A stretch of 64,000 nucleotides of DNA from positions 248,001 through 312,000 of the forward strand of contig NZ_FOYL01000005.1 in the NCBI RefSeq assembly GCF_900115955.1, given 5' to 3'. The DNA is from Lentzea waywayandensis (lineage in GTDB: Bacteria > Actinomycetota > Actinomycetes > Mycobacteriales > Pseudonocardiaceae). A program made the position numbers and the translations under genes. The first letter of the stretch is position 1. Each line of letters opens with the position of its first letter. Positions 1-64,000 of this stretch are shown piece after piece. Below the pieces are notes generated by a model. It was not told where the DNA came from and ran no database searches. It saw only the letters and a list, made by a program, of their open reading frames with translations.

Positions 1-330
1 CACGACTGGATGCGCGAGCTTGTCCGCGACCCGGCGCACGAGTACCCGCAGTTCGGCGTGGCGCTGTCGCTCATCTCGGTGCTGGACCCGGTGGAGTCCG
101 TGGAGTTGCTGCGCGCCCGTGCCGAAGCGCTCACGAAGGACCTCGACGAGACGCGCGCGATGGTCGGCAAGGCGACCGCCGACGGCGTCCAGTGGATCTT
201 CCTCGTCGAGGAGGAGTACCGGATGTCGTTGGTGGAGGCCGAACTGCGGCTGGTCGAGAAGCTCACGGGGGAACTGTCGAAAGCCGAGTACCAGCACCAG
301 TGGCGGGAATTCTTCGGGAGGGAACAGTGA
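1..330 (+). CDS. PadR-family transcriptional regulator, C-terminal part
   Basis: This is the 3' end of a gene that begins left of the window; the frame is open from base 1 and stops at 330. The visible 109 residues are a charged helical segment (VELLRARAEALTKDL, then FLVEEEYRMSLVEAELRLVEKL) matching the C-terminal dimerisation domain of PadR-like regulators. The DNA-binding winged helix must be outside the window. The stop overlaps the GTG start of the FAD monooxygenase, so the two genes are translationally coupled and this regulator probably controls it, a common arrangement for PadR or TetR regulators and drug-modifying oxygenases. The PadR call rests on domain resemblance only. Confidence 0.75.
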   Translation, partial: HDWMRELVRDPAHEYPQFGVALSLISVLDPVESVELLRARAEALTKDLDETRAMVGKATADGVQWIFLVEEEYRMSLVEAELRLVEKLTGELSKAEYQHQWREFFGREQ

Positions 331-1469
331 AGGCTTTAGTAATCGGGGGCGGCATAGCGGGTCCGGTCACCGCGCTGGCCTTGCGGAAGGCCGGCATCGA
401 CGCGGTGGTCTTCGAGGCGTACGACACGACCGCGGACGGCGTGGGCGGCATGTTGACCGTGGCACCCAACGGCCTGGCGGCGCTGAAGATCGCGGGTCTG
501 GGTTCGGACTTCGGCGATCCCTTGCGCCACATGGTGATGACCGACGCCCAGGGCAGAACGCTCGGACGCATCACCGGAGACACCAGCCGGGTCGTGATGC
601 GGGCCGAGCTGTACCAGCGGCTGCGCGAGCTGACGGTCGCCCAACGGATCAAGGTGGAGTACGGCAAGCGTCTCGTGGACGTGGAGAGCCGCGAAAACGG
701 TGTCACCGCGACGTTCTCGGACGGCACCAGCGAGTCGGGTGACCTGCTGGTCGGCGCCGACGGCATCCGCTCGGTGGTCCGCAAGATCATCGATCCGGGC
801 GCTCCCGACCCCGAGTACGTCGGCCTGCTGGGATTCGGCTCGTACGCGGAGAACAGCGGCGTGCACGGCGACCCGGAGACGATGTACTTCGTGTTCGGCA
901 GCTCGTTCCTCGGCTACTGGGAACTACCGGACGGCACCATCGCGTGGTTCAACAACCTCGCGGTCCCCGAACCCCTGACGACGGCCGAGATGGACGCGAT
1001 CCCCGCCGCCACCTGGCTGGACCGGCTGCGTGAGGCCTATGGGGACGACATGCCGGCGAAGCAACTCCTGGCGCACAGCAGCACTGTCATCGGCGGCGGA
1101 CCGCTGGAGATCATGCCGAGCGTGCCGCGCTGGCACCGCGACCGCGTGGTGCTGGTCGGCGACTCCGCCCACGCCCCGAGCGCCAGTTCCGGTCAGGGCG
1201 CGTCACTGGCGGCCGAGTCGGCGGTGCAACTGGCCCGCTGCCTGCGCGACATCCCTGATCTGACCGAGGCTTTCGCCACCTACGAACGGCTGCGGCGGCC
1301 GAGGGTCGAACGGATCGCGGCCCGCGCGGCCCGCACCAACAGCAACAAGCGCGGCATCGGCCCGATCACCCGGCTGCTCATGCCGATCATGATGAAGGCC
1401 TTCGGGGCCAAGGCGTTCACGAAGGACCAGAACTACCGCGTCGACTGGGACGCTCAGGTCAGCCGATAG
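327..1469 (+). CDS. FAD-dependent aromatic-ring monooxygenase
   Basis: Predicted 380-residue class A flavoprotein monooxygenase that would use NAD(P)H and oxygen to hydroxylate an aromatic or polyketide-like substrate in the cytoplasm. The dinucleotide-binding motif GGGIAG is at residues 7-12. The second FAD motif, LVGDSAHAPSASSGQG, is near residues 276-291, with the Gly-Asp that binds the FAD ribityl chain at 278-279. The GTG at 327 was chosen because it overlaps the upstream stop and places the Rossmann strand directly at the N terminus; longer starts only add unrelated residues. It could be TetX-like (antibiotic hydroxylating) or part of secondary metabolism; the substrate cannot be read from sequence. 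The 3' end overlaps the convergent response-regulator gene by 16 bases. Confidence 0.88.
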   Translation: MKALVIGGGIAGPVTALALRKAGIDAVVFEAYDTTADGVGGMLTVAPNGLAALKIAGLGSDFGDPLRHMVMTDAQGRTLGRITGDTSRVVMRAELYQRLRELTVAQRIKVEYGKRLVDVESRENGVTATFSDGTSESGDLLVGADGIRSVVRKIIDPGAPDPEYVGLLGFGSYAENSGVHGDPETMYFVFGSSFLGYWELPDGTIAWFNNLAVPEPLTTAEMDAIPAATWLDRLREAYGDDMPAKQLLAHSSTVIGGGPLEIMPSVPRWHRDRVVLVGDSAHAPSASSGQGASLAAESAVQLARCLRDIPDLTEAFATYERLRRPRVERIAARAARTNSNKRGIGPITRLLMPIMMKAFGAKAFTKDQNYRVDWDAQVSR

Positions 1470-2125
1470 CCGTGCGACGGACGGTTCGCCATGCCGTACC
1501 GCGGCTGCACTTCCGCCTTGCCCATCGTCACCAGGTGCTCCAGATAGCGGCGCGCGCTCACGCGGGACAGTCCCGCCCGATCCCCGACCTCCTGGGCCGA
1601 GAGATCGTTCTGGCTGTCCCGCAACGCTTCGGTCACCAGCCGCAACGTCACCGCGGACAACCCCTTGGGCATGGCCAGGGCGCGCGGACGGTGGTGCATC
1701 AGCGAGTCGACCTCGTCCTGGTCCAGCACCTGCCCCAGCCGCTGCACCTCGATGCGCTGGGCGAGGTACTCCCGCATCCGGTCCAGGAACGCCGTGCGCG
1801 TGAACGGCTTCACCAGGTAGTTGTCCACGCCGCGGGACATGGCCTGCCGCACGGTCTCCCGTTCGCGGGCCGCCGTCACCGCGATGACGTCGACCGGTGG
1901 CCCACCGCGAGCCCTCAGCCGCGACAACACCTCCAGCCCGGACATGTCGGGCAGGTGGATGTCGAGCAGCACCAGGTCGGGCCGCAACGCCTCCACGGCC
2001 CGCAACGCCTCTCCGCCGCGGTGCGCCTCGCCGACGACCTCGAACTCGGGCATCGCCTCCAGGAACCCGCGGTGGATCGCCGCCACGGCGAAATCGTCAT
2101 CGACAACGAGCGTTCGCACGCTCAT
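1454..2125 (-). CDS. CitB/DcuR-type response regulator
   Basis: Response regulator of 223 residues. The receiver domain has the acidic pocket at D9-D11, phosphoacceptor D55 (in LLDIHLPD) and K106 (in NYLVKPF). The C-terminal third carries a helix-turn-helix (LSAQEVGDRAGLSRVSARRYL), the layout of the CitB/DcuR/DpiA family that controls carboxylate uptake. The ATG at 2125 overlaps the stop of the sensor kinase (ATGA), so kinase and regulator are co-translated. The obvious target is the divergent tctCBA transporter; repeats in the shared promoter may be its binding sites. The pairing with tctCBA is inferred from position. Confidence 0.9.
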   Translation of the reverse strand: MSVRTLVVDDDFAVAAIHRGFLEAMPEFEVVGEAHRGGEALRAVEALRPDLVLLDIHLPDMSGLEVLSRLRARGGPPVDVIAVTAARERETVRQAMSRGVDNYLVKPFTRTAFLDRMREYLAQRIEVQRLGQVLDQDEVDSLMHHRPRALAMPKGLSAVTLRLVTEALRDSQNDLSAQEVGDRAGLSRVSARRYLEHLVTMGKAEVQPRYGMANRPSHGYRLT

Positions 2126-3693
2126 CGGTTCCCCGTTTCCGGCAGCCACACGTCGAACGACGCGCCGCCGAGTTCCGAGTCGGTGATCGCCACCCGGCCG
2201 CTGCGCCGGGTCACCACCCTCGACACCAATGCAAGACCTATTCCTCTGCCGTGCGCGCCCTGGACGTCCTTCGAGCTCACGCCCAGGTCGAAGATGCGGC
2301 CGCGTTGCGACTCCGCCACTCCCGGCCCGTCGTCGTCCACGACCACCCGCACTCCGCTCACCGACGAGCGCACCAGCACTCGCACGGTTCCGCCGGTCTC
2401 CACGGCGTCGACCGCGTTGTCGACCAGGTTTCCCAGCACGGTCAACGCGTCGTCGCCCGCACGAATGTCGACGGAGCTGCCGGGATCGAGCCGGAGCGCC
2501 ACACCTCGTTCGTGCGCGGTGGAGGATTTTGCCAGCAACAGGGCCGCCAGCGCAGGATCCGCGTTCGCTCCGTCGATGATGTCGGCCGTGACCGACCCGG
2601 CGCCGCCGACCCGTTCGATGTAGGCGACGGCGTCGGGGCCTCGATCGAGATCCAGCAGACCACCGATGACGTGCAGGTGGTTCGAGAACTCGTGGGCCTG
2701 CGCCCGCAGCACTTCCGTGACGGTGCGCTGGCCGTCGAGCTCGCGCAACGCGTCGTGCAGTTCGGTCCGATCGCGCAACGTCAGCACGACGCCGACCGCT
2801 CGGTCGTCCGTCTTGGCCGTCATCCGGTTCGCGACCAGAACCCGTTCGCCTGCCAGCACCAGCCGGTCCGCGACGTCGTCGTCCCCTCGCGCCAGGTCGA
2901 GCAGACCGGCGTCGAGCACTTCCGCCGCCGGCTGTCCGCTCGGGTTCTCCGCGAGGCCCAGCAACCGCATGGCCTCGTCGTTGACCAGCGCCAGCTTCTC
3001 CTGATCATCAACCGCGACAACGCCTTCACGGATGCCGTGCAGCATCGCGTCCCTGGTCTTCAGCAGTTGCTCGATCTCGGCGGGTTCGAGCCGGAACGTC
3101 CGCCGGCGCACGTGCTGCGTGATCAACGCGGCGCCGAGCACGCCGACCAGCGCGGCCGCGGCCAGCCAGCCGATCAGCTCCGGCAGGTCCTCGGCGAGGT
3201 CGGCGGACAGCTGGCTCTCCAGGATGCCGACCGACGCCATGCCGATGATCCGGCCGTCCGCCGCGCGCACCGGCACCTTGGCGCGCAACGACGTGCCGAG
3301 CGTGCCCGTCTCCGTGCCGACGAAGACCTCACCGGACAGCGGCGTGCTCGGGTCGGTCGACACGCGCTCGCCGATGCGCTTGGGGTCGGGGTGGGCGTAG
3401 CGGACGCCGTTGTGGTCGGTGACCACCACGTACGTCACGTTGGAGGCTTTGCGGATCAGTTCGGCCAACGGCTGGATCGTCGCGGGCGGGTCAACGGAAT
3501 CGAACGCCTCGATCACCGTGGGTAGCCGCGCCACGCTCTCCGCGACGGACAGCATCCGGTCCCGGTAGGAGTCGCGGATCCGATCGCTCTGCAGTTTGGC
3601 GGCGAGCAGGCCGGCGGCACAGGTCGTCATCAGCACGATGACCACCTGCAATGCCAGCAGCAAGGCTCCAAACGAAACCGACCGACGGAACAT
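2122..3693 (-). CDS. CitA/DcuS-type sensor histidine kinase
   Basis: Membrane sensor kinase of 523 residues. There are transmembrane helices at about 8-31 and 174-192, with an extracytoplasmic Cache/PAS-like sensor between them (about 35-170). A cytoplasmic PAS domain follows at about 205-315, then the phosphoacceptor His334 in AHEFSNHLH, an N box (NLVDNAVDA) and G boxes (DDGPGV, GRGIGLAL). The short H-box motif and single sensor domain are those of the CitA/DcuS/DctB-like group that bind citrate or C4-dicarboxylates. It diverges from tctCBA with 141 bases between starts, which suggests it senses the tricarboxylate carried by that system. The ligand is inferred. Confidence 0.9.
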   Translation of the reverse strand: MFRRSVSFGALLLALQVVIVLMTTCAAGLLAAKLQSDRIRDSYRDRMLSVAESVARLPTVIEAFDSVDPPATIQPLAELIRKASNVTYVVVTDHNGVRYAHPDPKRIGERVSTDPSTPLSGEVFVGTETGTLGTSLRAKVPVRAADGRIIGMASVGILESQLSADLAEDLPELIGWLAAAALVGVLGAALITQHVRRRTFRLEPAEIEQLLKTRDAMLHGIREGVVAVDDQEKLALVNDEAMRLLGLAENPSGQPAAEVLDAGLLDLARGDDDVADRLVLAGERVLVANRMTAKTDDRAVGVVLTLRDRTELHDALRELDGQRTVTEVLRAQAHEFSNHLHVIGGLLDLDRGPDAVAYIERVGGAGSVTADIIDGANADPALAALLLAKSSTAHERGVALRLDPGSSVDIRAGDDALTVLGNLVDNAVDAVETGGTVRVLVRSSVSGVRVVVDDDGPGVAESQRGRIFDLGVSSKDVQGAHGRGIGLALVSRVVTRRSGRVAITDSELGGASFDVWLPETGNR

Positions 3694-3729
3694 GGATGGA
3701 ATTCTGACGCATCAGCTGTGAAACAGGTC

Positions 3730-3765
3730 ACGACCTAAACGACCAATACGGAACTTACGACCTAA
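3730..3765. promoter_or_regulatory. Direct repeats in the kinase/tctC divergent promoter
   Basis: The nonamer ACGACCTAA occurs at 3730-3738 and 3757-3765, 27 bases apart start to start, each preceded by a T two bases earlier. Both lie between the divergent starts of the sensor kinase and tctC. Direct repeats on one face of DNA are typical of response-regulator sites, so this is a plausible binding region for the CitB-type regulator. No footprint is known to me. Confidence 0.4.
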
Positions 3766-3834
3766 CCCTTACGAGGCGCCCACCAGTTACCTAGCGTCCC
3801 CGCCCACAGTTCGCAACGAAGCGAGGAGTACTCG

Positions 3835-4809
3835 ATGGGTACGGCATGGAGACGAGCGGTGGCGGTCGCCGCCGCCGGACTGGTGCTCGCGGGATGCGGT
3901 CAGGGGGCGAAGAGCGCGAGCGGCGGTGACTCCATCGCGAAGCTGGAGATCATGGCGCCCGCCGACCCCGGTGGTGGCTGGGACCAGACGGCACGGGCGA
4001 TGCAGTCGGCGGTGAGCGGCGCCAAGCTCGCGAACTCCGTGCAGGTCACGAACGTCGGTGGCGCGGGCGGCACGGTCGGCCTGCAGAAGCTCCTCAACGA
4101 GCGCTCCGAGTCGTTCCTGATGATCACCGGCCTGGTCATGGTCGGCGCGGTGGAGACCAACGCGTCGACGGCCCGGCTGGAGGAGACCACGCCGATCGCG
4201 CGGCTGACGGCTGAGGACGAGGTCGTCGTGGTGCCCGCCGACTCGCCGCACAAGACGATCGACGACCTGCTCAACGCGGTCAACGAGAAGGGCAAGGGCG
4301 TATCGATCACCGGCGGTTCGGCCGGCGGCACCGACCACATCCTCGCCGGGATGCTGCTCAAGGCGAAGAACATCGACTCGGCCAAGCTGAACTACGTGCC
4401 GTACTCCGGCGGCGGCGAGTCGCTGGCGGCGCTGCTGGGCAAGAAGGTCGACGCGGGCATCTCCGGCATCGGCGAGTACAAGGAGCAGATCAAGGCGGGC
4501 AAGCTGCGCGCGCTGGGCACGTCCGGCCCGAACCCGGTCCCCGACCTGAACGTGCCGACGTTCAAGGACCTGGGCGTCGAACTGATCAACTGGCGTGGCG
4601 TCGTGGCGCCCGCGTCGATCTCGGCCGACGCCAAGGCCCGCCTCACCAAGCTCGTCACCGACATGCACGCGAGCCAGCAGTGGAAGGACGAGCTGTCCAA
4701 GAAGGGCTGGACGGACACGTTCCTGACCGGCACCGAGTTCTCCACGTTCATGGCCAAGGAGATCGGCCGCGTGAAGCCGGCACTGCAGAACATCGGGCTC
4801 ATCAAGTGA
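3835..4809 (+). CDS. tctC: TctC tricarboxylate-binding lipoprotein
   Basis: Extracytoplasmic solute-binding protein of the tripartite tricarboxylate transporter family, 324 residues. A basic N terminus and hydrophobic stretch end in the lipobox LAGC with Cys21 as the lipidation site, fitting a membrane-anchored receptor in a Gram-positive. The body has the family features ADPGGGWD and GGAGGTVGLQ near the N terminus and an ITGGSAGGTDH segment mid-protein that shape the carboxylate pocket. GAGGAG lies upstream of the ATG. It heads a three-gene operon with tctB and tctA. The substrate could be citrate, another tricarboxylate, or an unrelated organic acid, since TctC paralogues vary widely. Confidence 0.92.
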   Translation: MGTAWRRAVAVAAAGLVLAGCGQGAKSASGGDSIAKLEIMAPADPGGGWDQTARAMQSAVSGAKLANSVQVTNVGGAGGTVGLQKLLNERSESFLMITGLVMVGAVETNASTARLEETTPIARLTAEDEVVVVPADSPHKTIDDLLNAVNEKGKGVSITGGSAGGTDHILAGMLLKAKNIDSAKLNYVPYSGGGESLAALLGKKVDAGISGIGEYKEQIKAGKLRALGTSGPNPVPDLNVPTFKDLGVELINWRGVVAPASISADAKARLTKLVTDMHASQQWKDELSKKGWTDTFLTGTEFSTFMAKEIGRVKPALQNIGLIK

Positions 4810-5297
4810 TTGCAGCAAAAATCGAGGAGTACGCGTTCGGCGGTCTGGTCGCGTCGATCGGGGTCTTCACCCTGATCGACGCGGGCACGATCGCCGCGCG
4901 CGACGACAACGCCGTAGGACCACGCGCGTTCCCTTACGCCGTGGGGATTCTGCTCGTCGCCACGGGCATCGCGGCGATCATCGCGACCGCCCGCGGAAAG
5001 CTCGGCCAGGCCGAGGAGGGTGAGGACGTCGACGAGAACGTCCGCACCGACTGGGTCACCGTGGGCAAGCTGGTGGCCGTGCTGATCGCGCACCTGGTGC
5101 TGATCGACCTGATCGGCTGGCCGGTCGCGGCGGCGCTGCTGTTCTTCGGCGCGGCCTGGTCGCTGGGCGCGATCTGGTGGAAGGCACTGCCGATCGCGGT
5201 GGTGCTCGCGCTGCTCGTGCAAGTGGTGTTCGCGTACGGCCTGGGCCTCTCGCTGCCGGCCGGGATCTTCGAAGGGGTGCCGTTCCTCGATGGATAG
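4806..5297 (+). CDS. tctB: TctB small membrane subunit
   Basis: Small membrane subunit of the tripartite tricarboxylate transporter, 163 residues. Four hydrophobic segments are visible (about 10-28, 39-57, 80-98 and 110-150), the usual TctB topology. The GTG start overlaps the tctC stop (GTGA), and the 3' end overlaps tctA by 8 bases. The start was set at the overlap because the residues from there ([13 protein letters not shown]) begin the first membrane helix normally. TctB sequences are poorly conserved, so the call depends partly on its place between tctC and tctA. Confidence 0.88.
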
Positions 5298-6786
5298 CAT
5301 CACCATGCTGCTGGAGGGTTTCGCGACCGCCGCACAGCCCGAGTACCTGCTGTACGCGTTGCTGGGCGTCACGCTCGGCACGGCCGTCGGCGTGCTGCCG
5401 GGCATCGGACCGGCGATGACGGTGGCGTTGCTGCTGCCGCTGACGTACACGCTGGAGCCGACCGCCGCGCTGATCATCTTCGCCGGCATCTACTACGGCG
5501 GCATGTACGGCGGCTCGACGACGTCGATCCTGCTCAACACCCCGGGCGAGTCGGCGTCCATCGTCACTGCCTTAGAGGGCAACAAGATGGCCAAGGCCGG
5601 CCGTGGCGCGGCGGCGTTGGCGACGGCGGCGATCGGGTCGTTCGTGGCGGGCACGATCGCCACGGTGCTGCTCACCCTGCTGGCACCGGCCATCGCGGAC
5701 ATCGCGGTGCAGCTCGGCCCCGCCGACTACGTGGCGTTGATGGTGGTGGCGTTCACGACCGTCGCGGCACTGCTCGGGTCCTCCCCCGTGCGCGGCCTCG
5801 CGTCGCTGGGACTCGGCCTGTTCATCGGGCTCGTCGGCACCGACACGTTGTCCGGGCAGCAGCGCTTCACCCTCGGGGTGGCGACGCTGGCCGACGGGAT
5901 CGACGTGGTCGTGGTGGCGGTCGGTGTGTTCGCGGTCGGCGAGGCGCTGTACGTGGCGTCGCGGCTGCGGCACGGGCCGATCGAGGTCATCCCGATCGGC
6001 GGCAGGTGGATGACGCGCGAGTTCTGGGCGCGCTCGTGGAAACCTTGGCTGCGCGGCACGTTCATCGGCTTCCCGATCGGCACCGTGCCGGCCGGTGGCG
6101 CGGACGTGTCGACGTTCCTGTCGTACGCGGCGGAGAAGAAGCTCGCGAAACGGCCGGAGGAGTTCGGCAAGGGCGCGATCGAGGGCGTGGCGGGTCCGGA
6201 GGCGGCCAACAACGCCGCAGCGGCAGGCGTTCTGGTGCCGTTGCTGACTCTCGGACTTCCCACGACAGCGACGGCCGCCGTGATCGTGGCGGCGTTCCAG
6301 AGCTACGGCATTCAGCCAGGACCGTTGCTGTTCACCAACAACGGCCCGATGGTCTGGGCGCTGATCGCGTCGCTCTACATCGGCAACGTGATGCTGCTCG
6401 TGCTGAACCTGCCGCTGGTGAAGATCTGGGTGAAGGTGCTGCAGATCCCGCGGCCGTACCTCTACGCGGGCATCCTGCTGTTCGCGGCGCTGGGCACCTA
6501 CGCGGTGAACTTCGTCGTGGACGACCTGATCGTGCTGCTGATCATCGGTGTGATCGGCTTCTTCATGCGGCGCCACGGATATCCGGTCGCGCCGCTGGTC
6601 GTCGGCCTGATCCTCGGGCCGATGGCGGAGGAGCAGGTCAGGCGCACCCTGCAGATCAGCGAAGGCGATCTCAGCGCGTTGGTGACCAGCCCGTTCGCGG
6701 CGGTGGCCTACAGCATCCTGGTCGTGCTGCTGGTGGTCGCGGTGGTGCTTCGGCTGCGGCGCAAGAAGTCTGAAGTAATGGTCTAA
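5290..6786 (+). CDS. tctA: TctA large membrane subunit
   Basis: Permease subunit of the tripartite tricarboxylate transporter, 498 residues and about a dozen membrane helices. It shows the conserved Gly/Pro-rich family motifs [17 protein letters not shown] near the N terminus and [20 protein letters not shown] after it, plus the second-half motif [15 protein letters not shown] followed by VPLLTLGLP. Length matches the family. It is the last gene of the tctCBA operon and ends 4 bases inside the convergent TetR gene. Transport is expected to be driven by an ion gradient, with TctC delivering substrate. Confidence 0.95.
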
Positions 6787-7373
6787 CCGCGCACGGCGGC
6801 AAGCGCTTGTTCGTACAGCTCGAACGCATCAGCCTTGCCGCCGTGGCGGACCCACAGCTCCGACGCGGTGTCGACGCACGCGAACACCGTGGCGATGACG
6901 CCCATCGCGCGGGCGTCCGGGATCTCACCCGAGTCGATGCCCATCCGCTTCTCGATCACGGGCGCGAGCGAGTGTTGCCACTTCAGCCGCTTCTCGAAGT
7001 AGCGGGCCCGCAGCGGCGCGTTCGTGAAGATCAGCGTGGAGATCTCCAGCACCCGTTGCGGGGTGTGGTTCGACGCGGCGAGGATCGTGGTGAACCCGGC
7101 CCGCAGAGCGTCCCAGGTGGACACTTCGGGAGCCTGGGCCTCGACCGTGGCGACCAGCAGGTCGCCCAGCGCCTCCTGATCGCCGCAGACCAGGTCCTCC
7201 TTGGTGCCGAAGTACCGGAACAACGAACGCTGCGACACTCCGGCCCGCGTGGCGACCTGGGCCATGGTGGTCGCCTCGTACCCCTGTTCCGCGAACAGGG
7301 TCAGGGCCGTGTCGACGATCTCGGCGACCACGGCCTGCCGCGACCGGTCCCACAACGTCGCCGGCTTCTCCAT
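6783..7373 (-). CDS. TetR-family transcriptional regulator
   Basis: TetR-type repressor of about 196 residues. The N-terminal helix-turn-helix is clear ([25 protein letters not shown], then [15 protein letters not shown]), followed by an all-helical ligand domain with no recognisable ligand signature. The ATG at 7373 is preferred; a GTG nine bases upstream is possible. It is followed closely by the dehydrogenase gene read in the same direction from further right, so it may sit at the end of that transcript. TetR regulators usually control neighbours; the short-chain dehydrogenase is the likely candidate here, by position only. Confidence 0.85.
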
Positions 7374-7383
7374 GGCCCCCACT

Positions 7384-8175
7384 CTATCCGCGCTGCACCA
7401 TCCGCCCGATCATCCTGGCGCCCATCGCGCGCGAGGCCAGGTGACGTCCGGCGAACGCCAGCACCCGGTTCATCCGGCCCGAGATGACGCCGACCGGCGT
7501 GACGCGGCGGTCCAGCGCGCGCAATGCGGTCTCGACCACCTCGCCGGAGGTCTGCATCCGCAGGCCTCCCGCCATCTCCTCGCTGCCGGAGACCTCGAAG
7601 AACTCGGTGCGGGTCGCGCCGGGTGACAGCACCATGACGCGCAGGCCCGTGCCGCGCGACTCGATCCACAGGCCCTCGGTGAAGCTCACCACGAACGCCT
7701 TCGTCGCCCCGTAGACCGACGACCACGGCGTCGCCTGGTAGGCCGCCATGCTCGCCACGTTCACGAGGAAGCCGTGACCGTTGGCGCGCAACGACTCGAT
7801 GAACGCCCTGCTGATCTCGACCACGGCGTTGACGTCGACCGCGACCTCCTGCCGCAGCCGTTCGGGCTCCTCCTCGTGGAACGCCCCGAAGTTCGCGAAC
7901 CCGGCGTTGTTGATGACGCTGGTGACGCCGAACCCGGCGACCTCGGCCGCCAGCCGTTCGCCGATGCCCGGCTGGGCGAGGTCCGCGGCCACGACGTGCA
8001 CGCTCACGCCGTGCGCCGCCCGCAGCTGTCCGGCCAGTTCCTCCAGCCTGTCCTTGCGGCGCGCGACCAGCACGAGGCTCGATCCCCGTGCCGCCAGCCG
8101 CCGCGCGAACTCCGCGCCGATACCCGAACTCGCCCCGGTGACCAGCACCGTCTGCTTCCTGAAGTCGACTCCCAT
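7384..8175 (-). CDS. Short-chain dehydrogenase/reductase
   Basis: Classical SDR oxidoreductase of 263 residues. It has the NAD(P)-binding TGASSGIG at 13-20, NNAG at 89-92, and catalytic Ser142, Tyr155 and Lys159 (in SSVYGATK). ARRK after the second beta strand suggests NADPH preference. The C-terminal portion, with a conserved region typical of membrane-associated acyl or steroid reductases, resembles DltE/YqjQ-type SDRs. The ATG at 8175 begins just before the Rossmann fold; an upstream GTG-type extension adds no homologous sequence. It lies 10 bases before the TetR gene on the same strand. Substrate unknown. Confidence 0.88.
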   Translation of the reverse strand: MGVDFRKQTVLVTGASSGIGAEFARRLAARGSSLVLVARRKDRLEELAGQLRAAHGVSVHVVAADLAQPGIGERLAAEVAGFGVTSVINNAGFANFGAFHEEEPERLRQEVAVDVNAVVEISRAFIESLRANGHGFLVNVASMAAYQATPWSSVYGATKAFVVSFTEGLWIESRGTGLRVMVLSPGATRTEFFEVSGSEEMAGGLRMQTSGEVVETALRALDRRVTPVGVISGRMNRVLAFAGRHLASRAMGARMIGRMVQRG

Positions 8176-8285
8176 GCCGACACCGTACGCCAGTCTGGCA
8201 GTCACTGCCAACCTGTCCTTTTCTGCCCGAATTCATCCGTAACGTTGCCCGAGGAGCGACGATCTTGGGGCGTGGGAGGACAACG

Positions 8286-11270
8286 GTGATCCGGCGGCCC
8301 CGGCTCGAAGGGCTGCTCTGCGCGACGAGGCTCACGACGCTCGTCGCCCCTGCCGGGTACGGCAAAACGACACTTCTGACGCAAGCGCACACCGACCGTC
8401 CGGTCGTGTGGCACACCTGCCAGGAAGGCCATCGGCTGGTGCAGCCGATGGCGTCCGCCTTGGCAACTGGATGGACCAGCGTGCCGTCGGTGTCCGGAGA
8501 GGACGAGTCCGGACGCGCGCACGCTCTCGCCGGACTGCTGGCCGACGCCTGGCCGGAGGACGTGCTGATCGTCCTGGACGACATTCATGTGCTGAGACAA
8601 GGAGATTCGGCCGCAGGGCTGCTGGAGGCGCTCTGCCTTCAGCTTCCGCCGAGCGCTCGGCTCGTGCTGTCCGGACGGACGCCCGCGCCGTTCTCGTTGC
8701 GGCGCCTGAAGGTCGACGGCGAACTGACCGAGATCACCGCGGCCCAGCTCGCGTTCACGACGGAAGAGACCACCGTGGTCGCGGGGAACGACGTGCACGA
8801 CGTCACCGGCGGATGGCCGATCGCGGTGCGGCTGGTGGCGGAGACGGGAACGGTCGAGGAGCTCGGCGACCTGGTGGACGAGGTCGTCGGCCGAGAACCG
8901 CGGCAGACCCGGGAGCTGCTCAGGACCGCGGCCGCGTTCGATCGGTTCACCATCGATCTGCTGACCTCGCTGGGACATCCGAAGGCCGCGGTCATCCTGC
9001 CCGATCTGGCCCGGCGCGGGCTGTTCGTGGAACACGTCCGGGCCGAACCGGGGTGGTTCGCGCTCGTGCCGCTGGCGCGGGAGTTCCTGGAGCCGGCGGC
9101 AGGTGTGCACGCGGCGGCAGCGCGGTGGTTCACGTCCCGGGGCGAGTACGTCCGCGCGGTGGATTCCCTTGCGGCGCTGGAGGACTGGCCCGGCGTCACG
9201 GCGTTGCTCGGCGACGTGCTGCGAACGCGCGGAGCGGACGCCGTGCTGACCGCGACAAGTCTTGTGCCAGAAGAAGAACGCACGGCCGAGGTCTGGCAGC
9301 TCGAAGGCGTCGCGCACCAGTTGCGCGGCGAGTGGCTGCCGGCGGCGGACCGGTTCACCCAGGCCACCGCGGACGGCCTCACCGCCGAACTGGCCTGGCG
9401 CATGGCGTGGATCCAGCACCTGCGCGGCGGACCGCAGGACGCGCTGAGGATCTGCGACGAGTACCTGCCGGACGGTGCCGATCCCGCGGCGGAGTCGATG
9501 CTGCTGAGCACCGCCGCGAGCGCGCACTGGGCGTTGGGAGATCTGGAGTCGGCGGCACTCAAGGCTGTTGCCGCGTTGGAGACCGCGACGAGTGACGCGG
9601 GCATGGGCACCGCGCACACCGTTCTCGCGATGGTCGCTGCGGCGCAAGGAAAACGTGACGAACTGACCGAGCACTACGACATCGCGCTCGACCACGCGCA
9701 GAAGGCCGGCGACGTGCTCGGTGTCATCCGCATCCGCTCGAACCGTGCGTCGCACCACGTCGAGGCGGGTGAGCACGGGGCTGCGTTGCGGGAGATCGAG
9801 GAGATGCTGCCGCTCGCGGACGTCACCGGGTTCGCCACCTACCGGGCGATCGGGCTGCACAACCGCGGCGAGGCGTTGCTCGGACTGGGCAGGCTGGATG
9901 AGGCCGCGGCGGATTTCCATGCCGCGCAGAAGGTTTTCGACCAGGCCGGGAGCTGGCTCGCGGCGGCACCGCTGGTCTACCTGGGCGAGGTGCACCGGCT
10001 GCGCGGCGACCGTGCGCTGGCGGCGTTCGCGTTGCACGAGGCACTCAGGCTCGCGTCGGCCAAGAACACCGTGCCGCATCTGGTTCTCGCTCACGTCGGG
10101 CTCTCCGAGCTGTTCTCCGACGACGACCCCGACCTGGCGCGTGAGCACGCCCGCAAGGCGCTGGAGCTGGGCGAGAGCGTGGCGGCGCTACTCGTGCTGG
10201 GGTGGCTCGACCACGACAAGGGCCTGTGCCAGGAGGCCGCGGAGATCGCGACCCGGCGTGGCGACCGGGCCGGGTTCGCACGGTCGTTGCGGCTGCGAGG
10301 AGTGCTGGAACGCGACCCGGTCCTGCTCGACCAGGCGCTGACGTTGTGGCGCGAGATCGGCAACCCGCTCGGCGAGGTCCGGGTGCGCACGGCCCAGGCG
10401 GCGCTGATCGGTGGTGCGGCAGGAGAACAACTGGCCCTGGAGGCGCGGCAGCAGGCCGCGGATCTCGGTGCGAGGGTGCTCGTCGAAGCCGCCGCGGCCG
10501 TCGCCGAGACGTGCCGGAAGGCGGCCAGGCCGGCGTTGTTCATCCAGACGCTGGGCGGGTTCCGGGTGCTGCGCGACGGCGAACCGCTGCCGCCCGCAGC
10601 GTGGCAGTCGCGCAAGGCCAGGGACCTGGTGAAGATCCTCATCGCCCGGCGCGGGCGGCCGATCACCCGTGAGGCGCTGGGAAACCTGCTGTGGCCCGAC
10701 GAGGAACCGGAGAAGGTCGCGAACCGGCTGGCGGTGGCGTTGTCCACGGCCCGCAGCGTGTTGCGGGCGGGCACGGGAATCGTGGCCGAGGGTGACGCGA
10801 TCCGGCTCGACCCGGACGTGCTGCCCGTCGACGTGGCCGCGTTCCTGGCCGACGCGCGGGCCGGACTCGCTGCCGCACAACGGAACTCGTCCGAGGCGCA
10901 GTCCCTGCTCGCGGCCGCCGAGTCCGCGTACCACGGCGACTTCCTGGAGGAGGACCCGTACGAGGACTGGGCGGCCCGGCTGCGCGAGGAGGCCCGGCTG
11001 ATCTACCTGCAGGTCGTGGCGGTGCTCGCCGCACGGGCCGAGTCCGGTGGGGAGCACGCACTGGCAAGCAGGTATTGCCTTCGCGTGCTCGAACGCGACC
11101 CGTACGACGAGCCGGCGCACCTGATGCTGGTGCGCGTCCTCGCCGCCGCAGGGAGTCATGGCGAGGCTCGGAGGAGCTACCAGACCTACGTCACGCGGAT
11201 GCGGGAGATCGAGGTCGACCCGCATCCGTACCCCGGCGTCTTCAGTGGGAGCACACGACGTAGGGCGTGA
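8286..11270 (+). CDS. Large STAND ATPase regulator with C-terminal BTAD DNA-binding domain
   Basis: Regulator of 994 residues. The start resembles MalT-type STAND proteins (IRRPRLEGLL), followed by Walker A APAGYGKTT at 21-29 and Walker B LIVLDDIH around 94-101, so it should bind ATP. The middle, about 230-740, is a run of TPR-like helical repeats. From about 750 there is an OmpR-like winged helix (TLGGFRVLRDGEPLP, then SRKARDLVKILIARRG) and a bacterial transcriptional activation domain to the end. It therefore places a SARP-type DNA-binding module after the STAND part, instead of the LuxR-type HTH of MalT or the N-terminal module of AfsR. GTG 8286 was chosen because GGAGGA lies five bases upstream. 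The target is unknown. Confidence 0.85.
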   Translation: MIRRPRLEGLLCATRLTTLVAPAGYGKTTLLTQAHTDRPVVWHTCQEGHRLVQPMASALATGWTSVPSVSGEDESGRAHALAGLLADAWPEDVLIVLDDIHVLRQGDSAAGLLEALCLQLPPSARLVLSGRTPAPFSLRRLKVDGELTEITAAQLAFTTEETTVVAGNDVHDVTGGWPIAVRLVAETGTVEELGDLVDEVVGREPRQTRELLRTAAAFDRFTIDLLTSLGHPKAAVILPDLARRGLFVEHVRAEPGWFALVPLAREFLEPAAGVHAAAARWFTSRGEYVRAVDSLAALEDWPGVTALLGDVLRTRGADAVLTATSLVPEEERTAEVWQLEGVAHQLRGEWLPAADRFTQATADGLTAELAWRMAWIQHLRGGPQDALRICDEYLPDGADPAAESMLLSTAASAHWALGDLESAALKAVAALETATSDAGMGTAHTVLAMVAAAQGKRDELTEHYDIALDHAQKAGDVLGVIRIRSNRASHHVEAGEHGAALREIEEMLPLADVTGFATYRAIGLHNRGEALLGLGRLDEAAADFHAAQKVFDQAGSWLAAAPLVYLGEVHRLRGDRALAAFALHEALRLASAKNTVPHLVLAHVGLSELFSDDDPDLAREHARKALELGESVAALLVLGWLDHDKGLCQEAAEIATRRGDRAGFARSLRLRGVLERDPVLLDQALTLWREIGNPLGEVRVRTAQAALIGGAAGEQLALEARQQAADLGARVLVEAAAAVAETCRKAARPALFIQTLGGFRVLRDGEPLPPAAWQSRKARDLVKILIARRGRPITREALGNLLWPDEEPEKVANRLAVALSTARSVLRAGTGIVAEGDAIRLDPDVLPVDVAAFLADARAGLAAAQRNSSEAQSLLAAAESAYHGDFLEEDPYEDWAARLREEARLIYLQVVAVLAARAESGGEHALASRYCLRVLERDPYDEPAHLMLVRVLAAAGSHGEARRSYQTYVTRMREIEVDPHPYPGVFSGSTRRRA

Positions 11271-11985
11271 TCGACCAGCGGATGGCCTGGCCCTGCGCGT
11301 CCGTTCCCTCACCGGTGACGGTCGCGCCGGCGCCGGCCGGGGTGACGTCCTCGATGATCCCGCCGCCGACCGCGCCGCCGGCGCTGACGACCTGCTCGTC
11401 GCCTTGGCAGGCAACGGACTTCGAGGCCGTCTTGGTGACCACGACCGTGGGAGTACCACCGCGCAGCACCAGTCCCGGCCGCGTGCCGCAGATCGCGTGC
11501 ACCGTGACGGTGCCGGACCCCTCGACCAGACCGCCCTTGAGGTTGTTCTTGGGCGCCATCTTCGTGAGGTGGCCGCCGTCGGTCTCCCCCGCCACGCCGA
11601 GCGCCTTCTGGGTGCCGGGACAGGCTGCCTCGGCACTCGCGGTGCCGCTCTTGGACGCCAGCGTGAACTCACCGGGCGCACAGGTCGCCCGCACCGTCAC
11701 CGTCCACGGCAGCACGGTCCCCACGCCGTGCTCGACCGCCGTGACCTCGGCGCTCGTGAGGTCGTCGCTCGGCCGCACGCGCGTGATCGTCGTCCGCTCG
11801 CCGGTCACCGCGCCGCCCGTGCCGACGACCTTCGTGCCGTTGGGGCAGCTGACCGAGACCGTCTTGCCCGCCGACGTCGCCGCACTGGTGGCCTGCACCG
11901 CCACGACGTCCGTGCTCGCCTGCGCCACGCCCGGAGTCGCCAGACTCAGCACGAGCAGGGCCGTGCTCATCACCTTCACGTTCAT
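11242..11985 (-). CDS. Secreted protein with three internal repeats
   Basis: Unrecognised secreted protein of 247 residues. The N terminus is a signal peptide with a likely cleavage after AQA at residue 23. The mature part holds three diverged copies of a module of about 70 residues, each starting with a Cys near CPNGTK, CPGTQK or CQGDEQ, continuing through a Gly-rich turn, and ending in a second Cys after a beta strand (VRATC, VHAIC, YVVC). The paired cysteines suggest one disulfide per module. The 3' end overlaps the end of the large regulator gene by 29 bases. Similar small secreted repeat proteins occur in actinomycetes without assigned function. Confidence 0.75.
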   Translation of the reverse strand: MNVKVMSTALLVLSLATPGVAQASTDVVAVQATSAATSAGKTVSVSCPNGTKVVGTGGAVTGERTTITRVRPSDDLTSAEVTAVEHGVGTVLPWTVTVRATCAPGEFTLASKSGTASAEAACPGTQKALGVAGETDGGHLTKMAPKNNLKGGLVEGSGTVTVHAICGTRPGLVLRGGTPTVVVTKTASKSVACQGDEQVVSAGGAVGGGIIEDVTPAGAGATVTGEGTDAQGQAIRWSITPYVVCSH

Positions 11986-11988
11986 CCC

Positions 11989-12029
11989 CCTTCGGGTCCG
12001 CGGGCCTGGTCAGCCCGCGGACCCGAAGG
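11989..12029 (-). terminator. 17-bp hairpin in front of the repeat-protein gene
   Basis: Perfect inverted repeat with 17-bp arms and a 7-base loop, containing TTCGGGTCCGCGGGC and its complement. It lies between the RTX-like gene and the repeat-protein gene, both read leftward, and stops three bases before the latter's ATG, so its 3' arm includes the GAAGG part of the ribosome-binding site. It could be a terminator or attenuator for read-through, or a structure that hides the RBS. No U-run follows. Confidence 0.6.
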
Positions 12030-12059
12030 ATGCCGCGCTCGCTTAAAGCCGCATTAAGG

Positions 12060-12863
12060 TCAGGGGCAGCTGATCAGGACGTCGCCGTCGGCGGCGTCGA
12101 GGCAGGTGTCCACGCCGAGCCCGCCGTTGAGGGTGTCGTTGCCGGCCGCGCCCCAGATGAGGTCGTTGCCGTTCAACGCCGTGATGCTGTTCGCCAGTGC
12201 GTTGCCGACCAGGTGGTCGACGAAGTTGGTGCCGGTCAGGTTCTCCACGTCGCTCGCGACGTAGTCCTTGAGCGCCAGCGTGTCGTAGCCGTCGTCCGTG
12301 CCGGAGCCGATGGTCACCGAGACGCCCGAGTTCGGGTGCAGCGAGCTGCCGATGCTGTAGTCGACGCGGTCGATGCCGGTGCCGCCGTAGACGTTCACGC
12401 CACCGCGCTTGGGCCGCAGGTGGTCGACGCCGTCGCCGCCGCTGATCGTGCCCCTGGCGCGGGTCTCGATGACGTCGTTGCCCGCCTCGCCGTACACGTG
12501 GGCCGGCATCGCGTCGGCGTTGGTGTTGTCGTAGGCGACGTTGACCCGGTCGTTGAGGTCGTTCGCCCGGATCTGGATCGACGTGATCAGCTTCGTGGCA
12601 CCGGACTCGTACGTGCAGTTCACGTTGGCACCGCTGAGCGTGCAGCCGGCGCCGACGGCCAGCAGGTCACCGGAGTCGGTGACGGTGAGGCGGTGCAGCG
12701 CGGTGTCCAGGCCGACCGTGATGTTGTTCGTCTTGCCGGGCTCGGCCTCGACGATCAGCACGTTGTTCTGCACGTAGACAGTCGTGTGCGGTGCGGCGTG
12801 CGCGACGGCGGGCATCGCGATCGCGGCGAGAGCGGCGGCGCCCAGACCGATGAGCATTCTCAT
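12060..12863 (-). CDS. Secreted RTX-like calcium-binding repeat protein
   Basis: Secreted protein of 267 residues. The signal peptide ends near residue 22 (AVAHA). The C-terminal half contains degenerate glycine-rich nonapeptide repeats of the hemolysin type, such as GEAGNDVIE, SGGDGVDHL, GGTGIDRVD, LNGNDLIWGAAGND and GGLGVDTC, which form a calcium-binding beta roll. Two closing cysteines (DTCLDA and VLISC) may clamp the end. ATG 12863 has GGGGAG upstream at a good distance. In actinomycetes such proteins usually lack the type I secretion genes of Gram-negatives; none is visible here and the signal peptide points to Sec export. Function unknown. Confidence 0.82.
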   Translation of the reverse strand: MRMLIGLGAAALAAIAMPAVAHAAPHTTVYVQNNVLIVEAEPGKTNNITVGLDTALHRLTVTDSGDLLAVGAGCTLSGANVNCTYESGATKLITSIQIRANDLNDRVNVAYDNTNADAMPAHVYGEAGNDVIETRARGTISGGDGVDHLRPKRGGVNVYGGTGIDRVDYSIGSSLHPNSGVSVTIGSGTDDGYDTLALKDYVASDVENLTGTNFVDHLVGNALANSITALNGNDLIWGAAGNDTLNGGLGVDTCLDAADGDVLISCP

Positions 12864-12954
12864 GCTGTGTTCTCCCCTTGGTGGTCGTTGCCTTGCGGGG
12901 AACAGCCTGCTCAGCGCTCTTTCGGTCACCTTCGGGTCGTTTTAGGGCCGTCTT

Positions 12955-12969
12955 TCTGCTGGTAGCAGA
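12955..12969 (+). promoter_or_regulatory. PopR-type box upstream of popR
   Basis: TCTGCT-GGT-AGCAGA, a perfect inverted repeat close to the TCTGCC-3N-GGCAGA motif that I recall for Streptomyces lividans PopR. It ends 41 bases before the popR start. It is also the tip of a longer imperfect hairpin with arms AGGGCCGT and ACGGCCCT. It suggests autoregulation of popR. Confidence 0.65.
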
Positions 12970-13010
12970 ACGGCCCTTTGCGGTCGTCCCGATGCTGTCA
13001 CCATGACGAC

Positions 13011-13370
13011 ATGGCGGAGATCCTGGACTTCAAGCGCACCCCGGAGCCCCTGTGGCGGGAAGCCCTGGGCCGGAAGCTTCGCGAGACCAGAGAGGAACGC
13101 GGCGACCGGCTGGTCGACGTGGCCGAACGGGCGGGCATCTCGGTGCAGTACCTGTCCGAGATCGAACGCGGCCGCAAGGAGCCGTCGAGCGAGATGATCG
13201 CGGCGGTCGCCGGAGCGCTCGGCATCGACCTGGCCGATCTGCTGATCGGCATCGCCGGCCAGGTCCGCAACCTCCGCGCCGCCAGCCCGTTCCAGACCGG
13301 AGGCCACTTCCACACCTCACGCCCGACGGGCCGCCCTTCTGGCCCGGTGGCGATGGCCTTCGCCGCCTAG
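13011..13370 (+). CDS. popR: PopR-like XRE-family activator of clpP genes, with Ala-Ala C terminus
   Basis: Transcription factor of 119 residues. A Cro/C1-type helix-turn-helix spans about residues 15-80 (LRETREERGDRLVDVAERAG, ISVQYLSEIERGRKEPS). The protein ends MAFAA. In Streptomyces, PopR and ClgR are regulators of clp genes and are themselves degraded by ClpP through a C-terminal Ala-Ala signal; this protein has that ending and lies beside two clpP genes. Matching inverted-repeat boxes stand about 41 bases before this gene and before the clpP pair. The ATG at 13011 was chosen because it gives the usual short N terminus. The symbol is used by homology and context. Confidence 0.85.
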   Translation: MAEILDFKRTPEPLWREALGRKLRETREERGDRLVDVAERAGISVQYLSEIERGRKEPSSEMIAAVAGALGIDLADLLIGIAGQVRNLRAASPFQTGGHFHTSRPTGRPSGPVAMAFAA

Positions 13371-13445
13371 AGCCTGTGCGGTTCGGCTGTCGCGGACCAG
13401 ACTTCGACACAGGCCCCACGCCGCCGCGCCCTTCCAGCAACGGGC

Positions 13446-14036
13446 TCAGGTCCGCTGGTCCAGCACGCGGTCGACCAGCCCGTACTCGACCGCGCCCGCC
13501 GCGTCGAACACGCGGTCCCGGTCGGTGTCGTGGCGCAGTTCGGCCACGGTCCGGCCGGTGTGCCGAGCCAGGATCGCCTCCAGCTGCGTGCGCACCCGCA
13601 CCACCTCGTCCGCCGCGAGGATGAGGTCCGGGATCGTGCCCCGCCCCTGCGCCGCAGGCTGGTGCAGCACGACCCTGGAGTGCGGCAGCACGGACCGGCG
13701 CCCTTCCGCACCCGCGGCCAGCAGCACCGCGCCCGCCGCAACCGCTTGCCCCACACAGGTGGTGGCGACCGGCGCCTTGATGTAGCGCATGGTGTCGTAG
13801 AGCGCGAGCATCGCCGACGGGTCACCGCCCTCGCAGTTGATGTAGAGGTTGATCTCCATGTCCGGGTTGTCGGCCTCCAGGTGGAAGAGCTGCGCGATCA
13901 ACGCGTTCGCGACACCGGAGTCGATCCCGGTGCCCAGGTAGACGATCCGCTCGGACAGCAGGTGCGAGTAGACGTCCATGACCCGCTCGCCGCGAGCGTC
14001 CCGCGTGATGACGTTGGGAATGGTGTAGGTGCTCAT
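13446..14036 (-). CDS. clpP: ClpP-like subunit lacking the catalytic serine
   Basis: ClpP-fold protein of 196 residues, full length for the mature family and in overlap (ATGA) with the clpP gene before it. The His and Asp of the triad are present (His125 in VVLHQP, Asp170 in RHDTDRD), but the segment where ClpP normally reads GQAASMGA is GQAVAAGA here. The serine position is Ala100, codon GCG at 13737-13739, which I checked on the bases. The Gly-Gly oxyanion region (INCEGGDPS) is kept. The subunit should fold and join a ring but not cleave peptides itself. It may act in a mixed complex with the partner subunit or be regulatory. It is not a decayed gene, since the frame and the rest of the family motifs are intact. 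Confidence 0.9.
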   Translation of the reverse strand: MSTYTIPNVITRDARGERVMDVYSHLLSERIVYLGTGIDSGVANALIAQLFHLEADNPDMEINLYINCEGGDPSAMLALYDTMRYIKAPVATTCVGQAVAAGAVLLAAGAEGRRSVLPHSRVVLHQPAAQGRGTIPDLILAADEVVRVRTQLEAILARHTGRTVAELRHDTDRDRVFDAAGAVEYGLVDRVLDQRT

Positions 14037-14647
14037 GCGACGGCTCCCGAGTGCAGTCCCAGCTTGTGCATGCGGACGGGGACGACCTGCCCCAGGTCGC
14101 TCACGACGTGATCGATGAACCCGTACTCGTGCGCCTGCGCCGTGGTGAACCACCGGTCGTGCAGCGAGTCGGTGAAGATCCGGTCGAACGGTTGCCCGGT
14201 GTCCTCCGCGATCAGCCCGAGCACGGTGTCCCTGGTGTGCCGCAGGTCGTCCGCCTGCACCTCCACCTCGACGGCCGAGCCACCGATGCCCGCACTCCCC
14301 TGGTGCATCAGGATCCGCGCGTGCGGCAACGCGAACCGCTTGCCCGGCGTTCCCGCCGACAACAGGAACTGCCCTGCGCTGCAAGCCAGTCCCAGCGCCA
14401 GCGTCGCCACATCACACGGCACCAACCGCATCACGTCGCGAATGGCCAGCATCGAGGGCACCGAACCACCCGGCGAGTTGATCCACAACGCGATGTCCTG
14501 CCGCGGATCCTCGCTCGCCAGCGACAACATCTGGGTCGCCAGCACCGTGCCGTTGTCGTCGTCGAGCGCGCCGTCGAGAATCAGCACCCGCTGACCGAAG
14601 AACCGTTCCCGCAGCCCTGGGCTGAAGAGCTTCTCGTTGTTCGTCAT
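14033..14647 (-). CDS. clpP: ATP-dependent Clp protease proteolytic subunit ClpP
   Basis: ClpP serine protease of 204 residues, first gene of a two-gene clpP operon. The triad is complete: Ser90 in LACSAG, His115 in ILMHQG and Asp160 in FTDSLHD. It would form a heptameric ring that degrades substrates fed by a Clp ATPase (ClpX or ClpC, not in this window). With the downstream subunit it corresponds to the accessory clpP3/clpP4-type pair of actinomycetes, which is switched on by PopR when the main ClpP1P2 is impaired. A PopR-type box lies 42 bases upstream. The motif around Ser (LACSAGQ in place of QAASMGA) is divergent, as in accessory ClpPs. Confidence 0.92.
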   Translation of the reverse strand: MTNNEKLFSPGLRERFFGQRVLILDGALDDDNGTVLATQMLSLASEDPRQDIALWINSPGGSVPSMLAIRDVMRLVPCDVATLALGLACSAGQFLLSAGTPGKRFALPHARILMHQGSAGIGGSAVEVEVQADDLRHTRDTVLGLIAEDTGQPFDRIFTDSLHDRWFTTAQAHEYGFIDHVVSDLGQVVPVRMHKLGLHSGAVA

Positions 14648-14689
14648 GCCACCGACGATGCCGGGCCGCGCGGCCGGTCCGCTTCCTTC

Positions 14690-14704
14690 TCTGCTGTGGG
14701 CAGA
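14690..14704 (-). promoter_or_regulatory. PopR-type box upstream of the clpP pair
   Basis: TCTGCT-GTG-GGCAGA, differing from the recalled PopR motif TCTGCC-3N-GGCAGA at one base. Its near edge is 42 bases from the clpP start, almost the same spacing as the box before popR (41). It lies within a wider inverted repeat (CTGCTGTG and CACAGCAG). The likely role is PopR activation of the clpP operon. Confidence 0.7.
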
Positions 14705-14721
14705 TCAGCTCACAGCAGCCC

Positions 14722-15426
14722 TCACACGGCGAGCACCCGTTGGTAGGTCAACGGAATCGGATCGTCGTACGGATCGGTCACCGGCTCGCCGTCGGCCTCG
14801 ATCCAGGCGTGGAACGACTGCGGATCGCTCGCCACACCCAGACACCACTGCACCGAGCCACCGCGCAACGCCGCGGTCAGCGCGGCCGTCAACGAGAGCT
14901 CGAGGCACGCCACCCGTCCCAGGTGGAACCTGCTGACCCGCTTGGCCGCCGCAAGCGCTTGCAGCGCCTCGGTTCTCGTCGCCGTCCGCCTGGCCCGGCC
15001 GCGCTTCACGAGCTTGAAGCCCTTCACCGTCACCCGGAACGGCAACCGCAGCAGCACAAGCGCCAACGGCAACGCCACAGCCGCCACCAGCAGCGGTCGC
15101 AGCGCCACCGGAGTGCGAGGAGCCAGCGCGATCGGAACCCCGCCGCTACCCCGTGCGAGACCTCCTGGTTCCAGCAGACCTCGCTCCACCAACGCGGACA
15201 GGAGTTCCTCCGCGTGCACGCGAATGCCTTCCGGAGACTCGCGCGGGTACCGGCTCGTGAAGACCTCGACGGCGACGTCGAGTCCGCCGGCGCAGATCTC
15301 GGAGCAGAGTTCGTTCCCGGTGCGGTTCAGCTTGTGCCACTGACCGGTCGCCACGTTCAGGAGAACGAGACCGCCGTCGTCCTCGGAAGTCGTGTGCACC
15401 GAGTCGGGAACCACGAAATGCGTCAT
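14722..15426 (-). CDS. Lasso peptide maturation protease with fused RRE (B1-B2 fusion)
   Basis: Bifunctional lasso-peptide protein of 234 residues. Residues 1-88 form a PqqD-like RiPP recognition element (LVLLNVATGQWHKLNRTGNE, then EELLSALVERGLLE) that should grip the precursor leader. Residues from about 100 on are the transglutaminase-like B2 protease that removes the leader, with Cys174 (ACLELS), His206 (FHAWIE) and Asp218 as the expected triad. A hydrophobic stretch at 108-130 lies between them. Actinomycete loci usually encode B1 and B2 separately, so the fusion is less common. The ATG at 15426 overlaps the cyclase stop, so the genes form one operon. Confidence 0.88.
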   Translation of the reverse strand: MTHFVVPDSVHTTSEDDGGLVLLNVATGQWHKLNRTGNELCSEICAGGLDVAVEVFTSRYPRESPEGIRVHAEELLSALVERGLLEPGGLARGSGGVPIALAPRTPVALRPLLVAAVALPLALVLLRLPFRVTVKGFKLVKRGRARRTATRTEALQALAAAKRVSRFHLGRVACLELSLTAALTAALRGGSVQWCLGVASDPQSFHAWIEADGEPVTDPYDDPIPLTYQRVLAV

Positions 15427-17087
15427 GTCGAAGCCACTTTTCTCGCGTTCGCGCGAAGCCACACTTCAACGGCGAGAACCTGGTTGAGCGCACCCCACGG
15501 CACGCGCAGCCCGTTCACCGCGTCTTCGAGCACCTGGCGGACCGGGACCGGGTCGATCAGCCCGAAGTCGGCCGCCGCCGAATCGGAGAGCAACCGGCGC
15601 AGCTCCGGCGCCGCCCGCCGAATGCCCTGGTAGGCCTCGCGGCTGTAGTCCCCTTTGGTCTCCCTGGACAGGACGCGATCAGGAACGAGGCCTGCCAGCG
15701 CCTTCTTCAACAAGGGCTTGGCCACGGCCGGGTCCGCCCGCCGGCGTGCCGGAATCGCCATGGCGGCCCGCACCACGGCCGTGTCGAGAAACGGGGCGTG
15801 GGCGGCGATCCCGACCTCGGCGGCGGCTTCCCGGTGCACCTGCTGTGTGAGACCGTGCAGACGCAACTGGTTGAGCACAACGGACTCACCGGCGTCCACA
15901 TCGGACTCCTGACCGGCCACCAGCCGGGCCTGCGCGGCCAGCAGGTGCCGGGTCGATCGCGTGAACCAGTGCACCTGCGGCAGGTCCCAACGCGCGACGA
16001 CCGAGACCTCCCACGGCACGTCGCCAACCGCGTGGCCCTGTTCCAGAGCGCGGGCGAGCCGGAGCAACGCGCCCCGGCGACCCAGGCCGGCCATGAACAC
16101 CGCCCGCCTGAACACACTGAGCGGAGACCGGTTGCGCAGCCGTGCCCAGGCGAAGCAGTGCCGCCACAACGTGGTCAGCTCACCCCGCCGGGCGAGATCG
16201 ACGAAGTAGGCGCCGGGCGCCCACAGCACGGAATCGCCGCCCTCACCCATCAGATGGACGTCGGCACCGAGTGCGGCGGCGGCCGAGAACCGGAGCCGGG
16301 CAGGACCGCAGGCGATCGAGGCCGGATGCGGTTCGTCGCCCCTCGACAGCAGGTCCTGAAAGGGAAGGGACTCGGCCGGCAGCTTCACGAGCTGATGGTC
16401 GAACCGCCGTTCCACGCTGACGTAGCGCTCCGCCCGCTCCACGTCGTCAAGGACCGGCGCATCGGGGTTGTAGTGCGTGAACACCGAAAGGCCTGGCACG
16501 TCGCGAAGAGCGAGGCAGGCGATTGAGGTCGAGTCGAGGCCGCCGCTGAAGTCGGAGACCAACCGGCGCGCGGAAAGCGCACGGGCGCGCACCGCGGCCA
16601 CGAGTGCGTCGCGCAGCATTTCCGCCGCGTCGGCCTCGCTCAGGTCAGGATCCACGCGCAGTGGCGCGTACGGACGTTCGTCGAACTGCCCGTTCCCGAC
16701 GTGCAGCGCATGACCTTCACGGACCCGCCGGACACCTTGGTACAGGCTGCGGTTCTCCAGCAGGCCCGCTCCGTCGAGGCATGCCAGGCGGGTGGCGAGG
16801 TAGACCCGGTCGACGTCGGTTCCGAGGTCGCTCGCCTTCGTGCCATGTCGCCCGGAATCGTCGTAGTAGAGCGGAAACTGCCCCACCGGGTCGGCGAACA
16901 GCGTCGTCTCACCCGGCTGCCGCACGATCGCCGAGTAACAGCCGACATGGCCCGTCAGAGAACGATGTTCACCGGATTCGGTGAACTCGGCGAGAGAGCG
17001 CGCGAGAACGTCCTCTTCGGCGAAACACTGGCCGAAGACCTCTGCCGAAGCGTCCGGAGTCCTAGTTAAAACTCTGGCCGGAGGCAT
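15423..17087 (-). CDS. Lasso peptide cyclase (asparagine-synthetase-like)
   Basis: Asparagine-synthetase-like enzyme of 554 residues that would activate the side-chain acid of the core peptide with ATP and close the macrolactam. The N-terminal glutamine-amidotransferase-like fold (to about 150) lacks the N-terminal catalytic Cys, as in lasso cyclases. The PP-loop SGGLDSTS is at 181-188, and a second synthetase motif, ETKGDYSREAYQG, is near the C terminus. The ATG at 17087 lies inside the end of the precursor gene, overlapping it by 26 bases, and no later good start precedes the conserved fold. Codon 7 is TTA, rare in high-GC actinomycetes. With the RRE-B2 gene and the precursor it forms the core of a lasso locus. 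Confidence 0.88.
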   Translation of the reverse strand: MPPARVLTRTPDASAEVFGQCFAEEDVLARSLAEFTESGEHRSLTGHVGCYSAIVRQPGETTLFADPVGQFPLYYDDSGRHGTKASDLGTDVDRVYLATRLACLDGAGLLENRSLYQGVRRVREGHALHVGNGQFDERPYAPLRVDPDLSEADAAEMLRDALVAAVRARALSARRLVSDFSGGLDSTSIACLALRDVPGLSVFTHYNPDAPVLDDVERAERYVSVERRFDHQLVKLPAESLPFQDLLSRGDEPHPASIACGPARLRFSAAAALGADVHLMGEGGDSVLWAPGAYFVDLARRGELTTLWRHCFAWARLRNRSPLSVFRRAVFMAGLGRRGALLRLARALEQGHAVGDVPWEVSVVARWDLPQVHWFTRSTRHLLAAQARLVAGQESDVDAGESVVLNQLRLHGLTQQVHREAAAEVGIAAHAPFLDTAVVRAAMAIPARRRADPAVAKPLLKKALAGLVPDRVLSRETKGDYSREAYQGIRRAAPELRRLLSDSAAADFGLIDPVPVRQVLEDAVNGLRVPWGALNQVLAVEVWLRANARKVAST

Positions 17088-17202
17088 CGCTGGAACCGCT
17101 GGCGCTTCCGAAGGTGATGTCGTACACGGATCCCAGGTCGAACAGCACAGGCGGCTCGTAAGCGTGGTCCGCCGCTGCGACGTCGACGTCGTTCTCGATC
17201 AA
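17062..17202 (-). CDS. Lasso peptide precursor
   Basis: Short gene of 46 residues starting with TTG at 17202; GGAAGAGG lies seven bases upstream. The leader contains YEPPVLFDLGSVYDIT, an exact match to the Y-x2-P-x-L-x3-G-x5-T leader pattern read by lasso RRE domains. After Thr-Phe (Thr at position -2) the predicted 15-residue core is GSASGSSDASGQSFN. Gly1 and Asp8, the only acidic core residue, would close an 8-residue ring, leaving a 7-residue tail with Phe14 as the only bulky residue. The gene overlaps the start of the cyclase. Other starts in frame are absent nearby. The ring assignment is inferred from family rules. Confidence 0.85.
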   Translation of the reverse strand: MIENDVDVAAADHAYEPPVLFDLGSVYDITFGSASGSSDASGQSFN

Positions 17203-17400
17203 GAAACTGCCTCTTCCACGGGGACCCCAGCGCCGACAAGGGCGTAAGAATAACCCCCACCGAAAGCTGTCAAGGGGCAACCCGTAGATCACCCGCGAGT
17301 CGTGCGAATCGCACGCTTGGGGGCTTCCGACTGATGCCTCGACCGCCGCTACCATGGCTTGGCGCTTCAATTCGAAGCCGAGGGGTTGGGGAGGCACCGA

Positions 17401-18621
17401 GTGCCCAGTGGCGGCGACAGGCACGCCCGAGACCTGATCTGGGGCCGGAAGTCGGACGCTCTCCGCGACCTCAACCGCAGGCGGGTGCTTCGCGCGATCA
17501 TGGTCTCTCCCGGCACCCAGGTGAATTTGGCCAAGTTCACCAACCTCTCCCAGGCGACCGTATCCGGAATCGTGCAGGAACTGCAGCGGGAAAACCTCGT
17601 GGTGGTCGACGGCAACGACAACGAACGCGGGAAGAAGGTCAGCCTCAGCAACGTTCGCGGCGTGGCCATCGGCGTCGAGGTCAGCTACGACACGGTCACC
17701 GTCGCCGCACGCCGGGTCGACGGCGACGTCGACCGGGTCGTGGTGGACTGGTCCGGTCGCGGCGCGGAACACGGCAGTCAGGCGTGGATGCGCGAGTGCG
17801 TGCAACTGATCGGGGAGGTCGTCCGGCGGACGGGCCTCGACGAGACCGACATCGTCGCGATCGGGCTGGGCATCCCCGCCGCGGTCGATCCGCGCACGAG
17901 CACGATCTCCCAGGTCGCGTGGGCGCTCGACTGGGAGCGGGGCATGGACCCCGGAGCACGCCTGCAGGAGCACTTCCCCGGCGTGCCGGTGATCATGGAC
18001 AACGAGGCGAACTTCGCTGCGTACGGCGAATATCTCTATGGTGCGGGGCGCGGTACGGAGACCATGCTGTTCGTGAAGTCGTCGACCAGCGTCAGCGCGG
18101 GGCTCATCATCAGGGGCCTGATCTACCGCGGCAGGCACGGTCTCGCGAGCGAGATCGGCCATCTCGTGATGGACCCGCTGGGCGTCGTCTGCCAGTGCGG
18201 CAACCGCGGATGCCTCGAAACCGCGGTCGGCGGCGCGCGTCTGGTCGAACAGGTCCGCGGGGCCTACGTCGGCTACCGGGTGGATCTGCCCAACAGCCTC
18301 GCGAACATCGTCGAGCGGGCGAAGAGCGGAGACCTGTTGTGCCGCCGGGTGCTTCAGGACGCGGGCCGCAACATCGGGATCGCGCTGTCCAGGACGTGCA
18401 ACCTGCTCAACCCGGAGAAGGTGTTCATCGGCGGAGAACTCGGCAGGGCGGTCGAGCTGGTGATCGAGCCGGCCATCCAGACGATGCGCCTGCACTCCCT
18501 CGGCGGGATGTTCAACTACGTGGCCCCGATGACCGTGGAGGCCTCCGAGCTCGGCCTGAAGGCAGGGGCGCAGGGCGCCCTCGCGTACGCGCTCACCGTC
18601 CACCACATCCGGCCGAACTGA
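17401..18621 (+). CDS. ROK-family transcriptional regulator
   Basis: ROK (repressor, ORF, kinase) protein of 406 residues. The N-terminal winged helix is at about 20-80 (LNRRRVLRAIMVSPGTQVN, ATVSGIVQELQRENLVV). The sugar-kinase-like domain has VAIGLGIPAAVDP, MDNEANFAAYGE and the zinc-binding CQCGNRGCLE. Most such proteins repress sugar genes and release DNA on sugar binding. GTG 17401 was chosen because GGGGAGG is six bases upstream; an earlier TTG at 17359 is possible. It diverges from the lasso precursor across about 200 bases, so it could control that locus, but no lasso link to ROK proteins is established. A 9-bp inverted repeat follows the gene. Confidence 0.88.
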   Translation: MPSGGDRHARDLIWGRKSDALRDLNRRRVLRAIMVSPGTQVNLAKFTNLSQATVSGIVQELQRENLVVVDGNDNERGKKVSLSNVRGVAIGVEVSYDTVTVAARRVDGDVDRVVVDWSGRGAEHGSQAWMRECVQLIGEVVRRTGLDETDIVAIGLGIPAAVDPRTSTISQVAWALDWERGMDPGARLQEHFPGVPVIMDNEANFAAYGEYLYGAGRGTETMLFVKSSTSVSAGLIIRGLIYRGRHGLASEIGHLVMDPLGVVCQCGNRGCLETAVGGARLVEQVRGAYVGYRVDLPNSLANIVERAKSGDLLCRRVLQDAGRNIGIALSRTCNLLNPEKVFIGGELGRAVELVIEPAIQTMRLHSLGGMFNYVAPMTVEASELGLKAGAQGALAYALTVHHIRPN

Positions 18622-18642
18622 AGAACCCGAGTCTTTGAATTC

Positions 18643-18663
18643 GACGTGATCAACGATCACGTC
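18643..18663. promoter_or_regulatory. 9-bp inverted repeat between ROK gene and cyclase-fold gene
   Basis: GACGTGATC-AAC-GATCACGTC is a perfect inverted repeat with a three-base centre, and a further half-site GATCACG follows at 18668. It stands 21 bases after the ROK stop and 110 before the next start. There is no U-run, so an operator is more likely than a terminator. The binding protein is unknown; the ROK regulator is one candidate. Confidence 0.45.
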
Positions 18664-18773
18664 AAACGATCACGCCTTTCCCAAAGAATTCGTTGTTGCT
18701 TTTCCCCCACGTATTTAGCCTGGTTCTGGCGCCACTCTTCACGCCAGCAAGCCGATTCACAAGGGGGCCCGCC

Positions 18774-19370
18774 ATGAGCACCTCACCGGACCGGTCCAGT
18801 CGGCCCACCGACCGCTGGAACCACGTCAGCCATTCCGTCCTGTTCCTCGAAATCGCTTCTCTGGACGGCCCAGGCGGTACCGAAAGCGACCGCCAGGTGG
18901 CCAGGGCGCCACTGCACCGGGTACTGCGCTCCGCTTTCGCGGAGTCGGGCATTCCCTGGGCGAGCTGCCGCCACTCCGAGCGGCACGACGGCGTGCTGGT
19001 CGCCATTCCGCCCAGCATCTCCACCTCCGCGATCATCGACCGGCTGATCCCCTGCGTCGAGACCGGCATCCGGCGCTACAACCGCGAGGCCGCTCCCGTG
19101 CGGATACAGCTCCGGGCGGCCCTGCACGTCGGTCCTGTCATCGCGACCACCGACGGGCTCACCGGGCCGGCGATCGCCGTGGCGTCCTCGATCCTGAACG
19201 CGCCGGAACTGGTCAACTATCAACTCAAGACCGACATCGACCTCGCGGTGATGGTGTCGCCGCAGGTCTACGAGACCGTGATCCGGCACGCCTGCGGGTT
19301 CGCGGACCCGACGAGATATCGGGAGATTCACTCGGAGGGTTCCGCTGCGTGGCTCTGTTCGCCGGAGTGA
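18774..19370 (+). CDS. Small nucleotidyl-cyclase-fold protein
   Basis: Protein of 198 residues that resembles the single-domain, cyclase-fold proteins common in actinomycetes next to signalling and effector genes. Typical features are a first beta strand (HSVLFLEIASLDG), the RHDGVLVAIPP strand-turn, RIQLRAALHVGPV and a VMVSPQVYETVIR ending. The usual metal-binding Asp of the first strand is not seen at its expected place, so catalytic cyclase activity is doubtful. ATG 18774 has AAGGGGG upstream. It has no operon partner; it converges with the lactonase gene and overlaps it by 43 bases. The family assignment is by pattern and not certain. Confidence 0.6.
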   Translation: MSTSPDRSSRPTDRWNHVSHSVLFLEIASLDGPGGTESDRQVARAPLHRVLRSAFAESGIPWASCRHSERHDGVLVAIPPSISTSAIIDRLIPCVETGIRRYNREAAPVRIQLRAALHVGPVIATTDGLTGPAIAVASSILNAPELVNYQLKTDIDLAVMVSPQVYETVIRHACGFADPTRYREIHSEGSAAWLCSPE

Positions 19371-20191
19371 GCCGGAACGAACTCGTTCGCCGGCCTGCCG
19401 GGCACGTCGACGTCGATGGCGAACACCGCGCCGTCGTGCAGTGAAGGGCGGCGCAGACCGTACTTCGCGGTGGTGATGAACAGGCGGCCCAGGTCCGGGC
19501 CGCCCAGGCAGACGCTCGTGGGCTGCCGGGCGGGCAGGCACACCTCCCGGTCCAGGCGGCCGTCCGGGCGGTAGCGACGCACGACGGACGCTCCCCAGAA
19601 GGCGATCCAGAGGTTGCCCGCGACGTCGGTGGTCATGCCGTCCGGGGTCTGGTGCGGGGTGTGCAGGAAGACGCGGCGGGCGCCCAGTTCGCCGCCGCTG
19701 CCGACGTCGAAGCGGTGGACCACTCCCCGTGCGCTGTCGGCGAGGTACAGGTACCTGCCGTCGTGGGAGAACGCCGGGCCGTTCGGGATCGTCAGTCCTT
19801 TGAGGACGGGTGAGGGCGATCCCAGACGGTGCAGGGCGCCGGTGCCGGGTTCGGTGTCGTAGGCCGTGGTCGTGACCCAGAACCGGCCTGCGGGGTCGGC
19901 CACGGCGTCGTTGACGCGCATGCCCTCGTCCGCGAAGGTCTCCTGCTGCGGGCCGTTCAGGAAGCCCGCGCCGGTGCCGTACGCGGCCATCAGCTCGTCG
20001 CTGCCCCGCACCGGCGCTACGGCGCCGACGGGGACCGGGAGAGCGACGATCTCGTTGAACGGCGCGGGAACGTCACCGCGGGTCTCCAGGACGCGGCCGG
20101 CCAGCAGGTCCACGACGACCAGTCTGCCGTTGATCCAGCGAGCGCCTTCGCCGAGTTCGAGCTGCTCGAAGTTCCACTGCGTCAGCGTCAT
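19328..20191 (-). CDS. SMP-30/gluconolactonase-family lactonase
   Basis: Six-bladed beta-propeller lactonase of 287 residues, presumed to hydrolyse a sugar lactone to the acid using a divalent metal in the cytoplasm. Family features are GEGARWINGRLVVVDL near the start, RVNDAVADPAGRFWVTT, IPNGPAFSHDGRYLYLADS and QTPDGMTTDVAGNLWIAFWG; the Glu, Asn and Asp metal ligands lie in these. It is the last gene of a three-gene operon, overlapping the kinase gene by 4 bases. With that kinase and the epimerase-like gene it suggests oxidation of a sugar to its acid and then phosphorylation, but the sugar is unknown. Confidence 0.88.
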   Translation of the reverse strand: MTLTQWNFEQLELGEGARWINGRLVVVDLLAGRVLETRGDVPAPFNEIVALPVPVGAVAPVRGSDELMAAYGTGAGFLNGPQQETFADEGMRVNDAVADPAGRFWVTTTAYDTEPGTGALHRLGSPSPVLKGLTIPNGPAFSHDGRYLYLADSARGVVHRFDVGSGGELGARRVFLHTPHQTPDGMTTDVAGNLWIAFWGASVVRRYRPDGRLDREVCLPARQPTSVCLGGPDLGRLFITTAKYGLRRPSLHDGAVFAIDVDVPGRPANEFVPAHSGEQSHAAEPSE

Positions 20192-21093
20192 CGGACGGTG
20201 CTCCCTGCTTGCAGGTCCAGCAGTTCCAGGTCGGCCCGGGTGGGCAGGCCCTGCCAGTCGCCGGGGGTGGCGACGGCGAACGCGGCGACGGCGTTGCCTC
20301 GGCGCAGCCGGGCCTCCGGGCCGAGACCGTCGAGGTGGCCGGAGAGGTAGCCCGCGACGAACGCGTCGCCCGCGCCGGTGGTGTCGGCGACGGTGACGCG
20401 ATGGGCGGCGGCGGTCCAGGTCCCGTCCGGAGTCCGCGCGGTGGCGCCGTCCGCGCCGTGCTTCAGCACGACCTCGTGCACCTGGTGGTCGCCGGCGATC
20501 GGGAGTTCGTCGTCGGAGGCGATCAGCACGTCCACTCGCGCGAGAAGCGGCTGGATCACCTTGCCCGCGGCCTTCGGAGACCAGAGCTTCGACCGGAAGT
20601 TGACGTCGAGGCTGACCGTGCTGCCTGCCTCGTGGCCGAGGTGGATCGCCTCGGTGACGGCGGCGAGCGCGGACTCGCTCAGGGCCGGCGTGATGCCGGT
20701 GACGTGGACGATCCTCGGCACGCCGGCGTCGAACGAACGGCGAACGTCCTCTGTGGACAGAAGCGACCCGGCAGACCTGCCGCGGTAGTAGAGAACGCGG
20801 GTGATGTCGGCGGTTCGCGGTTCGAAGAGGATCAGGCCGGTGGCGGCGTCCGGCGTGATCCGGGCGGCGCCGACGTCCACCTGTTCGGCCAGCAGCGTGC
20901 GGCGGACGAGTGAGCCGATCTCGTCGGCGCCGGTCACCCCGGTCCAGCGCACCGCGTGGCCGAGGCGGGCGAGACCGATGGCCACGTTCGACTCGGCGCC
21001 GGCGACGGTGAGCTCCGCGGTTCCTCCCAGCCGGAACGGGCCGGCGGCGCGGAACGCACCCATGGTCTCGCCCAGGGTGAGCACGTCGGTCAT
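20188..21093 (-). CDS. PfkB-family sugar kinase, likely 2-keto-3-deoxygluconate kinase type
   Basis: Ribokinase-fold kinase of 301 residues. The N terminus (LTLGETMGAFRA, GGAESNVAIGLARLG) and the C-terminal signature DTTGAGDAFVAGYL, with the catalytic Asp in GAGD, define the PfkB family. Overall it is closest in pattern to 2-keto-3-deoxygluconate kinases, though ketohexose or deoxyketo-acid kinases are alternatives. The start overlaps the upstream epimerase-like gene, and the end overlaps the lactonase. Such a kinase feeds an aldolase that yields pyruvate; neither the aldolase nor the sugar-acid dehydratase is in the window. Confidence 0.85.
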   Translation of the reverse strand: MTDVLTLGETMGAFRAAGPFRLGGTAELTVAGAESNVAIGLARLGHAVRWTGVTGADEIGSLVRRTLLAEQVDVGAARITPDAATGLILFEPRTADITRVLYYRGRSAGSLLSTEDVRRSFDAGVPRIVHVTGITPALSESALAAVTEAIHLGHEAGSTVSLDVNFRSKLWSPKAAGKVIQPLLARVDVLIASDDELPIAGDHQVHEVVLKHGADGATARTPDGTWTAAAHRVTVADTTGAGDAFVAGYLSGHLDGLGPEARLRRGNAVAAFAVATPGDWQGLPTRADLELLDLQAGSTVR

Positions 21094-21857
21094 GCCGTTC
21101 CTCCCACGTGAGCGGTGATCGTCAGGCGCCAGCGCACCGAACCCGAGGCGGGCACGACCGCCACCGGACGGGTGGTGTCGTGGCGGTCGAACGTGCGGCC
21201 GAGCATGGGTTCCACGCCGATGCTTCGGTACGGATCACCTTCCGGCCAGCCCTTCAGGTTGCGCCACAACGCGATGGAGACGGGCTGGTCGGCGCACTCG
21301 ACGCGCAGGTCGAGTTGCTGATCTCCATCAACCACGCGGATCTGGCCACGTTCGAGCACCGCGCCGGCCGCCGTGCCGTCGTCGGGTCCCAGCGAGTCCA
21401 GTCCCGCGGGCCACTCCCGCAACTCAGGAACCGGATCGGCGATCAGCACGGAAGTGCCGGCCGGAGCGTCCAAACGGGCAACCGGGCTGACGTCGAGCAG
21501 GGCGTGCGCGGCCCACACGAACCGGTAGCCGGGCTCAGCTATCAGCTCGTAGTCGGCGACGACCGCGTCACCGTCGGACCCCGCCGAGCGGCGAAGCGTG
21601 AAGTGAGGACAGTCCACACCGGTCCGATGCCACGGCCTGCTCCAGGCGTCACCGTGATCAGGCAGGCCACGCACCGTCGGAACGCACTCCTCCAGGCCGC
21701 CGGCGTCGACGAACGCGGAGCCCGGTGTCACCTCGGAACGCGCGGGATCGGCACGGTGCCACAGCCACTCGCGGTCGGCTGTGCGCAGCGAGGTCCAGCG
21801 TCCGCCGAGGCTGCGATCGACCTCGACGTACAGCGGCACAACCCTGGTGACCTGCAC
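21090..21857 (-). CDS. Aldose-1-epimerase-like protein
   Basis: Protein of 255 residues with the look of a galactose-mutarotase-like fold. It has a beta-sandwich pattern, a stretch with EECVPTVRG and DHGDAWSRPW where mutarotases carry active-site acids and His, and a late GVEPMLGRTFDR segment. It is the first gene of the operon with the sugar kinase and lactonase, so it may interconvert anomers of the same sugar. The start is GTG at 21857 with CAGGGA upstream; an ATG 12 bases earlier is out of frame. The assignment is moderate because sequence similarity in this fold is low. Confidence 0.65.
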   Translation of the reverse strand: MQVTRVVPLYVEVDRSLGGRWTSLRTADREWLWHRADPARSEVTPGSAFVDAGGLEECVPTVRGLPDHGDAWSRPWHRTGVDCPHFTLRRSAGSDGDAVVADYELIAEPGYRFVWAAHALLDVSPVARLDAPAGTSVLIADPVPELREWPAGLDSLGPDDGTAAGAVLERGQIRVVDGDQQLDLRVECADQPVSIALWRNLKGWPEGDPYRSIGVEPMLGRTFDRHDTTRPVAVVPASGSVRWRLTITAHVGGTA

Positions 21858-21884
21858 GGTTCATCCCTGACATGATCAATCAGT

Positions 21885-21897
21885 AGTTAATTACTAA
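21885..21897. promoter_or_regulatory. AT-rich inverted repeat upstream of the sugar-acid operon
   Basis: TAGTTAATTACTA has TAGT and ACTA arms around TAATT, in an AT-rich patch 28 bases upstream of the epimerase-like start. In 70-plus percent GC DNA such a patch marks a promoter and a probable operator. The regulator is not known; neighbouring GntR and ROK proteins are candidates. Confidence 0.4.
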
Positions 21898-21932
21898 TTT
21901 ATCTTGCCATGGGCGGGCGTCAGGACCAACAG

Positions 21933-22835
21933 TCAGCTCGTGCAGGCCGTCCCGTTGAGCGTGAACGACGTGGGCGCGGTGTTCCTGCCGCGGAACGAGC
22001 CGAGGAACCCGATCTCCACCTCACCGCGGGGCGAGATCGCCCTCGTGTGCTCGACGCTGATCGCGGTGACGGTCGAACCGCGCTGTGACACGGACGCGTT
22101 CCACATCTGCCGCACGGTCTGCCCGTCGGCGAACGACCACCGCAGCGTCCAGCCGTTGATCGCGGCGCCGCCGGTGTTCCTGATCGTGATCTTCCCCTGG
22201 AACCCGTCCTGCCACTGGCTGTCGAGCCGGTAGACGACCGCACAGGGCGGCGGTGGCGGAGTGGTCGTCACGACAGGAGGCGGAGAAGTGGTCGCAGGCA
22301 AGGACTTCGACGGCTCAACGCGCTGCACGGCAGGCGCCGCGGCAGTCGTTGTCGTCGGTGTGGCGTCCATGCCGTTGCAGGGCACTCCCCACAGGCCGCG
22401 GTCTTCGCGCGCGGCACCGAGTTCGGCATCGGCGAGCGAACCGGCGGCGGCCTGGGCCCTCAGCACGCCCTCCCGCACGGCGAGCAGCGCGTAGTCGGTG
22501 CCGTCCTCCAGCCGGAGGTTCACCTCGCCGGGCGTGAGCGAGCTGAGGCGAACAGCCTTGCCCAGCAACGACTTCTCAGCGAACGTGCGCGCGGAGGCGG
22601 CCCAGCAGTCCGCGGGCGGCGCCAGCAACGAGACCTCGACGCGCTGGCCGGTGTCGAGCTCGACCGTGCGGCCGTCGATCACCGCGCGCACGACGGCCGC
22701 CAGATCTCCGGTCGCTTCGTTGACCAACGTCGGCTGACGCACCTGCACCGGGGCGGCGACGGGACGCGACTGGCCCTCGACCGTGCATGCGCACGTCAAA
22801 AGAACCAGGAGAAAAGACAAGGACTTCCGCAACAC
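21933..22835 (-). CDS. Secreted SNase-like domain fused to a CBM2 carbohydrate-binding module
   Basis: Exported protein of about 300 residues. An N-terminal hydrophobic stretch ends near LLTCAC, a possible but poor lipobox. Residues roughly 40-145 follow the staphylococcal-nuclease fold (VRAVIDGRTVELDTGQRVEV, a LEDG turn, LLAVREG) but without clear conservation of the catalytic Arg and Glu residues. After a Thr/Pro-rich linker the C-terminal 100 residues are a family 2 cellulose/chitin-binding module (GFQGKITIRNTGGAAINGW, LRWSFADGQTV, end Cys pair). GTG 22835, with GGGAG upstream, is the preferred start; a GTG at 22850 is possible. The activity is unclear; it may be a binding protein only. 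Confidence 0.7.
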   Translation of the reverse strand: MLRKSLSFLLVLLTCACTVEGQSRPVAAPVQVRQPTLVNEATGDLAAVVRAVIDGRTVELDTGQRVEVSLLAPPADCWAASARTFAEKSLLGKAVRLSSLTPGEVNLRLEDGTDYALLAVREGVLRAQAAAGSLADAELGAAREDRGLWGVPCNGMDATPTTTTAAAPAVQRVEPSKSLPATTSPPPVVTTTPPPPPCAVVYRLDSQWQDGFQGKITIRNTGGAAINGWTLRWSFADGQTVRQMWNASVSQRGSTVTAISVEHTRAISPRGEVEIGFLGSFRGRNTAPTSFTLNGTACTS

Positions 22836-22971
22836 CAGGGACTCCCGCACACGATCATGCAAACCTGCACGACCGTAGCGGTCTCCGAGCACCGCCCACA
22901 TCCGCCGTTCGGCCTTGATCATCCGCGCGACGCCGCCACCTCGGGCCCCGCGCCACAACGCCTCACTGAGG

Positions 22972-22989
22972 CATAATGGCACTGTGCCA
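22972..22989 (+). promoter_or_regulatory. Putative leaderless promoter and operator at the GntR start
   Basis: CATAAT at 22972-22977 lies 6 bases before the GTG start at 22984, the spacing expected when transcription begins at the start codon, so the mRNA may be leaderless. The inverted repeat TGGCAC-T-GTGCCA at 22977-22989 overlaps the start codon and could be an autoregulatory operator. No clear -35 was found. Confidence 0.4.
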
Positions 22990-23748
22990 CGCCCCAAGCA
23001 TGTTCCCGCGGACGATCTGGAATTTCCCGACGCACTGACTCCGGATCGCCCGAAGGGTGACCAGCTCAGGGAAATTCTGGAGAACGTCGCGACCGATGCG
23101 GGGCCGGGCAGGCTGATTCCGTCGGAACGATTTCTGGCCGAGCATTATCAGATCTCCAGGAGCACCGTCCGGCTGGTGATCAACCGGCTGGTGGCGGACG
23201 GGCTGCTGTACCGCCAGCACGGCAACGCGACCTTCACCGCAGAGCGTCCGCCCACGCAGATCGACATGCTCACGTCGTTCACCGAGGACATCCAGGCGCG
23301 TGGCTCGGTACCGGGGACGAAGGTGCTGGTGGCCCTCGTGGAATCCGCCGGCGCCCAGATCGCCGGCCGCCTGAACATTCCTCCCGGCGCACCGGTGTTC
23401 CGTCTGGAAAGGCTCCGTTTGGTCGACGACGAACCATTCGCGCTGGAACGCACGAACCTCTCGCTCGACCTTTTCCCCGGTATCGAGGAATACGACTGGG
23501 CGGCGCACTCGCTGCACCGGACGCTCGAAGAGAAGTTCGGCATCGTTCCGGACTGGAATGACACGGCCATCAGCGCCGTGTTGCCGCAACCGCCGGACGC
23601 CGCGTTGCTGGGGATCGAGCCGAGCCAGCCCTGCCTCGTGCTCATGGGCACGCTGCACGCGGCGGACGGCCGGGTGATCGAGGCGGGGCGCTCGCTCTAC
23701 CGGGCCGACCGCTACACCGTGTTCACCACCGCGCGCCGGTCGCGATGA
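22984..23748 (+). CDS. GntR-family regulator, HutC subfamily
   Basis: Regulator of 254 residues. The GntR winged helix is at about 20-90 (RLIPSERFLAEHYQISRSTV, RLVINRLVADGLLYRQHGN). A UTRA ligand domain follows (GRLNIPPGAPVFRLERLRLV, DEPFALERTNL), as in HutC, DasR and TreR, which bind sugar phosphates or similar metabolites. It converges with the PTS operon and overlaps the end of its last gene by 37 bases. An operator-like repeat of the DasR type lies before that operon, so it is the probable regulator of the PTS, by position and family. GTG 22984 is supported by the promoter spacing. A genome-wide DasR could be a different protein. Confidence 0.88.
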   Translation: MPRPKHVPADDLEFPDALTPDRPKGDQLREILENVATDAGPGRLIPSERFLAEHYQISRSTVRLVINRLVADGLLYRQHGNATFTAERPPTQIDMLTSFTEDIQARGSVPGTKVLVALVESAGAQIAGRLNIPPGAPVFRLERLRLVDDEPFALERTNLSLDLFPGIEEYDWAAHSLHRTLEEKFGIVPDWNDTAISAVLPQPPDAALLGIEPSQPCLVLMGTLHAADGRVIEAGRSLYRADRYTVFTTARRSR

Positions 23749-25010
23749 GCGCGTAGCAGTTCGGCGCAGCGGTCCACCAGCACGTCCGCCGCACCCTGTT
23801 CCACCAGCGCGATGTAGGACTCGTAGAGCCCCTCGCGGTAGGCGTCGTGGTCAGGCAGGTAACCGGCGTAACCGTCGGTGTAGCCGATCACCCTCGTGTG
23901 CGCGAACGGGCTGGCGGCCCTGATGCGCAACGCGATCGAGGAGAACAGCTCGAAAGGCGTGTGCAGCCAGGCGATCTCGCCCAGCGACACGACGGTGACC
24001 GGCACCTCCACGTCACCGGGCAGGCCCGCGGCGGCCAGGGTGCTGAGCATCAGCGCTCCCTCGTACCGGGTGCGCGCGATGCGGACGGCGGGGTCGTTCT
24101 CCCCGCCGGGCAACATCTTCCGCCACCCGCGTTCGGCACCCTCGCGCAGTTGCCGGCACTCGGCGAGCGACGGCAGCGCGCGGTGAGGCAGTCGCAGCAC
24201 GGTCCGCGTCAACCGGATCGGCTCCTCGACCGGCTGACCGGACGACAGCAGGTCCGTGATCGACTCGGCGAGCCTGCCGCCGAGTGCGGACACCTCGGCG
24301 TGACCACGTCCTTGGCGGACGAACCGCGAACTGGCATCGCCCGCGGCGCCCTGCAGGAACGCGACCACCGGGGCGAACCCGGCCAGTTCCCTGCGGGTGG
24401 CGCCCGGCCAGTCCGCCGACCAGTCGAGGTTGTCGGCGCCCAGAACCGTCGGGTGACTGGCGTAGTCGAAGAGCAACGCCGCCACGCTGCGGTCCGGATT
24501 GTGCAACGTCAGCACGCCCACCGATCCGTCGTGCGGCCCGTCCTGCCGGTTGCGGTTGGCACCGACCCGCGCCGCCGCGCCCTCGTGCCAGCGAGCGCGC
24601 ACTGGCGTCCGATGTGGACGGATCCGCCGCGCGACCTCGCCGACCTGCTCGATCAGCCGCTCGACGAGCTCGGGTTCCCGCTGCGCCGGCATCCCGGGAT
24701 GGATCGCTCCGGTCCACCCGTCCGGCCCGGAATGGGTGTGGGACGCGCACACCAGCACGCGGCCGACCGGAACTCCCGTCTCCTGCGCGACCACGGCGGC
24801 CAGCGCACGGGTGAGCGAGACGTCGGTGGCCAGCGCGTCGAGCGTCACCCACACCACGCCGGGATCGTCCTGCGACGACAACCAGACCAGCGTGGCCTCC
24901 AGGTCGTCGTGCACGCCCTTGGCGACGCCGTCCCTGGACAGGTAGCCGCCCATCGGGTGGCCGGAACCCGGCGTGATCACCGTGCGACCGGCCGCGAGCA
25001 GAAGCGTCAT
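23712..25010 (-). CDS. Neutral/alkaline ceramidase-like hydrolase
   Basis: Protein of 432 residues resembling the N-terminal catalytic domain of neutral ceramidases. It shows HTHSGPDGW near 90-98 and DYASHPTVLG near 183-192, both carrying His expected to bind zinc, and QGAAGDASSR where the catalytic Ser of GDVSP lies in true ceramidases. The usual C-terminal Ig-like domain is missing, and there is no signal peptide, so it should act in the cytoplasm on a small amide or ester imported by the PTS, not on ceramide. It is the last gene of the PTS operon and overlaps EIIA by 4 bases. Substrate unknown. Confidence 0.75.
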   Translation of the reverse strand: MTLLLAAGRTVITPGSGHPMGGYLSRDGVAKGVHDDLEATLVWLSSQDDPGVVWVTLDALATDVSLTRALAAVVAQETGVPVGRVLVCASHTHSGPDGWTGAIHPGMPAQREPELVERLIEQVGEVARRIRPHRTPVRARWHEGAAARVGANRNRQDGPHDGSVGVLTLHNPDRSVAALLFDYASHPTVLGADNLDWSADWPGATRRELAGFAPVVAFLQGAAGDASSRFVRQGRGHAEVSALGGRLAESITDLLSSGQPVEEPIRLTRTVLRLPHRALPSLAECRQLREGAERGWRKMLPGGENDPAVRIARTRYEGALMLSTLAAAGLPGDVEVPVTVVSLGEIAWLHTPFELFSSIALRIRAASPFAHTRVIGYTDGYAGYLPDHDAYREGLYESYIALVEQGAADVLVDRCAELLRAHRDRRAVVNTV

Positions 25011-25393
25011 CGGGTCAGCACCGGCTCGGTCAGGACCCCACCACGCCCAGCTGTCTGCGCGAACGCGGCCAGCTCGTCCACGCCACCGTCGCGCACCAGC
25101 ACCTCCAGCAGCATCGGCAGGTTGAGGCCGGTCACGATCCGCACGCCGCCCCGGCGTGCCGCCAGCAGCTTCGCGGCGTTGGCGGGCGTACCACCGGGGA
25201 GGTCAGCCAGCACGAGCACCTCCGCCGCGTCACCGAGGAGGTCCGCGAGCCGTTCCCCGTACGAGTCAGGGCTTTCCGCCGGGCCGAGCTCACAAACCAG
25301 GAGCCGGGTCTGAGGGCCGACCACGAGCTGGGCCGCGTCGGCGACACCGGACGGCAGCGCGCCGTGCCCGGCCAGCAGGACGGGTGTGGTCAT
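25007..25393 (-). CDS. PTS EIIA component, mannose family
   Basis: Mannose-family EIIA protein of 128 residues. The phosphate-accepting His10 lies in LLAGHGALPSG, and the fold is completed by ADLPGGTPANAAKLL and TGLNLPMLLEVL. It accepts phosphate from HPr and passes it to EIIB. It stands between the fused EIIC-EIID gene (9 bases upstream) and the ceramidase-like gene (4-base overlap). HPr and enzyme I are not in the window and must come from elsewhere in the genome. Confidence 0.92.
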   Translation of the reverse strand: MTTPVLLAGHGALPSGVADAAQLVVGPQTRLLVCELGPAESPDSYGERLADLLGDAAEVLVLADLPGGTPANAAKLLAARRGGVRIVTGLNLPMLLEVLVRDGGVDELAAFAQTAGRGGVLTEPVLTR

Positions 25394-25402
25394 CGGTAGT
25401 TC

Positions 25403-27010
25403 CTAACTCTTGGGCGCGGCGGGCGCGAACCAGCCGAGCCAGCCCAGCGCCACGCCGACCACGACGAAGATGCCGATGACCAGCACGGGCTTGAGCCTCG
25501 CCTTGGTCAGCAACAGGTACGCGGCGGCGGTGACGAGCACGGGAAGCAGGTGGGGCAGCAGGTCGTCGAGCCGTTCCTGGATCGGCACGGTCTGGGTGAC
25601 CTGCTCGCCGTCGACCGTCGTGGTCTGCCGGTAGGTCAGCGTCGTGACGACCTTGACGATCAACGGGATGAACCCGCCGAGCACGACGAACCCGAGCACG
25701 GTCGCGCCCTGGGAGAGACGGTCCAGCGTGCCGGCGGCGAAGCGGGCGACGAGCCTCTTGCCCTCGCGGTAGGCGAGGCGGAACTGCCAGCGGCGCACCA
25801 GCGCGTACGGGACCAGCACCATGACCATCGCGAACGCGGGCCCGAGCCAGTTGCCCTGCAGGGCGAGCGACGCGCCGATCGTGAAGACGATGCTGTTGTA
25901 GAGCGCGAAGACGAGGGTGTCGCCGATGCCGGCCAGCGGTCCCATCAACGCGACCTTCGTGCTCTCCGCGGACTCCGGCGAGCGCGCCTCCTCCATCGCG
26001 ATCGCCGACCCGAGGATCAACGGCCCGCCCACCAGCACCGAGGTGTTGAAGAACTGCATGTGCCGCTGCAACCCCAGCGCGTAGTCGTGCGCGTCCGGAT
26101 AGAGCCTGCGCAGCACGGGTTCCATGGCGTATGCGAACCCGAGCCCCTGCATCCGCTCGTAGTTCCACGACACCTGGCTGGACCAGAAGTACCGCCGGTA
26201 GGCCTTCTTGAGGTCCTGGTCCGTGAGCAGACGGTCCACATCGGACTCTTCGACCGGTTCGGCGGGCGCCGGCACCTGTTCACTCCGGCCGACGACCAGG
26301 AACGCGATCGCGACGCCCAGCAACGCGATGCCCAGCAACGGAACGTCCATGTACGCGAACGCCACGAACCCGATGAGCAACAGGTACCAGTACTTCGACA
26401 ACTGCATCATCGACAGCAGCAACGCGAACCCGACCGCGGGCAACAACGCCCCGGCGAGCGTCATGCCGTTCACGAAGCCGGCGGGAATCCCCCTGGTGAG
26501 GTTCTCGACCACACCGCTGGACGCCGTCAGCGCGGCCAGGAACGTCGGCACCGCCCGGACCCCGCACCACGGCACGAGACCGAGCCAGTGAATCCTGGCC
26601 AGACCACGCGCGTCCCCCGCGGCCGCGTAGCGATCGGCGCGGTGCACCATGCCGGTCGTGATCATCTTGCCGACCGGGTCCAAAGTGGACAGCAGCACGG
26701 CGGCGGGCAGCGCCACCGCGATGCCGACCGCCACCTGGGCGCTCAGCGGTCCCGCCGCGCTCCCCGCGAGCGCGGTGCCGACGATGGCCCCGGTCTGGTA
26801 GTCCGGGATCGTCGCGCCGCCGTACTGGTACACCCCCAGTGCCACCAGTTCGAGCGTCGCGCCGATGGCCATGCCGAGCAGCGGGTCACCGGTGATGAGA
26901 CCGGCCACCGACCCCGCCACCAGCGGACGGCCCGCGAAGATGAGGAAGGGCCCGAGCACGTCGTAGGTGCAGATGACGGCCCACAGCGTCAAAGCCAGCG
27001 CCACGAGCAT
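25403..27010 (-). CDS. PTS mannose-family membrane component, EIIC-EIID fusion
   Basis: Membrane protein of 535 residues joining the two subunits that are normally separate in mannose-type PTS systems. Residues 1 to about 225 are EIIC (VLGPFLIFAGRPLVAGSVAG, QTGAIVGTALAGSAAGPLSA) with several membrane helices. A short acidic linker (PAEPVEESDVDRL) leads to EIID from about 245 on (RRYFWSSQVSWNYERMQG, GFAYAMEPVLRRLYPD, then a GPLAGIGDTLVFALYNS segment). The frame is continuous through the linker, with no stop or shift. It would take up a sugar and phosphorylate it. The substrate is unknown; the family transports hexoses, amino sugars and sugar-amino-acid conjugates. Confidence 0.92.
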   Translation of the reverse strand: MLVALALTLWAVICTYDVLGPFLIFAGRPLVAGSVAGLITGDPLLGMAIGATLELVALGVYQYGGATIPDYQTGAIVGTALAGSAAGPLSAQVAVGIAVALPAAVLLSTLDPVGKMITTGMVHRADRYAAAGDARGLARIHWLGLVPWCGVRAVPTFLAALTASSGVVENLTRGIPAGFVNGMTLAGALLPAVGFALLLSMMQLSKYWYLLLIGFVAFAYMDVPLLGIALLGVAIAFLVVGRSEQVPAPAEPVEESDVDRLLTDQDLKKAYRRYFWSSQVSWNYERMQGLGFAYAMEPVLRRLYPDAHDYALGLQRHMQFFNTSVLVGGPLILGSAIAMEEARSPESAESTKVALMGPLAGIGDTLVFALYNSIVFTIGASLALQGNWLGPAFAMVMVLVPYALVRRWQFRLAYREGKRLVARFAAGTLDRLSQGATVLGFVVLGGFIPLIVKVVTTLTYRQTTTVDGEQVTQTVPIQERLDDLLPHLLPVLVTAAAYLLLTKARLKPVLVIGIFVVVGVALGWLGWFAPAAPKS

Positions 27011-27016
27011 CGGCTT

Positions 27017-27493
27017 CTACAGCCCCTTCTTGTCCAGCAACGCGGTGAAGTCGGCGGCCTTGTCCCGCGGCATCATCTGCGCGACAACGGGAATCCCCTC
27101 GGCGGCGAGCCGGCGGTAGCCTTCCGCGTCCTGCGCGGTCACCGCGACCGACCTGGTCACCATCGTGTACTGCTCGCCGGGGCGGGGTGCGACGTTCCCG
27201 ACGTTCACCACCCCTGGCCGCACCCCGCCCGCGACGAGCCGGAACGCGTCGGCCGGATGCTTCGCTATCAGCATCACGTCCTCTCCCCAGACGCGTTCCA
27301 CCACTTCGGCGACCGTGAGCACTTCGGTGGGCAGCCCCCTCGCTGCCTGCGGGAGCAACATCCGCTGCAGTTCATCACCGGCGACCTCGTCGTTGCACAC
27401 GACCAGCTTCCGTACGCGTAACCCCCCGGTCCACGCGACGGTCACCTGGCCGTGGATCAACCGGTTGTCGACCCGCAGATGCACTCCCGCCAT
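27017..27493 (-). CDS. PTS EIIB component, mannose family
   Basis: Mannose-family EIIB protein of 158 residues and first gene of the PTS operon. The phosphorylated His14 lies in DNRLIHGQV, the family signature, followed by VVCNDEVAGDELQRMLL. It takes phosphate from EIIA His10 and passes it to the imported sugar. ATG 27493 has GGGGAG upstream; a GTG six bases earlier is less likely. The gene ends 6 bases before the EIIC-EIID start. A strong inverted repeat 32 bases upstream is the probable operator. Confidence 0.92.
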   Translation of the reverse strand: MAGVHLRVDNRLIHGQVTVAWTGGLRVRKLVVCNDEVAGDELQRMLLPQAARGLPTEVLTVAEVVERVWGEDVMLIAKHPADAFRLVAGGVRPGVVNVGNVAPRPGEQYTMVTRSVAVTAQDAEGYRRLAAEGIPVVAQMMPRDKAADFTALLDKKGL

Positions 27494-27524
27494 GCCCACT
27501 CCCCCTGGTCAGCCGACGTACCTC

Positions 27525-27548
27525 CGATACTGGTGCAAACCAGTATCG
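27525..27548. promoter_or_regulatory. DasR-like operator upstream of the PTS operon
   Basis: A perfect 10-bp inverted repeat with a four-base centre; the inner 16 bases read ACTGGTGCAAACCAGT. This is close to the DasR-responsive element of Streptomyces, recalled as ACTGGTCTAGACCAGT, with a different centre. It ends 32 bases from the EIIB start on its upstream side. A HutC-type regulator such as the one at 22984 is the expected binder. Confidence 0.65.
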
Positions 27549-27648
27549 CTGTCAACGGCCAGCACCAAACCGGCCCACCAGGGCCATCGATTCCACAGTG
27601 GATATTCCGAGCCAGACACAGTGCCCACACATTGCCCAACACAGCGCA

Positions 27649-27800
27649 GAGGTCCGGGGGCCGCGAGGGCGCGGGGGTCCGGGGGCCGCGGAGGTCCGGC
27701 GGCCGCGGAGGTCCGGGGGCCGCGGAGGTCCGGGGGCCGCGGAGGTCCGGGGGCCGCGAGGGCGCGGGGGTCCGGGGGCCGCGAGGGCGCGGGGGTCCGG
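27649..27800. repeat. GC-rich tandem repeat array
   Basis: Tandem copies of a 16-17 base unit around GAGGTCCGGGGGCCGC, some extended by GAGGGCGCGG to about 25 bases, make a run of at least six imperfect units. It lies in the 410-base gap between EIIB and the tRNA, which holds no gene. The units are not separated by spacers, so it is not a CRISPR array. It continues directly into the dispersed repeat copy at 27791. Confidence 0.8.
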
Positions 27801-27887
27801 GGGCGCAGCGCCCCGGCTGGGGGTCTGGGGGCTCGGCCCCCAGAAAACACCACGGGCGAGGTAAGGTTCGCGCTTTTCGCGAACACA
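27791..27887. repeat. Dispersed intergenic repeat, copy A
   Basis: A stretch that matches another at 45451-45543. Shared parts in order are GGGGGTCCGGGGGC with a short loop and GCCCCGG, a CTGGGG then GGGGGCTCGGCCCCCA hairpin, a variable spacer, then GAGGT..G..CGC and a CGCGAACA end. It is non-coding and hairpin-rich. Two copies 18 kb apart in gene-free gaps point to a mobile or amplified intergenic element of this lineage. Confidence 0.7.
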
Positions 27888-27903
27888 CCTCGCCCGAAGT
27901 CCG

Positions 27904-27977
27904 TGCCCCCGGTGCGACTCGAACGCACACTGGACGGATTTTGAGTCCGCTGCCTCTGCCGATTGGGCTACGGGGGC
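27904..27977 (-). tRNA. tRNA with CAA anticodon, tRNA-Leu by anticodon
   Basis: A complete cloverleaf of 74 bases: acceptor GCCCCCG paired with CGGGGGC, discriminator A, anticodon stem GCGGA/TCCGT with loop CTCAAAA (anticodon CAA, UUG codon, at 27941-27943), and T arm GTGCG-TTCGAGT-CGCAC. CCA is not encoded. The variable region is only five bases (CCAGT), a class I form, while bacterial leucine tRNAs normally have a long arm. The Leu label therefore rests on the anticodon. Confidence 0.85.
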
Positions 27978-28031
27978 GTAGCTGGGGTGAACTGTAGCGG
28001 ATCACCCCAGCGAGTTTCTTGCTGGGGACCC

Positions 28032-28313
28032 CTACGACTTAACGAGTCGGCTGATCGCCGCCGAAGCCTCCGCGAGCTTCTGCTCGGCCACCGGACCGCC
28101 TTCCGCGGCGGCCTGGGCCACACAATGCTTCAGGTGCTCGTCGAGCAACCCCAGCGACACCGCCTGCAGGGCCTTCGTGGCCGCGGAGATCTGGGTGAGG
28201 ACGTCGATGCAGTATTCGTCGTTCTCGACCATGCGCTGGAGACCGCGGATCTGTCCCTCGATGCGGCGCAGTCGCTTGAGGTATGCGTCCTTGTCCGCGG
28301 TGTACCCGTGCAT
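28032..28313 (-). CDS. csoR: CsoR-family copper-sensing repressor
   Basis: Small all-helical repressor of 93 residues. The three copper ligands of CsoR are in place: Cys in DEYCIDVLTQ, then His and Cys in LDEHLKHCV. It opens with the typical RLRRIEGQIRGLQRMVEND. Apo-CsoR binds operators and releases them with Cu(I). A G/C-rich inverted repeat lies 17 bases upstream, as expected for self-control. No copZ or copA gene is adjacent, so it may act on distant copper genes. Nickel or formaldehyde sensors of the same superfamily have a different ligand set. Confidence 0.92.
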   Translation of the reverse strand: MHGYTADKDAYLKRLRRIEGQIRGLQRMVENDEYCIDVLTQISAATKALQAVSLGLLDEHLKHCVAQAAAEGGPVAEQKLAEASAAISRLVKS

Positions 28314-28330
28314 CGGCTCCTGACCTTCCC

Positions 28331-28345
28331 TACCCCTGGCGGGTA
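28331..28345. promoter_or_regulatory. CsoR-type operator
   Basis: TACCC-CTGGC-GGGTA is a perfect inverted repeat in front of csoR, with further runs of GATACCCGC and GATGGGGGTG just beyond. CsoR operators are long G/C-rich dyads of this kind. It probably mediates self-repression. Confidence 0.6.
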
Positions 28346-28533
28346 TGTCGAGGATACCCGCACCGGATGGGGGTGCGTTATGTGCGACGCTGCTCCGTCA
28401 GCTGGAATGGGGAAGCGTCCGGCAAGCCCAGCAACGGGTCGAAGTGAGACGAGTAGCACCACATTTTGGACCCATAACACCCGTGTGGTTTACCGGGTAA
28501 ATGCCCCGACCGGGCGGTTGCGGTCACATTTTA

Positions 28534-28556
28534 GCGGCGAAAGGTTCGCCGTTTTT
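28534..28556 (+). terminator. Rho-independent terminator upstream of lsr2
   Basis: GCGGCGAA-AGG-TTCGCCG followed by five T, a textbook rightward terminator. No gene on the plus strand precedes it in the 324-base csoR/lsr2 gap, and it is 82 bases before the lsr2 start. It may end a small RNA or leader transcript, or attenuate lsr2. A palindrome TTTACCGGGTAAA lies at 28489-28501, upstream of it. Confidence 0.6.
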
Positions 28557-28637
28557 CCTCGTGTGGACTATGGTGTTGTCGAAGCACGTGGTTACGTCGA
28601 GGATCCGCGTGCTATGTGAGTACCCAACGGAGGAACA

Positions 28638-28979
28638 GTGGCACAGCAGACCGTCGTCCAACTCATCGACGACCTCGACGGCGGAGAAGCCGACGAGACC
28701 GTGACCTTCGCACTTGACGGTGTCGAGTACGCCATCGACCTGTCGAAGGGAAATGCGGAGCGGCTTCGCGAGTCGCTGTCGGACTTCGTCGGCAAGGCCC
28801 GTCGTGCGGGTGGCCGCAAGCAGCGCAAGGGCACCGGCAAGTCCACGGTCAAGGCCACCGACAAGGCTGAGGCGCAGCGCATTCGTGACTGGGCTCGCGC
28901 ACAGGGGCACCAGATCTCGGACCGCGGCCGCATTCCGCAGAACCTGGTCGTGCAGTTCCAGGAAGCGCACGCCTCCTGA
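28638..28979 (+). CDS. lsr2: Lsr2 nucleoid-associated protein
   Basis: Lsr2 of 113 residues, the actinobacterial H-NS-like protein that coats AT-rich DNA and silences acquired genes. The N-terminal oligomerisation domain starts AQQTVVQLIDDLDGGEADET. The C-terminal DNA-binding domain ends with the AT-hook-like SDRGRIPQNLV, whose RGR inserts into the minor groove. The GTG start has GGAGGAAC upstream. A 13-bp terminator follows. It stands alone between csoR and pabAB. Confidence 0.97.
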   Translation: MAQQTVVQLIDDLDGGEADETVTFALDGVEYAIDLSKGNAERLRESLSDFVGKARRAGGRKQRKGTGKSTVKATDKAEAQRIRDWARAQGHQISDRGRIPQNLVVQFQEAHAS

Positions 28980-29003
28980 CCTGCGTGAACAAGCGAGGTT
29001 TCC

Positions 29004-29033
29004 ACACGTCGGCCGGGTCGCCGGCCGACGTGT
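29004..29033 (+). terminator. lsr2 terminator hairpin
   Basis: A perfect 13-bp stem, ACACGTCGGCCGG with its complement around GTCG, located 25 bases after the lsr2 stop. It is followed by TAACCCC and no long U-run, typical of actinomycete terminators. Confidence 0.75.
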
Positions 29034-29089
29034 TAACCCCAAAGATCTAACACATCCCGGTTCGTTCACACTATCCCCGGAACGCGGGA

Positions 29090-31075
29090 TCAACGACCTG
29101 GAAAGCGCGCTCCGAACAGGCGCGACACCGCGGCTGCCTTGACCGCTGTCTCCTCGAATTCCTCGTCAGGGTCGGACAGTGAGATGACCGCTCCGCCGAC
29201 TCCGAAACTCACCTGGTCCCCGTTCGCGACCAGCGTTCGGATGACGATGCTGAAGTCGGCGGCTCCGTTGAGCGAGAAGTAACCGAGCGCTCCCGAGTAC
29301 ACCCCACGTGGACCGGCTTCCAACCCATCAAGGATCTGCATGGTCCGGATCTTCGGTGCACCGGTCATGGAACCACCGGGAAACGCGGCTCGAACACATC
29401 GGACGGCAGAACTGTCCGGCCGAAGCCTGGCCCGCACGGTGCTCACCAATTGGTGTACGGTCGCATAGGTCTCGACGTCGAACAACCGCGTCACCTCGAC
29501 CGAACCCACTTCCGCGCACGTGCCGAGATCGTTGCGGACGAGGTCCACGATCATCAGGTTCTCCGCGCGGTCCTTGACCGATCGCGCCAACGTCGTGCGC
29601 AACATCTCGTCGTCCGACGCATCAACACCTCGCGGGCGCGTCCCCTTGATCGGCGATGACTCCACGACGCGATCTCGGCCCACCCGGATAAATCGTTCGG
29701 GTGACGTGCTGAGCACGGAGAGGTCACCGAAACGCAGCAACGCCCCGAACGGAACGGGATTAGCGGCGCGAAGCAGCCGATATGTGTCCCACGGGTCGAG
29801 CGTCGCACGCCACGACATCATGTTCGTCAGGCACGCCTCGTACGTCTCCCCCGCCGTGATCGCTTCCTGGCACGCGCTGATCAGCTTCAGGTAGTGCGCG
29901 CGCGGATGGCGCAACGTCACGGCGGACACGACCGGCCGGGAAGGCTCGGGCAATGGCCTGAGCTGATGCAGAACCGCCGAAACCTCGTCGAACCAGGTGT
30001 CTTCGGTCAGCGAGAGCAAATAGACGCAATCATCAACGTGATCGATGACCACGGCGCGGTCCGCGAAGACGAACGACGCGTCTGGCTGCTCCGCACGGTG
30101 CGTGAAGTCGCCGCCGCACTCCGCCTTCAGCTCGTAGCCGAGATATCCCACCCACCCGAGGGCGAAGTCGAACGGCACGTCGGGCTGCTCGACACCCCAC
30201 GCCGTCAGGTCGTCGTCCAGCCAGGAAAAGAAAGAAGGACAGGGCCGCAGCACTCCGTCGAGGGTGAGCACCTGGTCCTGCACGGAGTACTGGGCGACGC
30301 GCGCGAGGGGCCCGGAGGCATTCCCCATGAACGAGAACCGCCCGCCTGACCCGCTGTCCAGCCAGAACGCGGCCTCAGAGGCTCTGTGGAGCGCCGCGAA
30401 CACCTCCTCTGCGTCCACGGCCACTGCGAGCTTCCGGACGTGCACAGGACGCTTCTGAGGCGTTGAGCGAATCAGCACCGGTTCCGGCACCGCGGCCGTC
30501 CGCGTCGGGGTCAGCCCGGCGAAGTTCGCGAGCATCTCGCGACCGAATTCGGTGCAGATCGATTCGGGATGGAACTGCACACCCCACGCGGGTCTGTCGA
30601 GAGCGCGCACACCCATCAGCACGGAGTCGTCGCTCCACGCGATGGCTTCCAAAGAAGAAGGCAGGTCCGTGACCGCGAGCGAGTGGTATCGCACGACGTC
30701 GAACGGCGAGGGCAACCCGGCGAACACGTCGACGCCCGTGTGCGTGACCGGGGAAACGATCCCATGACGCGGCACGGGTGCGGGCCCCACGACAGCGCCG
30801 TACGACTGACACAGGCCCTGATGGCCCAGACACACGCCCAGCAACGGAATCGTGGCGTGGTCGATCACCGCGCGGCAGATGCCGAAGTCGGCGGGATTGC
30901 CGGGCCGGCCGGGTCCGGGAGAGATCACCACGTTGTCGAACGACCGCAGTGAGGCAAGCCGGAAGCGCGGGTCGTCGTTGTGGACGACCACGGGCTCGGC
31001 GCCGTTCACCTCAGCGAGGTGCTGGAAGAGGTTGAACGTGAACGAGTCGTAGTTGTCGATGAGCAGGGTACGCAT
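29090..31075 (-). CDS. Fused aminodeoxychorismate synthase, PabA-PabB
   Basis: Single protein of 661 residues combining both subunits that make 4-amino-4-deoxychorismate for folate. The N-terminal glutamine amidotransferase (1 to about 200) has the nucleophile Cys in GVCLGHQGL and the His-Glu pair in FHPES. The C-terminal chorismate-binding part has SSPIKGTRPRG, MIVDLVRNDLG and GGSMTGAPKIRTMQ. ATG 31075 starts the amidotransferase directly (MRTLLIDNYDSFTFN). Such PabAB fusions also serve antibiotics such as chloramphenicol or candicidin, but no such genes are near, so folate is the first guess. Anthranilate synthase is less likely from the PabB motifs. Confidence 0.9.
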   Translation of the reverse strand: MRTLLIDNYDSFTFNLFQHLAEVNGAEPVVVHNDDPRFRLASLRSFDNVVISPGPGRPGNPADFGICRAVIDHATIPLLGVCLGHQGLCQSYGAVVGPAPVPRHGIVSPVTHTGVDVFAGLPSPFDVVRYHSLAVTDLPSSLEAIAWSDDSVLMGVRALDRPAWGVQFHPESICTEFGREMLANFAGLTPTRTAAVPEPVLIRSTPQKRPVHVRKLAVAVDAEEVFAALHRASEAAFWLDSGSGGRFSFMGNASGPLARVAQYSVQDQVLTLDGVLRPCPSFFSWLDDDLTAWGVEQPDVPFDFALGWVGYLGYELKAECGGDFTHRAEQPDASFVFADRAVVIDHVDDCVYLLSLTEDTWFDEVSAVLHQLRPLPEPSRPVVSAVTLRHPRAHYLKLISACQEAITAGETYEACLTNMMSWRATLDPWDTYRLLRAANPVPFGALLRFGDLSVLSTSPERFIRVGRDRVVESSPIKGTRPRGVDASDDEMLRTTLARSVKDRAENLMIVDLVRNDLGTCAEVGSVEVTRLFDVETYATVHQLVSTVRARLRPDSSAVRCVRAAFPGGSMTGAPKIRTMQILDGLEAGPRGVYSGALGYFSLNGAADFSIVIRTLVANGDQVSFGVGGAVISLSDPDEEFEETAVKAAAVSRLFGARFPGR

Positions 31076-31169
31076 TCCAGGACGGCACTCTACCTGGCAA
31101 AACACCCGATCGGAGCAACGAGAGAGGGCGGCCACAAATCGTGACCGCCCTCCGAACTCGAACGCGAAC

Positions 31170-32030
31170 TCAGCTACCGAGCAGGAACTTCGGATCCGCC
31201 GCGAGCGCCGCCAGTTCCGGCGCGAAGAACGGCTGCCTGTCCAGCTTCGGATACCCGCTGTAGGAGTACTCCTCTTCCTGCGTGACCGTCACCGTCCAGC
31301 CGTTGGCCGCCCGGTAGGACGCCGTCGTCGCAGTGCCCTGGGCGGGGTTCACGGGAGAGGCGACCCCGACCTGGTTCCCTGCGACTTCGTAGATCTTGCA
31401 GCTGAAGTCCGCACTGCCCGAGACGCGGTTGGCCAGCACGCACGGATCCGCCTGGTTCCTCGAATTCGGCATGCTCACGGTCACGGTCAGCTGGCCGACC
31501 TTGTCGTCCTTGCGCACCGGCACGTACGCCGTGTACTCCCAGACCTCGGGCGTCTCACCCTTGTTCGTCGAGATCTGCGCCTGGGCGCGGAGCATGCCGC
31601 CGTACATGCTCGGATCCTTGTACTTCAGATCCGGCGCGTCGTACCCGGACGGCACGGACGCCTTGGCCAGGTTCAGCAGCTGCGTGCCGCGGTCTGCCTG
31701 CGGCCCGTTGGTGGCCGTCCGGTCGGACTGCCCGACCGGCCACTCCTCGCCCCACTGCGTGTCCGGCATGCCGGGGCTGCCGGGGTTGGAGCTGCTGCTC
31801 TGCCCCGCACCCATCAGGTAGTCCTTCGTGCTCTGCGGGTTCAGCGCGAACGCCGACCCGAGCCCGACACCGACCACGAGCACGGCGACCGCTGCCCCCG
31901 TGATGGACGCCCGCCGCTTGGACCGGGCCTTGTGCGCCTTGTCCAGCGCGATGCCCGGATCCATCGACGGCGGCGGGCTGCTCGCCACCACCACATCCTG
32001 AAAAGCTCGCTTGAGGTCCTGTTCGTTCAT
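31170..32030 (-). CDS. Membrane-anchored partner of the ECF sigma factor
   Basis: Protein of 286 residues with one membrane helix at about 42-63 (ITGAAVAVLVVGVGLGSAFA). The cytoplasmic N terminus of about 40 residues is short, and the exported part is about 220 residues with two Cys. It overlaps the sigma-factor gene (ATGA), the usual place of an anti-sigma or signal-sensing partner of SigE-family sigma factors. The N-terminal part is not a zinc-binding anti-sigma domain, so direct sigma inhibition is unproven. Otherwise no family recognised. Confidence 0.7.
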   Translation of the reverse strand: MNEQDLKRAFQDVVVASSPPPSMDPGIALDKAHKARSKRRASITGAAVAVLVVGVGLGSAFALNPQSTKDYLMGAGQSSSSNPGSPGMPDTQWGEEWPVGQSDRTATNGPQADRGTQLLNLAKASVPSGYDAPDLKYKDPSMYGGMLRAQAQISTNKGETPEVWEYTAYVPVRKDDKVGQLTVTVSMPNSRNQADPCVLANRVSGSADFSCKIYEVAGNQVGVASPVNPAQGTATTASYRAANGWTVTVTQEEEYSYSGYPKLDRQPFFAPELAALAADPKFLLGS

Positions 32031-32524
32031 CGAACCCTCTCCTGCTGTGAGAGCAGGCCACGCAGCGTCTGCAGCCCCCGCGCGGCCTGACTCTTTACGG
32101 TTCCTTCCGAACACTTGAGGACGGTGGCCGTCTGTTCGACGGACATGTCCTCCCAGTACCGCAGGACGAGGCACGCACGCTGCTTCGGAGGCACCTTCGC
32201 CAGCGCCTCCAGCAGCACCATCCGTTCCTCGGGGTAGACGCCCGGCGGAGCCGCCGAGTCGGTCAGGTCGTCACTCGCCGACTCGAACCGGAACCACCCG
32301 CGCCGTCGCTCGGACAGGAACGTCCGCACCAGGATCTGCCTGGTGTAGGCGTCCAGCGCCTCGTGCCGCTCGATCCGCCGCCAAGCCAGGTACAGCTTGG
32401 TGAAGGCCTGCTGCACGAGGTCTTCCGCGCGATGCCAATCGCCGCACAGCAGGTACGCCGTGCCGCGCATGACGTCGGAACGGGCCGCGAAGTACTCCTG
32501 GAACGCGGCGTCCCGATCACTCAT
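32027..32524 (-). CDS. SigE-family ECF sigma factor
   Basis: Sigma factor of 165 residues with sigma region 2 (FAARSDVMRGTAYLLCGDWH, AEDLVQQAFTKLYLAW) and region 4 (LEALAKVPPKQRACLVLRYW, then EDMSVEQTATVLKCSEGTVK). It belongs to the small actinobacterial SigE/SACE group, which directs alternative transcription. It overlaps the membrane protein gene downstream, its likely regulator or signal receiver. Target promoters are unknown. The ATG at 32524 is the only sensible start. Confidence 0.92.
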   Translation of the reverse strand: MSDRDAAFQEYFAARSDVMRGTAYLLCGDWHRAEDLVQQAFTKLYLAWRRIERHEALDAYTRQILVRTFLSERRRGWFRFESASDDLTDSAAPPGVYPEERMVLLEALAKVPPKQRACLVLRYWEDMSVEQTATVLKCSEGTVKSQAARGLQTLRGLLSQQERVR

Positions 32525-32566
32525 CAGGTTTCCCCCTAATCTGCGGTGCCGGGTTAGTCACGCCAC

Positions 32567-33799
32567 GTGGGGCCTGGCGGGTTGCATGAAGTTCTGGAAA
32601 CGCATACTGATGTCGTGATTTTCCTTTTGCTCCTCGGTGTCCCGACAGCACTGGGCCATTTGTACCTGTGGCGGCGGCTGGTCGTGGACACGACGCTCCC
32701 CCGCACGCTCGGGCGCCGCATCGGCGCGCTGGCGATCGTCGGCGCGTTCCTGATGCTGATGAGCGCGCTGGTCGTGACGCGCAGGGTGCCGCCGGAGTAC
32801 GGGAAGTTCTTCGCCTGGCCCGGGTTCGTGTGGCTGGCCGTGCTGTTCTACCTGGCGATCGCGCTCGGCATCGCGGAGATCCCGCGCCGGATCCTGCTGA
32901 AGCGGACGACGCTCGCGCCGGTGGCCGTCGGCGCCGGTCCCGAGCCCGTCGAACCCGTCGAGGTCGTGCCGGACCCGTCGCGGCGGCTGTTCATCGCGCG
33001 CTCGGTGGCGATCGGCTCCGGCATCGCGGCCGGCGGCGTCGTCGGGTACGGCATGACGCAGGCGCTGGGCGCCCCGCAGCTGCTGAACGTGCCGGTGACG
33101 CTGAACAGGCTCCAGTCGTCGTTGTCCGGCTTCCGGATCGCGGTCGTGAGCGACATCCACCTCGGGCCGCTGCTCGGGCGTTCGCACACCGAACGGATCG
33201 TGCGGATGATCAACGAGCAGCAGGCCGACATGGTGGCGATCGTCGGTGACCTGGTGGACGGCACCGTCGCCGAGCTCGGCGAGGCCGCGGCACCGTTGCG
33301 GGACCTGGTGTCGAAGCACGGCAGCTTCTTCGTGACAGGTAACCACGAGTACTTCTCCGGGCACGAGCAGTGGATCGCGGAGCTGGACAGGCTCGGCGTG
33401 AACCCGTTGCGCAACGAGGGTTTGACCGTCGCCGGCGGCATCGAGGTCGTGGGTGTCAACGACGTGACCGGCAAGTCCTACGACGACGGGCCGGACTTCG
33501 GCCGCGCGCTCGCGGGACGCAACCGCAACAACCCCGTAGTCCTGTTGTCACACCAGCCCGTACAGGTCGCTGACGCCTCTTCACACGGCGTAGACCTCCA
33601 GTTGTCCGGTCATACACACGGTGGACAGATGGTGCCGTTCAACTTTGTCGTGCCGTTGCAGCAACCCAGCGTCGCGGGGCTGTCGAAGGTGGACGACACG
33701 TGGCTCTACACCAGTCGTGGCGCGGGTTTCTGGGGTCCGCCGGTGCGCGTGGGCGCGCCTCCGGACATCACGATGATCGAGCTTCGCGCTGCTGGCTAA
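32567..33799 (+). CDS. Membrane metallophosphoesterase
   Basis: Calcineurin-like phosphoesterase of about 410 residues. The N-terminal third has four hydrophobic segments (near 17-34, 49-67, 80-100 and 150-165). The catalytic domain has the metal ligands of the family: VVSDIHLGPL, IVGDLVDG, VTGNHEYF, LSHQP and SGHTHGGQ. The active site probably faces outside. The start is uncertain: GTG 32567 gives the full length, TTG 32582 and GTG 32615 are alternatives and none has a good ribosome-binding site. It diverges from the sigma factor gene. Confidence 0.85.
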   Translation: MGPGGLHEVLETHTDVVIFLLLLGVPTALGHLYLWRRLVVDTTLPRTLGRRIGALAIVGAFLMLMSALVVTRRVPPEYGKFFAWPGFVWLAVLFYLAIALGIAEIPRRILLKRTTLAPVAVGAGPEPVEPVEVVPDPSRRLFIARSVAIGSGIAAGGVVGYGMTQALGAPQLLNVPVTLNRLQSSLSGFRIAVVSDIHLGPLLGRSHTERIVRMINEQQADMVAIVGDLVDGTVAELGEAAAPLRDLVSKHGSFFVTGNHEYFSGHEQWIAELDRLGVNPLRNEGLTVAGGIEVVGVNDVTGKSYDDGPDFGRALAGRNRNNPVVLLSHQPVQVADASSHGVDLQLSGHTHGGQMVPFNFVVPLQQPSVAGLSKVDDTWLYTSRGAGFWGPPVRVGAPPDITMIELRAAG

Positions 33800-33907
33800 A
33801 TCACACTCGGCTGTACTGGATTGCGCGATTGAGGTGTCAAGGCCGTAGAGTGGACGGCCGTGCCCGCGTACGGACCGCGAGGCGGATGAAGGGGGAACCC
33901 TGGGGAA

Positions 33908-35074
33908 ATGACCGAGAGCTTCGCCGTTGACCGGCGTTACGAGGCAGAGGCTCGTATTCGGCGTTTCCTGGACCAGGAGAACCCGTCGACACCGTGTCTG
34001 GTGATCGACCTCGCGACGATTCGCGCGCGCTACCAGGCGATTCGCGCGGCGCTGCCGTCCATCGACATCTTCTACGCGGTCAAGTCGAACCCCGAGTCCG
34101 ACGTGGTCGGCACACTGGTCGAGCAGGGTTCGCACTTCGACGTGGCGTCACCCGCGGAGATCGACCTGTGCCTGGAGCGCGGCGCCGCGCCGTCGTCGAT
34201 CTCCTACAGCAACCCCATCAAGAAAGCCGCCGACATCGCGTATGCCTACTCGCGTGGCGTGCGGATGTTCGTGTCGGACAGCGAGCAGGACGTGCGGTTC
34301 GTCGCCGAGCACGCGCCCGGTTCGTCCGTCCTGGTGCGGATTCTTGTCCACAGCAAGGGTTCTACCTACCCGTTCGGCAACAAGTTCGGTTGCGATCCGG
34401 AGATGGCGACGGATCTCTTGCGGCTGGCGCACCAGCTGGGACTCGTTCCTCTCGGCATCGCGTTCCACGCGGGCTCGCAGCAACTCTCCGTCGAGGGCTG
34501 GGACTCCGGCATCGCCGACGCCGCGCTGATCGCCGCGAAGCTGCGCGCCGAAGGCATCGAGACGTCGACGGTGAACCTGGGCGGCGGGCTTCCGGCCGTG
34601 TACCAGGCTTCCACGCCTTCCCTCGACGACTTCGCGGCTGCCATCGAGTCTTCGATCGCCCGCCACTTCGGCGCCGTGCGTCCCAGGGTGATGATCGAGC
34701 CCGGCCGCGCGATCTCCGCCGAGGCCGGGATGATCCGTTCGTCGGTCGTGCTGGTGTCGCGGAAGTCCTATTCGGACGAACGCCGCTGGGTGTACATCGA
34801 CATCGGCCGCTACCAGGGCCTCGCCGAGACCGAGGGCGAGGCGATCGCCTACGCGTTGCGGACCTCGCGCGACGGCGGCCCGGTCGGCCCGATCGTGCTG
34901 GCGGGCCCGACGTGCGACGCGGACGACGTGATCTACCAGCACACCCGCTACGACCTGCCGCTCGACCTGAAGGCGGGTGACCACGTGGACATCCTCCACG
35001 CGGGCGCCTACACCTCCTCCTATTCGTCCGTGTGCTTCAACGGCTTCCCGCCGTTGGCCACGTACTGCGTCTAA
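33908..35074 (+). CDS. Ornithine decarboxylase-type PLP enzyme
   Basis: Fold-type III, alanine-racemase-like decarboxylase of 388 residues. The PLP lysine is in FYAVKSNPE, the phosphate-binding Gly-rich turn is VNLGGGLP, and the second active-site element is GPTCDADD. This class decarboxylates ornithine, lysine or diaminopimelate. The next two genes are speD and speE, so ornithine to putrescine is the likely reaction, with spermidine made downstream. Residues that select ornithine over lysine cannot be judged safely by eye. It begins the operon, 34 bases before speD. Confidence 0.9.
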   Translation: MTESFAVDRRYEAEARIRRFLDQENPSTPCLVIDLATIRARYQAIRAALPSIDIFYAVKSNPESDVVGTLVEQGSHFDVASPAEIDLCLERGAAPSSISYSNPIKKAADIAYAYSRGVRMFVSDSEQDVRFVAEHAPGSSVLVRILVHSKGSTYPFGNKFGCDPEMATDLLRLAHQLGLVPLGIAFHAGSQQLSVEGWDSGIADAALIAAKLRAEGIETSTVNLGGGLPAVYQASTPSLDDFAAAIESSIARHFGAVRPRVMIEPGRAISAEAGMIRSSVVLVSRKSYSDERRWVYIDIGRYQGLAETEGEAIAYALRTSRDGGPVGPIVLAGPTCDADDVIYQHTRYDLPLDLKAGDHVDILHAGAYTSSYSSVCFNGFPPLATYCV

Positions 35075-35108
35075 GCCTGTTCGCAATTCACATAGTTTGG
35101 AGTGATTG

Positions 35109-35504
35109 ATGTCCGAAGCGCCCTGTCAGACCGAGGAGACCGTCGGTTTGTTCGCGGGACAGCACGTACTTGCAGAGCTCTCGGGTGTGAGCGCGGATCT
35201 GCTCGACGACGAGCAGTTCCTGCGGCACGCCCTTGGTGAGGTTCTCACGCAGGCCGACGCAACCGTGCTGGAGGTGATCTCCAAGAAGTTCGACCCTCAA
35301 GGAGTCACCGTGCTGGCTCTGCTGTCGGAATCCCATGCGTCGATCCATACCTATCCCGAAGTGGGTTCGGTGTTCGTCGACGTGTTCACCTGCGGTACTC
35401 GTGCGAAACCCGCGCTGGCCGTCCAACTACTCGCTGGCGCTCTGGGCGCTGCTCACGTGAGCACGGACCTCGTCACTCGTGGCGTCAAGGAGCATGTCGC
35501 GTGA
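35109..35504 (+). CDS. speD: S-adenosylmethionine decarboxylase proenzyme
   Basis: Bacterial-type SpeD of 131 residues. The self-cleavage site is visible in SESHASIHTYPE; the Ser after Glu becomes the pyruvoyl group. VDVFTCG later in the chain holds the conserved Cys. The product, decarboxylated SAM, donates aminopropyl groups to SpeE, the next gene, which it overlaps by 4 bases (GTGA). ATG 35109 is taken over a TTG three bases earlier. Confidence 0.95.
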   Translation: MSEAPCQTEETVGLFAGQHVLAELSGVSADLLDDEQFLRHALGEVLTQADATVLEVISKKFDPQGVTVLALLSESHASIHTYPEVGSVFVDVFTCGTRAKPALAVQLLAGALGAAHVSTDLVTRGVKEHVA

Positions 35505-36349
35505 ACACGATCAACGAGCCGCTCGCCGATGGCATGACCCGCCACTGGCAGGTGGACGAGGTGCTGGTCGACACCAAGACCGACTTCCAGCACCTGGTGA
35601 TCGCCCGTACGGCCCAGGGTCTGTCGCTGTTCTGCGACAACGACCGCCAGTCGACGGAGTTCAGCCAGCTGACCTACCACGAGGCCCTGATGGTGCCGGC
35701 GCTGCTGCTGGCCGACACCGTCGAGCGCGTGCTGGTCATCGGCTCCTCCGAGGGCGTCGTGTGCCAGATGGCCGTGCAGCACGGCGCTACCGTCGTCGAC
35801 CACATCGACATCGACGAGCAGGCCGTCAAGCTGTGCGCGGAGCACCTGCCGTACGGCTACACGTTGGACGAGCTCGCCGAGGCGGAAAAGGGCTCCGGCC
35901 CGATCCGCGTGCAGTACATCGACGGGTTCGAGTACATCCGCACGACGTCGGAGAAGTACGACATCGTGCTGGTGGACCTGCCCGACGAGCGCGAGGAAGA
36001 GGCGCAGCACAACCGCCTGTACGGCGCGGACTTCCTGCGCATGTGCAAGGCGCTGCTGCGTCCCGGCGGCGTCGTCGTCAACCAGTCCGGCTGCCAGACG
36101 ATGTGGCGCAATACCACCCTGATCCGCTCCTGGCAGCGGTTCAACGAGGTGTTCGACACCGTCGCCTACTACGGCTCCGACGAGCACGAGTGGGCTTACC
36201 TGTTCGGCCGCGCGGACGTCGTCGAGGACCCGACGGCGCTGATGGTCGAGCGGCTGAAGACGGCCGGGTACCAGCCGGAGTCGATCGACGACCTGGCGTT
36301 GCTGGGCAACAGCATTCCGCCCTACCGGGTGCGGCAGTCGCTGGCCTGA
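35501..36349 (+). CDS. speE: Polyamine aminopropyltransferase (spermidine synthase)
   Basis: SpeE of 282 residues. It has the SAM-fold motif VLVIGSSEGVV, where most SpeE have GGGDG, the acidic HIDIDEQAV and the catalytic region VLVDLPDEREE. The GGGDG change is notable but the spacing is normal. It uses decarboxylated SAM from SpeD to aminopropylate putrescine from the decarboxylase. It is the last gene of the operon and is followed by a terminator hairpin. Confidence 0.9.
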   Translation: MNTINEPLADGMTRHWQVDEVLVDTKTDFQHLVIARTAQGLSLFCDNDRQSTEFSQLTYHEALMVPALLLADTVERVLVIGSSEGVVCQMAVQHGATVVDHIDIDEQAVKLCAEHLPYGYTLDELAEAEKGSGPIRVQYIDGFEYIRTTSEKYDIVLVDLPDEREEEAQHNRLYGADFLRMCKALLRPGGVVVNQSGCQTMWRNTTLIRSWQRFNEVFDTVAYYGSDEHEWAYLFGRADVVEDPTALMVERLKTAGYQPESIDDLALLGNSIPPYRVRQSLA

Positions 36350-36365
36350 CGTTCCAGGTGTGGAG

Positions 36366-36396
36366 AGGGGCGCTTCCCGTTGCGGGAGGCGCCCCT
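36366..36396 (+). terminator. Terminator after the polyamine operon
   Basis: AGGGGCGC-TTCCCG pairs with CGGGA-GGCGCCCCT (one G-T pair) around a three-base loop, with TTTCGCTGTTT after it. It lies 17 bases after speE. Confidence 0.8.
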
Positions 36397-36559
36397 TTCG
36401 CTGTTTCCGCACCTAGGCGGGGTCGGGCGGCTGTCTGAGGTATTCCACTGGCGCGGCGAGGAAGCCCGCCGTCACCGATGGCGGTTCGTCCTGTGGAGGG
36501 ACAAGGCCCCGATCACTGGGGCCAGCCGCGGTGGCTGCCGGGCTGGCCCCGGTGGTCTC

Positions 36560-38608
36560 TCAGGCGAGTGACTGCTTGAGGAAGTCGACCTGCAGGAGAA
36601 GCAGGTTCTCCGCCACCTGTTCCTGCGGGGTCATGTGCGTGACGCCCGAGAGCGGCAGCACCGTGTGCGGGCGGCCGGCAGCCAGCAGGGCGTTGGACAG
36701 GCGCAGGGTGTGGGCTGCCACCACGTTGTCGTCCGCCAGGCCGTGGATGATCATCAGCGGGCGGGAGAGCTTGTCCGCGTCGGCGATGAGCGAGTTCGAG
36801 TCGTAGACCTCGGGCTTGTCGTCCGGGTGGCCGAGGTAGCGCTCGGTGTAGTGGGTGTCGTAGAGGCGCCAGTCGGTCACCGGGGCGCCGGCGATGCCCG
36901 CGTGGAAGACGTCCGGGCGGCGCAGGACCGCGAGGGCGCTCAGGTAGCCGCCGTAGGACCAGCCTCGGATCGCCACTCGCGTGAGGTCCAGGTCCGGCTC
37001 GATCGCGGCGGCCGCGTGGAGGGCGTCGACCTGGTCTTCGAGGGTGGCGCCGGCGAAGTCGAACGCGATCGCGCGTTCCCAGGCCAGGCCTCGGCCCGGG
37101 GTGCCGCGGCCGTCGGCGACGAGGACCGCGAAGCCCTGGTCAGCCAGCCACTGCGAGGCCAGGAAGGCGTTCTGGGCCGACACGACGCGCTGAGCGTGCG
37201 GGCCGCCGTACGGGTCCATCAGCACCGGGAGCTTGGTGCCGGGGATGTGGCCGGTGGGCAGCAGCAGGGCGGCGCGGAGGGAGCGTTCGCCCAGGGTCAG
37301 CATGCGCGGGGACGCCTTGAGGACCGGGGTGTCCGCCCACGACTCGATCACGTGGTCGCCGACGCGCACCCGTGCGCCGAAAGTGTCCAAAGTGGCCGAT
37401 ACGAGGACAAGCGTGTCACCGCCCCGAACCGCGGAGTGCACACCATCCTCAGAGGACAGTCGCTCGACGGTGCCGCCGACGGAGTAGACGTGCACCTGCG
37501 TCGGGTCGTCCGCGGAGGCGGTGACCAGGATCGAGTCGTCGGCGATGTCGAGCACCCGGCGGACCTGGAGGCCGGAGGTCAGGACGTCGTCGCCCACTCG
37601 GAGCGCGTACTCGTCGCCCTCTTCCACGATCCGCACGAGGCGGCCGTCCGGGGTCCAGGCCGGCGCGCCGTCGGTGACCTCGAGCCACGTCGGGTCGGTC
37701 TCGACCGCGAGCTCGGTGACGGCGCCGGTGTCGGGGGCCAGCGTGTGAATCCTGCGGGTGCGCTGGTCACGGGTCTGCGTGGTGATCAGCGGGGCGCCGC
37801 CGGACGACCAGTGCACGTCGTTGAGGTAGTCGAAGTCGAGCAACACCGGCACGAAGGTGCTGTCCAGCGACACCACGTGCAGCGACACCGTCGCGTTGGT
37901 CGTGCCCGCCGCCGGGTAGGCGATCTCGGTGGCCGCGGTGCCGGGGTTCGCCGGGTCGGCGATGTACCAGCGCTGCACCGAGGCGTTGTTCACGCGCGCG
38001 ACGATGAGGCGGACGCCGTTGGGCTCCCACCAGTAGCCGCGGTAGCGCGACATCTCCTCGGACGCGATGAACTCGGCCAGGCCGAACGTCACGTCCTCAC
38101 CGTCCGGCTCGGCGACGGCGTAGTCCTCGCCCGACGACAGCTCGACCACCCGCAGGGTGCCGTAGGTGACGTACGCCACGCGCCGGCCCGTCGGGTCGAC
38201 GCGCGGGTCGATGACACCGCCCCGCGTCGGCAGCTCACGGACGGCACCGTTCGTCAGGTCGGCCACGAAAAGGCGGCCGGACAGCGCGAACGAGGCCACC
38301 GAGGCGTCCCGGGAGAGGGCGTAGCCGACGATGCCCGCGCCAGACTCACGCGTGCGCTCGCGGCGTGCCTTCTCCTCCGCGGGCAGGTCCTCCGGATCGG
38401 ACAGCAGCGTCGCCGGGTCGGCGAGCAGACGTTCGACGCCGGTGGACGTGTTCAGCTCCCAGAGCCCGTTCGCACGGCTTGTGGCCGTGGCCGGACGGAG
38501 GAAGAAGACACGTGCGCCGTCCGCCGACACCGCGAAGGTCCTCGGTGCGCCGACGGTGAACCGCTGGGTGCGCGCCTGTTGGCGCGGGAAGGAGATGTCG
38601 TTGCCCAC
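36560..38608 (-). CDS. DPP4-like S9 serine peptidase
   Basis: Dipeptidyl-peptidase-IV-type enzyme of 682 residues. The N-terminal propeller carries EFIASEEMSRYRGYWW, with the paired Glu that bind the substrate N terminus. The C-terminal alpha/beta hydrolase has nucleophile Ser in RGWSYGGYLS, Asp in HGLADDNV and His in GVTHMT. It should remove dipeptides, usually X-Pro, from peptide N termini. No signal peptide is seen, so it acts in the cytoplasm. The GTG start at 38608 is six bases after TAATGT, so the mRNA may be leaderless. Confidence 0.9.
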   Translation of the reverse strand: MGNDISFPRQQARTQRFTVGAPRTFAVSADGARVFFLRPATATSRANGLWELNTSTGVERLLADPATLLSDPEDLPAEEKARRERTRESGAGIVGYALSRDASVASFALSGRLFVADLTNGAVRELPTRGGVIDPRVDPTGRRVAYVTYGTLRVVELSSGEDYAVAEPDGEDVTFGLAEFIASEEMSRYRGYWWEPNGVRLIVARVNNASVQRWYIADPANPGTAATEIAYPAAGTTNATVSLHVVSLDSTFVPVLLDFDYLNDVHWSSGGAPLITTQTRDQRTRRIHTLAPDTGAVTELAVETDPTWLEVTDGAPAWTPDGRLVRIVEEGDEYALRVGDDVLTSGLQVRRVLDIADDSILVTASADDPTQVHVYSVGGTVERLSSEDGVHSAVRGGDTLVLVSATLDTFGARVRVGDHVIESWADTPVLKASPRMLTLGERSLRAALLLPTGHIPGTKLPVLMDPYGGPHAQRVVSAQNAFLASQWLADQGFAVLVADGRGTPGRGLAWERAIAFDFAGATLEDQVDALHAAAAIEPDLDLTRVAIRGWSYGGYLSALAVLRRPDVFHAGIAGAPVTDWRLYDTHYTERYLGHPDDKPEVYDSNSLIADADKLSRPLMIIHGLADDNVVAAHTLRLSNALLAAGRPHTVLPLSGVTHMTPQEQVAENLLLLQVDFLKQSLA

Positions 38609-38930
38609 CCGCCAACATTAACCCGCGCACGCGGGTCGCACGCGTGCTGTGACGTGCACTGCTTCGCGCGACGCAGGCTCTGTGGGGCAGCCGGCGAGGC
38701 TGTGGAGAGCAGGTAGGCAGGATGTCGGGAGCAGGCACCGGAAGCAGCGGGACACGGCACCGTGGAGGGGCGGGCACCGCACCTGGCCCGCCCTGCCGGG
38801 TTGCGGCACGGACGCCTTGCCACCACTGGGTCACGAAGCCGCGCGACACAACCCGAGGCAGGCCAAGAGCATGCCGAACCACGAGCTCCGCAGGCGCCGC
38901 CACGCGTCCGCGAAGCCCGCGGGAACGCGC
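38609..38930. other. Gene-free gap between the S9 peptidase and the DUF1295 gene
   Basis: This 322-base gap holds short frames on both strands, none with a ribosome-binding site and family resemblance together. Its left edge carries the peptidase promoter (TTAATG on the minus strand). I see no repeat or RNA gene in it. Confidence 0.6.
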
Positions 38931-39701
38931 CTAGCCCACCTTGCTCTTGGGAGGCAACGGAAAGAAGCCGCTGGTGCGTCGCACGTACTCGGCGTAGCCG
39001 GGGCGGCGCGACACGATGTCCTTTTCCAGCAACGGTTTGCCGCTGCCCTTCGCGAGCAGCCACGTCATGATCACCGGGCCGATGATCGTGAGCGCGGCGA
39101 GCCACGAGTGCAGCGCGAACAGGTACAGGCCCCACCACACGACTGAGTCGCCGAAGTAGTTCGGATGCCTTGTGTAGCGCCACAATCCGCGGTCCATCAC
39201 GGCGCCCTTGTTCGCCGGGTCCGCTCGGAACCGGGAGAGCTGCCAGTCACCTACGGCCTCGAAGACGAAGCCGACCGTCCACACGCCAGTGCCCACCCAA
39301 TCTAGCACTCCGAACGGGGCCGAAAGATGCTGCGCGGCCTGGACCGGCAGCGACACGATCCACATCAGCACGGCCTGGAGCAGGTAGACGCGGTACATCC
39401 GCAGGCGCGGGTTTCCCTTGGCACGCCTCAAAATGTCCTGGTAGCGCGGATCTTCGTCCTTGCCTCTGTTGCGGGAGTGGATGTGCACGCCCAGGCGTAC
39501 GCCCCACACCACGGTGAGTGCGGTGACCACCCACTGCCGAGTTGGTTCGCCCTCCGCGAACAGGAGCGTGATCACCGCGATCACGGCGAAACCGGGGCCC
39601 CACACGGAGTCGATGAGGTCGTAGCGCTTGCGGGAGTCCGCGTACAGGAACAGGCCGCTGAGCAGTAGCAGGACAACCAGAAAGCTGATCAGGAAGCTCA
39701 T
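38931..39701 (-). CDS. DUF1295 membrane protein
   Basis: Membrane protein of 256 residues with about six helices, of the DUF1295 family related to steroid reductases and isoprenylcysteine methyltransferases. The C-terminal signature is clear: GLWRYTRHPNYFGDSVVWWG. The gene overlaps the end of the methyltransferase gene before it (ATGA), and this pair is seen in many actinomycetes. A role in lipid modification with that enzyme is likely; the reaction is unknown. Confidence 0.85.
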   Translation of the reverse strand: MSFLISFLVVLLLLSGLFLYADSRKRYDLIDSVWGPGFAVIAVITLLFAEGEPTRQWVVTALTVVWGVRLGVHIHSRNRGKDEDPRYQDILRRAKGNPRLRMYRVYLLQAVLMWIVSLPVQAAQHLSAPFGVLDWVGTGVWTVGFVFEAVGDWQLSRFRADPANKGAVMDRGLWRYTRHPNYFGDSVVWWGLYLFALHSWLAALTIIGPVIMTWLLAKGSGKPLLEKDIVSRRPGYAEYVRRTSGFFPLPPKSKVG

Positions 39702-40951
39702 CGGGCCACCAGCTCACGACGTACGCGCGGCATGCCGCTGCGCCCGTTGTCGCTCCTGCGCACCGCGAGGATCTGGTCCACGCCCATCCGGCCCTCCTCG
39801 AACGTCAGCGCGCCGCCCGCGAGGTACAGCCGCCAGACCCGTGCCTGTCCCTCGCCCACCAGCGCGACGACCTCGTCCCAGCGCTCTTCGAGAGTCTGTG
39901 CCCACGCTCGCACGGTCCAAACGTAGTGCTCGCGCAACGCGTGCACATCACGGATCTCCAGGCCGGCGCCTTCGAGGAAGCCGGTCGTGGCACTGATCGG
40001 TCGCATGTGCATGTCCGGCGCGACGTACGACTCGATGAACGCCCCGCCGCCGGGTGCGTTGTGGCCGCGGGACATCTGTTGCAGCAGCAGTCGTCCCTCG
40101 GGCTTGAGCAACCGGTGCAGCGTCGCGGCGTACTCGGGGTAGTTGCTCTCGCCGACGTGCTCGCCCATCTCGATCGTGGAGATCGCGTCGAACGGTTCGC
40201 CGCTCACCTCGCGGTAGTCCTGCAACCGCACTTCGACGCGACCGGTCAGCCCCTCGGCCTCGATGCGCTTGAGGATGTGCGCGCGCTGCTGGGCGGAGAT
40301 CGTCACCCCGGTCGCGTGCACGCCGTAGTGCTTCGCGGCGTGGATGATCATCGAACCCCACCCGCAGCCGACGTCGAGCAGGCGCATGCCCGGCCTGAGG
40401 TCGAGCTTGCGGCACACGAGGTCCAGCTTGTTGTGCTGTGCCTGCGCGACCGACTCGTCCTCGGACGTGAAGTACGCACACGAGTAGGCCATGCTCGGAT
40501 CGAGCACGAGCTGGTAGAAGTCGTTGCTCAGATCGTAGTGATGCGAAATGGCATCACGGTCACGGCTCTTCGTGTGCAGCGCGCCTCGCAGCCGTGCTTC
40601 CTCCTTCGGCGCGTCCGGGTTCGGCCCGAGCACTTTCAGTCGCAATGCAAGTTTCGCGACCTCCGAGACCCGAGGCCGCCGGGTGACACCCCGCCGCACG
40701 AGTCCCCAGATCTGTGAGAGACCGGTCGCGAGATCACCCTCCACGTCGAGCTCCCCGCTCACGTACGCGCGGGCGAGCCCCAGCTCGTTCGGACTCCAGA
40801 CGAGCCTCCGCAACGCGTCACGCGAGCGGATCACGAGCACTGTGCCGTCCTGCGGCCCGGCCACACTTCCGTCCCAGGCTCGAAATCCGATTGGCAACGG
40901 CGCGCCCAGCACCCGTTCGGCCATTCCCGCCAGCTGACCAGCGACGACCAC
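39698..40951 (-). CDS. Cyclopropane-fatty-acyl-phospholipid synthase-like methyltransferase
   Basis: SAM-dependent methyltransferase of 417 residues. The C-terminal domain has SHHYDLSNDFYQLVL, LLDVGCGWGSM and VEVRLQDYREVSGEPFD, the marks of the cyclopropane/mycolic synthase family. It would methylate a double bond of a phospholipid acyl chain, giving a cyclopropane or a methyl branch; which one depends on partners. The GTG start at 40951 has AGGAGG six bases upstream. The downstream DUF1295 gene overlaps it. Confidence 0.9.
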   Translation of the reverse strand: MVVAGQLAGMAERVLGAPLPIGFRAWDGSVAGPQDGTVLVIRSRDALRRLVWSPNELGLARAYVSGELDVEGDLATGLSQIWGLVRRGVTRRPRVSEVAKLALRLKVLGPNPDAPKEEARLRGALHTKSRDRDAISHHYDLSNDFYQLVLDPSMAYSCAYFTSEDESVAQAQHNKLDLVCRKLDLRPGMRLLDVGCGWGSMIIHAAKHYGVHATGVTISAQQRAHILKRIEAEGLTGRVEVRLQDYREVSGEPFDAISTIEMGEHVGESNYPEYAATLHRLLKPEGRLLLQQMSRGHNAPGGGAFIESYVAPDMHMRPISATTGFLEGAGLEIRDVHALREHYVWTVRAWAQTLEERWDEVVALVGEGQARVWRLYLAGGALTFEEGRMGVDQILAVRRSDNGRSGMPRVRRELVAR

Positions 40952-41084
40952 CCTGCACCTCCTGCGTGACCTGGCTCCGCCAGACGTTCGAGACAGGACG
41001 AGGTTCGGTTCGTTTCTGAACCGAGACGCAACCCCGCCCGTATGGCCTCGATAGAGCGAACAGATGGATGAGGAGGACATGAGT

Positions 41085-41756
41085 GTGATCCGACGTAACC
41101 GCATTGCCATCGGGCTCGCCGCGGGACTGGCAGTTGTGCTGGGTCTGGGTGTCTGGAGCGCCACTGGCAGTGGCACGAACTCCAAGCCGGTGGCACAAAC
41201 CGAAACCGATCTGGGCGTCCTCGGTGACTACGGCGACGTGGGTCAGCCCCCGGTACTCCAGGAGCCCGCGCAGGCCCCCGAAGCCCCAGTTCAGCAGCAG
41301 GCCCCGGAAGTTCCGGCAGCGCAGCCCCCTGCGGCGCAGCCCCCGGCAGCAGCCCCGGTCAGCACGTTGAGGCTGGTCGGCAAGAGCGTGGACAAGATGG
41401 GCCAGGTCGTCCAGGACGGCGATGGCCGCACCCTTTACCGCTTCGACAAGGACGTTCCGAAGCCGGAAGGCAAGTCCAACTGCAACGACCAGTGCGCCGT
41501 GACGTGGCCGCCGATGCTGTCGGACACGATTCCGCAGCTGGAAGGCGTCGACTCGAAGCTGGTCTCGCTGATCACCCGCGCTGACGGCAAGAAGCAGGTC
41601 GCCATCGACGGCTGGGCCCTCTACACGTATTCGAAGGACCCGGCGCCGGGCAAGTGGGCCGGCCAGGGCATCGGCAACACGTGGTTCGTGATCCAGCCCA
41701 ACGGCAAGCGCAACGTCGAGTGCCTCCCGCCTGGTGTGACGGTTCCGGCTGCGTAG
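41085..41756 (+). CDS. Secreted or membrane-anchored protein with COG4315-type repeats
   Basis: Exported protein of about 223 residues. An N-terminal membrane or signal segment (IAIGLAAGLAVVLGLGVW) is followed by an Ala/Pro/Gln-rich linker and two copies of the short beta motif seen in actinobacterial lipoproteins: DGRTLYRFDKD with NDQCAVTWPPML, and DGWALYTYSKD with GNTWFVIQPNG. No lipobox Cys is seen, so it may be anchored by the N-terminal helix. AGGAGG at 41071 favours GTG 41085; ATG 41079 is possible. It follows the divergent methyltransferase promoter. Function unknown. Confidence 0.8.
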   Translation: MIRRNRIAIGLAAGLAVVLGLGVWSATGSGTNSKPVAQTETDLGVLGDYGDVGQPPVLQEPAQAPEAPVQQQAPEVPAAQPPAAQPPAAAPVSTLRLVGKSVDKMGQVVQDGDGRTLYRFDKDVPKPEGKSNCNDQCAVTWPPMLSDTIPQLEGVDSKLVSLITRADGKKQVAIDGWALYTYSKDPAPGKWAGQGIGNTWFVIQPNGKRNVECLPPGVTVPAA

Positions 41757-41815
41757 CCCCCACAGCATCTCGTTAGGACGGTCCATCTGAGACACACATC
41801 ACCCTGACACGATGA

Positions 41816-41845
41816 AACCCCGGCCCTGGGGAAGGGGCCGGGGTT
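41816..41845 (+). terminator. Terminator after the repeat lipoprotein-like gene
   Basis: An 11-bp stem, AACCCCGGCCC with its complement, with an eight-base loop. It is 60 bases after the stop at 41756. Confidence 0.75.
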
Positions 41846-41870
41846 CCCGTCGTTTCGCTCCAGGGTCACA

Positions 41871-41916
41871 AAACAGAAGGGGCGCCACCGAATCTCCGGT
41901 GGCGCCCCTTCTGTTT
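41871..41916. terminator. 20-bp bidirectional terminator before glyA end
   Basis: A perfect 20-bp stem with a six-base loop; arms begin AAACAGAAGG and end CTTCTGTTT, giving A and T tracts on both sides. It sits 7 bases from the glyA stop on the minus strand and serves both the plus- and minus-strand genes. Confidence 0.85.
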
Positions 41917-41922
41917 GTCAGA

Positions 41923-43188
41923 TCAGAGCGTGGAGTACAGCGGGTGCTTCGCCGCCAGAACCTCAACGCGCGCACGCAGTTCGTCGATCGCCGCGCCCGG
42001 CTTCAGGGCCTCCGCGATGACGTCGGCGACCTCGATGAAGTCCACCTCGCCGAACCCGCGGGTGGCCAGCGCCGGCGTACCGATCCGCAGACCGGACGTC
42101 ACCATCGGCGGACGCGGGTCGTTCGGAACGGCGTTGCGGTTGACCGTGATGCCGATCTGGTGCAGCACGTCCTCGGCCTGCTTGCCGTCCAGCTCGGAGT
42201 TGACCAGGTCGACGAGGACCAGGTGCACGTCCGTGCCCCCGGTCAGCACCTTCACGCCTGCTGCGGCGACGTCCGCCTGCGACAGCCGCTCGGCCAGGAT
42301 CCGCGAACCTTCCAGCGTGCGACGCTGACGGTCGGCGAACTCCGGCGAGGCGGCGTGCTTGAACGCCACGGCCTTCGCCGCGATGACGTGCTCCAGCGGA
42401 CCACCCTGCTGGCCGGGGAACACCGCCGAGTTGATCTTCTTCGCGATGTCGGCGTCGTTCGACAGGATCACGCCGCCACGGGGACCGCCGAGGGTCTTGT
42501 GGGTCGTGGTCGTCGTGACGTGCGCGTACGGCACGGGCGACGGGTGCAGGTCGGCGGCGACGAGGCCGGCGAAGTGCGCCATGTCGACCATCAGGTAGGC
42601 CTCGACCGAGTCCGCGATGCGGCGGAACTCGGCGAAGTCCAGCTGGCGCGGGTAGGCGGACCAGCCGGCCACGATCAGCTTCGGGCGGTGCTCCTGAGCC
42701 AGGCGCTCGACCTCGGCCATGTCGACGCGGCCGTCCGAGTCCGCGACGTGGTACGGCACGACGTTGTAGAGCTTGCCGGAGAAGTTGATGCGCATGCCGT
42801 GCGTCAGGTGGCCGCCGTGCGCGAGGTCCAGGCCCAGGATCGTGTCGCCGGGCTGGAGCAGTGCGAACATCGCGGCCGCGTTGGCCTGCGCGCCCGAGTG
42901 CGGCTGGACGTTCGCGAAGCCCGCGCCGAAGAGCGCCTTGATGCGCTCGATGGCGAGACGCTCGACGACGTCGACGTGCTCGCAGCCGCCGTAGTAGCGA
43001 CGGCCGGGGTAGCCCTCGGCGTACTTGTTGGTGAGGACGGAGCCCTGGGCCTGCAACACCGACACGGGCGTGAAGTTCTCCGAGGCGATCATCTCGAGAG
43101 TGCCCTGCTGGCGCGCCAACTCGGCCGCAACGGCTTCGGCGACCTCGGGGTCGTACTCCGCGAGGGAAGCGTTGAACTGGTCGGACAT
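41923..43188 (-). CDS. glyA: Serine hydroxymethyltransferase
   Basis: GlyA of 421 residues, which interconverts serine and glycine with tetrahydrofolate. The PLP lysine lies in [39 protein letters not shown] and HGGHLTHG are also conserved. ATG 43188 has GGAGA upstream. It is 13 bases after gcvT in the same operon, so both genes are under the glycine riboswitch further upstream. A 20-bp terminator follows. Confidence 0.96.
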
Positions 43189-43201
43189 CTGGAGAATCTC
43201 C

Positions 43202-44296
43202 CTACTTGGCGCGCTTGTAGAACGGAAGTGCGACGACCTCGACCGGCTGCTTCTTGCCGCGGACGTCCACCAGCAGTTGGGTGCCGGGCTCGGCACTGGC
43301 CCGCGTCACGTAGGCCATGGCGACGGAGTAGCCGAGGGTCGGGGACAGCGCGCCCGACGTCACCTCGCCCACGACCTCGTCGCCGTTGAGCACCGCGTAA
43401 CCGTGGCGCGGGGCACGGCGCTCGGGGGTCTTCAGTCCGACCAGGACCGAGTCCACCCCGGACTCGGCGACCTTGGCCAGCGCGTCGCGGCCCACGAAGT
43501 CGCCGGGCTTGTCGAGCTTCACGACCCGGCCCAGATTCGCGTTGTACGGCGTCAGCGACGTCGTGAGCTCGTTGCCGTACAAGGGCATTCCGGCTTCGAG
43601 ACGCAACGTGTCGCGGCAGCCGAGACCGCACGGCTTGAGCTCGTGGGCCTCGCCCGCGGACAGCAACGCCGCCCAGACGGCCGGCGCGTCGGCGGGCGCG
43701 ACGAAGAGCTCGAAGCCCTCCTCACCCGTGTAGCCCGTGCGCGCGAGGAGCGCGTCGACACCGGCGACCTTCGACGGGTACGAGGCGTAGTACTTGACTG
43801 TCGACAGGTCCGTCTCGGTCAGGCCGGACAGGATCTCGACCGACTTCGGGCCCTGGATCGCGATCAACGCGTAGTCGGTCGACTTGTCGGTGACGACCGT
43901 GTCGAAACCGGCGGCACGCTCGACCAGCGCCTCGGCGACCACGGCGGCGTTGGAGGCGTTCGCGACGACCATGAACTCCTGGTCGCCCAGGCGGTACACG
44001 ATCAGGTCGTCGAGCACACCGCCGTCGGCCTGGGTGATCATCGTGTAGCGGGCCTTGCCGACGGCCAGCGCGGAGATGTGGCCGACCAGCGCGTAGTCGA
44101 GGGCCTCGCCCGCCTGCGGTCCGGTCAGGACGATCTCACCCATGTGCGTGAGGTCGAACAGGCCCGCGGTCGTGCGCACCGCGTGGTGCTCGGCGAGCTC
44201 GGACGAGTAGCGCAGCGGCATCCGCCAGCCCGCGAAGTCGGTGAACATCGCGCCGAGCTGCTCGTGCTCGGCGTTCAGAGGCGTGAGGCGGGACAT
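43202..44296 (-). CDS. gcvT: Glycine cleavage system T protein
   Basis: Aminomethyltransferase GcvT of 364 residues, which transfers the methylene group of glycine to tetrahydrofolate and frees ammonia. It begins with [20 protein letters not shown] and has the folate-site [13 protein letters not shown]. Genes for the H and P proteins are not adjacent. It leads the gcvT-glyA operon behind the glycine riboswitch. Confidence 0.95.
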
Positions 44297-44392
44297 CAGA
44301 ACGCTCCTCCAGGGTGCGCCGAAGAGCCGGACGCGGCCGGCTGAGGCATCAGAAGAATGACACGGTCCATCGGAGACTCCTCACTAGAGCGA

Positions 44393-44572
44393 GCCTCCCC
44401 CTCTGTCATGAGCCTGAGAGCTTCGCCACCGAAGTGACTTGCACCGTGGGCGAGGCTGCCGAGCAGCCTGCTTTTCAGAGTTGCCTTCGTCGCGCGGTAC
44501 TTGTGCCTGAGAGATTCCGGGGAGGGATTGCTCCTTCGGCGCCCCTGCTGGAGGGGTCTCTTCCGCGCGACA
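44393..44572 (-). promoter_or_regulatory. Tandem glycine riboswitch upstream of gcvT-glyA
   Basis: On the minus strand the leader carries two aptamer copies. The first has GAGAG before and GCGCCGAAGGAGCAA, then GAATCTCTCAGGCA. The second has GACGAAGGCAACTCTG, a helix, then GGTGGCGAAGCTCTCAGG. These are the conserved cores of the cooperative glycine riboswitch. It ends about 96 bases before gcvT. Glycine would switch on gcvT and glyA. Confidence 0.9.
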
Positions 44573-44620
44573 TCGACGGCCGTGTTCAGTTGGTAGCCCC
44601 AGACGCTAGCAGGCCAAACG

Positions 44621-44923
44621 TCACAGCGGCACGCCCTGCGCCGTCTTCTCGACCACCTTGCGCTCCGCCCAGAAGGACAGGAACGGGACCGTGCCGGCGA
44701 GCAGCACCAGCAGTGTGCCCTTGATCGACCAGCGCAGCTTGAGCGCCAGGTCGACGGAAATCACCAGGTAGATGGCGTAGAGGAAGCCGTGGATCGGGCC
44801 GACGACCTTCATCGCGCCGCCCATGTCCGCGGCGTACTTGAGCACCATGGCCACGACCAGGAGCAGCAGGAAGACTCCGACCACGTAAGCCATGACCCTG
44901 AACCGGGTCAACGCACCCTTCAT
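44621..44923 (-). CDS. DUF3817 small membrane protein
   Basis: Membrane protein of about 100 residues with three to four helices (FRVMAYVVGVFLLLLVVAMV, GFLYAIYLVISVDLAL, LVLLAGTVPFLSFWAERKVV), matching DUF3817. It follows a small membrane gene on the same strand with 14 bases between. ATG 44923 is preferred; TTG 44941 would overlap the previous stop. Function unknown, conserved in actinobacteria. Confidence 0.8.
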   Translation of the reverse strand: MKGALTRFRVMAYVVGVFLLLLVVAMVLKYAADMGGAMKVVGPIHGFLYAIYLVISVDLALKLRWSIKGTLLVLLAGTVPFLSFWAERKVVEKTAQGVPL

Positions 44924-44937
44924 CTGCCCGCCTTCGC

Positions 44938-45306
44938 TCAACGACCGTCCCGCGCGTTGAGGTCCGCGAGCATGCGGTTGTAGGCCGCGAGCTCCGCGTC
45001 TTCGTCGTCGTCGAAGTGCTCGACAGGCGCGGGTTTGACGGCGTCAACGGTAGCTACCGGCGCTGAAGCGACTGCAACCGGATCCTCGTCACGGCGCTGA
45101 CGTGCCAGCCGGCGGAACCGCCACACCATGAAGAGGGGGAAGAGGCCGAAGAGCGGCCACTGGAGCACGTACCCGAGGTTCTGGAACGTGCCGCTGGCGG
45201 ACTCGAAGCGCTGCCACTGCCACCACGCGAGCCCGCAACAGACGATCAACGCCGCCAGACAGGCGAACGCGATCAGCACTCGTTGGGGGGTAAGGAGGCC
45301 GCGCAC
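44938..45306 (-). CDS. Conserved small membrane protein, SURF1-N-like
   Basis: Protein of 122 residues with two helices (VLIAFACLAALIVCCGLAWW, YVLQWPLFGLFPLFMVWRFR) around NLGYVLQ, and an acidic tail (HFDDDEDAELAAYNRMLADL). This pair of helices with a DUF3817 neighbour is typical of actinobacteria. GTG 45306 is the start, with TAGTGT seven bases upstream suggesting a leaderless mRNA; GTG 45315 is an alternative. Function unknown. Confidence 0.7.
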   Translation of the reverse strand: MRGLLTPQRVLIAFACLAALIVCCGLAWWQWQRFESASGTFQNLGYVLQWPLFGLFPLFMVWRFRRLARQRRDEDPVAVASAPVATVDAVKPAPVEHFDDDEDAELAAYNRMLADLNARDGR

Positions 45307-45450
45307 GACCTCCACACTACTGGGAAGTCCTTCCGGGGGTCCGGGGGCCGCCCCCGGTGAGAACACCCCGAGTCGGCTTCGGCGAGCGCGCTCCGCGAGC
45401 GTGCGACGCCGCTGACTTGGGTGAGGCCTCCGGACAGGAGGCCACCCCGT

Positions 45451-45543
45451 GGGGGTCCGGGGGCTTGCCCCCGGCTGGGGCGTGGGGGCTCGGCCCCCAC
45501 AGGACACGCGGAGCGATCGAGGTGAGCGCATTCCGCGAACATG
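45451..45543. repeat. Dispersed intergenic repeat, copy B
   Basis: Matches copy A at 27791-27887: GGGGGTCCGGGGGC with GCCCCCGG, CTGGGG then GGGGGCTCGGCCCCCA, a variable spacer, and GAGGTGAGCGCATTCCGCGAACA close to the GAGGTAAG...CGAACA end of copy A. It lies in a 268-base gap that holds no gene. A shorter GTCCGGGGGCCGC piece at 45339 resembles the tandem-array unit. Confidence 0.7.
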
Positions 45544-45574
45544 GGGGCCCCAATCGCGGAGCCCCGTTCCCCAC

Positions 45575-46066
45575 CTACGCCACGCCGTCCCGGCGCTGCC
45601 TCTGCAGACGAGCAACACACCAGGCCGCGGCGGAGCCACGACGAAGGTGCTGGAGAACCGTCATCGGTCCCAGGCGCCTCCCGAGATCGGCAGGAGACAG
45701 GCCGGCCGCGCGGTAGTCGAGCGCACGCTGGTCCAACGGGCTGATGCCCGCGTCCCACCACTGCTCGGCCTCGGCGACGTCGCCCACCAGCTGCCAGTAG
45801 CTCGCCGCGGCGGCGAGCAGTGCCTCGGGTGCCTCCGGCGCCCGCTTGCGCATCGCGGCCACGTAGGCCGGATCCGCCGAGTCGACCTTGACCAAGCCAC
45901 GCGACCCACTCCTGCCTCCCCGCTGCACGGGGATGCCTGGCGCCGAGGGGGGAGCCTCCGCGAGCCACGCGTTCTTGATCCGGTTCACCTCCTGCATCTC
46001 TGCGTCATCAGACCGTTCAGCCGCCCACTGCTGCAACAGCTCGTGGACCCCGGAGTCCTCGACCAT
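45575..46066 (-). CDS. Hypothetical soluble protein
   Basis: Unrecognised protein of 163 residues. The ATG at 46066 has GAGGAGG six bases upstream, strong evidence that it is expressed. It is mostly helical and charged; there is no membrane segment or known motif. A Trp-rich stretch is near the middle (ASYWQLVGDVAEAEQWWDAG), and the C terminus is basic (HLRRGSAAAWCVARLQRQRR), perhaps nucleic-acid binding. It stands alone between repeat copy B and a small membrane gene. Confidence 0.65.
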   Translation of the reverse strand: MVEDSGVHELLQQWAAERSDDAEMQEVNRIKNAWLAEAPPSAPGIPVQRGGRSGSRGLVKVDSADPAYVAAMRKRAPEAPEALLAAAASYWQLVGDVAEAEQWWDAGISPLDQRALDYRAAGLSPADLGRRLGPMTVLQHLRRGSAAAWCVARLQRQRRDGVA

Positions 46067-46230
46067 ATGTGCCTCCTCGTCGGTCGGGGATCGGCCATTG
46101 CAGCGGAAGGTATTCGGTAGGTCTGACAATCGCCAGACCCTGAATCCCCAGAACACCCGTTACCAGTGCGTGATTGGCCTCATTCCACCCATCCGGCTCA
46201 ACGCAGACGGCCGAAGATCACCCAACGTCA

Positions 46231-46410
46231 CTAGCTGATCGGGGTGGCCGTGCCGAAGAGGCTCCTGACGAAGGTGATGATCGACTCCGCGCCCTGACGC
46301 AGCCAGCCGAGAACCTGCTGCACCGCCGAGGCGGACTGCTCGGGCTGGGTGATCAGGAGGAACAGCACCAGCGCGACGCCCGCCAGCACTAGCACCTTCT
46401 TGAGGTTCAC
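46231..46410 (-). CDS. Small single-pass membrane protein
   Basis: Protein of 59 residues with one membrane helix (VLVLAGVALVLFLLIT), then an amphipathic helix (AVQQVLGWLRQGAESIITFV). GTG 46410 has GGAGAGG upstream; longer frames add only acidic residues. Of a type common and unassigned in actinobacteria. Confidence 0.65.
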   Translation of the reverse strand: MNLKKVLVLAGVALVLFLLITQPEQSASAVQQVLGWLRQGAESIITFVRSLFGTATPIS

Positions 46411-46747
46411 AGGTACCTCTCCGTCCATGTCGCTCACCGGTCAGGCGGCGGACCGCCCGTGTCACCCGTCATGGTCCCTCATTCACCCTTGCGATGAACA
46501 ACGACCACGCCCAACTCGTCCCAGGATCCACCAGCGACGCACGCCTGCGTGACGGCCAACGTCACCCGAATGGCGGCTAAAGAGGGGCCTCAACAGCGCC
46601 GATGTCCTGGGCACGAGGTGAACACGGACTCCCTCGCATCCCACAGCTTGGAAGAGAGACTGTTGCACCGGGGCTCACCCGGATGCCGAACTCACCCCAT
46701 CACGCACCGTCACGCCTTCGTGGCGCTATTAATGCGCACCCGAGCAT
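46411..46747. other. Gap between the small membrane gene and the racemase end
   Basis: This 337-base gap has no frame with a good start and family resemblance. It contains the imperfect dyad GTGACG and CGTCAC near 46550 and an AT patch GCTATTAATGCGC near 46725 just after the racemase stop. I see nothing else in it. Confidence 0.55.
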
Positions 46748-47872
46748 TCATCCAATTGCTCCAGACCGCCGCAGTTCCATAATTCGAGCGTCCGCCACAC
46801 CCATGTCGGCAAGCACTTCCCGGGTGTTCACCCCGACGGGAACCGGGGGCGTCGGAACCGCTGCGGGAGTGCGGTCGAACCGGGGCGCCGGCGCCGGGTG
46901 CGGAGAACCGGACACGTCCACGAACGTGGCACGCGCCTCGTTGTACGGATGCCGCGCCGCCTCGGCAGGGGTCAGCACCGGAGCCAGGCAGGCGTCCGTG
47001 TCCCGCGCGAGGTCCGCCCACTCGTCCCGCGGCCGCGTCTTCACCGCCGCCGCGATGCGCTCCCGCAGTTCAGGCCAGTTCGCCGGATCGTTGCGCGAGG
47101 GCGCGTCCTCCAGGCCCAGCACGCGCACCAGGTCGGCGTAGAACTTCTCCTCCAGCGCGCCGATGGCCACGTACTGCCCGTCCGCGGCCTCGTAGACGTC
47201 GTAGAACGGCACTCCACCGTCGAGCATGTTCTCGCCGCGTCCACCAGACCACATGCCCGCGGACCGCATGCCGTGCAGGAACGTCGTCAGCAACGCCGCC
47301 CCGTCGACCATCGCGGTGTCCACGACCTGGCCGCGCCCGGAGCGCTCCCGTTCATACAGTGCGGCGAGCACGCCCAGCGCCAGCAGCAGCCCTCCCCCGC
47401 CGAAGTCGCCCAGGAGGTTGATCGGGAACGACGGCGGCCCTCCGGCCCGTCCCAGCGGCTCCAGCGCGCCCGCGACGGCGATGTAGTTGATGTCGTGGCC
47501 GGCGCGGTCGGCGAGCGGCCCGTCCTGGCCCCACCCGGTCATGCGTCCATATACAAGGCGCGGGTTGCGGGCGAGGCACTGCGCGGGGCCGATGCCCAGT
47601 CGTTCGGTGACACCCGGCCGGAAGCCCTCGATCAGCACGTCCGAGCGTTCGACCAGACCGAGAACCAGCTCGGCACCGTCGGGGGTGCGGGTGTCGATCG
47701 CGACCGAACGCCGGTTGCGGCCGAGGAAGTCGCCGGGGATCGTCTGCACGCTCCCCGGCTTGTGCACCTGGATCACGTCGGCGCCGAGGTCGGCCAGCAC
47801 CATGGCGCCGAACGGCGCGGGCGCGAGGCCGGCGAGCTCGACGACCTTCAAACCTGCGAGGGGGCCGGTCAC
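46748..47872 (-). CDS. Alpha-methylacyl-CoA racemase, CaiB family
   Basis: Type III CoA-transferase-family protein of 374 residues. AGHDINYIAVAGAL holds the catalytic Asp as in alpha-methylacyl-CoA racemases, and PLAGLKVVELAGLAPAPFGA and GDFGGGGLLLALG are typical of that subgroup. It would invert the 2-methyl centre of branched acyl-CoAs so they can enter beta-oxidation. The GTG start overlaps the acyl-CoA dehydrogenase stop (GTGA), so the two genes are co-translated. CoA transfer is a less likely alternative. Confidence 0.88.
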   Translation of the reverse strand: MTGPLAGLKVVELAGLAPAPFGAMVLADLGADVIQVHKPGSVQTIPGDFLGRNRRSVAIDTRTPDGAELVLGLVERSDVLIEGFRPGVTERLGIGPAQCLARNPRLVYGRMTGWGQDGPLADRAGHDINYIAVAGALEPLGRAGGPPSFPINLLGDFGGGGLLLALGVLAALYERERSGRGQVVDTAMVDGAALLTTFLHGMRSAGMWSGGRGENMLDGGVPFYDVYEAADGQYVAIGALEEKFYADLVRVLGLEDAPSRNDPANWPELRERIAAAVKTRPRDEWADLARDTDACLAPVLTPAEAARHPYNEARATFVDVSGSPHPAPAPRFDRTPAAVPTPPVPVGVNTREVLADMGVADARIMELRRSGAIG

Positions 47873-49005
47873 AGGGACCTCGCGATGATTTCCTTCATGA
47901 TCTCGTTCGTCCCGCCGTAGATCCGCTGCACACGGGCGTCGGACCAGGCACGCGCGATCGGGTACTCGTTCATGTAGCCGTAGCCGCCGAAGAGCTGCAC
48001 GCACTCGTCCACGACCTTGCCCAATCGGTCGCTGGCCCACCACTTCGCCATCGCCGCGGTCGGGATGTCGAGCTCACCGCGAAGATGCTTCTCGACGCAC
48101 TCGTCGATGAACGCCCTGGTCACGGCGGCCTCGGTGGCGCACTCGGCGAGCTTGAACCGGGTGTTCTGGAACTTCATCAGCTCCTTGCCGAACGCCGTGC
48201 GCTCCTTCACGTACTTGAGCGTCACGTCGACAGCCGCCTCGATGCCCGCGATGCAGCAGACGCCGATGATCAGGCGTTCCTGCGGCAGCTGGTGCATCAG
48301 CTGGACGAACCCGAGGCCCTCCTGGTCGCCCAGGAGGTTGGTGACGGGCACCCGGACGTCGTCGAAGAACAGCTCGGCGGTGTCCTGGCCCTTCATGCCG
48401 ACCTTGTCGAGCACGCGGCCGCGCCGGATGTCGTTCTCCACGACGATCAGCGAGATGCCCTGCGCGCCCTGGGCCGGGTCGGTCTTGGCCACGACGATCA
48501 CCAGGTCGGCGTGCACGCCGTTCGTGATGAACGTCTTCGAGCCGTTGATGACGTACTCGTCGCCGTCCCGGACGGCCTTCGTCCGGATGCCCTGGAGGTC
48601 GGAGCCCGCACCGGGTTCGGTCATCGCGATCGCGCCGACGTACTCACCGGACGCGAGCTTGGGCAGCCAGCGCTGCTTCTGCTCCTCGGAGCCGTAGGAG
48701 TTGAGGTAGTGCGCCACGATGCCGCTGTGCACGCTGTTGCCCCACGAGCTGTCGCCGGCCCGTGCCTGTTCTTCCAGCAACACGGCCTCGTGGGCGAACG
48801 TGCCGCCGCCGCCCCCGTACTCCTCGGGGATGCTGATGCACAGCAGCCCGAGCTCACCGGCCTTGCGCCACAGGTCGCGATCGACCTGCTTCTGCTCGGC
48901 GAAGCGTTCCTGGTGCGGCGCGACCTCCTTCTCCATGAACGTGCGGGCGAGCTGGCGCAACTGGTCCAGGTCGCTGTCCATCCACCGCGATCGACGCTCT
49001 GCCAT
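47869..49005 (-). CDS. Acyl-CoA dehydrogenase
   Basis: FAD enzyme of about 378 residues that makes the first double bond in beta-oxidation. Signatures are AIAMTEPGAGSDLQGIRT, NGSKTFITNG, GMKGQDTAELFFDDVRVP and, near the end, RIYGGTNEIMKE. The last motif has Gly where medium-chain enzymes carry the catalytic Glu, the pattern of long-chain and isovaleryl types with the base elsewhere. With the racemase, a branched-chain substrate is likely. ATG 49005 is preferred; ATG 48981 is possible. Confidence 0.9.
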   Translation of the reverse strand: MAERRSRWMDSDLDQLRQLARTFMEKEVAPHQERFAEQKQVDRDLWRKAGELGLLCISIPEEYGGGGGTFAHEAVLLEEQARAGDSSWGNSVHSGIVAHYLNSYGSEEQKQRWLPKLASGEYVGAIAMTEPGAGSDLQGIRTKAVRDGDEYVINGSKTFITNGVHADLVIVVAKTDPAQGAQGISLIVVENDIRRGRVLDKVGMKGQDTAELFFDDVRVPVTNLLGDQEGLGFVQLMHQLPQERLIIGVCCIAGIEAAVDVTLKYVKERTAFGKELMKFQNTRFKLAECATEAAVTRAFIDECVEKHLRGELDIPTAAMAKWWASDRLGKVVDECVQLFGGYGYMNEYPIARAWSDARVQRIYGGTNEIMKEIIARSL

Positions 49006-49111
49006 GCGGTCCACGAAACCACCGGGCGGTGATCCACGCCATGACCGCCGCGCCTGGACGGGCCCGAAAAACTGAGCGAAATTCCCACCCCGGTCGTCCA
49101 GACTGCCTCGT

Positions 49112-49546
49112 ATGCAGATCCACCAGGTCATGCCGGACGACTGGGAGCTCTGGCGTGACATCCGCCTGGACGCGCTGGCCAGCGACCCCGAGGAGTTCGG
49201 TTCCACACTGGCGCGCGAGCAGACGTACACCGAGAACGAGTGGCGTGACCGCGCGGCGGAGGGCCTGAAGCTCGTCGCGCTCGACGCCCGTCCCGTCGCC
49301 CTGGTCGCCGCCACCGCGAAGCCCGAGGGGCTCTACCTCTACTCGATGTGGGTGCGCGACTCCCACCGCGGCCGGGGCGTGGGCGAGGCGCTGGTCAGAA
49401 CGGTGCAGAAGTGGGCGGCCGAGGAAGGCTGGAAGATCGTGCGGCTGCGGGTGTACGACCACAACCTGCCTGCTCGCCGCCTCTACGAACGGCTGGGCTT
49501 CGTCGACGCCGAGGAGCCGGAGCACATGGAGTTCCGGGTGAGCTAA
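49112..49546 (+). CDS. GNAT acetyltransferase
   Basis: GCN5-related acetyltransferase of 144 residues. Motif A with the acetyl-CoA loop is SMWVRDSHRGRGVGEALVRT, and motif B is YDHNLPARRLYERLGF. The substrate is unknown; small-molecule or protein N-acetylation are both possible. It diverges from the acyl-CoA dehydrogenase and precedes the thiolase by 55 bases on the same strand, with no coupling. Confidence 0.88.
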   Translation: MQIHQVMPDDWELWRDIRLDALASDPEEFGSTLAREQTYTENEWRDRAAEGLKLVALDARPVALVAATAKPEGLYLYSMWVRDSHRGRGVGEALVRTVQKWAAEEGWKIVRLRVYDHNLPARRLYERLGFVDAEEPEHMEFRVS

Positions 49547-49601
49547 TCGGTCACCCTTCACGGTCATGGCCAGCTCCCACGCGCGGGCCTAGCGTGGTGT
49601 C

Positions 49602-50804
49602 ATGAGCGAAGCCTTGATCTTCGACGCGGTGCGCACGCCGCGCGGCAAGGGGAAGCGCGGGTCGCTGCACAGCGTGAAGCCCGTCGATCTGGCCGCCGGC
49701 GTGCTGCGCGCGCTGTCCGAACGCAACTCCCTCGACACCTCCGCGGTGGACGACGTCGTGTTCGGCGTCGTGTCCCCGCTCGGTGAGCAGGGCGGCGACA
49801 TCGCCCGCACCGCCGTGCTGGCCGCCGGCTGGGACCAGCGCCCGGCCGGGGTGCAGCTCAACCGGTTCTGCGCGTCGGGCCTCGAGTCGGTGAACCTCGC
49901 CGCGGCCAAGGTCGCGTCCGGGTTCGAGGACCTGGTGGTGGCGGGCGGCGTCGAGTCGATGTCGCGCGTGCCGATGGGCTCCGACGGCGGCGCGTGGGCG
50001 ATCGACCCGCAGACGAACTTCGACCTGTCGTTCGTGCCGCAGGGCGTGTCGGCCGACCTGATCGCGACCCTGGAGGGCTTCTCCCGCACGGACGTCGACG
50101 CGTGGGCCGCCCGGTCGCACGCCCGCGCGTTCGAGGCGCAGAAGGACGGCCGGTTCGAGCGGTCCGTGGTGCCGGTCGTCGACCAGAACGGCACGGTGGT
50201 GCTCAAGGAGGACGAGACGATCCGTCCCGAGTCCACTGTGGAGTCTCTCGGGAGGCTCAAGCCCAGCTTCCAGTTCCACGGCGACCTCGGCTACGACACC
50301 GTCGCGATCGACCGCTACCCCACCGTCGAGCGCATCAGCCACGTGCACACGCCGGGCAACTCGTCGCAGATCGTCGACGGCGCCGCAGCGATGCTGATCG
50401 GGTCGGCGGCGACGGGCAAGGCCCTCGGCCTGACCCCGCGCGCCCGGATCGTCTCCGTCGCCGTCGTGGGCACCGAGCCGACGATCATGCTCACCGGGCC
50501 GGCGCCGTCCGCGCGCAAGGCGCTGGACAAGGCCGGGCTCTCGGTGGAGGACATCGACCTGTTCGAGGTCAACGAGGCGTTCTCGTCGGTCGTGCTGAAG
50601 TTCCTGCGGGACATGGACATCCCCGAGGACAAGGTCAACGTCAACGGCGGCGCGATCGCGCTGGGCCACCCGCTGGGCGCCACCGGCTGCATGATCCTGG
50701 GCACGCTGCTGGACGAGCTGGAGCGCCGGGACCTGCGCCGCGGCCTGGCCACGTTGTGCGTGGGCGGCGGCATGGGTATCGCGACGATCATCGAGAGGGT
50801 CTGA
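49602..50804 (+). CDS. fadA: Acetyl-CoA acyltransferase (thiolase)
   Basis: Thiolase of 400 residues, last step of beta-oxidation. The acyl Cys is in [13 protein letters not shown], the second His in [14 protein letters not shown], the general-base Cys in LCVGGGMG, with [10 protein letters not shown] also present. Three bases separate it from fadB, so the two make the fatty acid oxidation complex, although the order is fadA then fadB. The symbol is given by homology. An AraC-type regulator converges with the pair. Confidence 0.92.
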
Positions 50805-50807
50805 GGC

Positions 50808-52835
50808 ATGCCGTTCCACTACGACAAGGACGCGGACGGCATCGTCACCCTGACGATGGACATGTCCGGCTCCGCCAACGTGATGAACGACGAGTACCGC
50901 GAGCTGATGGGCGACGCCGTCGCGAGGCTCGAGGGCGACGACATCACCGGCGTGATCATCACGTCCGCCAAGAAGACGTTCTTCGCGGGCGGCGACCTCA
51001 ACGTGCTGATCGCGATCACCCCGGAGAACGCATCTCAGGCGCTGGAAGGCGTCGAGGAGCTCAAGTCCCAGCTGCGGCGCCTGGAGAAGCTCGGCAAGCC
51101 GGTCGTGGCGGCGATCAACGGGACCGCGCTCGGTGGCGGGTTCGAGATCGCGCTGGCCTCGCACCGCCGGATCGTGTTGAACGACAACGGGATCCGCGTC
51201 GGCCTGCCCGAGGCCACGCTGGGCCTGCTGCCCGGCGGCGGTGGCGTCACGCGCATGGTGCGGCTACTGGGCGTGCAGAAGGCGTTGCCGTTGCTCATGG
51301 AGGGCAAGCAGCTGCGGCCGGAACGCGCGCTGCAGGCCGGAATCGTGCACCAGGTCGTGGACACGCGCGAAGAGCTGATCTCCGAGGCCGTCGCGTGGAT
51401 CAAGGCGAACCCGGCGCCGACGCAGCCGTGGGACGTGCAGGGCGCGGGAGTGCCGGACCTGAAGTTCGGCGACCCCAACAGCTACGGCCTCCTCGCCGCG
51501 GCTCCCGCCGTGCTGAGCAAGAAGTCGCACGGCGTGTACCCGGCGCCGGAGAAGATCATGGCGACGGCCGTCGAGGGCGCCTACGTCGACTTCGACACGG
51601 CGCTCCAGATCGAGGGCCGTTACTTCGTGGAACTGGCCTCCGGTCAGGTCTCCAAGAACATGATCACGGCGTTCTGGTTCAACCTCAACGAGGTCAACGG
51701 CCGCGCGTCCGCGACAGGACAGCGCGTGGCGAAGCTGGGCGTGCTGGGCGCGGGCATGATGGGCGCCGGAATCGCCGAGGTGTCCGCGAAGGCCGGTATC
51801 GAGGTCGTCCTGAAGGACGTCTCCCTCGAAGGCGCCCAGAAGGGCGCTCAGGGCCTGGAAGGCATCACGCCGACCGACTCGGACGACGACCTCGCGGGCT
51901 GCGACCTGATCATCGAGGCCGTGTTCGAGAACCGCGAGCTGAAGAACAAGGTTCTTCCGGCCGCCGAGGCGAAGGCGTTGCCGGACGCGGTGATCGCGTC
52001 GAACACCTCGACGCTGCCGATCACCGGCCTCGCGTCGGCGGTGACGGCGCCGGAGCGGTTCATCGGCCTGCACTTCTTCTCGCCCGTGCCGAAGATGCGG
52101 CTCGTGGAGATCATCCGCGGCGAGAAGACGTCCGCGGAGACGCTCCAGCGCGCGCTGGACTACGTGCGACAGATCGGGAAGACGCCGATCGTGGTCAACG
52201 ACTCGCGCGGTTTCTACACCTCGCGGACGTTCGGCACGTACGTGATCGAGGCGATCTCGATGCTGGCCGAGGGCGTGGCGCCGGCGTTGATCGAGAACGT
52301 GGCGAAGAAGTCCGGCATGGCGGTCGGCCCGCTGGCGGTGTCGGACGAGGTGACGCTGTCGTTGCAGCTGAAGATCCACGACCAGACGCTCGCCGACGAC
52401 CCGTCGCTGGTGTCGGAGAGCCCGGCGTACGACCTCATCCGCGAGCTGGTGTCGCTGGGCCGCAGCGGGAAGTCCACCGGCGCGGGCTTCTACGAGTACC
52501 CCGAGGGCGGGAAGAAGTTCCTCTGGCCCGAGCTCACGACCCGGTACGCCAAGGCCGACGCCGGGGTGTCCGAACAGGACGTGCGCGACCGGCTGCTGTT
52601 CGTGCAGTCGCTGGAGACCGTGCGGTGCCTGGACGAGGGCGTGCTGACGTCCGTGGCGGACGCGAACATCGGCTCGATCTTCGGGTTCGGCTTCGCGCCG
52701 TGGAGCGGTGGCACGCTGCAGTTCATCAACTCCTACGGCGTGCAGGCGTTCGTGGAGCGCGCGGACTACCTCGCCGACACGTACGGGGAGCGGTTCCGGC
52801 CGCCGGCCTCGCTGCGGGAACGCGACAGGTTCTAG
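50808..52835 (+). CDS. fadB: FadB: enoyl-CoA hydratase / 3-hydroxyacyl-CoA dehydrogenase
   Basis: Bifunctional protein of 675 residues. The N-terminal crotonase part has FFAGGDLNVL, NGTALGGGFEIALASH and GLPEATLGLLPGGGG, with the two Glu of hydratase. The dehydrogenase starts near residue 310 with the NAD fold LGVLGAGMMGAGIAEVSAK, then NTSTLPIT, FIGLHFFSPV and a C-terminal helical domain. It carries two successive beta-oxidation steps, and fadA completes the cycle. It ends 4 bases into the convergent AraC gene. Confidence 0.95.
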   Translation: MPFHYDKDADGIVTLTMDMSGSANVMNDEYRELMGDAVARLEGDDITGVIITSAKKTFFAGGDLNVLIAITPENASQALEGVEELKSQLRRLEKLGKPVVAAINGTALGGGFEIALASHRRIVLNDNGIRVGLPEATLGLLPGGGGVTRMVRLLGVQKALPLLMEGKQLRPERALQAGIVHQVVDTREELISEAVAWIKANPAPTQPWDVQGAGVPDLKFGDPNSYGLLAAAPAVLSKKSHGVYPAPEKIMATAVEGAYVDFDTALQIEGRYFVELASGQVSKNMITAFWFNLNEVNGRASATGQRVAKLGVLGAGMMGAGIAEVSAKAGIEVVLKDVSLEGAQKGAQGLEGITPTDSDDDLAGCDLIIEAVFENRELKNKVLPAAEAKALPDAVIASNTSTLPITGLASAVTAPERFIGLHFFSPVPKMRLVEIIRGEKTSAETLQRALDYVRQIGKTPIVVNDSRGFYTSRTFGTYVIEAISMLAEGVAPALIENVAKKSGMAVGPLAVSDEVTLSLQLKIHDQTLADDPSLVSESPAYDLIRELVSLGRSGKSTGAGFYEYPEGGKKFLWPELTTRYAKADAGVSEQDVRDRLLFVQSLETVRCLDEGVLTSVADANIGSIFGFGFAPWSGGTLQFINSYGVQAFVERADYLADTYGERFRPPASLRERDRF

Positions 52836-53782
52836 GCGCGGTAGGAGCCGGGTGAGGACCCGGTCCAGCGCTTGAAAGCACGGTGGAAGGCGCTCGCCTC
52901 GGAGAACCCGAGGCGCAGCGCCAGTTCCTCCACCGACTCCCCGCCTCGCACCAGGGAGGCCACCGCCTGGTCGCGCAGCAGTTGCTCCCTCACCTCGCGG
53001 AACGACGTCCCCTCGCCCGCGAGCCTCCTGCGCAACGTCGGCGCCGACACCCCCAGCTGTGCCGCCACGGCCTCCAGCCCGGACACGCCGCGCCCGAGCA
53101 GCCGCCGCACGTGCCCCGCCGTGTCAGCGCCATGATCCCGGCGGGACAACAACTCCGCCGGCGAGTGCCGCAGGAACCGCTTCAGCGCCGCCTCGTCCTG
53201 CACGACCGGCATGCGCAGGAACTTCGGGTCGAACGCGATCGTGGTGGCGGGCGCGTCGAACCGCAGCGGGCAGCCGAAGATCAGGTGGTACTCGGCGGCG
53301 TGCGCGGGTTCCGGATAACCGAACTCGGCGCCCTGCAACGGAATGCGGCGGCCGATGAGCCACGACGAGAAGCGGTGCCACAGCACGAGAAGCGACTCGG
53401 TGAGGAAGTGGTCGGGGTCGCCGGGGATGTGGAGCGTGAAGCGGCCGTCGTCGAGCGACAGCTCCAGCGGGTCGTCGAAGAGCGCGTAGAAGGCGAGCCC
53501 GCGCCGCAGCGCCGACTCGAGGTCCGGGCAGTGCACGGCGAGCAGGCACATCATGGCGAACGTGCCGCGCTTCGACGGCCGTGGCCCGAAGCCCATGAAC
53601 TCGTCGTCGAGGACTTCCCAGAGCGTCTGGATGAACTTCGTGTACTGCGCCGGTGTCACGCGCGCACGGTCGTCCGCGAGAAGGCTTGAGGGGATGCCCG
53701 CGCCGTGCAGGACGACGGACGGTTCCGGGCACGCGCGGAGCGCCGCGCGCACGTAGTGGATCGCCACGGTCCTGGTGTGCAC
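52832..53782 (-). CDS. AraC-family regulator, OruR type
   Basis: Regulator of about 316 residues. The N-terminal arabinose-binding-like domain is of the OruR/virulence type (IHYVRAALRACPEP, GFGPRPSKRGTFAMM), and the C-terminal AraC double helix-turn-helix is SVEELALRLGFSEASAFHRA, FKRWTGSSPGSYRA. It lies convergent to fadAB and may control fatty acid use. GTG 53782 is the likely start from family length; a GTG at 53875 would add 31 residues. A promoter with an operator-like palindrome lies 155 bases before the start. Confidence 0.85.
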   Translation of the reverse strand: MHTRTVAIHYVRAALRACPEPSVVLHGAGIPSSLLADDRARVTPAQYTKFIQTLWEVLDDEFMGFGPRPSKRGTFAMMCLLAVHCPDLESALRRGLAFYALFDDPLELSLDDGRFTLHIPGDPDHFLTESLLVLWHRFSSWLIGRRIPLQGAEFGYPEPAHAAEYHLIFGCPLRFDAPATTIAFDPKFLRMPVVQDEAALKRFLRHSPAELLSRRDHGADTAGHVRRLLGRGVSGLEAVAAQLGVSAPTLRRRLAGEGTSFREVREQLLRDQAVASLVRGGESVEELALRLGFSEASAFHRAFKRWTGSSPGSYRA

Positions 53783-53936
53783 GACCCACAGTAAACGCCA
53801 CAGGCGGTGACGCGGCTCCGGGGAGAGTTGGAGTCGCGTCACCGCAGCAGTGGGCCCATCCAGTGAGCCGTGCACCTCGCCAACGGGGCTTCCGCACGCC
53901 CATCGGCAAGGGACGATGTTGTGTCCGTTGACGTTA

Positions 53937-53966
53937 ACGCTATGTGGTCTAGACCAAGAAAGTCAA
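53937..53966 (-). promoter_or_regulatory. Promoter of the AraC gene with a DasR-like operator in the spacer
   Basis: On the minus strand TTGACT (53966-53961) and TAGCGT (53942-53937) form a -35 and -10 with 18 bases between. The palindrome TGGTCTAGACCA at 53945-53956 fills that spacer and matches the inner 12 bases of the Streptomyces DasR element as I recall it. A repressor bound there would block the polymerase. Confidence 0.6.
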
Positions 53967-53999
53967 TAGTGCGAAGAGAGCAGCCGGGAGCCCGATGTT

Positions 54000-54536
54000 T
54001 CAGGCTTGTTCCAGTGGTGCGACAGCGAAGCCCGCGCTGAACCGCTGGCACCAGATCACGACACTCCGAATGCCGGAGACATCCACACCGGAAGGAATTT
54101 CGTACACCTGGTCGCCACGATTTCCCTTCAACTTGCCGAGACTCGTGAATCCCTGCCCGAACGTCTTCTCCGACGCGCTCGACGCGTGCGGGGACAGGTA
54201 AACGTACAGGTCAGGGCCATCGCTCGTGTCCAGCGAGGCGAACTGGACCGAATGCCCGCCACCCGGGAGTTTGATGAGGCTCGCCTTACCGGTCGTCGCG
54301 TGCTCAAGAGAGCGCCACTGTCCCGTCGCGACCTCTTTCGCCGTTTCGGCGGGCACCGGGACAGACGTGGAGACAGGCGCCGAGACGGACGCGGAAGTCG
54401 GCGCGGCGGGCACGAGCAACGCGTCGTGCGTTTCGCGAACCGTGAGCAGCCGCCACGGCTGGAACAGGTACAACCCGACCCCGAGCGCGACGACGAGCAA
54501 AACTGACACGGGGATCAGGAATCGGCGATGACGCAT
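54000..54536 (-). CDS. DM13-domain membrane-anchored protein
   Basis: Protein of 178 residues with an N-terminal membrane anchor (FLIPVSVLLVVALGVGLYLF) and a low-complexity Ser/Val/Pro linker. The outer domain matches DM13: HATTGKASLIKLPGGG, VQFASLDTSDGPDLYVYL and the end VVIWCQRFSAGFAVAPL. DM13 domains are proposed to take part in electron transfer or redox functions, with a conserved Cys in the IWC motif. Monocistronic. Confidence 0.85.
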   Translation of the reverse strand: MRHRRFLIPVSVLLVVALGVGLYLFQPWRLLTVRETHDALLVPAAPTSASVSAPVSTSVPVPAETAKEVATGQWRSLEHATTGKASLIKLPGGGHSVQFASLDTSDGPDLYVYLSPHASSASEKTFGQGFTSLGKLKGNRGDQVYEIPSGVDVSGIRSVVIWCQRFSAGFAVAPLEQA

Positions 54537-54598
54537 ACCGAAAATACTGGCCCAAACCGGACCGAAAAGAGCTTACGGAGTTGTTAGGGTCCCTAGCC

Positions 54599-54949
54599 GT
54601 GGCGACACAGGCGAGGATCGGCCAGGCCGTGCTCGGCGTCCTGATGGTCGGCTGCGCGCTGACGGGGCTGTTCCCCAGACCGGTACCGCTCCTCTTCGCC
54701 ATCGCGGCGGTCGGCACGGCCAACGCCGCGTTCCCTCTCATGCGCACGTTCGGCTCCGCACTGCTGGGCGGGGTGGCGGCCTCCTCGATCGCCCTCTCCT
54801 CGGTCCCGTTCGTCACCTGCTCCTCGGAACGCTTCACCGAGGTGTTCACCTGCTCGGGTGACGCTCCGACGTGGCATCTGACCGGAACCGTGCTGGTGGC
54901 AGGCCTTTCCGGGGCCAGTTTGGTACTCGCCCGGATCACGGATCAGTGA
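54599..54949 (+). CDS. Small membrane protein
   Basis: Protein of about 116 residues with four membrane segments (QAVLGVLMVGCALTGLF, PLLFAIAAVGTANAAF, ALLGGVAASSIALSS, GTVLVAGLSGASLVLA). No family recognised. Start GTG 54599 is uncertain; its ribosome-binding site is weak. It diverges from the DM13 gene, from which 62 bases separate it. Confidence 0.55.
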   Translation: MATQARIGQAVLGVLMVGCALTGLFPRPVPLLFAIAAVGTANAAFPLMRTFGSALLGGVAASSIALSSVPFVTCSSERFTEVFTCSGDAPTWHLTGTVLVAGLSGASLVLARITDQ

Positions 54950-55089
54950 CGGCGATCACTCAACCGGGGCCATCAAGGAGCCGATAAGGCATCCAGGCGA
55001 GCGTTCTCCTGCGACCGGACCACCCGGTAATCTGCCGAAGAGCGTGATCGCCCGACTTCACACCGTGAGCATTGACGAGGAGGACTGCT

Positions 55090-55482
55090 GTGCGCGCACT
55101 GTGGGCCGCAGGTGGTTCCGCTGTGCTCGGGTCAGCGTTGCTCGGCGTGCTGGTAGGCATGGCGATCCACGGGGCAGCCGGCGAAGAACCGCCGGGCAGA
55201 CCGCCCGCGTCCACCTGGATCTCGTCCACCCCCGGCACCCCGCCGAGCTCAGCGGAGAGCTCGACCGCGAACAACAGCAGCGCGTCGTCGAGCCCGAGCA
55301 GCTCGACCCCGAGCACCCAGCAGACGCCGAAGAAGACCACCCCACCGCCGGCCGCGACGAACCCGGCCGAGGCCCCGCCCCCACCGGCGCAGACGACGAC
55401 GGCGCCACCGTCCTCGTCCGGCTGGCCGTGCAGCCCGCTGAACCCGCTGCCGCCGCCCACCTGCAAGAACCTGGGCAACTAG
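55090..55482 (+). CDS. Secreted Ser/Pro/Thr-rich protein
   Basis: Protein of 130 residues with an N-terminal membrane or signal segment (AVLGSALLGVLVGMAIHG) and then a long low-complexity Ser/Thr/Pro stretch, ending in two Cys (WPCSPLN, PTCKN). GTG 55090 has GAGGAGG six bases upstream. Function unknown; the composition suggests a cell-wall spanning or glycosylated protein. Confidence 0.65.
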   Translation: MRALWAAGGSAVLGSALLGVLVGMAIHGAAGEEPPGRPPASTWISSTPGTPPSSAESSTANNSSASSSPSSSTPSTQQTPKKTTPPPAATNPAEAPPPPAQTTTAPPSSSGWPCSPLNPLPPPTCKNLGN

Positions 55483-55574
55483 CCCTTTCCCCGCACAGCG
55501 ACCGTCCCGTGCGGACGGAGTGCGGGCGTGTGCGACTTCCCTCGCGCCGGGCCCCGGTACGCGATCATGGCGGT

Positions 55575-56552
55575 ATGGCGAACACATCCAGCGACGGACG
55601 TCATCCATGGGGCGAGCCGCACGAGTCGGGCATGCTGGAGGTCGGCGACGGTCATTCGCTGTACTGGGAGGTGTCGGGCAATCCCGACGGCAAGCCGGCC
55701 GTCGCGCTGCACGGCGGTCCCGGATCGGGGAGCTCTCCGAGAATGCGGGGCCTGTTCGACCCGGACCGGTACCGCGTGGTCCTGTTCGACCAGCGCAACT
55801 GCGGGCGCAGCACCCCTTCGGCGACCGACCCGGTCGCCGACCTGTCGGCGAACACCACCCAGCACCTCGTCGGCGACATCGAGGCGCTGCGGGTCCACCT
55901 GGGAATCGAGCGCTGGCTGGTGGAGGGCGGCTCGTGGGGCGTCACGCTCGCTCTCGCCTACGCGCAGGCGCATCCGGAGCGGGTGACCGAACTGGTGCTC
56001 GTGGCCGTGACCAGCGGCGACCGCCGCGACACCGACTGGATCACTCGGGACATGGGCCGCGTCTTCCCGCGCGAGTGGGAACGGTTCCGCGACGGCGTGC
56101 CGCCGGCCGAACGCGACGGCGACCTGTCGGCCGCCTACAGCCGGCTGCTGCACGATCCCGATCCCGAGGTCCGCGCCAAGGCGGCACACGAATGGTGCGT
56201 GTGGGAGGACACGCACATGTCACTGGCCCCCGACGCCGAGCCGTTCCTGTCGGTCGCCGAGCCGGCGTTCCAGCTGGCCTTCGCCCGCCTCGTGACCCAC
56301 TACTGGTCCCACGGCTGCTTTCTGGAAGAGGGGCAGCTACTGCGTGACGTCGAACGGCTGCACGGAATTCCCGCCGTGCTGATCCACGGGCGTTACGACG
56401 TCAGCGGTCCACTGGGCACGGCCTGGGCGCTGCACAGGGCCTGGCCCGGCAGCGAACTCGTGGTCCTCGACGACACCGGGCACGGCGGCGGCAGCATGGC
56501 CGCGGCGATCGTCGCCGCCACCGACCGCTTCGGCCGTGCTCAGGGCGAGTGA
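55575..56552 (+). CDS. Proline iminopeptidase
   Basis: Alpha/beta-hydrolase peptidase of 325 residues (prolyl aminopeptidase family S33), which removes N-terminal Pro. The oxyanion loop is LHGGPGSGSS, the nucleophile Ser is in EGGSWGVTLAL, Asp is in HGRYDVSGP and His is in DTGHGGG. YWEVSGNPDGKPAV and FDQRNCGRS are family hallmarks. It is a single gene, cytoplasmic, followed 17 bases later by the convergent LacI gene. Confidence 0.92.
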   Translation: MANTSSDGRHPWGEPHESGMLEVGDGHSLYWEVSGNPDGKPAVALHGGPGSGSSPRMRGLFDPDRYRVVLFDQRNCGRSTPSATDPVADLSANTTQHLVGDIEALRVHLGIERWLVEGGSWGVTLALAYAQAHPERVTELVLVAVTSGDRRDTDWITRDMGRVFPREWERFRDGVPPAERDGDLSAAYSRLLHDPDPEVRAKAAHEWCVWEDTHMSLAPDAEPFLSVAEPAFQLAFARLVTHYWSHGCFLEEGQLLRDVERLHGIPAVLIHGRYDVSGPLGTAWALHRAWPGSELVVLDDTGHGGGSMAAAIVAATDRFGRAQGE

Positions 56553-56569
56553 TCGTCGCGGCCGAAGCC

Positions 56570-57595
56570 TCAGGCGGACTCGCGCCGCACCAGCACGGTG
56601 GGCAGCATCTGCTGCTTGCGCTTCACAGTCTCGTCCCTGAGCAGTTTCATCAGGTGCTCGACCATGTGCTTGACCTGCTCGTCCGAGTCCTGCCGCACCG
56701 AGGTCAGCGGCGGCGAGGTGTGCTCGGCGATGGCCACGTGATCGTCGAACCCGACCACGGCGACGTCCTCGGGAACCCGCCGCCCGGCCTCGTGCAACGA
56801 CTCCAGCGCACCGGCGGCCATGAGGTCGGAGGCCACGAACACGGCGTCGAGCGCGGGCACCCGAGCCAGCAGAGCGGACATGGCCTTCCGCCCGCCCTCC
56901 CTGGTGAACCCGCCGTCCTCGGTGAGCCGGGCGACGCCCTTGTCGTCCAACGACAACGCCGACTTGAAGCCGTTCAGGCGATCGATGGCGGACAGCTCGT
57001 CCAGCGGCCCGGAGACGTGGACGATCTTCTTGCGCCCCAGCGACTTCAGGTGCTCGGTGGCGAGGACGGCGCCGCCCTCGTTGTCGTTGTCGACGAGGTG
57101 CATGCCGCGCAACGAACCCCAGGGCTTGCCGGCGTAGACCACCGGCAGCGGCAGCTTCTTCACCACGGAGACGACCTCGTCGTTGCGGTGCGGCGCGAAC
57201 ACCAGGGCACCGTCGACGTGACCACCGGCCAGGAAGCGGTGTGCGCGGGCCTGATCGTCCGGCGAGTGCACCAGCATCAGCACCATCTGCACGTCGACGT
57301 CGGCCAGCGCACGCGCGCCGGCGCGGATCAGGCGCGCGAAGTGCGGGTCATCGAAGATCTTGGGCTCGGGCTCGGAGAACAGCACGGCCACGGCGCCTGT
57401 GCGGCGGGTGACCAACGCCCTCGCGGCGCGGTTCGGCTGGTAGCCCAGCGCCGACACGGCCGCGTTGACCGCCTCCAGCGCTTCCGGGCTGACGCGCGGT
57501 GACGCGTTCAGCACACGTGACGCCGTGGCGCGGGAAACCCCTGCCCTCGCGGCAACGTCTTCCAACGTCGGACGCGCGTGGTTGGACACGAGCAC
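56570..57595 (-). CDS. LacI-family transcriptional regulator
   Basis: Repressor of 341 residues. The N-terminal HTH is PTLEDVAARAGVSRATASRV, then the hinge LGYQPNRAARAL. The periplasmic-binding-like sensor domain follows (VLFSEPEPKIFDDPHF, VFVASDLMAAG, VVGFDDHVAIAEHTSPPLT), as in CebR and related sugar repressors. The GTG chosen has GAGGAG five bases upstream; several in-frame GTG lie near. It may control the beta-glucosidase operon 3-7 kb to the right, but it is not adjacent. A dyad near its start suggests self-control. Confidence 0.88.
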   Translation of the reverse strand: MLVSNHARPTLEDVAARAGVSRATASRVLNASPRVSPEALEAVNAAVSALGYQPNRAARALVTRRTGAVAVLFSEPEPKIFDDPHFARLIRAGARALADVDVQMVLMLVHSPDDQARAHRFLAGGHVDGALVFAPHRNDEVVSVVKKLPLPVVYAGKPWGSLRGMHLVDNDNEGGAVLATEHLKSLGRKKIVHVSGPLDELSAIDRLNGFKSALSLDDKGVARLTEDGGFTREGGRKAMSALLARVPALDAVFVASDLMAAGALESLHEAGRRVPEDVAVVGFDDHVAIAEHTSPPLTSVRQDSDEQVKHMVEHLMKLLRDETVKRKQQMLPTVLVRRESA

Positions 57596-57624
57596 CACCA
57601 CTCCTCGATGAAAACCTTTGAGTC

Positions 57625-57639
57625 GCTAAGCAGCTTAGC
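57625..57639. promoter_or_regulatory. Possible LacI operator
   Basis: GCTAAG-CAG-CTTAGC, a perfect inverted repeat 30 bases upstream of the LacI start. Small dyads of this length are typical of LacI-family operators. It points to autoregulation. Confidence 0.5.
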
Positions 57640-57673
57640 CCCAAGCGATCTCCGAGGAGGGTCTCCGCGCTGA

Positions 57674-58696
57674 TCAACGTGTTTTTTCGGGGACGTCCGT
57701 CGTGATCGGCGTCTTCAGAGCACGCGCGCGTGGCGTGATCGACACCCTGAGCAGACCGTCCTCCCGGCGTGTCGTGGCCGCGAGCCCGGCGCGGGCGGCG
57801 GTCCGGACGAGAGCGGTCTCCGAGGGCAGGCACCACGCCACGAGCTCCGAATATCCGGCGGCGCGGGCGTCCGACGCCAGCGCGTCGAGCAGGGCCGCGC
57901 CTACTCCGCGGCGTTGCCAGGCGTCCTCGACCAACAGCGAGACCTCGGCGCAGTCCGGTGTGCCGGTGTGGATGAGCTGTCCGAGCGCCACGACCTGATC
58001 ACCGCACTGGCCGACGATCGTGGTGCCGCGGGGCGGGCTGAGCAGGCGGTGCAGCCAGCGGCGGGGCACGGTGCGCATGCCGGAGTGGTAGCGGTTGAAC
58101 ATCGTCCTCATGGAACAGCGGGCGTGCAGGCCGGCGACGGCGTCCTCGTCGGAGGCGGAGCCGGGGCGCAGGACCAGCGCGGCGCCGTCATCGGTGAGCA
58201 GTGCTCGCATCGAGGGCGCCGGCGCGTCCACGAGGTCGAGCAACGCCTGTGCGCGCGTGAGTTCGACCTGGGTGAACCGGGCCCAGCCGCGCCGGGCCAC
58301 CCACTCTCCCAGCTGGGCCTGGCCGTCCGCCGCCTCGCCGACCGTCACGGAGTCGGCGGCCAGCACCTGGCGGAGCGCCTCCCCGGTCTGGTCCGGGTCG
58401 GTCAGCGCCAGCCGGGCGGCGCGCAGCACGGCCGTCGGTTCGTCCACGAGATCGCGGATGTCGGCACGGGTGATCCCGACGCACTTGGCGCCCTCGCTGC
58501 GCACGGCCTCGATGAGGTCCGCGGGGAGCACGCCGACCCCTGCCCGCACGACGATCTCGTCCAGCACTCCGCGGGGAACGGGGATCACGTGCAGGGCGAG
58601 GACGTTGCAGTCGGAGGCGGCGAGCCGGACGGTGACGCGCGCGAGCGCGCCGGGGCTGTCGCTGAGTTCGAAGCGCAGGCGCCAGGTCGTCGTCAT
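57674..58696 (-). CDS. ACT domain - GNAT acetyltransferase fusion
   Basis: Protein of 340 residues. The N-terminal part is an ACT-like amino-acid sensor domain (LRFELSDSPGALARVTVRLA, CNVLALHVIPVPRG); the C-terminal part, from about 175, is a GNAT acetyltransferase (VSLLVEDAWQRRGVGAALLD, AWCLPSETALVRTAARAG). ACT-GNAT fusions occur in actinobacteria, where an amino acid tunes protein lysine acetylation, but the target is unknown here. A linker of about 80 residues between them is unassigned. Confidence 0.8.
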   Translation of the reverse strand: MTTTWRLRFELSDSPGALARVTVRLAASDCNVLALHVIPVPRGVLDEIVVRAGVGVLPADLIEAVRSEGAKCVGITRADIRDLVDEPTAVLRAARLALTDPDQTGEALRQVLAADSVTVGEAADGQAQLGEWVARRGWARFTQVELTRAQALLDLVDAPAPSMRALLTDDGAALVLRPGSASDEDAVAGLHARCSMRTMFNRYHSGMRTVPRRWLHRLLSPPRGTTIVGQCGDQVVALGQLIHTGTPDCAEVSLLVEDAWQRRGVGAALLDALASDARAAGYSELVAWCLPSETALVRTAARAGLAATTRREDGLLRVSITPRARALKTPITTDVPEKTR

Positions 58697-58768
58697 GACG
58701 TCAAGAGTTCACGGAAGTTGTTGCCGCGAGGCGAACCACGGGTAAAACGATTCTCATAGAGTCCCCGC

Positions 58769-59968
58769 ATGAGGAGAACACTGGCCGTAGGCCTCACTTT
58801 GCTCACCGTCACGGCACTGGCCACGCCCATCAGCGCCGCTCCCGCGACGACCGGCCAGAAGCCTCCCAGGCAGGCCGCGCTGACGAACTTCGCCTCTCTG
58901 CCGGCGGTGACCTTCCTGCCGGGCAGCGAACCGAGTGGCGCGGCACTGGGGACGACCCCGATCAACGGGGTCACGCCTCCCTTCGCGGACCAGCCGATCC
59001 AGGGCTTCAGCGGCCTCGTCCGCAACAGCGACGGCACGTTCGACGCCATCTCCGACAACGGCTACGGCACGAAGGCCAACAGCGCGGACTTCCTGCTGCG
59101 CATCCACCGCATCGCGCCCGACTTCGCCAAGAACACCGTCGACGTGCTCGGCGGCATCACGCTGACCGACCCGGACGGCCACATCCCGTTCCCGCTGACC
59201 AGGCAGGACCGGGTGATCACCGGAGCCGACATCGACATCGAGTCGGTCACCAGGGGCACCGACGGCAGTTACTGGATGGGCGACGAGTTCGGCCCGTACC
59301 TGCTGCACTTCGACCGTGCGGGCCGCCTGCTCGCCCCGCCGGTGCCACTGCCGGGCGTGCGGGCTCCGGAGAACCCGGCCGGCAACCCGAACCTGGGCGG
59401 CAGCAAGGGCTTCGAGGGCATCACGCTCTCCCCGGACGGCAAGAGGATCAACGCGTTGCTGGAGGGCACGGTCGCCGGTGACACGCCGGGCACGCTGCGC
59501 CTCAACGAGTTCGACATCGCGTCCGGCTCCTTCACCGGCACGACGTGGAAGTACCAGCTGGAGAGCCCGAACTTCGCCATCGGTGACGCGATCGCGGTGG
59601 ACAACAACCGGCTGCTGATCATCGAACGGGACAGCGCGCAGGGTGCCGACGCGATCGTGAAGCGCGTCTACCTCGCCGACAAGCGTGACAAGAACAAGGA
59701 CGGCAAGCTCGACAAGACGCTGGTCGCCGACCTGCTGAACCTCGCCAACCCGAAGCACGTCGGCGGGCAGGCGGACCCGTTCAAGTTCCCGTTCGTCACG
59801 ATCGAGGACGTCACGATCCTGGACGACCGCACGATCGCGGTGCTCAACGACAACAACTTCCCGTCGTCGTCGGGCCGCACGCCGGGCAAGCCGGACAACA
59901 ACGAGTTCATCACCATCAGGCTGGCCGAGAACCTGCACGCCGACCCGCGGGTCCTACGCAGGCGGTAG
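58769..59968 (+). CDS. Secreted phytase-like esterase-domain protein
   Basis: Exported protein of 399 residues with a signal peptide (MRRTLAVGLTLLTVTALA). The body has the beta-propeller of the phytase-like family: IQGFSGLVRNSDGTFDAISD, GADIDIESVTRGTDGSYWMG, DEFGPYLLHFDRAG and KGFEGITLSPDGKRINALLE. It is expected to act on extracellular phosphate or ester substrates; the exact one is unknown. It is followed by a strong hairpin and then the convergent beta-glucosidase operon. Confidence 0.85.
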   Translation: MRRTLAVGLTLLTVTALATPISAAPATTGQKPPRQAALTNFASLPAVTFLPGSEPSGAALGTTPINGVTPPFADQPIQGFSGLVRNSDGTFDAISDNGYGTKANSADFLLRIHRIAPDFAKNTVDVLGGITLTDPDGHIPFPLTRQDRVITGADIDIESVTRGTDGSYWMGDEFGPYLLHFDRAGRLLAPPVPLPGVRAPENPAGNPNLGGSKGFEGITLSPDGKRINALLEGTVAGDTPGTLRLNEFDIASGSFTGTTWKYQLESPNFAIGDAIAVDNNRLLIIERDSAQGADAIVKRVYLADKRDKNKDGKLDKTLVADLLNLANPKHVGGQADPFKFPFVTIEDVTILDDRTIAVLNDNNFPSSSGRTPGKPDNNEFITIRLAENLHADPRVLRRR

Positions 59969-59975
59969 ACAGGAG

Positions 59976-60019
59976 AGCGCTCTCACCTGCGGACAGAAGT
60001 ATCCGCAGGTGAGAGCGCT
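59976..60019. terminator. 18-bp bidirectional terminator with an embedded palindrome
   Basis: Perfect 18-bp arms, AGCGCTCTCACCTGCGGA and complement, around CAGAAGTA. It separates the convergent phytase-like and beta-glucosidase genes. The left arm overlaps the palindrome GAGAGCGCTCTC at 59974-59985, which resembles the CebR site of Streptomyces (recalled as TGGGAGCGCTCCCA). Confidence 0.8.
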
Positions 60020-60045
60020 GAGGCCCCCTCGGCCCGTCCTGTCGG

Positions 60046-61467
60046 CTAAACGGTGTAGCCGTGCGCGGGGATCCCGTTCTGCCCGATGATCCGGGACAAC
60101 GTGGCCGCGCTCTCCTTCACGGTTCGCCGCTGCGTCTCGAAGTCGACGTGCACGATCCCGAACCGCTGCGAATATCCGGCCGCCCACTCGAAGTTGTCGA
60201 GCAGCGACCACGCCAGGTAGCCGCGGATGTCGGCGCCCTCGGAGATCGCCCTGTGCACCGCGCGAACGTGGTCCACCAGGTACTTCGTCCGCTGGACGTC
60301 GTGCACCCGGCCCGCCGGGTCGACGACGTCCGGGAACGCGGAGCCGTTCTCCGTGACCACCAGCGGCACTCCGTCGGTGTCACGCGACAACCGGACCAGG
60401 AGCTCGGTGAACGCGTCGGCGTTCTGCTCCCACCCGAACCCCGTGAGCTCGCCCTGCGGCGGCTGCAACGCCACTCCGCGCAGTCCCGCGTGCGGACCGG
60501 CCGGCACGAAGTCGGGATCGGCGGGCGCGACGCGGGTGGGGTTGTAGTAGTTCACGCCGATCCAGTCGATCGGGGTCGCGATGGTCTCCATGTCCCCGTC
60601 GCGCACCACGTTCGTCCAGTCGCCCAGCCACGTCGTGTCCTGAAGGACGTCGAGCGGGTAGCCGCGGCCGAGGACCGGGTCGAGCAGGATGCGGTTCTGC
60701 AGGCCGTCGACCTTGCGCACGGCCTCCTTCGACGCCTCCGAGTCGCTGTCGCCCCAGATGGTGCTGAAGTTCAGCACGATCGACAGGCGGTGCGAGTCGG
60801 GTGCCTGCGCGCGCAACGCCTGCGTGGCGAGCCCGTGGGCCAGCAGCAGGTGGTGCGCCGCCTCCAGGGACGCCATCGCGTCGGTGATGCCCGGCGCGTG
60901 GATCCCGTTGCCGTAGCCCAGGAACGCCGAGACCCACGGCTCGTTCAGCGTCGTCCAGGCCTGCACGCGGTCGCCGAGCCGTTCGTGCACGATGGCCGCG
61001 TACTCGGCGAAGCGGTAGGCGGTGTCCCGGTTGCGCCAGCCGCCGAAGTCCTCCAGGACCTGCGGCAGGTCCCAGTGGTACAGCGTCGCGAGCGGCTGGA
61101 TGTTCTTCTCCAGCAACGAGTCCACCAGCCGGTCGTAGAACGCGAGCCCGCGCTCCTCGACCTGGCCGCTACCGCTGGGTTGAATCCGCGGCCACGCGAC
61201 GGAGAACCGGTACGAGGCCAGCCCGAGGGACTCCATCAGGTCCACATCGGACTGATAGCGGTGGTAGTGATCGCAGGCCGGGTCTCCCGTGTCGCCGGCC
61301 AGCACCTTGCCGGGCGTCGCGGCGAACGTGTCCCAGATCGAGGCGCCGCGACCGTCCACAGTGGTCGCGCCTTCGATCTGGAACGCCGCGGTCGCCGCTC
61401 CCCAGAGGAAGTCCGGCGGGAAGGTCAGCACCTCCCGCCCGACCTCGACGTCCGAGTCGGTCGTCAT
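60046..61467 (-). CDS. GH1 beta-glucosidase
   Basis: Family 1 glycoside hydrolase of 473 residues. The acid/base Glu is in TLNEPWVSAF, the nucleophile Glu in VVTENGSAFPD, with FPPDFLWGAATAAFQIEGA at the start. There is no signal peptide, so it hydrolyses imported beta-glucosides such as cellobiose inside the cell. The ATG at 61467 has AAGGG six bases upstream; an earlier ATG 61473 overlaps the permease stop. It is the last gene of the importer operon. Confidence 0.93.
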   Translation of the reverse strand: MTTDSDVEVGREVLTFPPDFLWGAATAAFQIEGATTVDGRGASIWDTFAATPGKVLAGDTGDPACDHYHRYQSDVDLMESLGLASYRFSVAWPRIQPSGSGQVEERGLAFYDRLVDSLLEKNIQPLATLYHWDLPQVLEDFGGWRNRDTAYRFAEYAAIVHERLGDRVQAWTTLNEPWVSAFLGYGNGIHAPGITDAMASLEAAHHLLLAHGLATQALRAQAPDSHRLSIVLNFSTIWGDSDSEASKEAVRKVDGLQNRILLDPVLGRGYPLDVLQDTTWLGDWTNVVRDGDMETIATPIDWIGVNYYNPTRVAPADPDFVPAGPHAGLRGVALQPPQGELTGFGWEQNADAFTELLVRLSRDTDGVPLVVTENGSAFPDVVDPAGRVHDVQRTKYLVDHVRAVHRAISEGADIRGYLAWSLLDNFEWAAGYSQRFGIVHVDFETQRRTVKESAATLSRIIGQNGIPAHGYTV

Positions 61468-61469
61468 TC

Positions 61470-62294
61470 TCATCCCTTCACCGCGCCCTGCATGATTCCG
61501 CCGACGATCTGGCGCGACAGCAGGACGAAGATCGCGATCACCGGCAGCACCGCGATGGAGGCGCCGGCGAGCATCAACGAGTAGTCGGTGTAGTACCCGC
61601 TGGCGAGTGTCGACAGGGCGACCTGCACAGTCGGGCTGTCGTTGGGGTCCAGCACGATCAACGGCCAGAAGAAGTCGTTCCACGCCGTCATGAACGTGAA
61701 CATGCCCAGCACCGCCGCCTGCGGCCGCACTGCGGGGAACCCGACGTGCCAGAACGTCCGCAGCACCGAGCAGCCGTCGACGCGCGCGGCCTCGATCAGC
61801 TCGTACGGCACGGTCTCCTCGCACGCCTGACGCATCCAGAACACCGCGAACGACCCGATCAGCACCGGCACGATGACCGCCTGGAGCGTCCCGTACCAGT
61901 CGAGGTCGGACATCAGCATGTACAGCGGGATCACGCCGAGCTGAGTCGGCACCATCGCGGTGCCGAGCACGACGAGGAACAGCGAGTCGCGGCCCCTGAA
62001 CCGCAGCCGCGAGAAGGCGAACCCGGCCAGCGTGCCCAGCACGACGTTCGAGATCGCCACGGTCGCCGCCACGATGAACGAGTTCTGCATGGCGAGCCAG
62101 AAGTCGACGGTGTCGAAGACGCGGGTGATGTTCTCGACCAGGTTGCCGCCGGGGATCAGCGGTGGGACCTTCTCGCCGAGGACGGAGTTGTCCTTCGACG
62201 CGACGATGAACGAGTAGTACAGCGGGAAGATCGAGGCCGCGAGCACGGCGACCAGGAACCCGTAGAGCAGTGGCCCTGCCTTGGCGTTCTTCAC
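61470..62294 (-). CDS. Sugar ABC transporter permease, MalG type
   Basis: Second inner-membrane permease of 274 residues with six helices. The EAA loop is EETVPYELIEAARVDGCSVLRT, with the Glu-Ala-Ala-x-x-x-Gly core that contacts the ATPase. It follows the MalF-type permease with 4 bases between. No ATPase gene is in the operon, so a shared MsiK-type ATPase is probable. Sugar, probably a beta-glucoside, inferred from the hydrolase. Confidence 0.92.
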   Translation of the reverse strand: MKNAKAGPLLYGFLVAVLAASIFPLYYSFIVASKDNSVLGEKVPPLIPGGNLVENITRVFDTVDFWLAMQNSFIVAATVAISNVVLGTLAGFAFSRLRFRGRDSLFLVVLGTAMVPTQLGVIPLYMLMSDLDWYGTLQAVIVPVLIGSFAVFWMRQACEETVPYELIEAARVDGCSVLRTFWHVGFPAVRPQAAVLGMFTFMTAWNDFFWPLIVLDPNDSPTVQVALSTLASGYYTDYSLMLAGASIAVLPVIAIFVLLSRQIVGGIMQGAVKG

Positions 62295-62298
62295 GCGA

Positions 62299-63276
62299 TC
62301 ACTCCTTGCCCGCGATGCGCCGCGTCAGCGTGAAGTTGACGAGCGCGACCAGGAGGACGACCACGAACAGCATCCACGCGATGGTGGCCGCGTAGCCCGC
62401 GTCGAACAACCGGAAGCCCTTCTCGTACATGTAGAGCACCAGCGTCTGGAACTGCCGGTCGGAACCGCCGGTGGAGTTGTTCGCGGCGAACCCGGGGTCG
62501 AACAGCGCGGGCTCGGCGAACAGCTGCAGACCGCCGATCGTCGAGGTGACGACGGTGAACAGGATCGTCGGCCGGATCGACGGCACGGTGATCGACCAGA
62601 ACATCCGCCAGCGACCGGCACCGTCCAAAGTGGCCGACTCGTACATGTCCTTGGGCACCGACTGCATCGCCGCCAGGTACAGCAGCGCGTTGTAGCCGGT
62701 CCACCGCCACATGACCATTGTGGACACCGCGAGGTGCGAGGCCCACGTCTCGGCACGCCAGTCGATCGGGTCGATGCCGACGAAGCCCAGCAGGAAGTTC
62801 ACGATGCCGAAGTCGCGGCCGAAGAACTGCGCGAACACCAGCGCCACCGCGGCGACCGAGATGACGTTGGGCAGCAGCACGCCGGCCCGCCAGAACGCAC
62901 TGCCGCGCAGGCCCCGGTCCAGCAGCGCGGCCAGCCCCAGCGCGGCCAGCAGCTGCGGCACCGTCGAGAGCACGAACAGGCTCAGCGTGTTGAACAGCGC
63001 GTTCCAGAACTTGGTGTCGCCGAACAGCTCGACGTAGTTGGCGAGACCGACGAATCCCTGGTTGCCGTCGATCAGCTGCCAGTCGTGCAGCGACACCCAC
63101 GCCGTGTAGATCAGCGGGTAGAGCCCGAAGATCCCGAACACCAGGAAGAACGGCGTGATGATCAGGTACGGCGTGTACCTGGCGTCCCAGTGGCTCAGCC
63201 GGAAGCGCTTCGGCTCCTTGGAAGGCGAAACCGAGACGGCCGGGGCCGTCTCGGTCTCTTGACGCGTCACCGTCAC
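62299..63276 (-). CDS. Sugar ABC transporter permease, MalF type
   Basis: First permease of 325 residues. An N-terminal cytoplasmic segment precedes six helices (YLIITPFFLVFGIFGLYPLI, LRGSAFWRAGVLLPNVISVA). The EAA loop is MQSVPKDMYESATLDGAGRW. It overlaps the binding-protein gene by 4 bases and forms the membrane channel with the MalG-type partner. Confidence 0.92.
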   Translation of the reverse strand: MTVTRQETETAPAVSVSPSKEPKRFRLSHWDARYTPYLIITPFFLVFGIFGLYPLIYTAWVSLHDWQLIDGNQGFVGLANYVELFGDTKFWNALFNTLSLFVLSTVPQLLAALGLAALLDRGLRGSAFWRAGVLLPNVISVAAVALVFAQFFGRDFGIVNFLLGFVGIDPIDWRAETWASHLAVSTMVMWRWTGYNALLYLAAMQSVPKDMYESATLDGAGRWRMFWSITVPSIRPTILFTVVTSTIGGLQLFAEPALFDPGFAANNSTGGSDRQFQTLVLYMYEKGFRLFDAGYAATIAWMLFVVVLLVALVNFTLTRRIAGKE

Positions 63277-64000
63277 TTGGCGGCGTCCGTCGCTTCCTTG
63301 AGCGCCTGGGTCCAGGCTTCAGCAGCGGACTGCTTGCCCTGCTCGACGCGGGTCAGCGCGGTGGCGAACACCGGTCCGACCTTCGAGTCCTTCGTGCCGC
63401 GGTAGGTCGGCTTCAGCGACTCCGCCGAGGTCGCGAAGATCTGGCCGACCGGAGCCTTGCTGAAGTACTCGTTGACCGTGGCCTGCACCTCGGCGTCCTG
63501 GTAGACCTTCGGCTGGCTCGGCAGGTTGCCGGTCTCCTTGAAGATCCGCTTCTGCTGCTCGGGGGCCGTCAGCCACTTGGCCAGCTCGTAGGCCTCCTTG
63601 GGGTTCTTGCCCTGCTTCGGGATGGCGAGGAACGAGCCACCCCAGTTGCCGCCGCCACCGGGCGCCGTCGTCACGTCCCACTTCCCGGCAGCCGCGTCGC
63701 CGGCACCCGCCTTGATCAGCGCGAGCGCCCAGGCCGGGCAGGTGGTGGTGGCGAACGAACCCTGCTTCAGCGCGACGTTCCAGTCCTGGCTGAACGGCTC
63801 GAGGGCACCGGTCTGCTGCTTGGTGCCGAGCGCCGCCGCCGTGTCGAACGCCGTCTTGACCTTGTCGTTCTTCTCCGCGATGTACGAGTCGTCCTTCGCG
63901 AAGTAGCCCTCCTCGGTCTGGTCGAGGATCGCCTTGTAGACGTTGCGGCCCGTGTCGACGAACTTCACGTTCGGCGTCTTGGCCGTGAACGTGTCCGCGG
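63273..64000 (-). CDS. Sugar ABC transporter binding protein, C-terminal part
   Basis: The 3' part (about 242 residues) of an extracytoplasmic sugar-binding protein; the N terminus with its lipoprotein signal is off the right edge. The visible part has the solute-binding-protein-1 features WGGSFLAIPKQGKNPKEAYE, LAKWLTAPEQQKRIFKETG and an Ala/Gln-rich end. It heads the importer operon with the two permeases and the beta-glucosidase. Confidence 0.92.
   Translation of the reverse strand, partial: ADTFTAKTPNVKFVDTGRNVYKAILDQTEEGYFAKDDSYIAEKNDKVKTAFDTAAALGTKQQTGALEPFSQDWNVALKQGSFATTTCPAWALALIKAGAGDAAAGKWDVTTAPGGGGNWGGSFLAIPKQGKNPKEAYELAKWLTAPEQQKRIFKETGNLPSQPKVYQDAEVQATVNEYFSKAPVGQIFATSAESLKPTYRGTKDSKVGPVFATALTRVEQGKQSAAEAWTQALKEATDAAK

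What the first reader, a model, noticed from the sequence alone, without database searches (positions are those of the whole stretch)
17062..17202. Lasso precursor with a Gly/Ser-rich, nearly featureless core
The bases give a 46-residue precursor with a TTG start and the full Y-x2-P-x-L-x3-G-x5-T leader. The predicted core GSASGSSDASGQSFN contains six Ser, three Gly, one Asp and one Phe. Ring GSASGSSD is small and hydrophilic, and the tail has no strong bulky plugs except Phe14. I know no characterised lasso peptide with this core.
Basis: partly seen in the sequence, partly recalled or inferred. Interest (0 to 1): 0.8.

Follow-up and report, generated by a model that had tools for sequence, protein, structure and literature searches.

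The report
Sugar-regulator-linked lasso peptide gene cluster
This stretch encodes a small Gly/Ser-rich peptide that a soil bacterium probably ties into a lasso-shaped knot; it belongs to an apparently uncharacterised peptide family whose genes usually travel with a sugar-sensor type regulator, which suggests a handle for switching the family on.

Summary
On the minus strand (17202 to 17062) lies a TTG-started 46-residue precursor with the stated leader and the core GSASGSSDASGQSFN. A lasso cyclase and a fused RRE/B2 peptidase follow. The host is Lentzea-like.

The core is not isolated. Lentzea albida has the identical core; 12 distinct related cores from 13 loci all keep G1, G5 and D8, usually G11 (11) and Q12 (10), and F/Y14 in 8. 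The ring is probably Gly1-Asp8 with a seven-residue tail. Albusnodin-type cores share this layout, so a small hydrophilic ring is less odd than thought, but the window fails the albusnodin tests.

The new element is regulation. A ROK/Mlc-type regulator (17401-18621) is divergent from the precursor. ROK-linked cyclases form one clade (27 rows, support 99), although one ROK-less locus (L099) falls inside when added. A palindrome, CTTC-N5-GAAG, lies between regulator and precursor in 12 of 13 divergent loci (window 17365-17377), about 30 times denser there than in the rest of those loci. I infer a sugar-responsive repressor site.

The neighbouring clpP pair suggests ClpP self-resistance, but it is core clpP3P4 (24 of 24 genus genomes). 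No product, threading, operator binding or activity is shown.

The parts
17062..17202 (-). lasso precursor gene: leader 31 aa, core GSASGSSDASGQSFN (15 aa), TTG start
15423..17087 (-). lasso cyclase (asparagine-synthetase-like); its start overlaps the precursor's 3' end by 26 bp
   Evidence: PF00733 126.8 bits; NF033561 301 bits, cut-off 300; S-G-G-x-D-S-T invariant in the 8 rows aligned
14722..15462 (-). fused RRE (PqqD-like) and B2 cysteine-peptidase protein
   Evidence: PF05402 and PF13471; NF033537 75.8 bits, cut-off 33; C186 and H218 invariant in the 10 rows aligned
17401..18621 (+). ROK-family transcriptional regulator (winged HTH plus ROK domain), divergent from the precursor
   Evidence: PF00480 150.2 bits and PF12802 27.9 bits, cut-off 27; matches over most of its length to Mlc and a NagC-like regulator in PDB; co-conserved
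17365..17377 (.). palindrome CTTCAATTCGAAG, putative ROK operator between ROK and precursor
14033..14647 (-). clpP3-like gene next to the cluster; core gene of the genus, judged not part of the cluster
13446..14036 (-). clpP4-like gene; judged not part of the cluster
18774..19370 (+). 198-aa protein after ROK, seen only in the window's subtype (4 of 4 species) among the 32 loci compared; class III nucleotidyl-cyclase-like fold; role unknown

Best explanation
A minimal lasso peptide cluster of order precursor, cyclase, RRE-B2, with no exporter gene found beside it, under a divergent ROK regulator. Inferred mechanism: (1) the RRE part of the fused protein binds YEPPVLFDLG of the leader; (2) its B2 part cleaves after T-F (Thr at -2) and frees GSASGSSDASGQSFN; (3) the cyclase activates Asp8 and joins it to the Gly1 amine, giving an 8-residue ring with a 7-residue tail threaded and held by Phe14, perhaps with Gln12; (4) the ROK protein binds CTTCAATTCGAAG at 17365-17377 and represses the precursor operon, probably its own gene too, until a sugar or sugar phosphate releases it. 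The released peptide is most likely a secreted antagonist or signal made under a particular carbon supply. Shown here by sequence: the genes, motifs, conservation and palindrome. Not shown: processing, threading, operator binding, ligand, export, activity.
For: Gene content and order. Precursor constraint: against L. albida the core has 2 synonymous and 0 non-synonymous codon changes, the leader 3 and 7 (small numbers). Of 12 distinct cores from 13 loci, G1, G5 and D8 are in 12, G11 in 11, Q12 in 10, F/Y14 in 8. ROK lies near the cyclase in 30 of 32 loci that I chose as closest (L100 and L138 are one place, so 29 of 31 distinct), and in 27 of all 80 loci of the cyclase scan. In the tree the ROK-linked rows (window plus 26 of those 27 loci) are one clade, SH-aLRT 99. 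The palindrome is in 12 of 13 divergent intergenic regions: 2.77 per kb inside against 0.084 per kb in the rest of 11 of these loci. L099, without ROK beside it, still has CTTCAATTTGAAG upstream of its precursor. ROK keeps ExGH and CxCGxxGCL(E/D)T in 30 of 30 rows.
Against: No peptide exporter or immunity gene was recognised among the neighbours scanned between 12978 and 27010 (one of them, 21090-21857, has no family at all, and a sugar PTS permease lies at 25403). L099 falls inside the ROK clade but has no ROK gene in its 18 kb, so the link is not absolute. The palindrome has no genome-wide excess in the window's genome: 5 sites against 5 for the reversed control. In 15 codirectional (Streptomyces-type) loci an exact CTTC-N5-GAAG occurs near ROK in 5, only looser forms in 8 (no background control was made for these), none in L137 and L140. 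Four of 12 cores lack F/Y at position 14, so a stable plug is not certain. The cyclase only just passes its family cut-off. The B2 triad's Asp does not align in all 10 rows.
Confidence: 0.75

Rival explanations
1. The lasso peptide targets ClpP, and the adjoining clpP pair is its self-resistance, as the accessory ClpP of the ADEP producer is.
For: By contig positions the cluster lies directly upstream of clpP3 in 6 of 24 genus genomes (maps). An accessory clpP near the ADEP cluster confers resistance (PMC12607617, passages including part of the abstract).
Against: clpP3 is in 24 of 24 genus genomes, the best match in each at 90-100% identity, with or without the lasso genes beside it. The cluster sits on another contig than clpP3 in G140 and G193. 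Within the flanks held, clpP genes occur in only 6 of 32 related loci. The XRE gene and, less well, clpP3 carry PopR-like boxes.
Confidence: 0.07
2. It is an albusnodin-family lasso peptide, acetylated on Lys10.
For: The cyclase scores just at the cut-off of the albusnodin/ikarugamycin model. Core layout G1xxxG5xx(D/E)8 plus a seven-residue tail resembles albusnodin-type cores such as GQGKGSAEDKRRAYN.
Against: NF033525 gives 12.2 bits (cut-off 30) for the window, but 72.2 and 41.6 for two albusnodin-type precursors. No Lys10. No acetyltransferase among scanned neighbours, while L150, L159 and L160 have a GNAT gene. The 8 albusnodin-type cyclases in the tree lie in a separate clade.
Confidence: 0.03
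3. The product is a branched-cyclic, unthreaded peptide, or the locus is a decaying remnant without product.
For: Small hydrophilic core, and 4 of 12 related cores lack F/Y at position 14.
Against: Open frames for all three genes, an identical core in L. albida despite two synonymous changes, and fixed G1/G5/D8.
Confidence: 0.15

Closest known systems
Albusnodin-family lasso peptides (NF033525; Streptomyces albus albusnodin)
   Same: Related cyclase family NF033561; small-residue ring with G1, often G5, an acidic residue at 8 and a seven-residue tail in albusnodin-type relatives found here.
   Different: Window has no Lys10 and no acetyltransferase found; precursor fails NF033525; separate cyclase clade; ROK regulator instead.
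Apparently uncharacterised ROK-linked sister group with cores such as GSSSSGTADANSQYYW (Streptomyces, Saccharothrix, Amycolatopsis and others)
   Same: Same cyclase clade, ROK neighbour in all of its loci examined but L099, Gly/Ser-rich ring, seven-residue tail with Q at the same place.
   Different: One more residue before the Asp, so probably a 9-residue ring; aromatic YYW end; ROK codirectional with the precursor rather than divergent.
ROK regulators Mlc and NagC
   Same: Winged HTH plus ROK domain over most of the length; ExGH and CxCG motifs kept.
   Different: Well below the equivalog cut-offs for Mlc (133 of 530 bits) and NagC (134 of 650 bits); ligand and operator untested.

Membership tests
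Lasso peptide biosynthetic cluster | precursor with RRE-recognised leader (YxxP...) and Thr at -2 | tested here: met
   generic leader model narrowly missed, 17.8 of 19 bits
Lasso peptide biosynthetic cluster | RRE (B1) and cysteine peptidase (B2) | tested here: met
Lasso peptide biosynthetic cluster | asparagine-synthetase-like cyclase with ATP motif | tested here: met
Lasso peptide biosynthetic cluster | Gly1 and an acidic residue at 7-9 for the macrolactam | tested here: met
   G1 and D8 in 12 of 12 distinct cores
Lasso peptide biosynthetic cluster | threaded product | not testable with these tools
   needs expression, MS and NMR
Albusnodin family | precursor passes NF033525 | tested here: not met
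   12.2 bits, cut-off 30; comparison precursors 72.2 and 41.6
Albusnodin family | Lys10 and a clustered acetyltransferase | tested here: not met
   Core residues 9-10 are A and S; no acetyltransferase among scanned neighbours
Albusnodin/ikarugamycin cyclase model NF033561 | score over the curated cut-off | tested here: met
   301 of 300 bits, a borderline pass
ROK transcriptional regulators | N-terminal winged HTH plus ROK domain | tested here: met
ROK transcriptional regulators | binds the proposed operator and is released by a sugar | not testable with these tools
   palindrome conservation only

The most novel reading that the evidence does not exclude
The ROK-linked clade is a distinct lasso family in which a sugar-sensing repressor gates the peptide and, in many members of the window's own branch, also a co-regulated TagF-like (teichoic-acid-polymerase-like) transferase: gene F4 is in 10 of 14 such loci, with the palindrome before it in 7 of 9 checked. 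That transferase would decorate the Ser-rich ring, or the producer's own cell wall, with sugar or polyol phosphate. The window's subtype would be the undecorated form, lacking that gene in the cluster.
Probability: 0.12. Interest if true: 0.75.

Novelty: new variant of a known kind. Interest (0 to 1): 0.42.

Why it matters
Many lasso clusters are silent in culture and their triggers unknown (general knowledge, not tested here). A ROK regulator with a conserved palindrome gives one clade, spread over several actinomycete families, a testable on-switch: delete ROK, or supply the right sugar. The core family also asks how a ring of Gly, Ser and Asn with few bulky tail residues can hold a thread. 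The window alone is one ordinary member.

Tried and rejected
ClpP self-resistance: attractive at first because the genome has only four clpP matches, rejected because clpP3 is in 24 of 24 genus genomes. Albusnodin membership: rejected on defining features. Reading 17334-18638 and 18783-19541 as genes: wrong frames; the first gave no Pfam hit and the correct frame 17401-18621 is ROK; the second has a codon-position G+C pattern that marks the opposite strand as coding. Some ORFs at 7301-12965 were likewise scanned in frames without any Pfam family and are unresolved. Sugar-related genes 19328-22997 as cluster members: rejected, since relatives of them follow clpP3 directly in the empty sites of G007 and G140. 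A genome-wide ROK regulon from the palindrome: no excess over control. F4 as a lasso-only gene: its homologue in the window's genome sits beside AfsR-like genes without lasso genes or palindrome. A 'ROK equals clade' rule without exception: L099 breaks it. The precursor motif search missed real precursors (L099, L134, L140, L157), so loci without a hit (L123 among the window's branch) are not shown to lack one.

Literature: no paper held the core strings. 'Lasso peptide' with 'ROK' gave 2 papers: one where rok is a Bacillus subtilis host deletion (passages) and one genome note that I did not open. 'Lasso peptide', 'ROK family' and 'glycoside hydrolase', any two: 68 papers, 15 listed, read as titles and abstract starts only. 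'Lasso peptide', RODEO, 'precursor peptide', 'glycine-rich' together: 0 papers. 'Lasso peptide' with Lentzea: 28 papers, 20 listed, one of them opened for lasso passages. The key survey Tietz 2017 is not held.

Full report
What is there. The finding's coordinates are right but the gene is on the minus strand. Reading 17202 to 17062 gives a 46-codon precursor from TTG with a GGAAGAGG ribosome-binding stretch 7 nt upstream. The plus strand gives nothing of the kind. The leader motif is exact, and its strict form occurs once in the window and once in total over 100 shuffled windows. The end of the precursor overlaps the start of a cyclase gene (15423-17087) by 26 bp. A fused RRE/B2 gene (14722-15462) follows. 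Pfam and NCBIfam identify both, although the cyclase only just passes the NF033561 cut-off.

Relatives. The window lies in a 10.15 Mb genome. Of 24 genus genomes, 17 have a B2 match, but at 76% identity or more only the window and three others; four more are at 43-46%. The L. albida core is identical to the window's. Across 13 loci there are 12 distinct cores: G1, G5 and D8 are invariant, G11 is in 11, Q12 in 10, and F or Y at position 14 in 8. The core is therefore not featureless. Against L. albida the core shows 2 synonymous and 0 non-synonymous codon changes, the leader 3 and 7; these numbers are small.

The ROK regulator. A family comparison of the window and 31 loci that I chose as closest (L100 and L138 are the same place) found one further gene with the cyclase almost everywhere: a ROK-family protein in 30 of 32 (absent in L099 and L133). 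In the window it is 17401-18621, with a winged helix-turn-helix and a ROK domain, matching Mlc and a NagC-like regulator over most of its length. It keeps the ExGH and CxCGxxGC motifs in 30 of 30 aligned rows; that these bind sugar and zinc, and that the altered N-terminal motif means no kinase activity, is recalled knowledge of the ROK family. Among all 80 scanned loci, 27 carry it within the DNA held and 53 do not. On a cyclase tree of 79 rows the ROK-linked rows (window plus 26 of the 27 loci; L115 lost to my filter) form one clade with SH-aLRT 99, four ROK-less loci are its sister group, and the albusnodin-type cyclases fall elsewhere. When L099 and L092 were added in a second tree of 55 rows, the ROK label needed two changes instead of one, and L099, which has no ROK gene in its 18 kb, had only ROK-clade rows as its six nearest neighbours; I take it to lie inside the clade. 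L099 has the sister-type core GNSASGNGDANSQYYW and keeps CTTCAATTTGAAG about 140 bp upstream of that reading frame. So ROK is typical, not universal. Both trees are of the quick kind with midpoint root.

The palindrome. Between ROK and precursor, 12 of 13 divergent loci have CTTC-N5-GAAG, consensus near CTTCRANTTGAAG; the thirteenth (L114) has one mismatch. In 11 of these loci the density is 2.77 per kb in that interval (10 of 11 loci) against 0.084 per kb elsewhere; seven of the 12 sites elsewhere lie between ROK and the next gene, F4. Within the window the pattern occurs twice, with 0.35 expected. Of 15 codirectional loci, an exact match lies near ROK in 5, looser forms in 8 more (without a background control), and none in L137 and L140. 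A narrower pattern, CTTCRANTYGAAG, has no excess in the whole window genome (5 against 5 for the control). I read the site as the ROK operator; binding is not shown.

F4 and other neighbours. F4 is in 10 of the 32 loci, all on the window's branch, and absent from the window's subtype. Of five members tested it matches PF04464 weakly in L119, L114 and L120 and nothing in L095 and L096. Sequence comparison with PDB found no relative (best E 0.19), but the predicted structure is nearest to the teichoic acid polymerase TagF (E 1.4e-11, TM 0.53). A homologue in the window's genome lies beside AfsR-like genes without lasso genes. The window's subtype has instead a 198-aa protein (18774-19370) with a class III nucleotidyl-cyclase-like fold; that model's mean confidence is 79.7, but the other four models scored 54-65.

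The clpP question. The clpP pair beside the cluster invites a self-resistance reading, since an accessory clpP protects the ADEP producer (PMC12607617, passages). But clpP3 is in 24 of 24 genus genomes. The cluster is next to it in six, and in G140 and G193 it lies on another contig. In G007 and G140 clpP3 is followed directly by relatives of the window's sugar-related genes, an empty site. The XRE gene downstream resembles ClgR (70 bits, under the cut-off of 170). A PopR-like box (motif recalled from work on Streptomyces; PopR control of clpP3clpP4 is in PMC9765437, passages) matches perfectly upstream of the XRE gene at 12954-12970 and with two mismatches upstream of clpP3 at 14689-14705. 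With three mismatches allowed the window has 8 matches against 4.05 expected, so only the perfect one is individually convincing.

Comparison with the known. The closest characterised relative is albusnodin. Albusnodin-type relatives here have cores such as GQGKGSAEDKRRAYN, with the same small ring layout. The window fails that family's tests: model score, Lys10 and acetyltransferase. That albusnodin is acetylated on Lys10 and was not made without its acetyltransferase is from PMC9266682 and PMC8498205 (passages). A Lentzea genome survey (PMC9120177, 12 of 13 passages) names citrulassin- and achromosin-type lasso clusters and low-similarity ones, but no such core in the passages seen.

Conclusion. 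A lasso cluster is well supported by sequence. The ROK link and its palindrome are the new part; within what I could search, I found no report of them. The product, its knot, its export and its purpose remain untested.

Noticed in passing
window 12954-14705: clpP3P4 plus a ClgR/PopR-like XRE regulator with a perfect TTCTGCY-N3-RGCAGAA box (12954-12970) and a two-mismatch one before clpP3; clpP3 is core in the genus.
   Followed up: partly
window 25403-27010: One ORF with both PTS EIIC (sorbose type) and EIID (mannose family) domains, unusual to my knowledge for such an actinomycete, near SGL, PfkB, CBM2 and GntR/UTRA genes.
   Followed up: no
window 18774-19370: Protein without Pfam hit whose model resembles class III nucleotidyl cyclases; follows ROK in the four closest species only.
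   Followed up: partly
L124-L132, L134, L138, L140, L157, L162: Sister lasso family with near-invariant cores GSSxSGxADANSQYYW across several actinomycete families, also ROK-linked.
   Followed up: partly
L099 6910-7457: A member of the sister family (core GNSASGNGDANSQYYW) with the palindrome upstream but no ROK gene in the 18 kb held; its regulator may act from elsewhere.
   Followed up: partly
L198 (window genome, contig C29): F4 (TagF-like) homologue beside two AfsR-like TPR genes without lasso genes, echoing the F4/F6 pair of the sister clusters.
   Followed up: partly
L132, L137, L140: One gene family precedes ROK in these three loci; the L132 member is glucokinase-like by Pfam (PF02685).
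   Followed up: no
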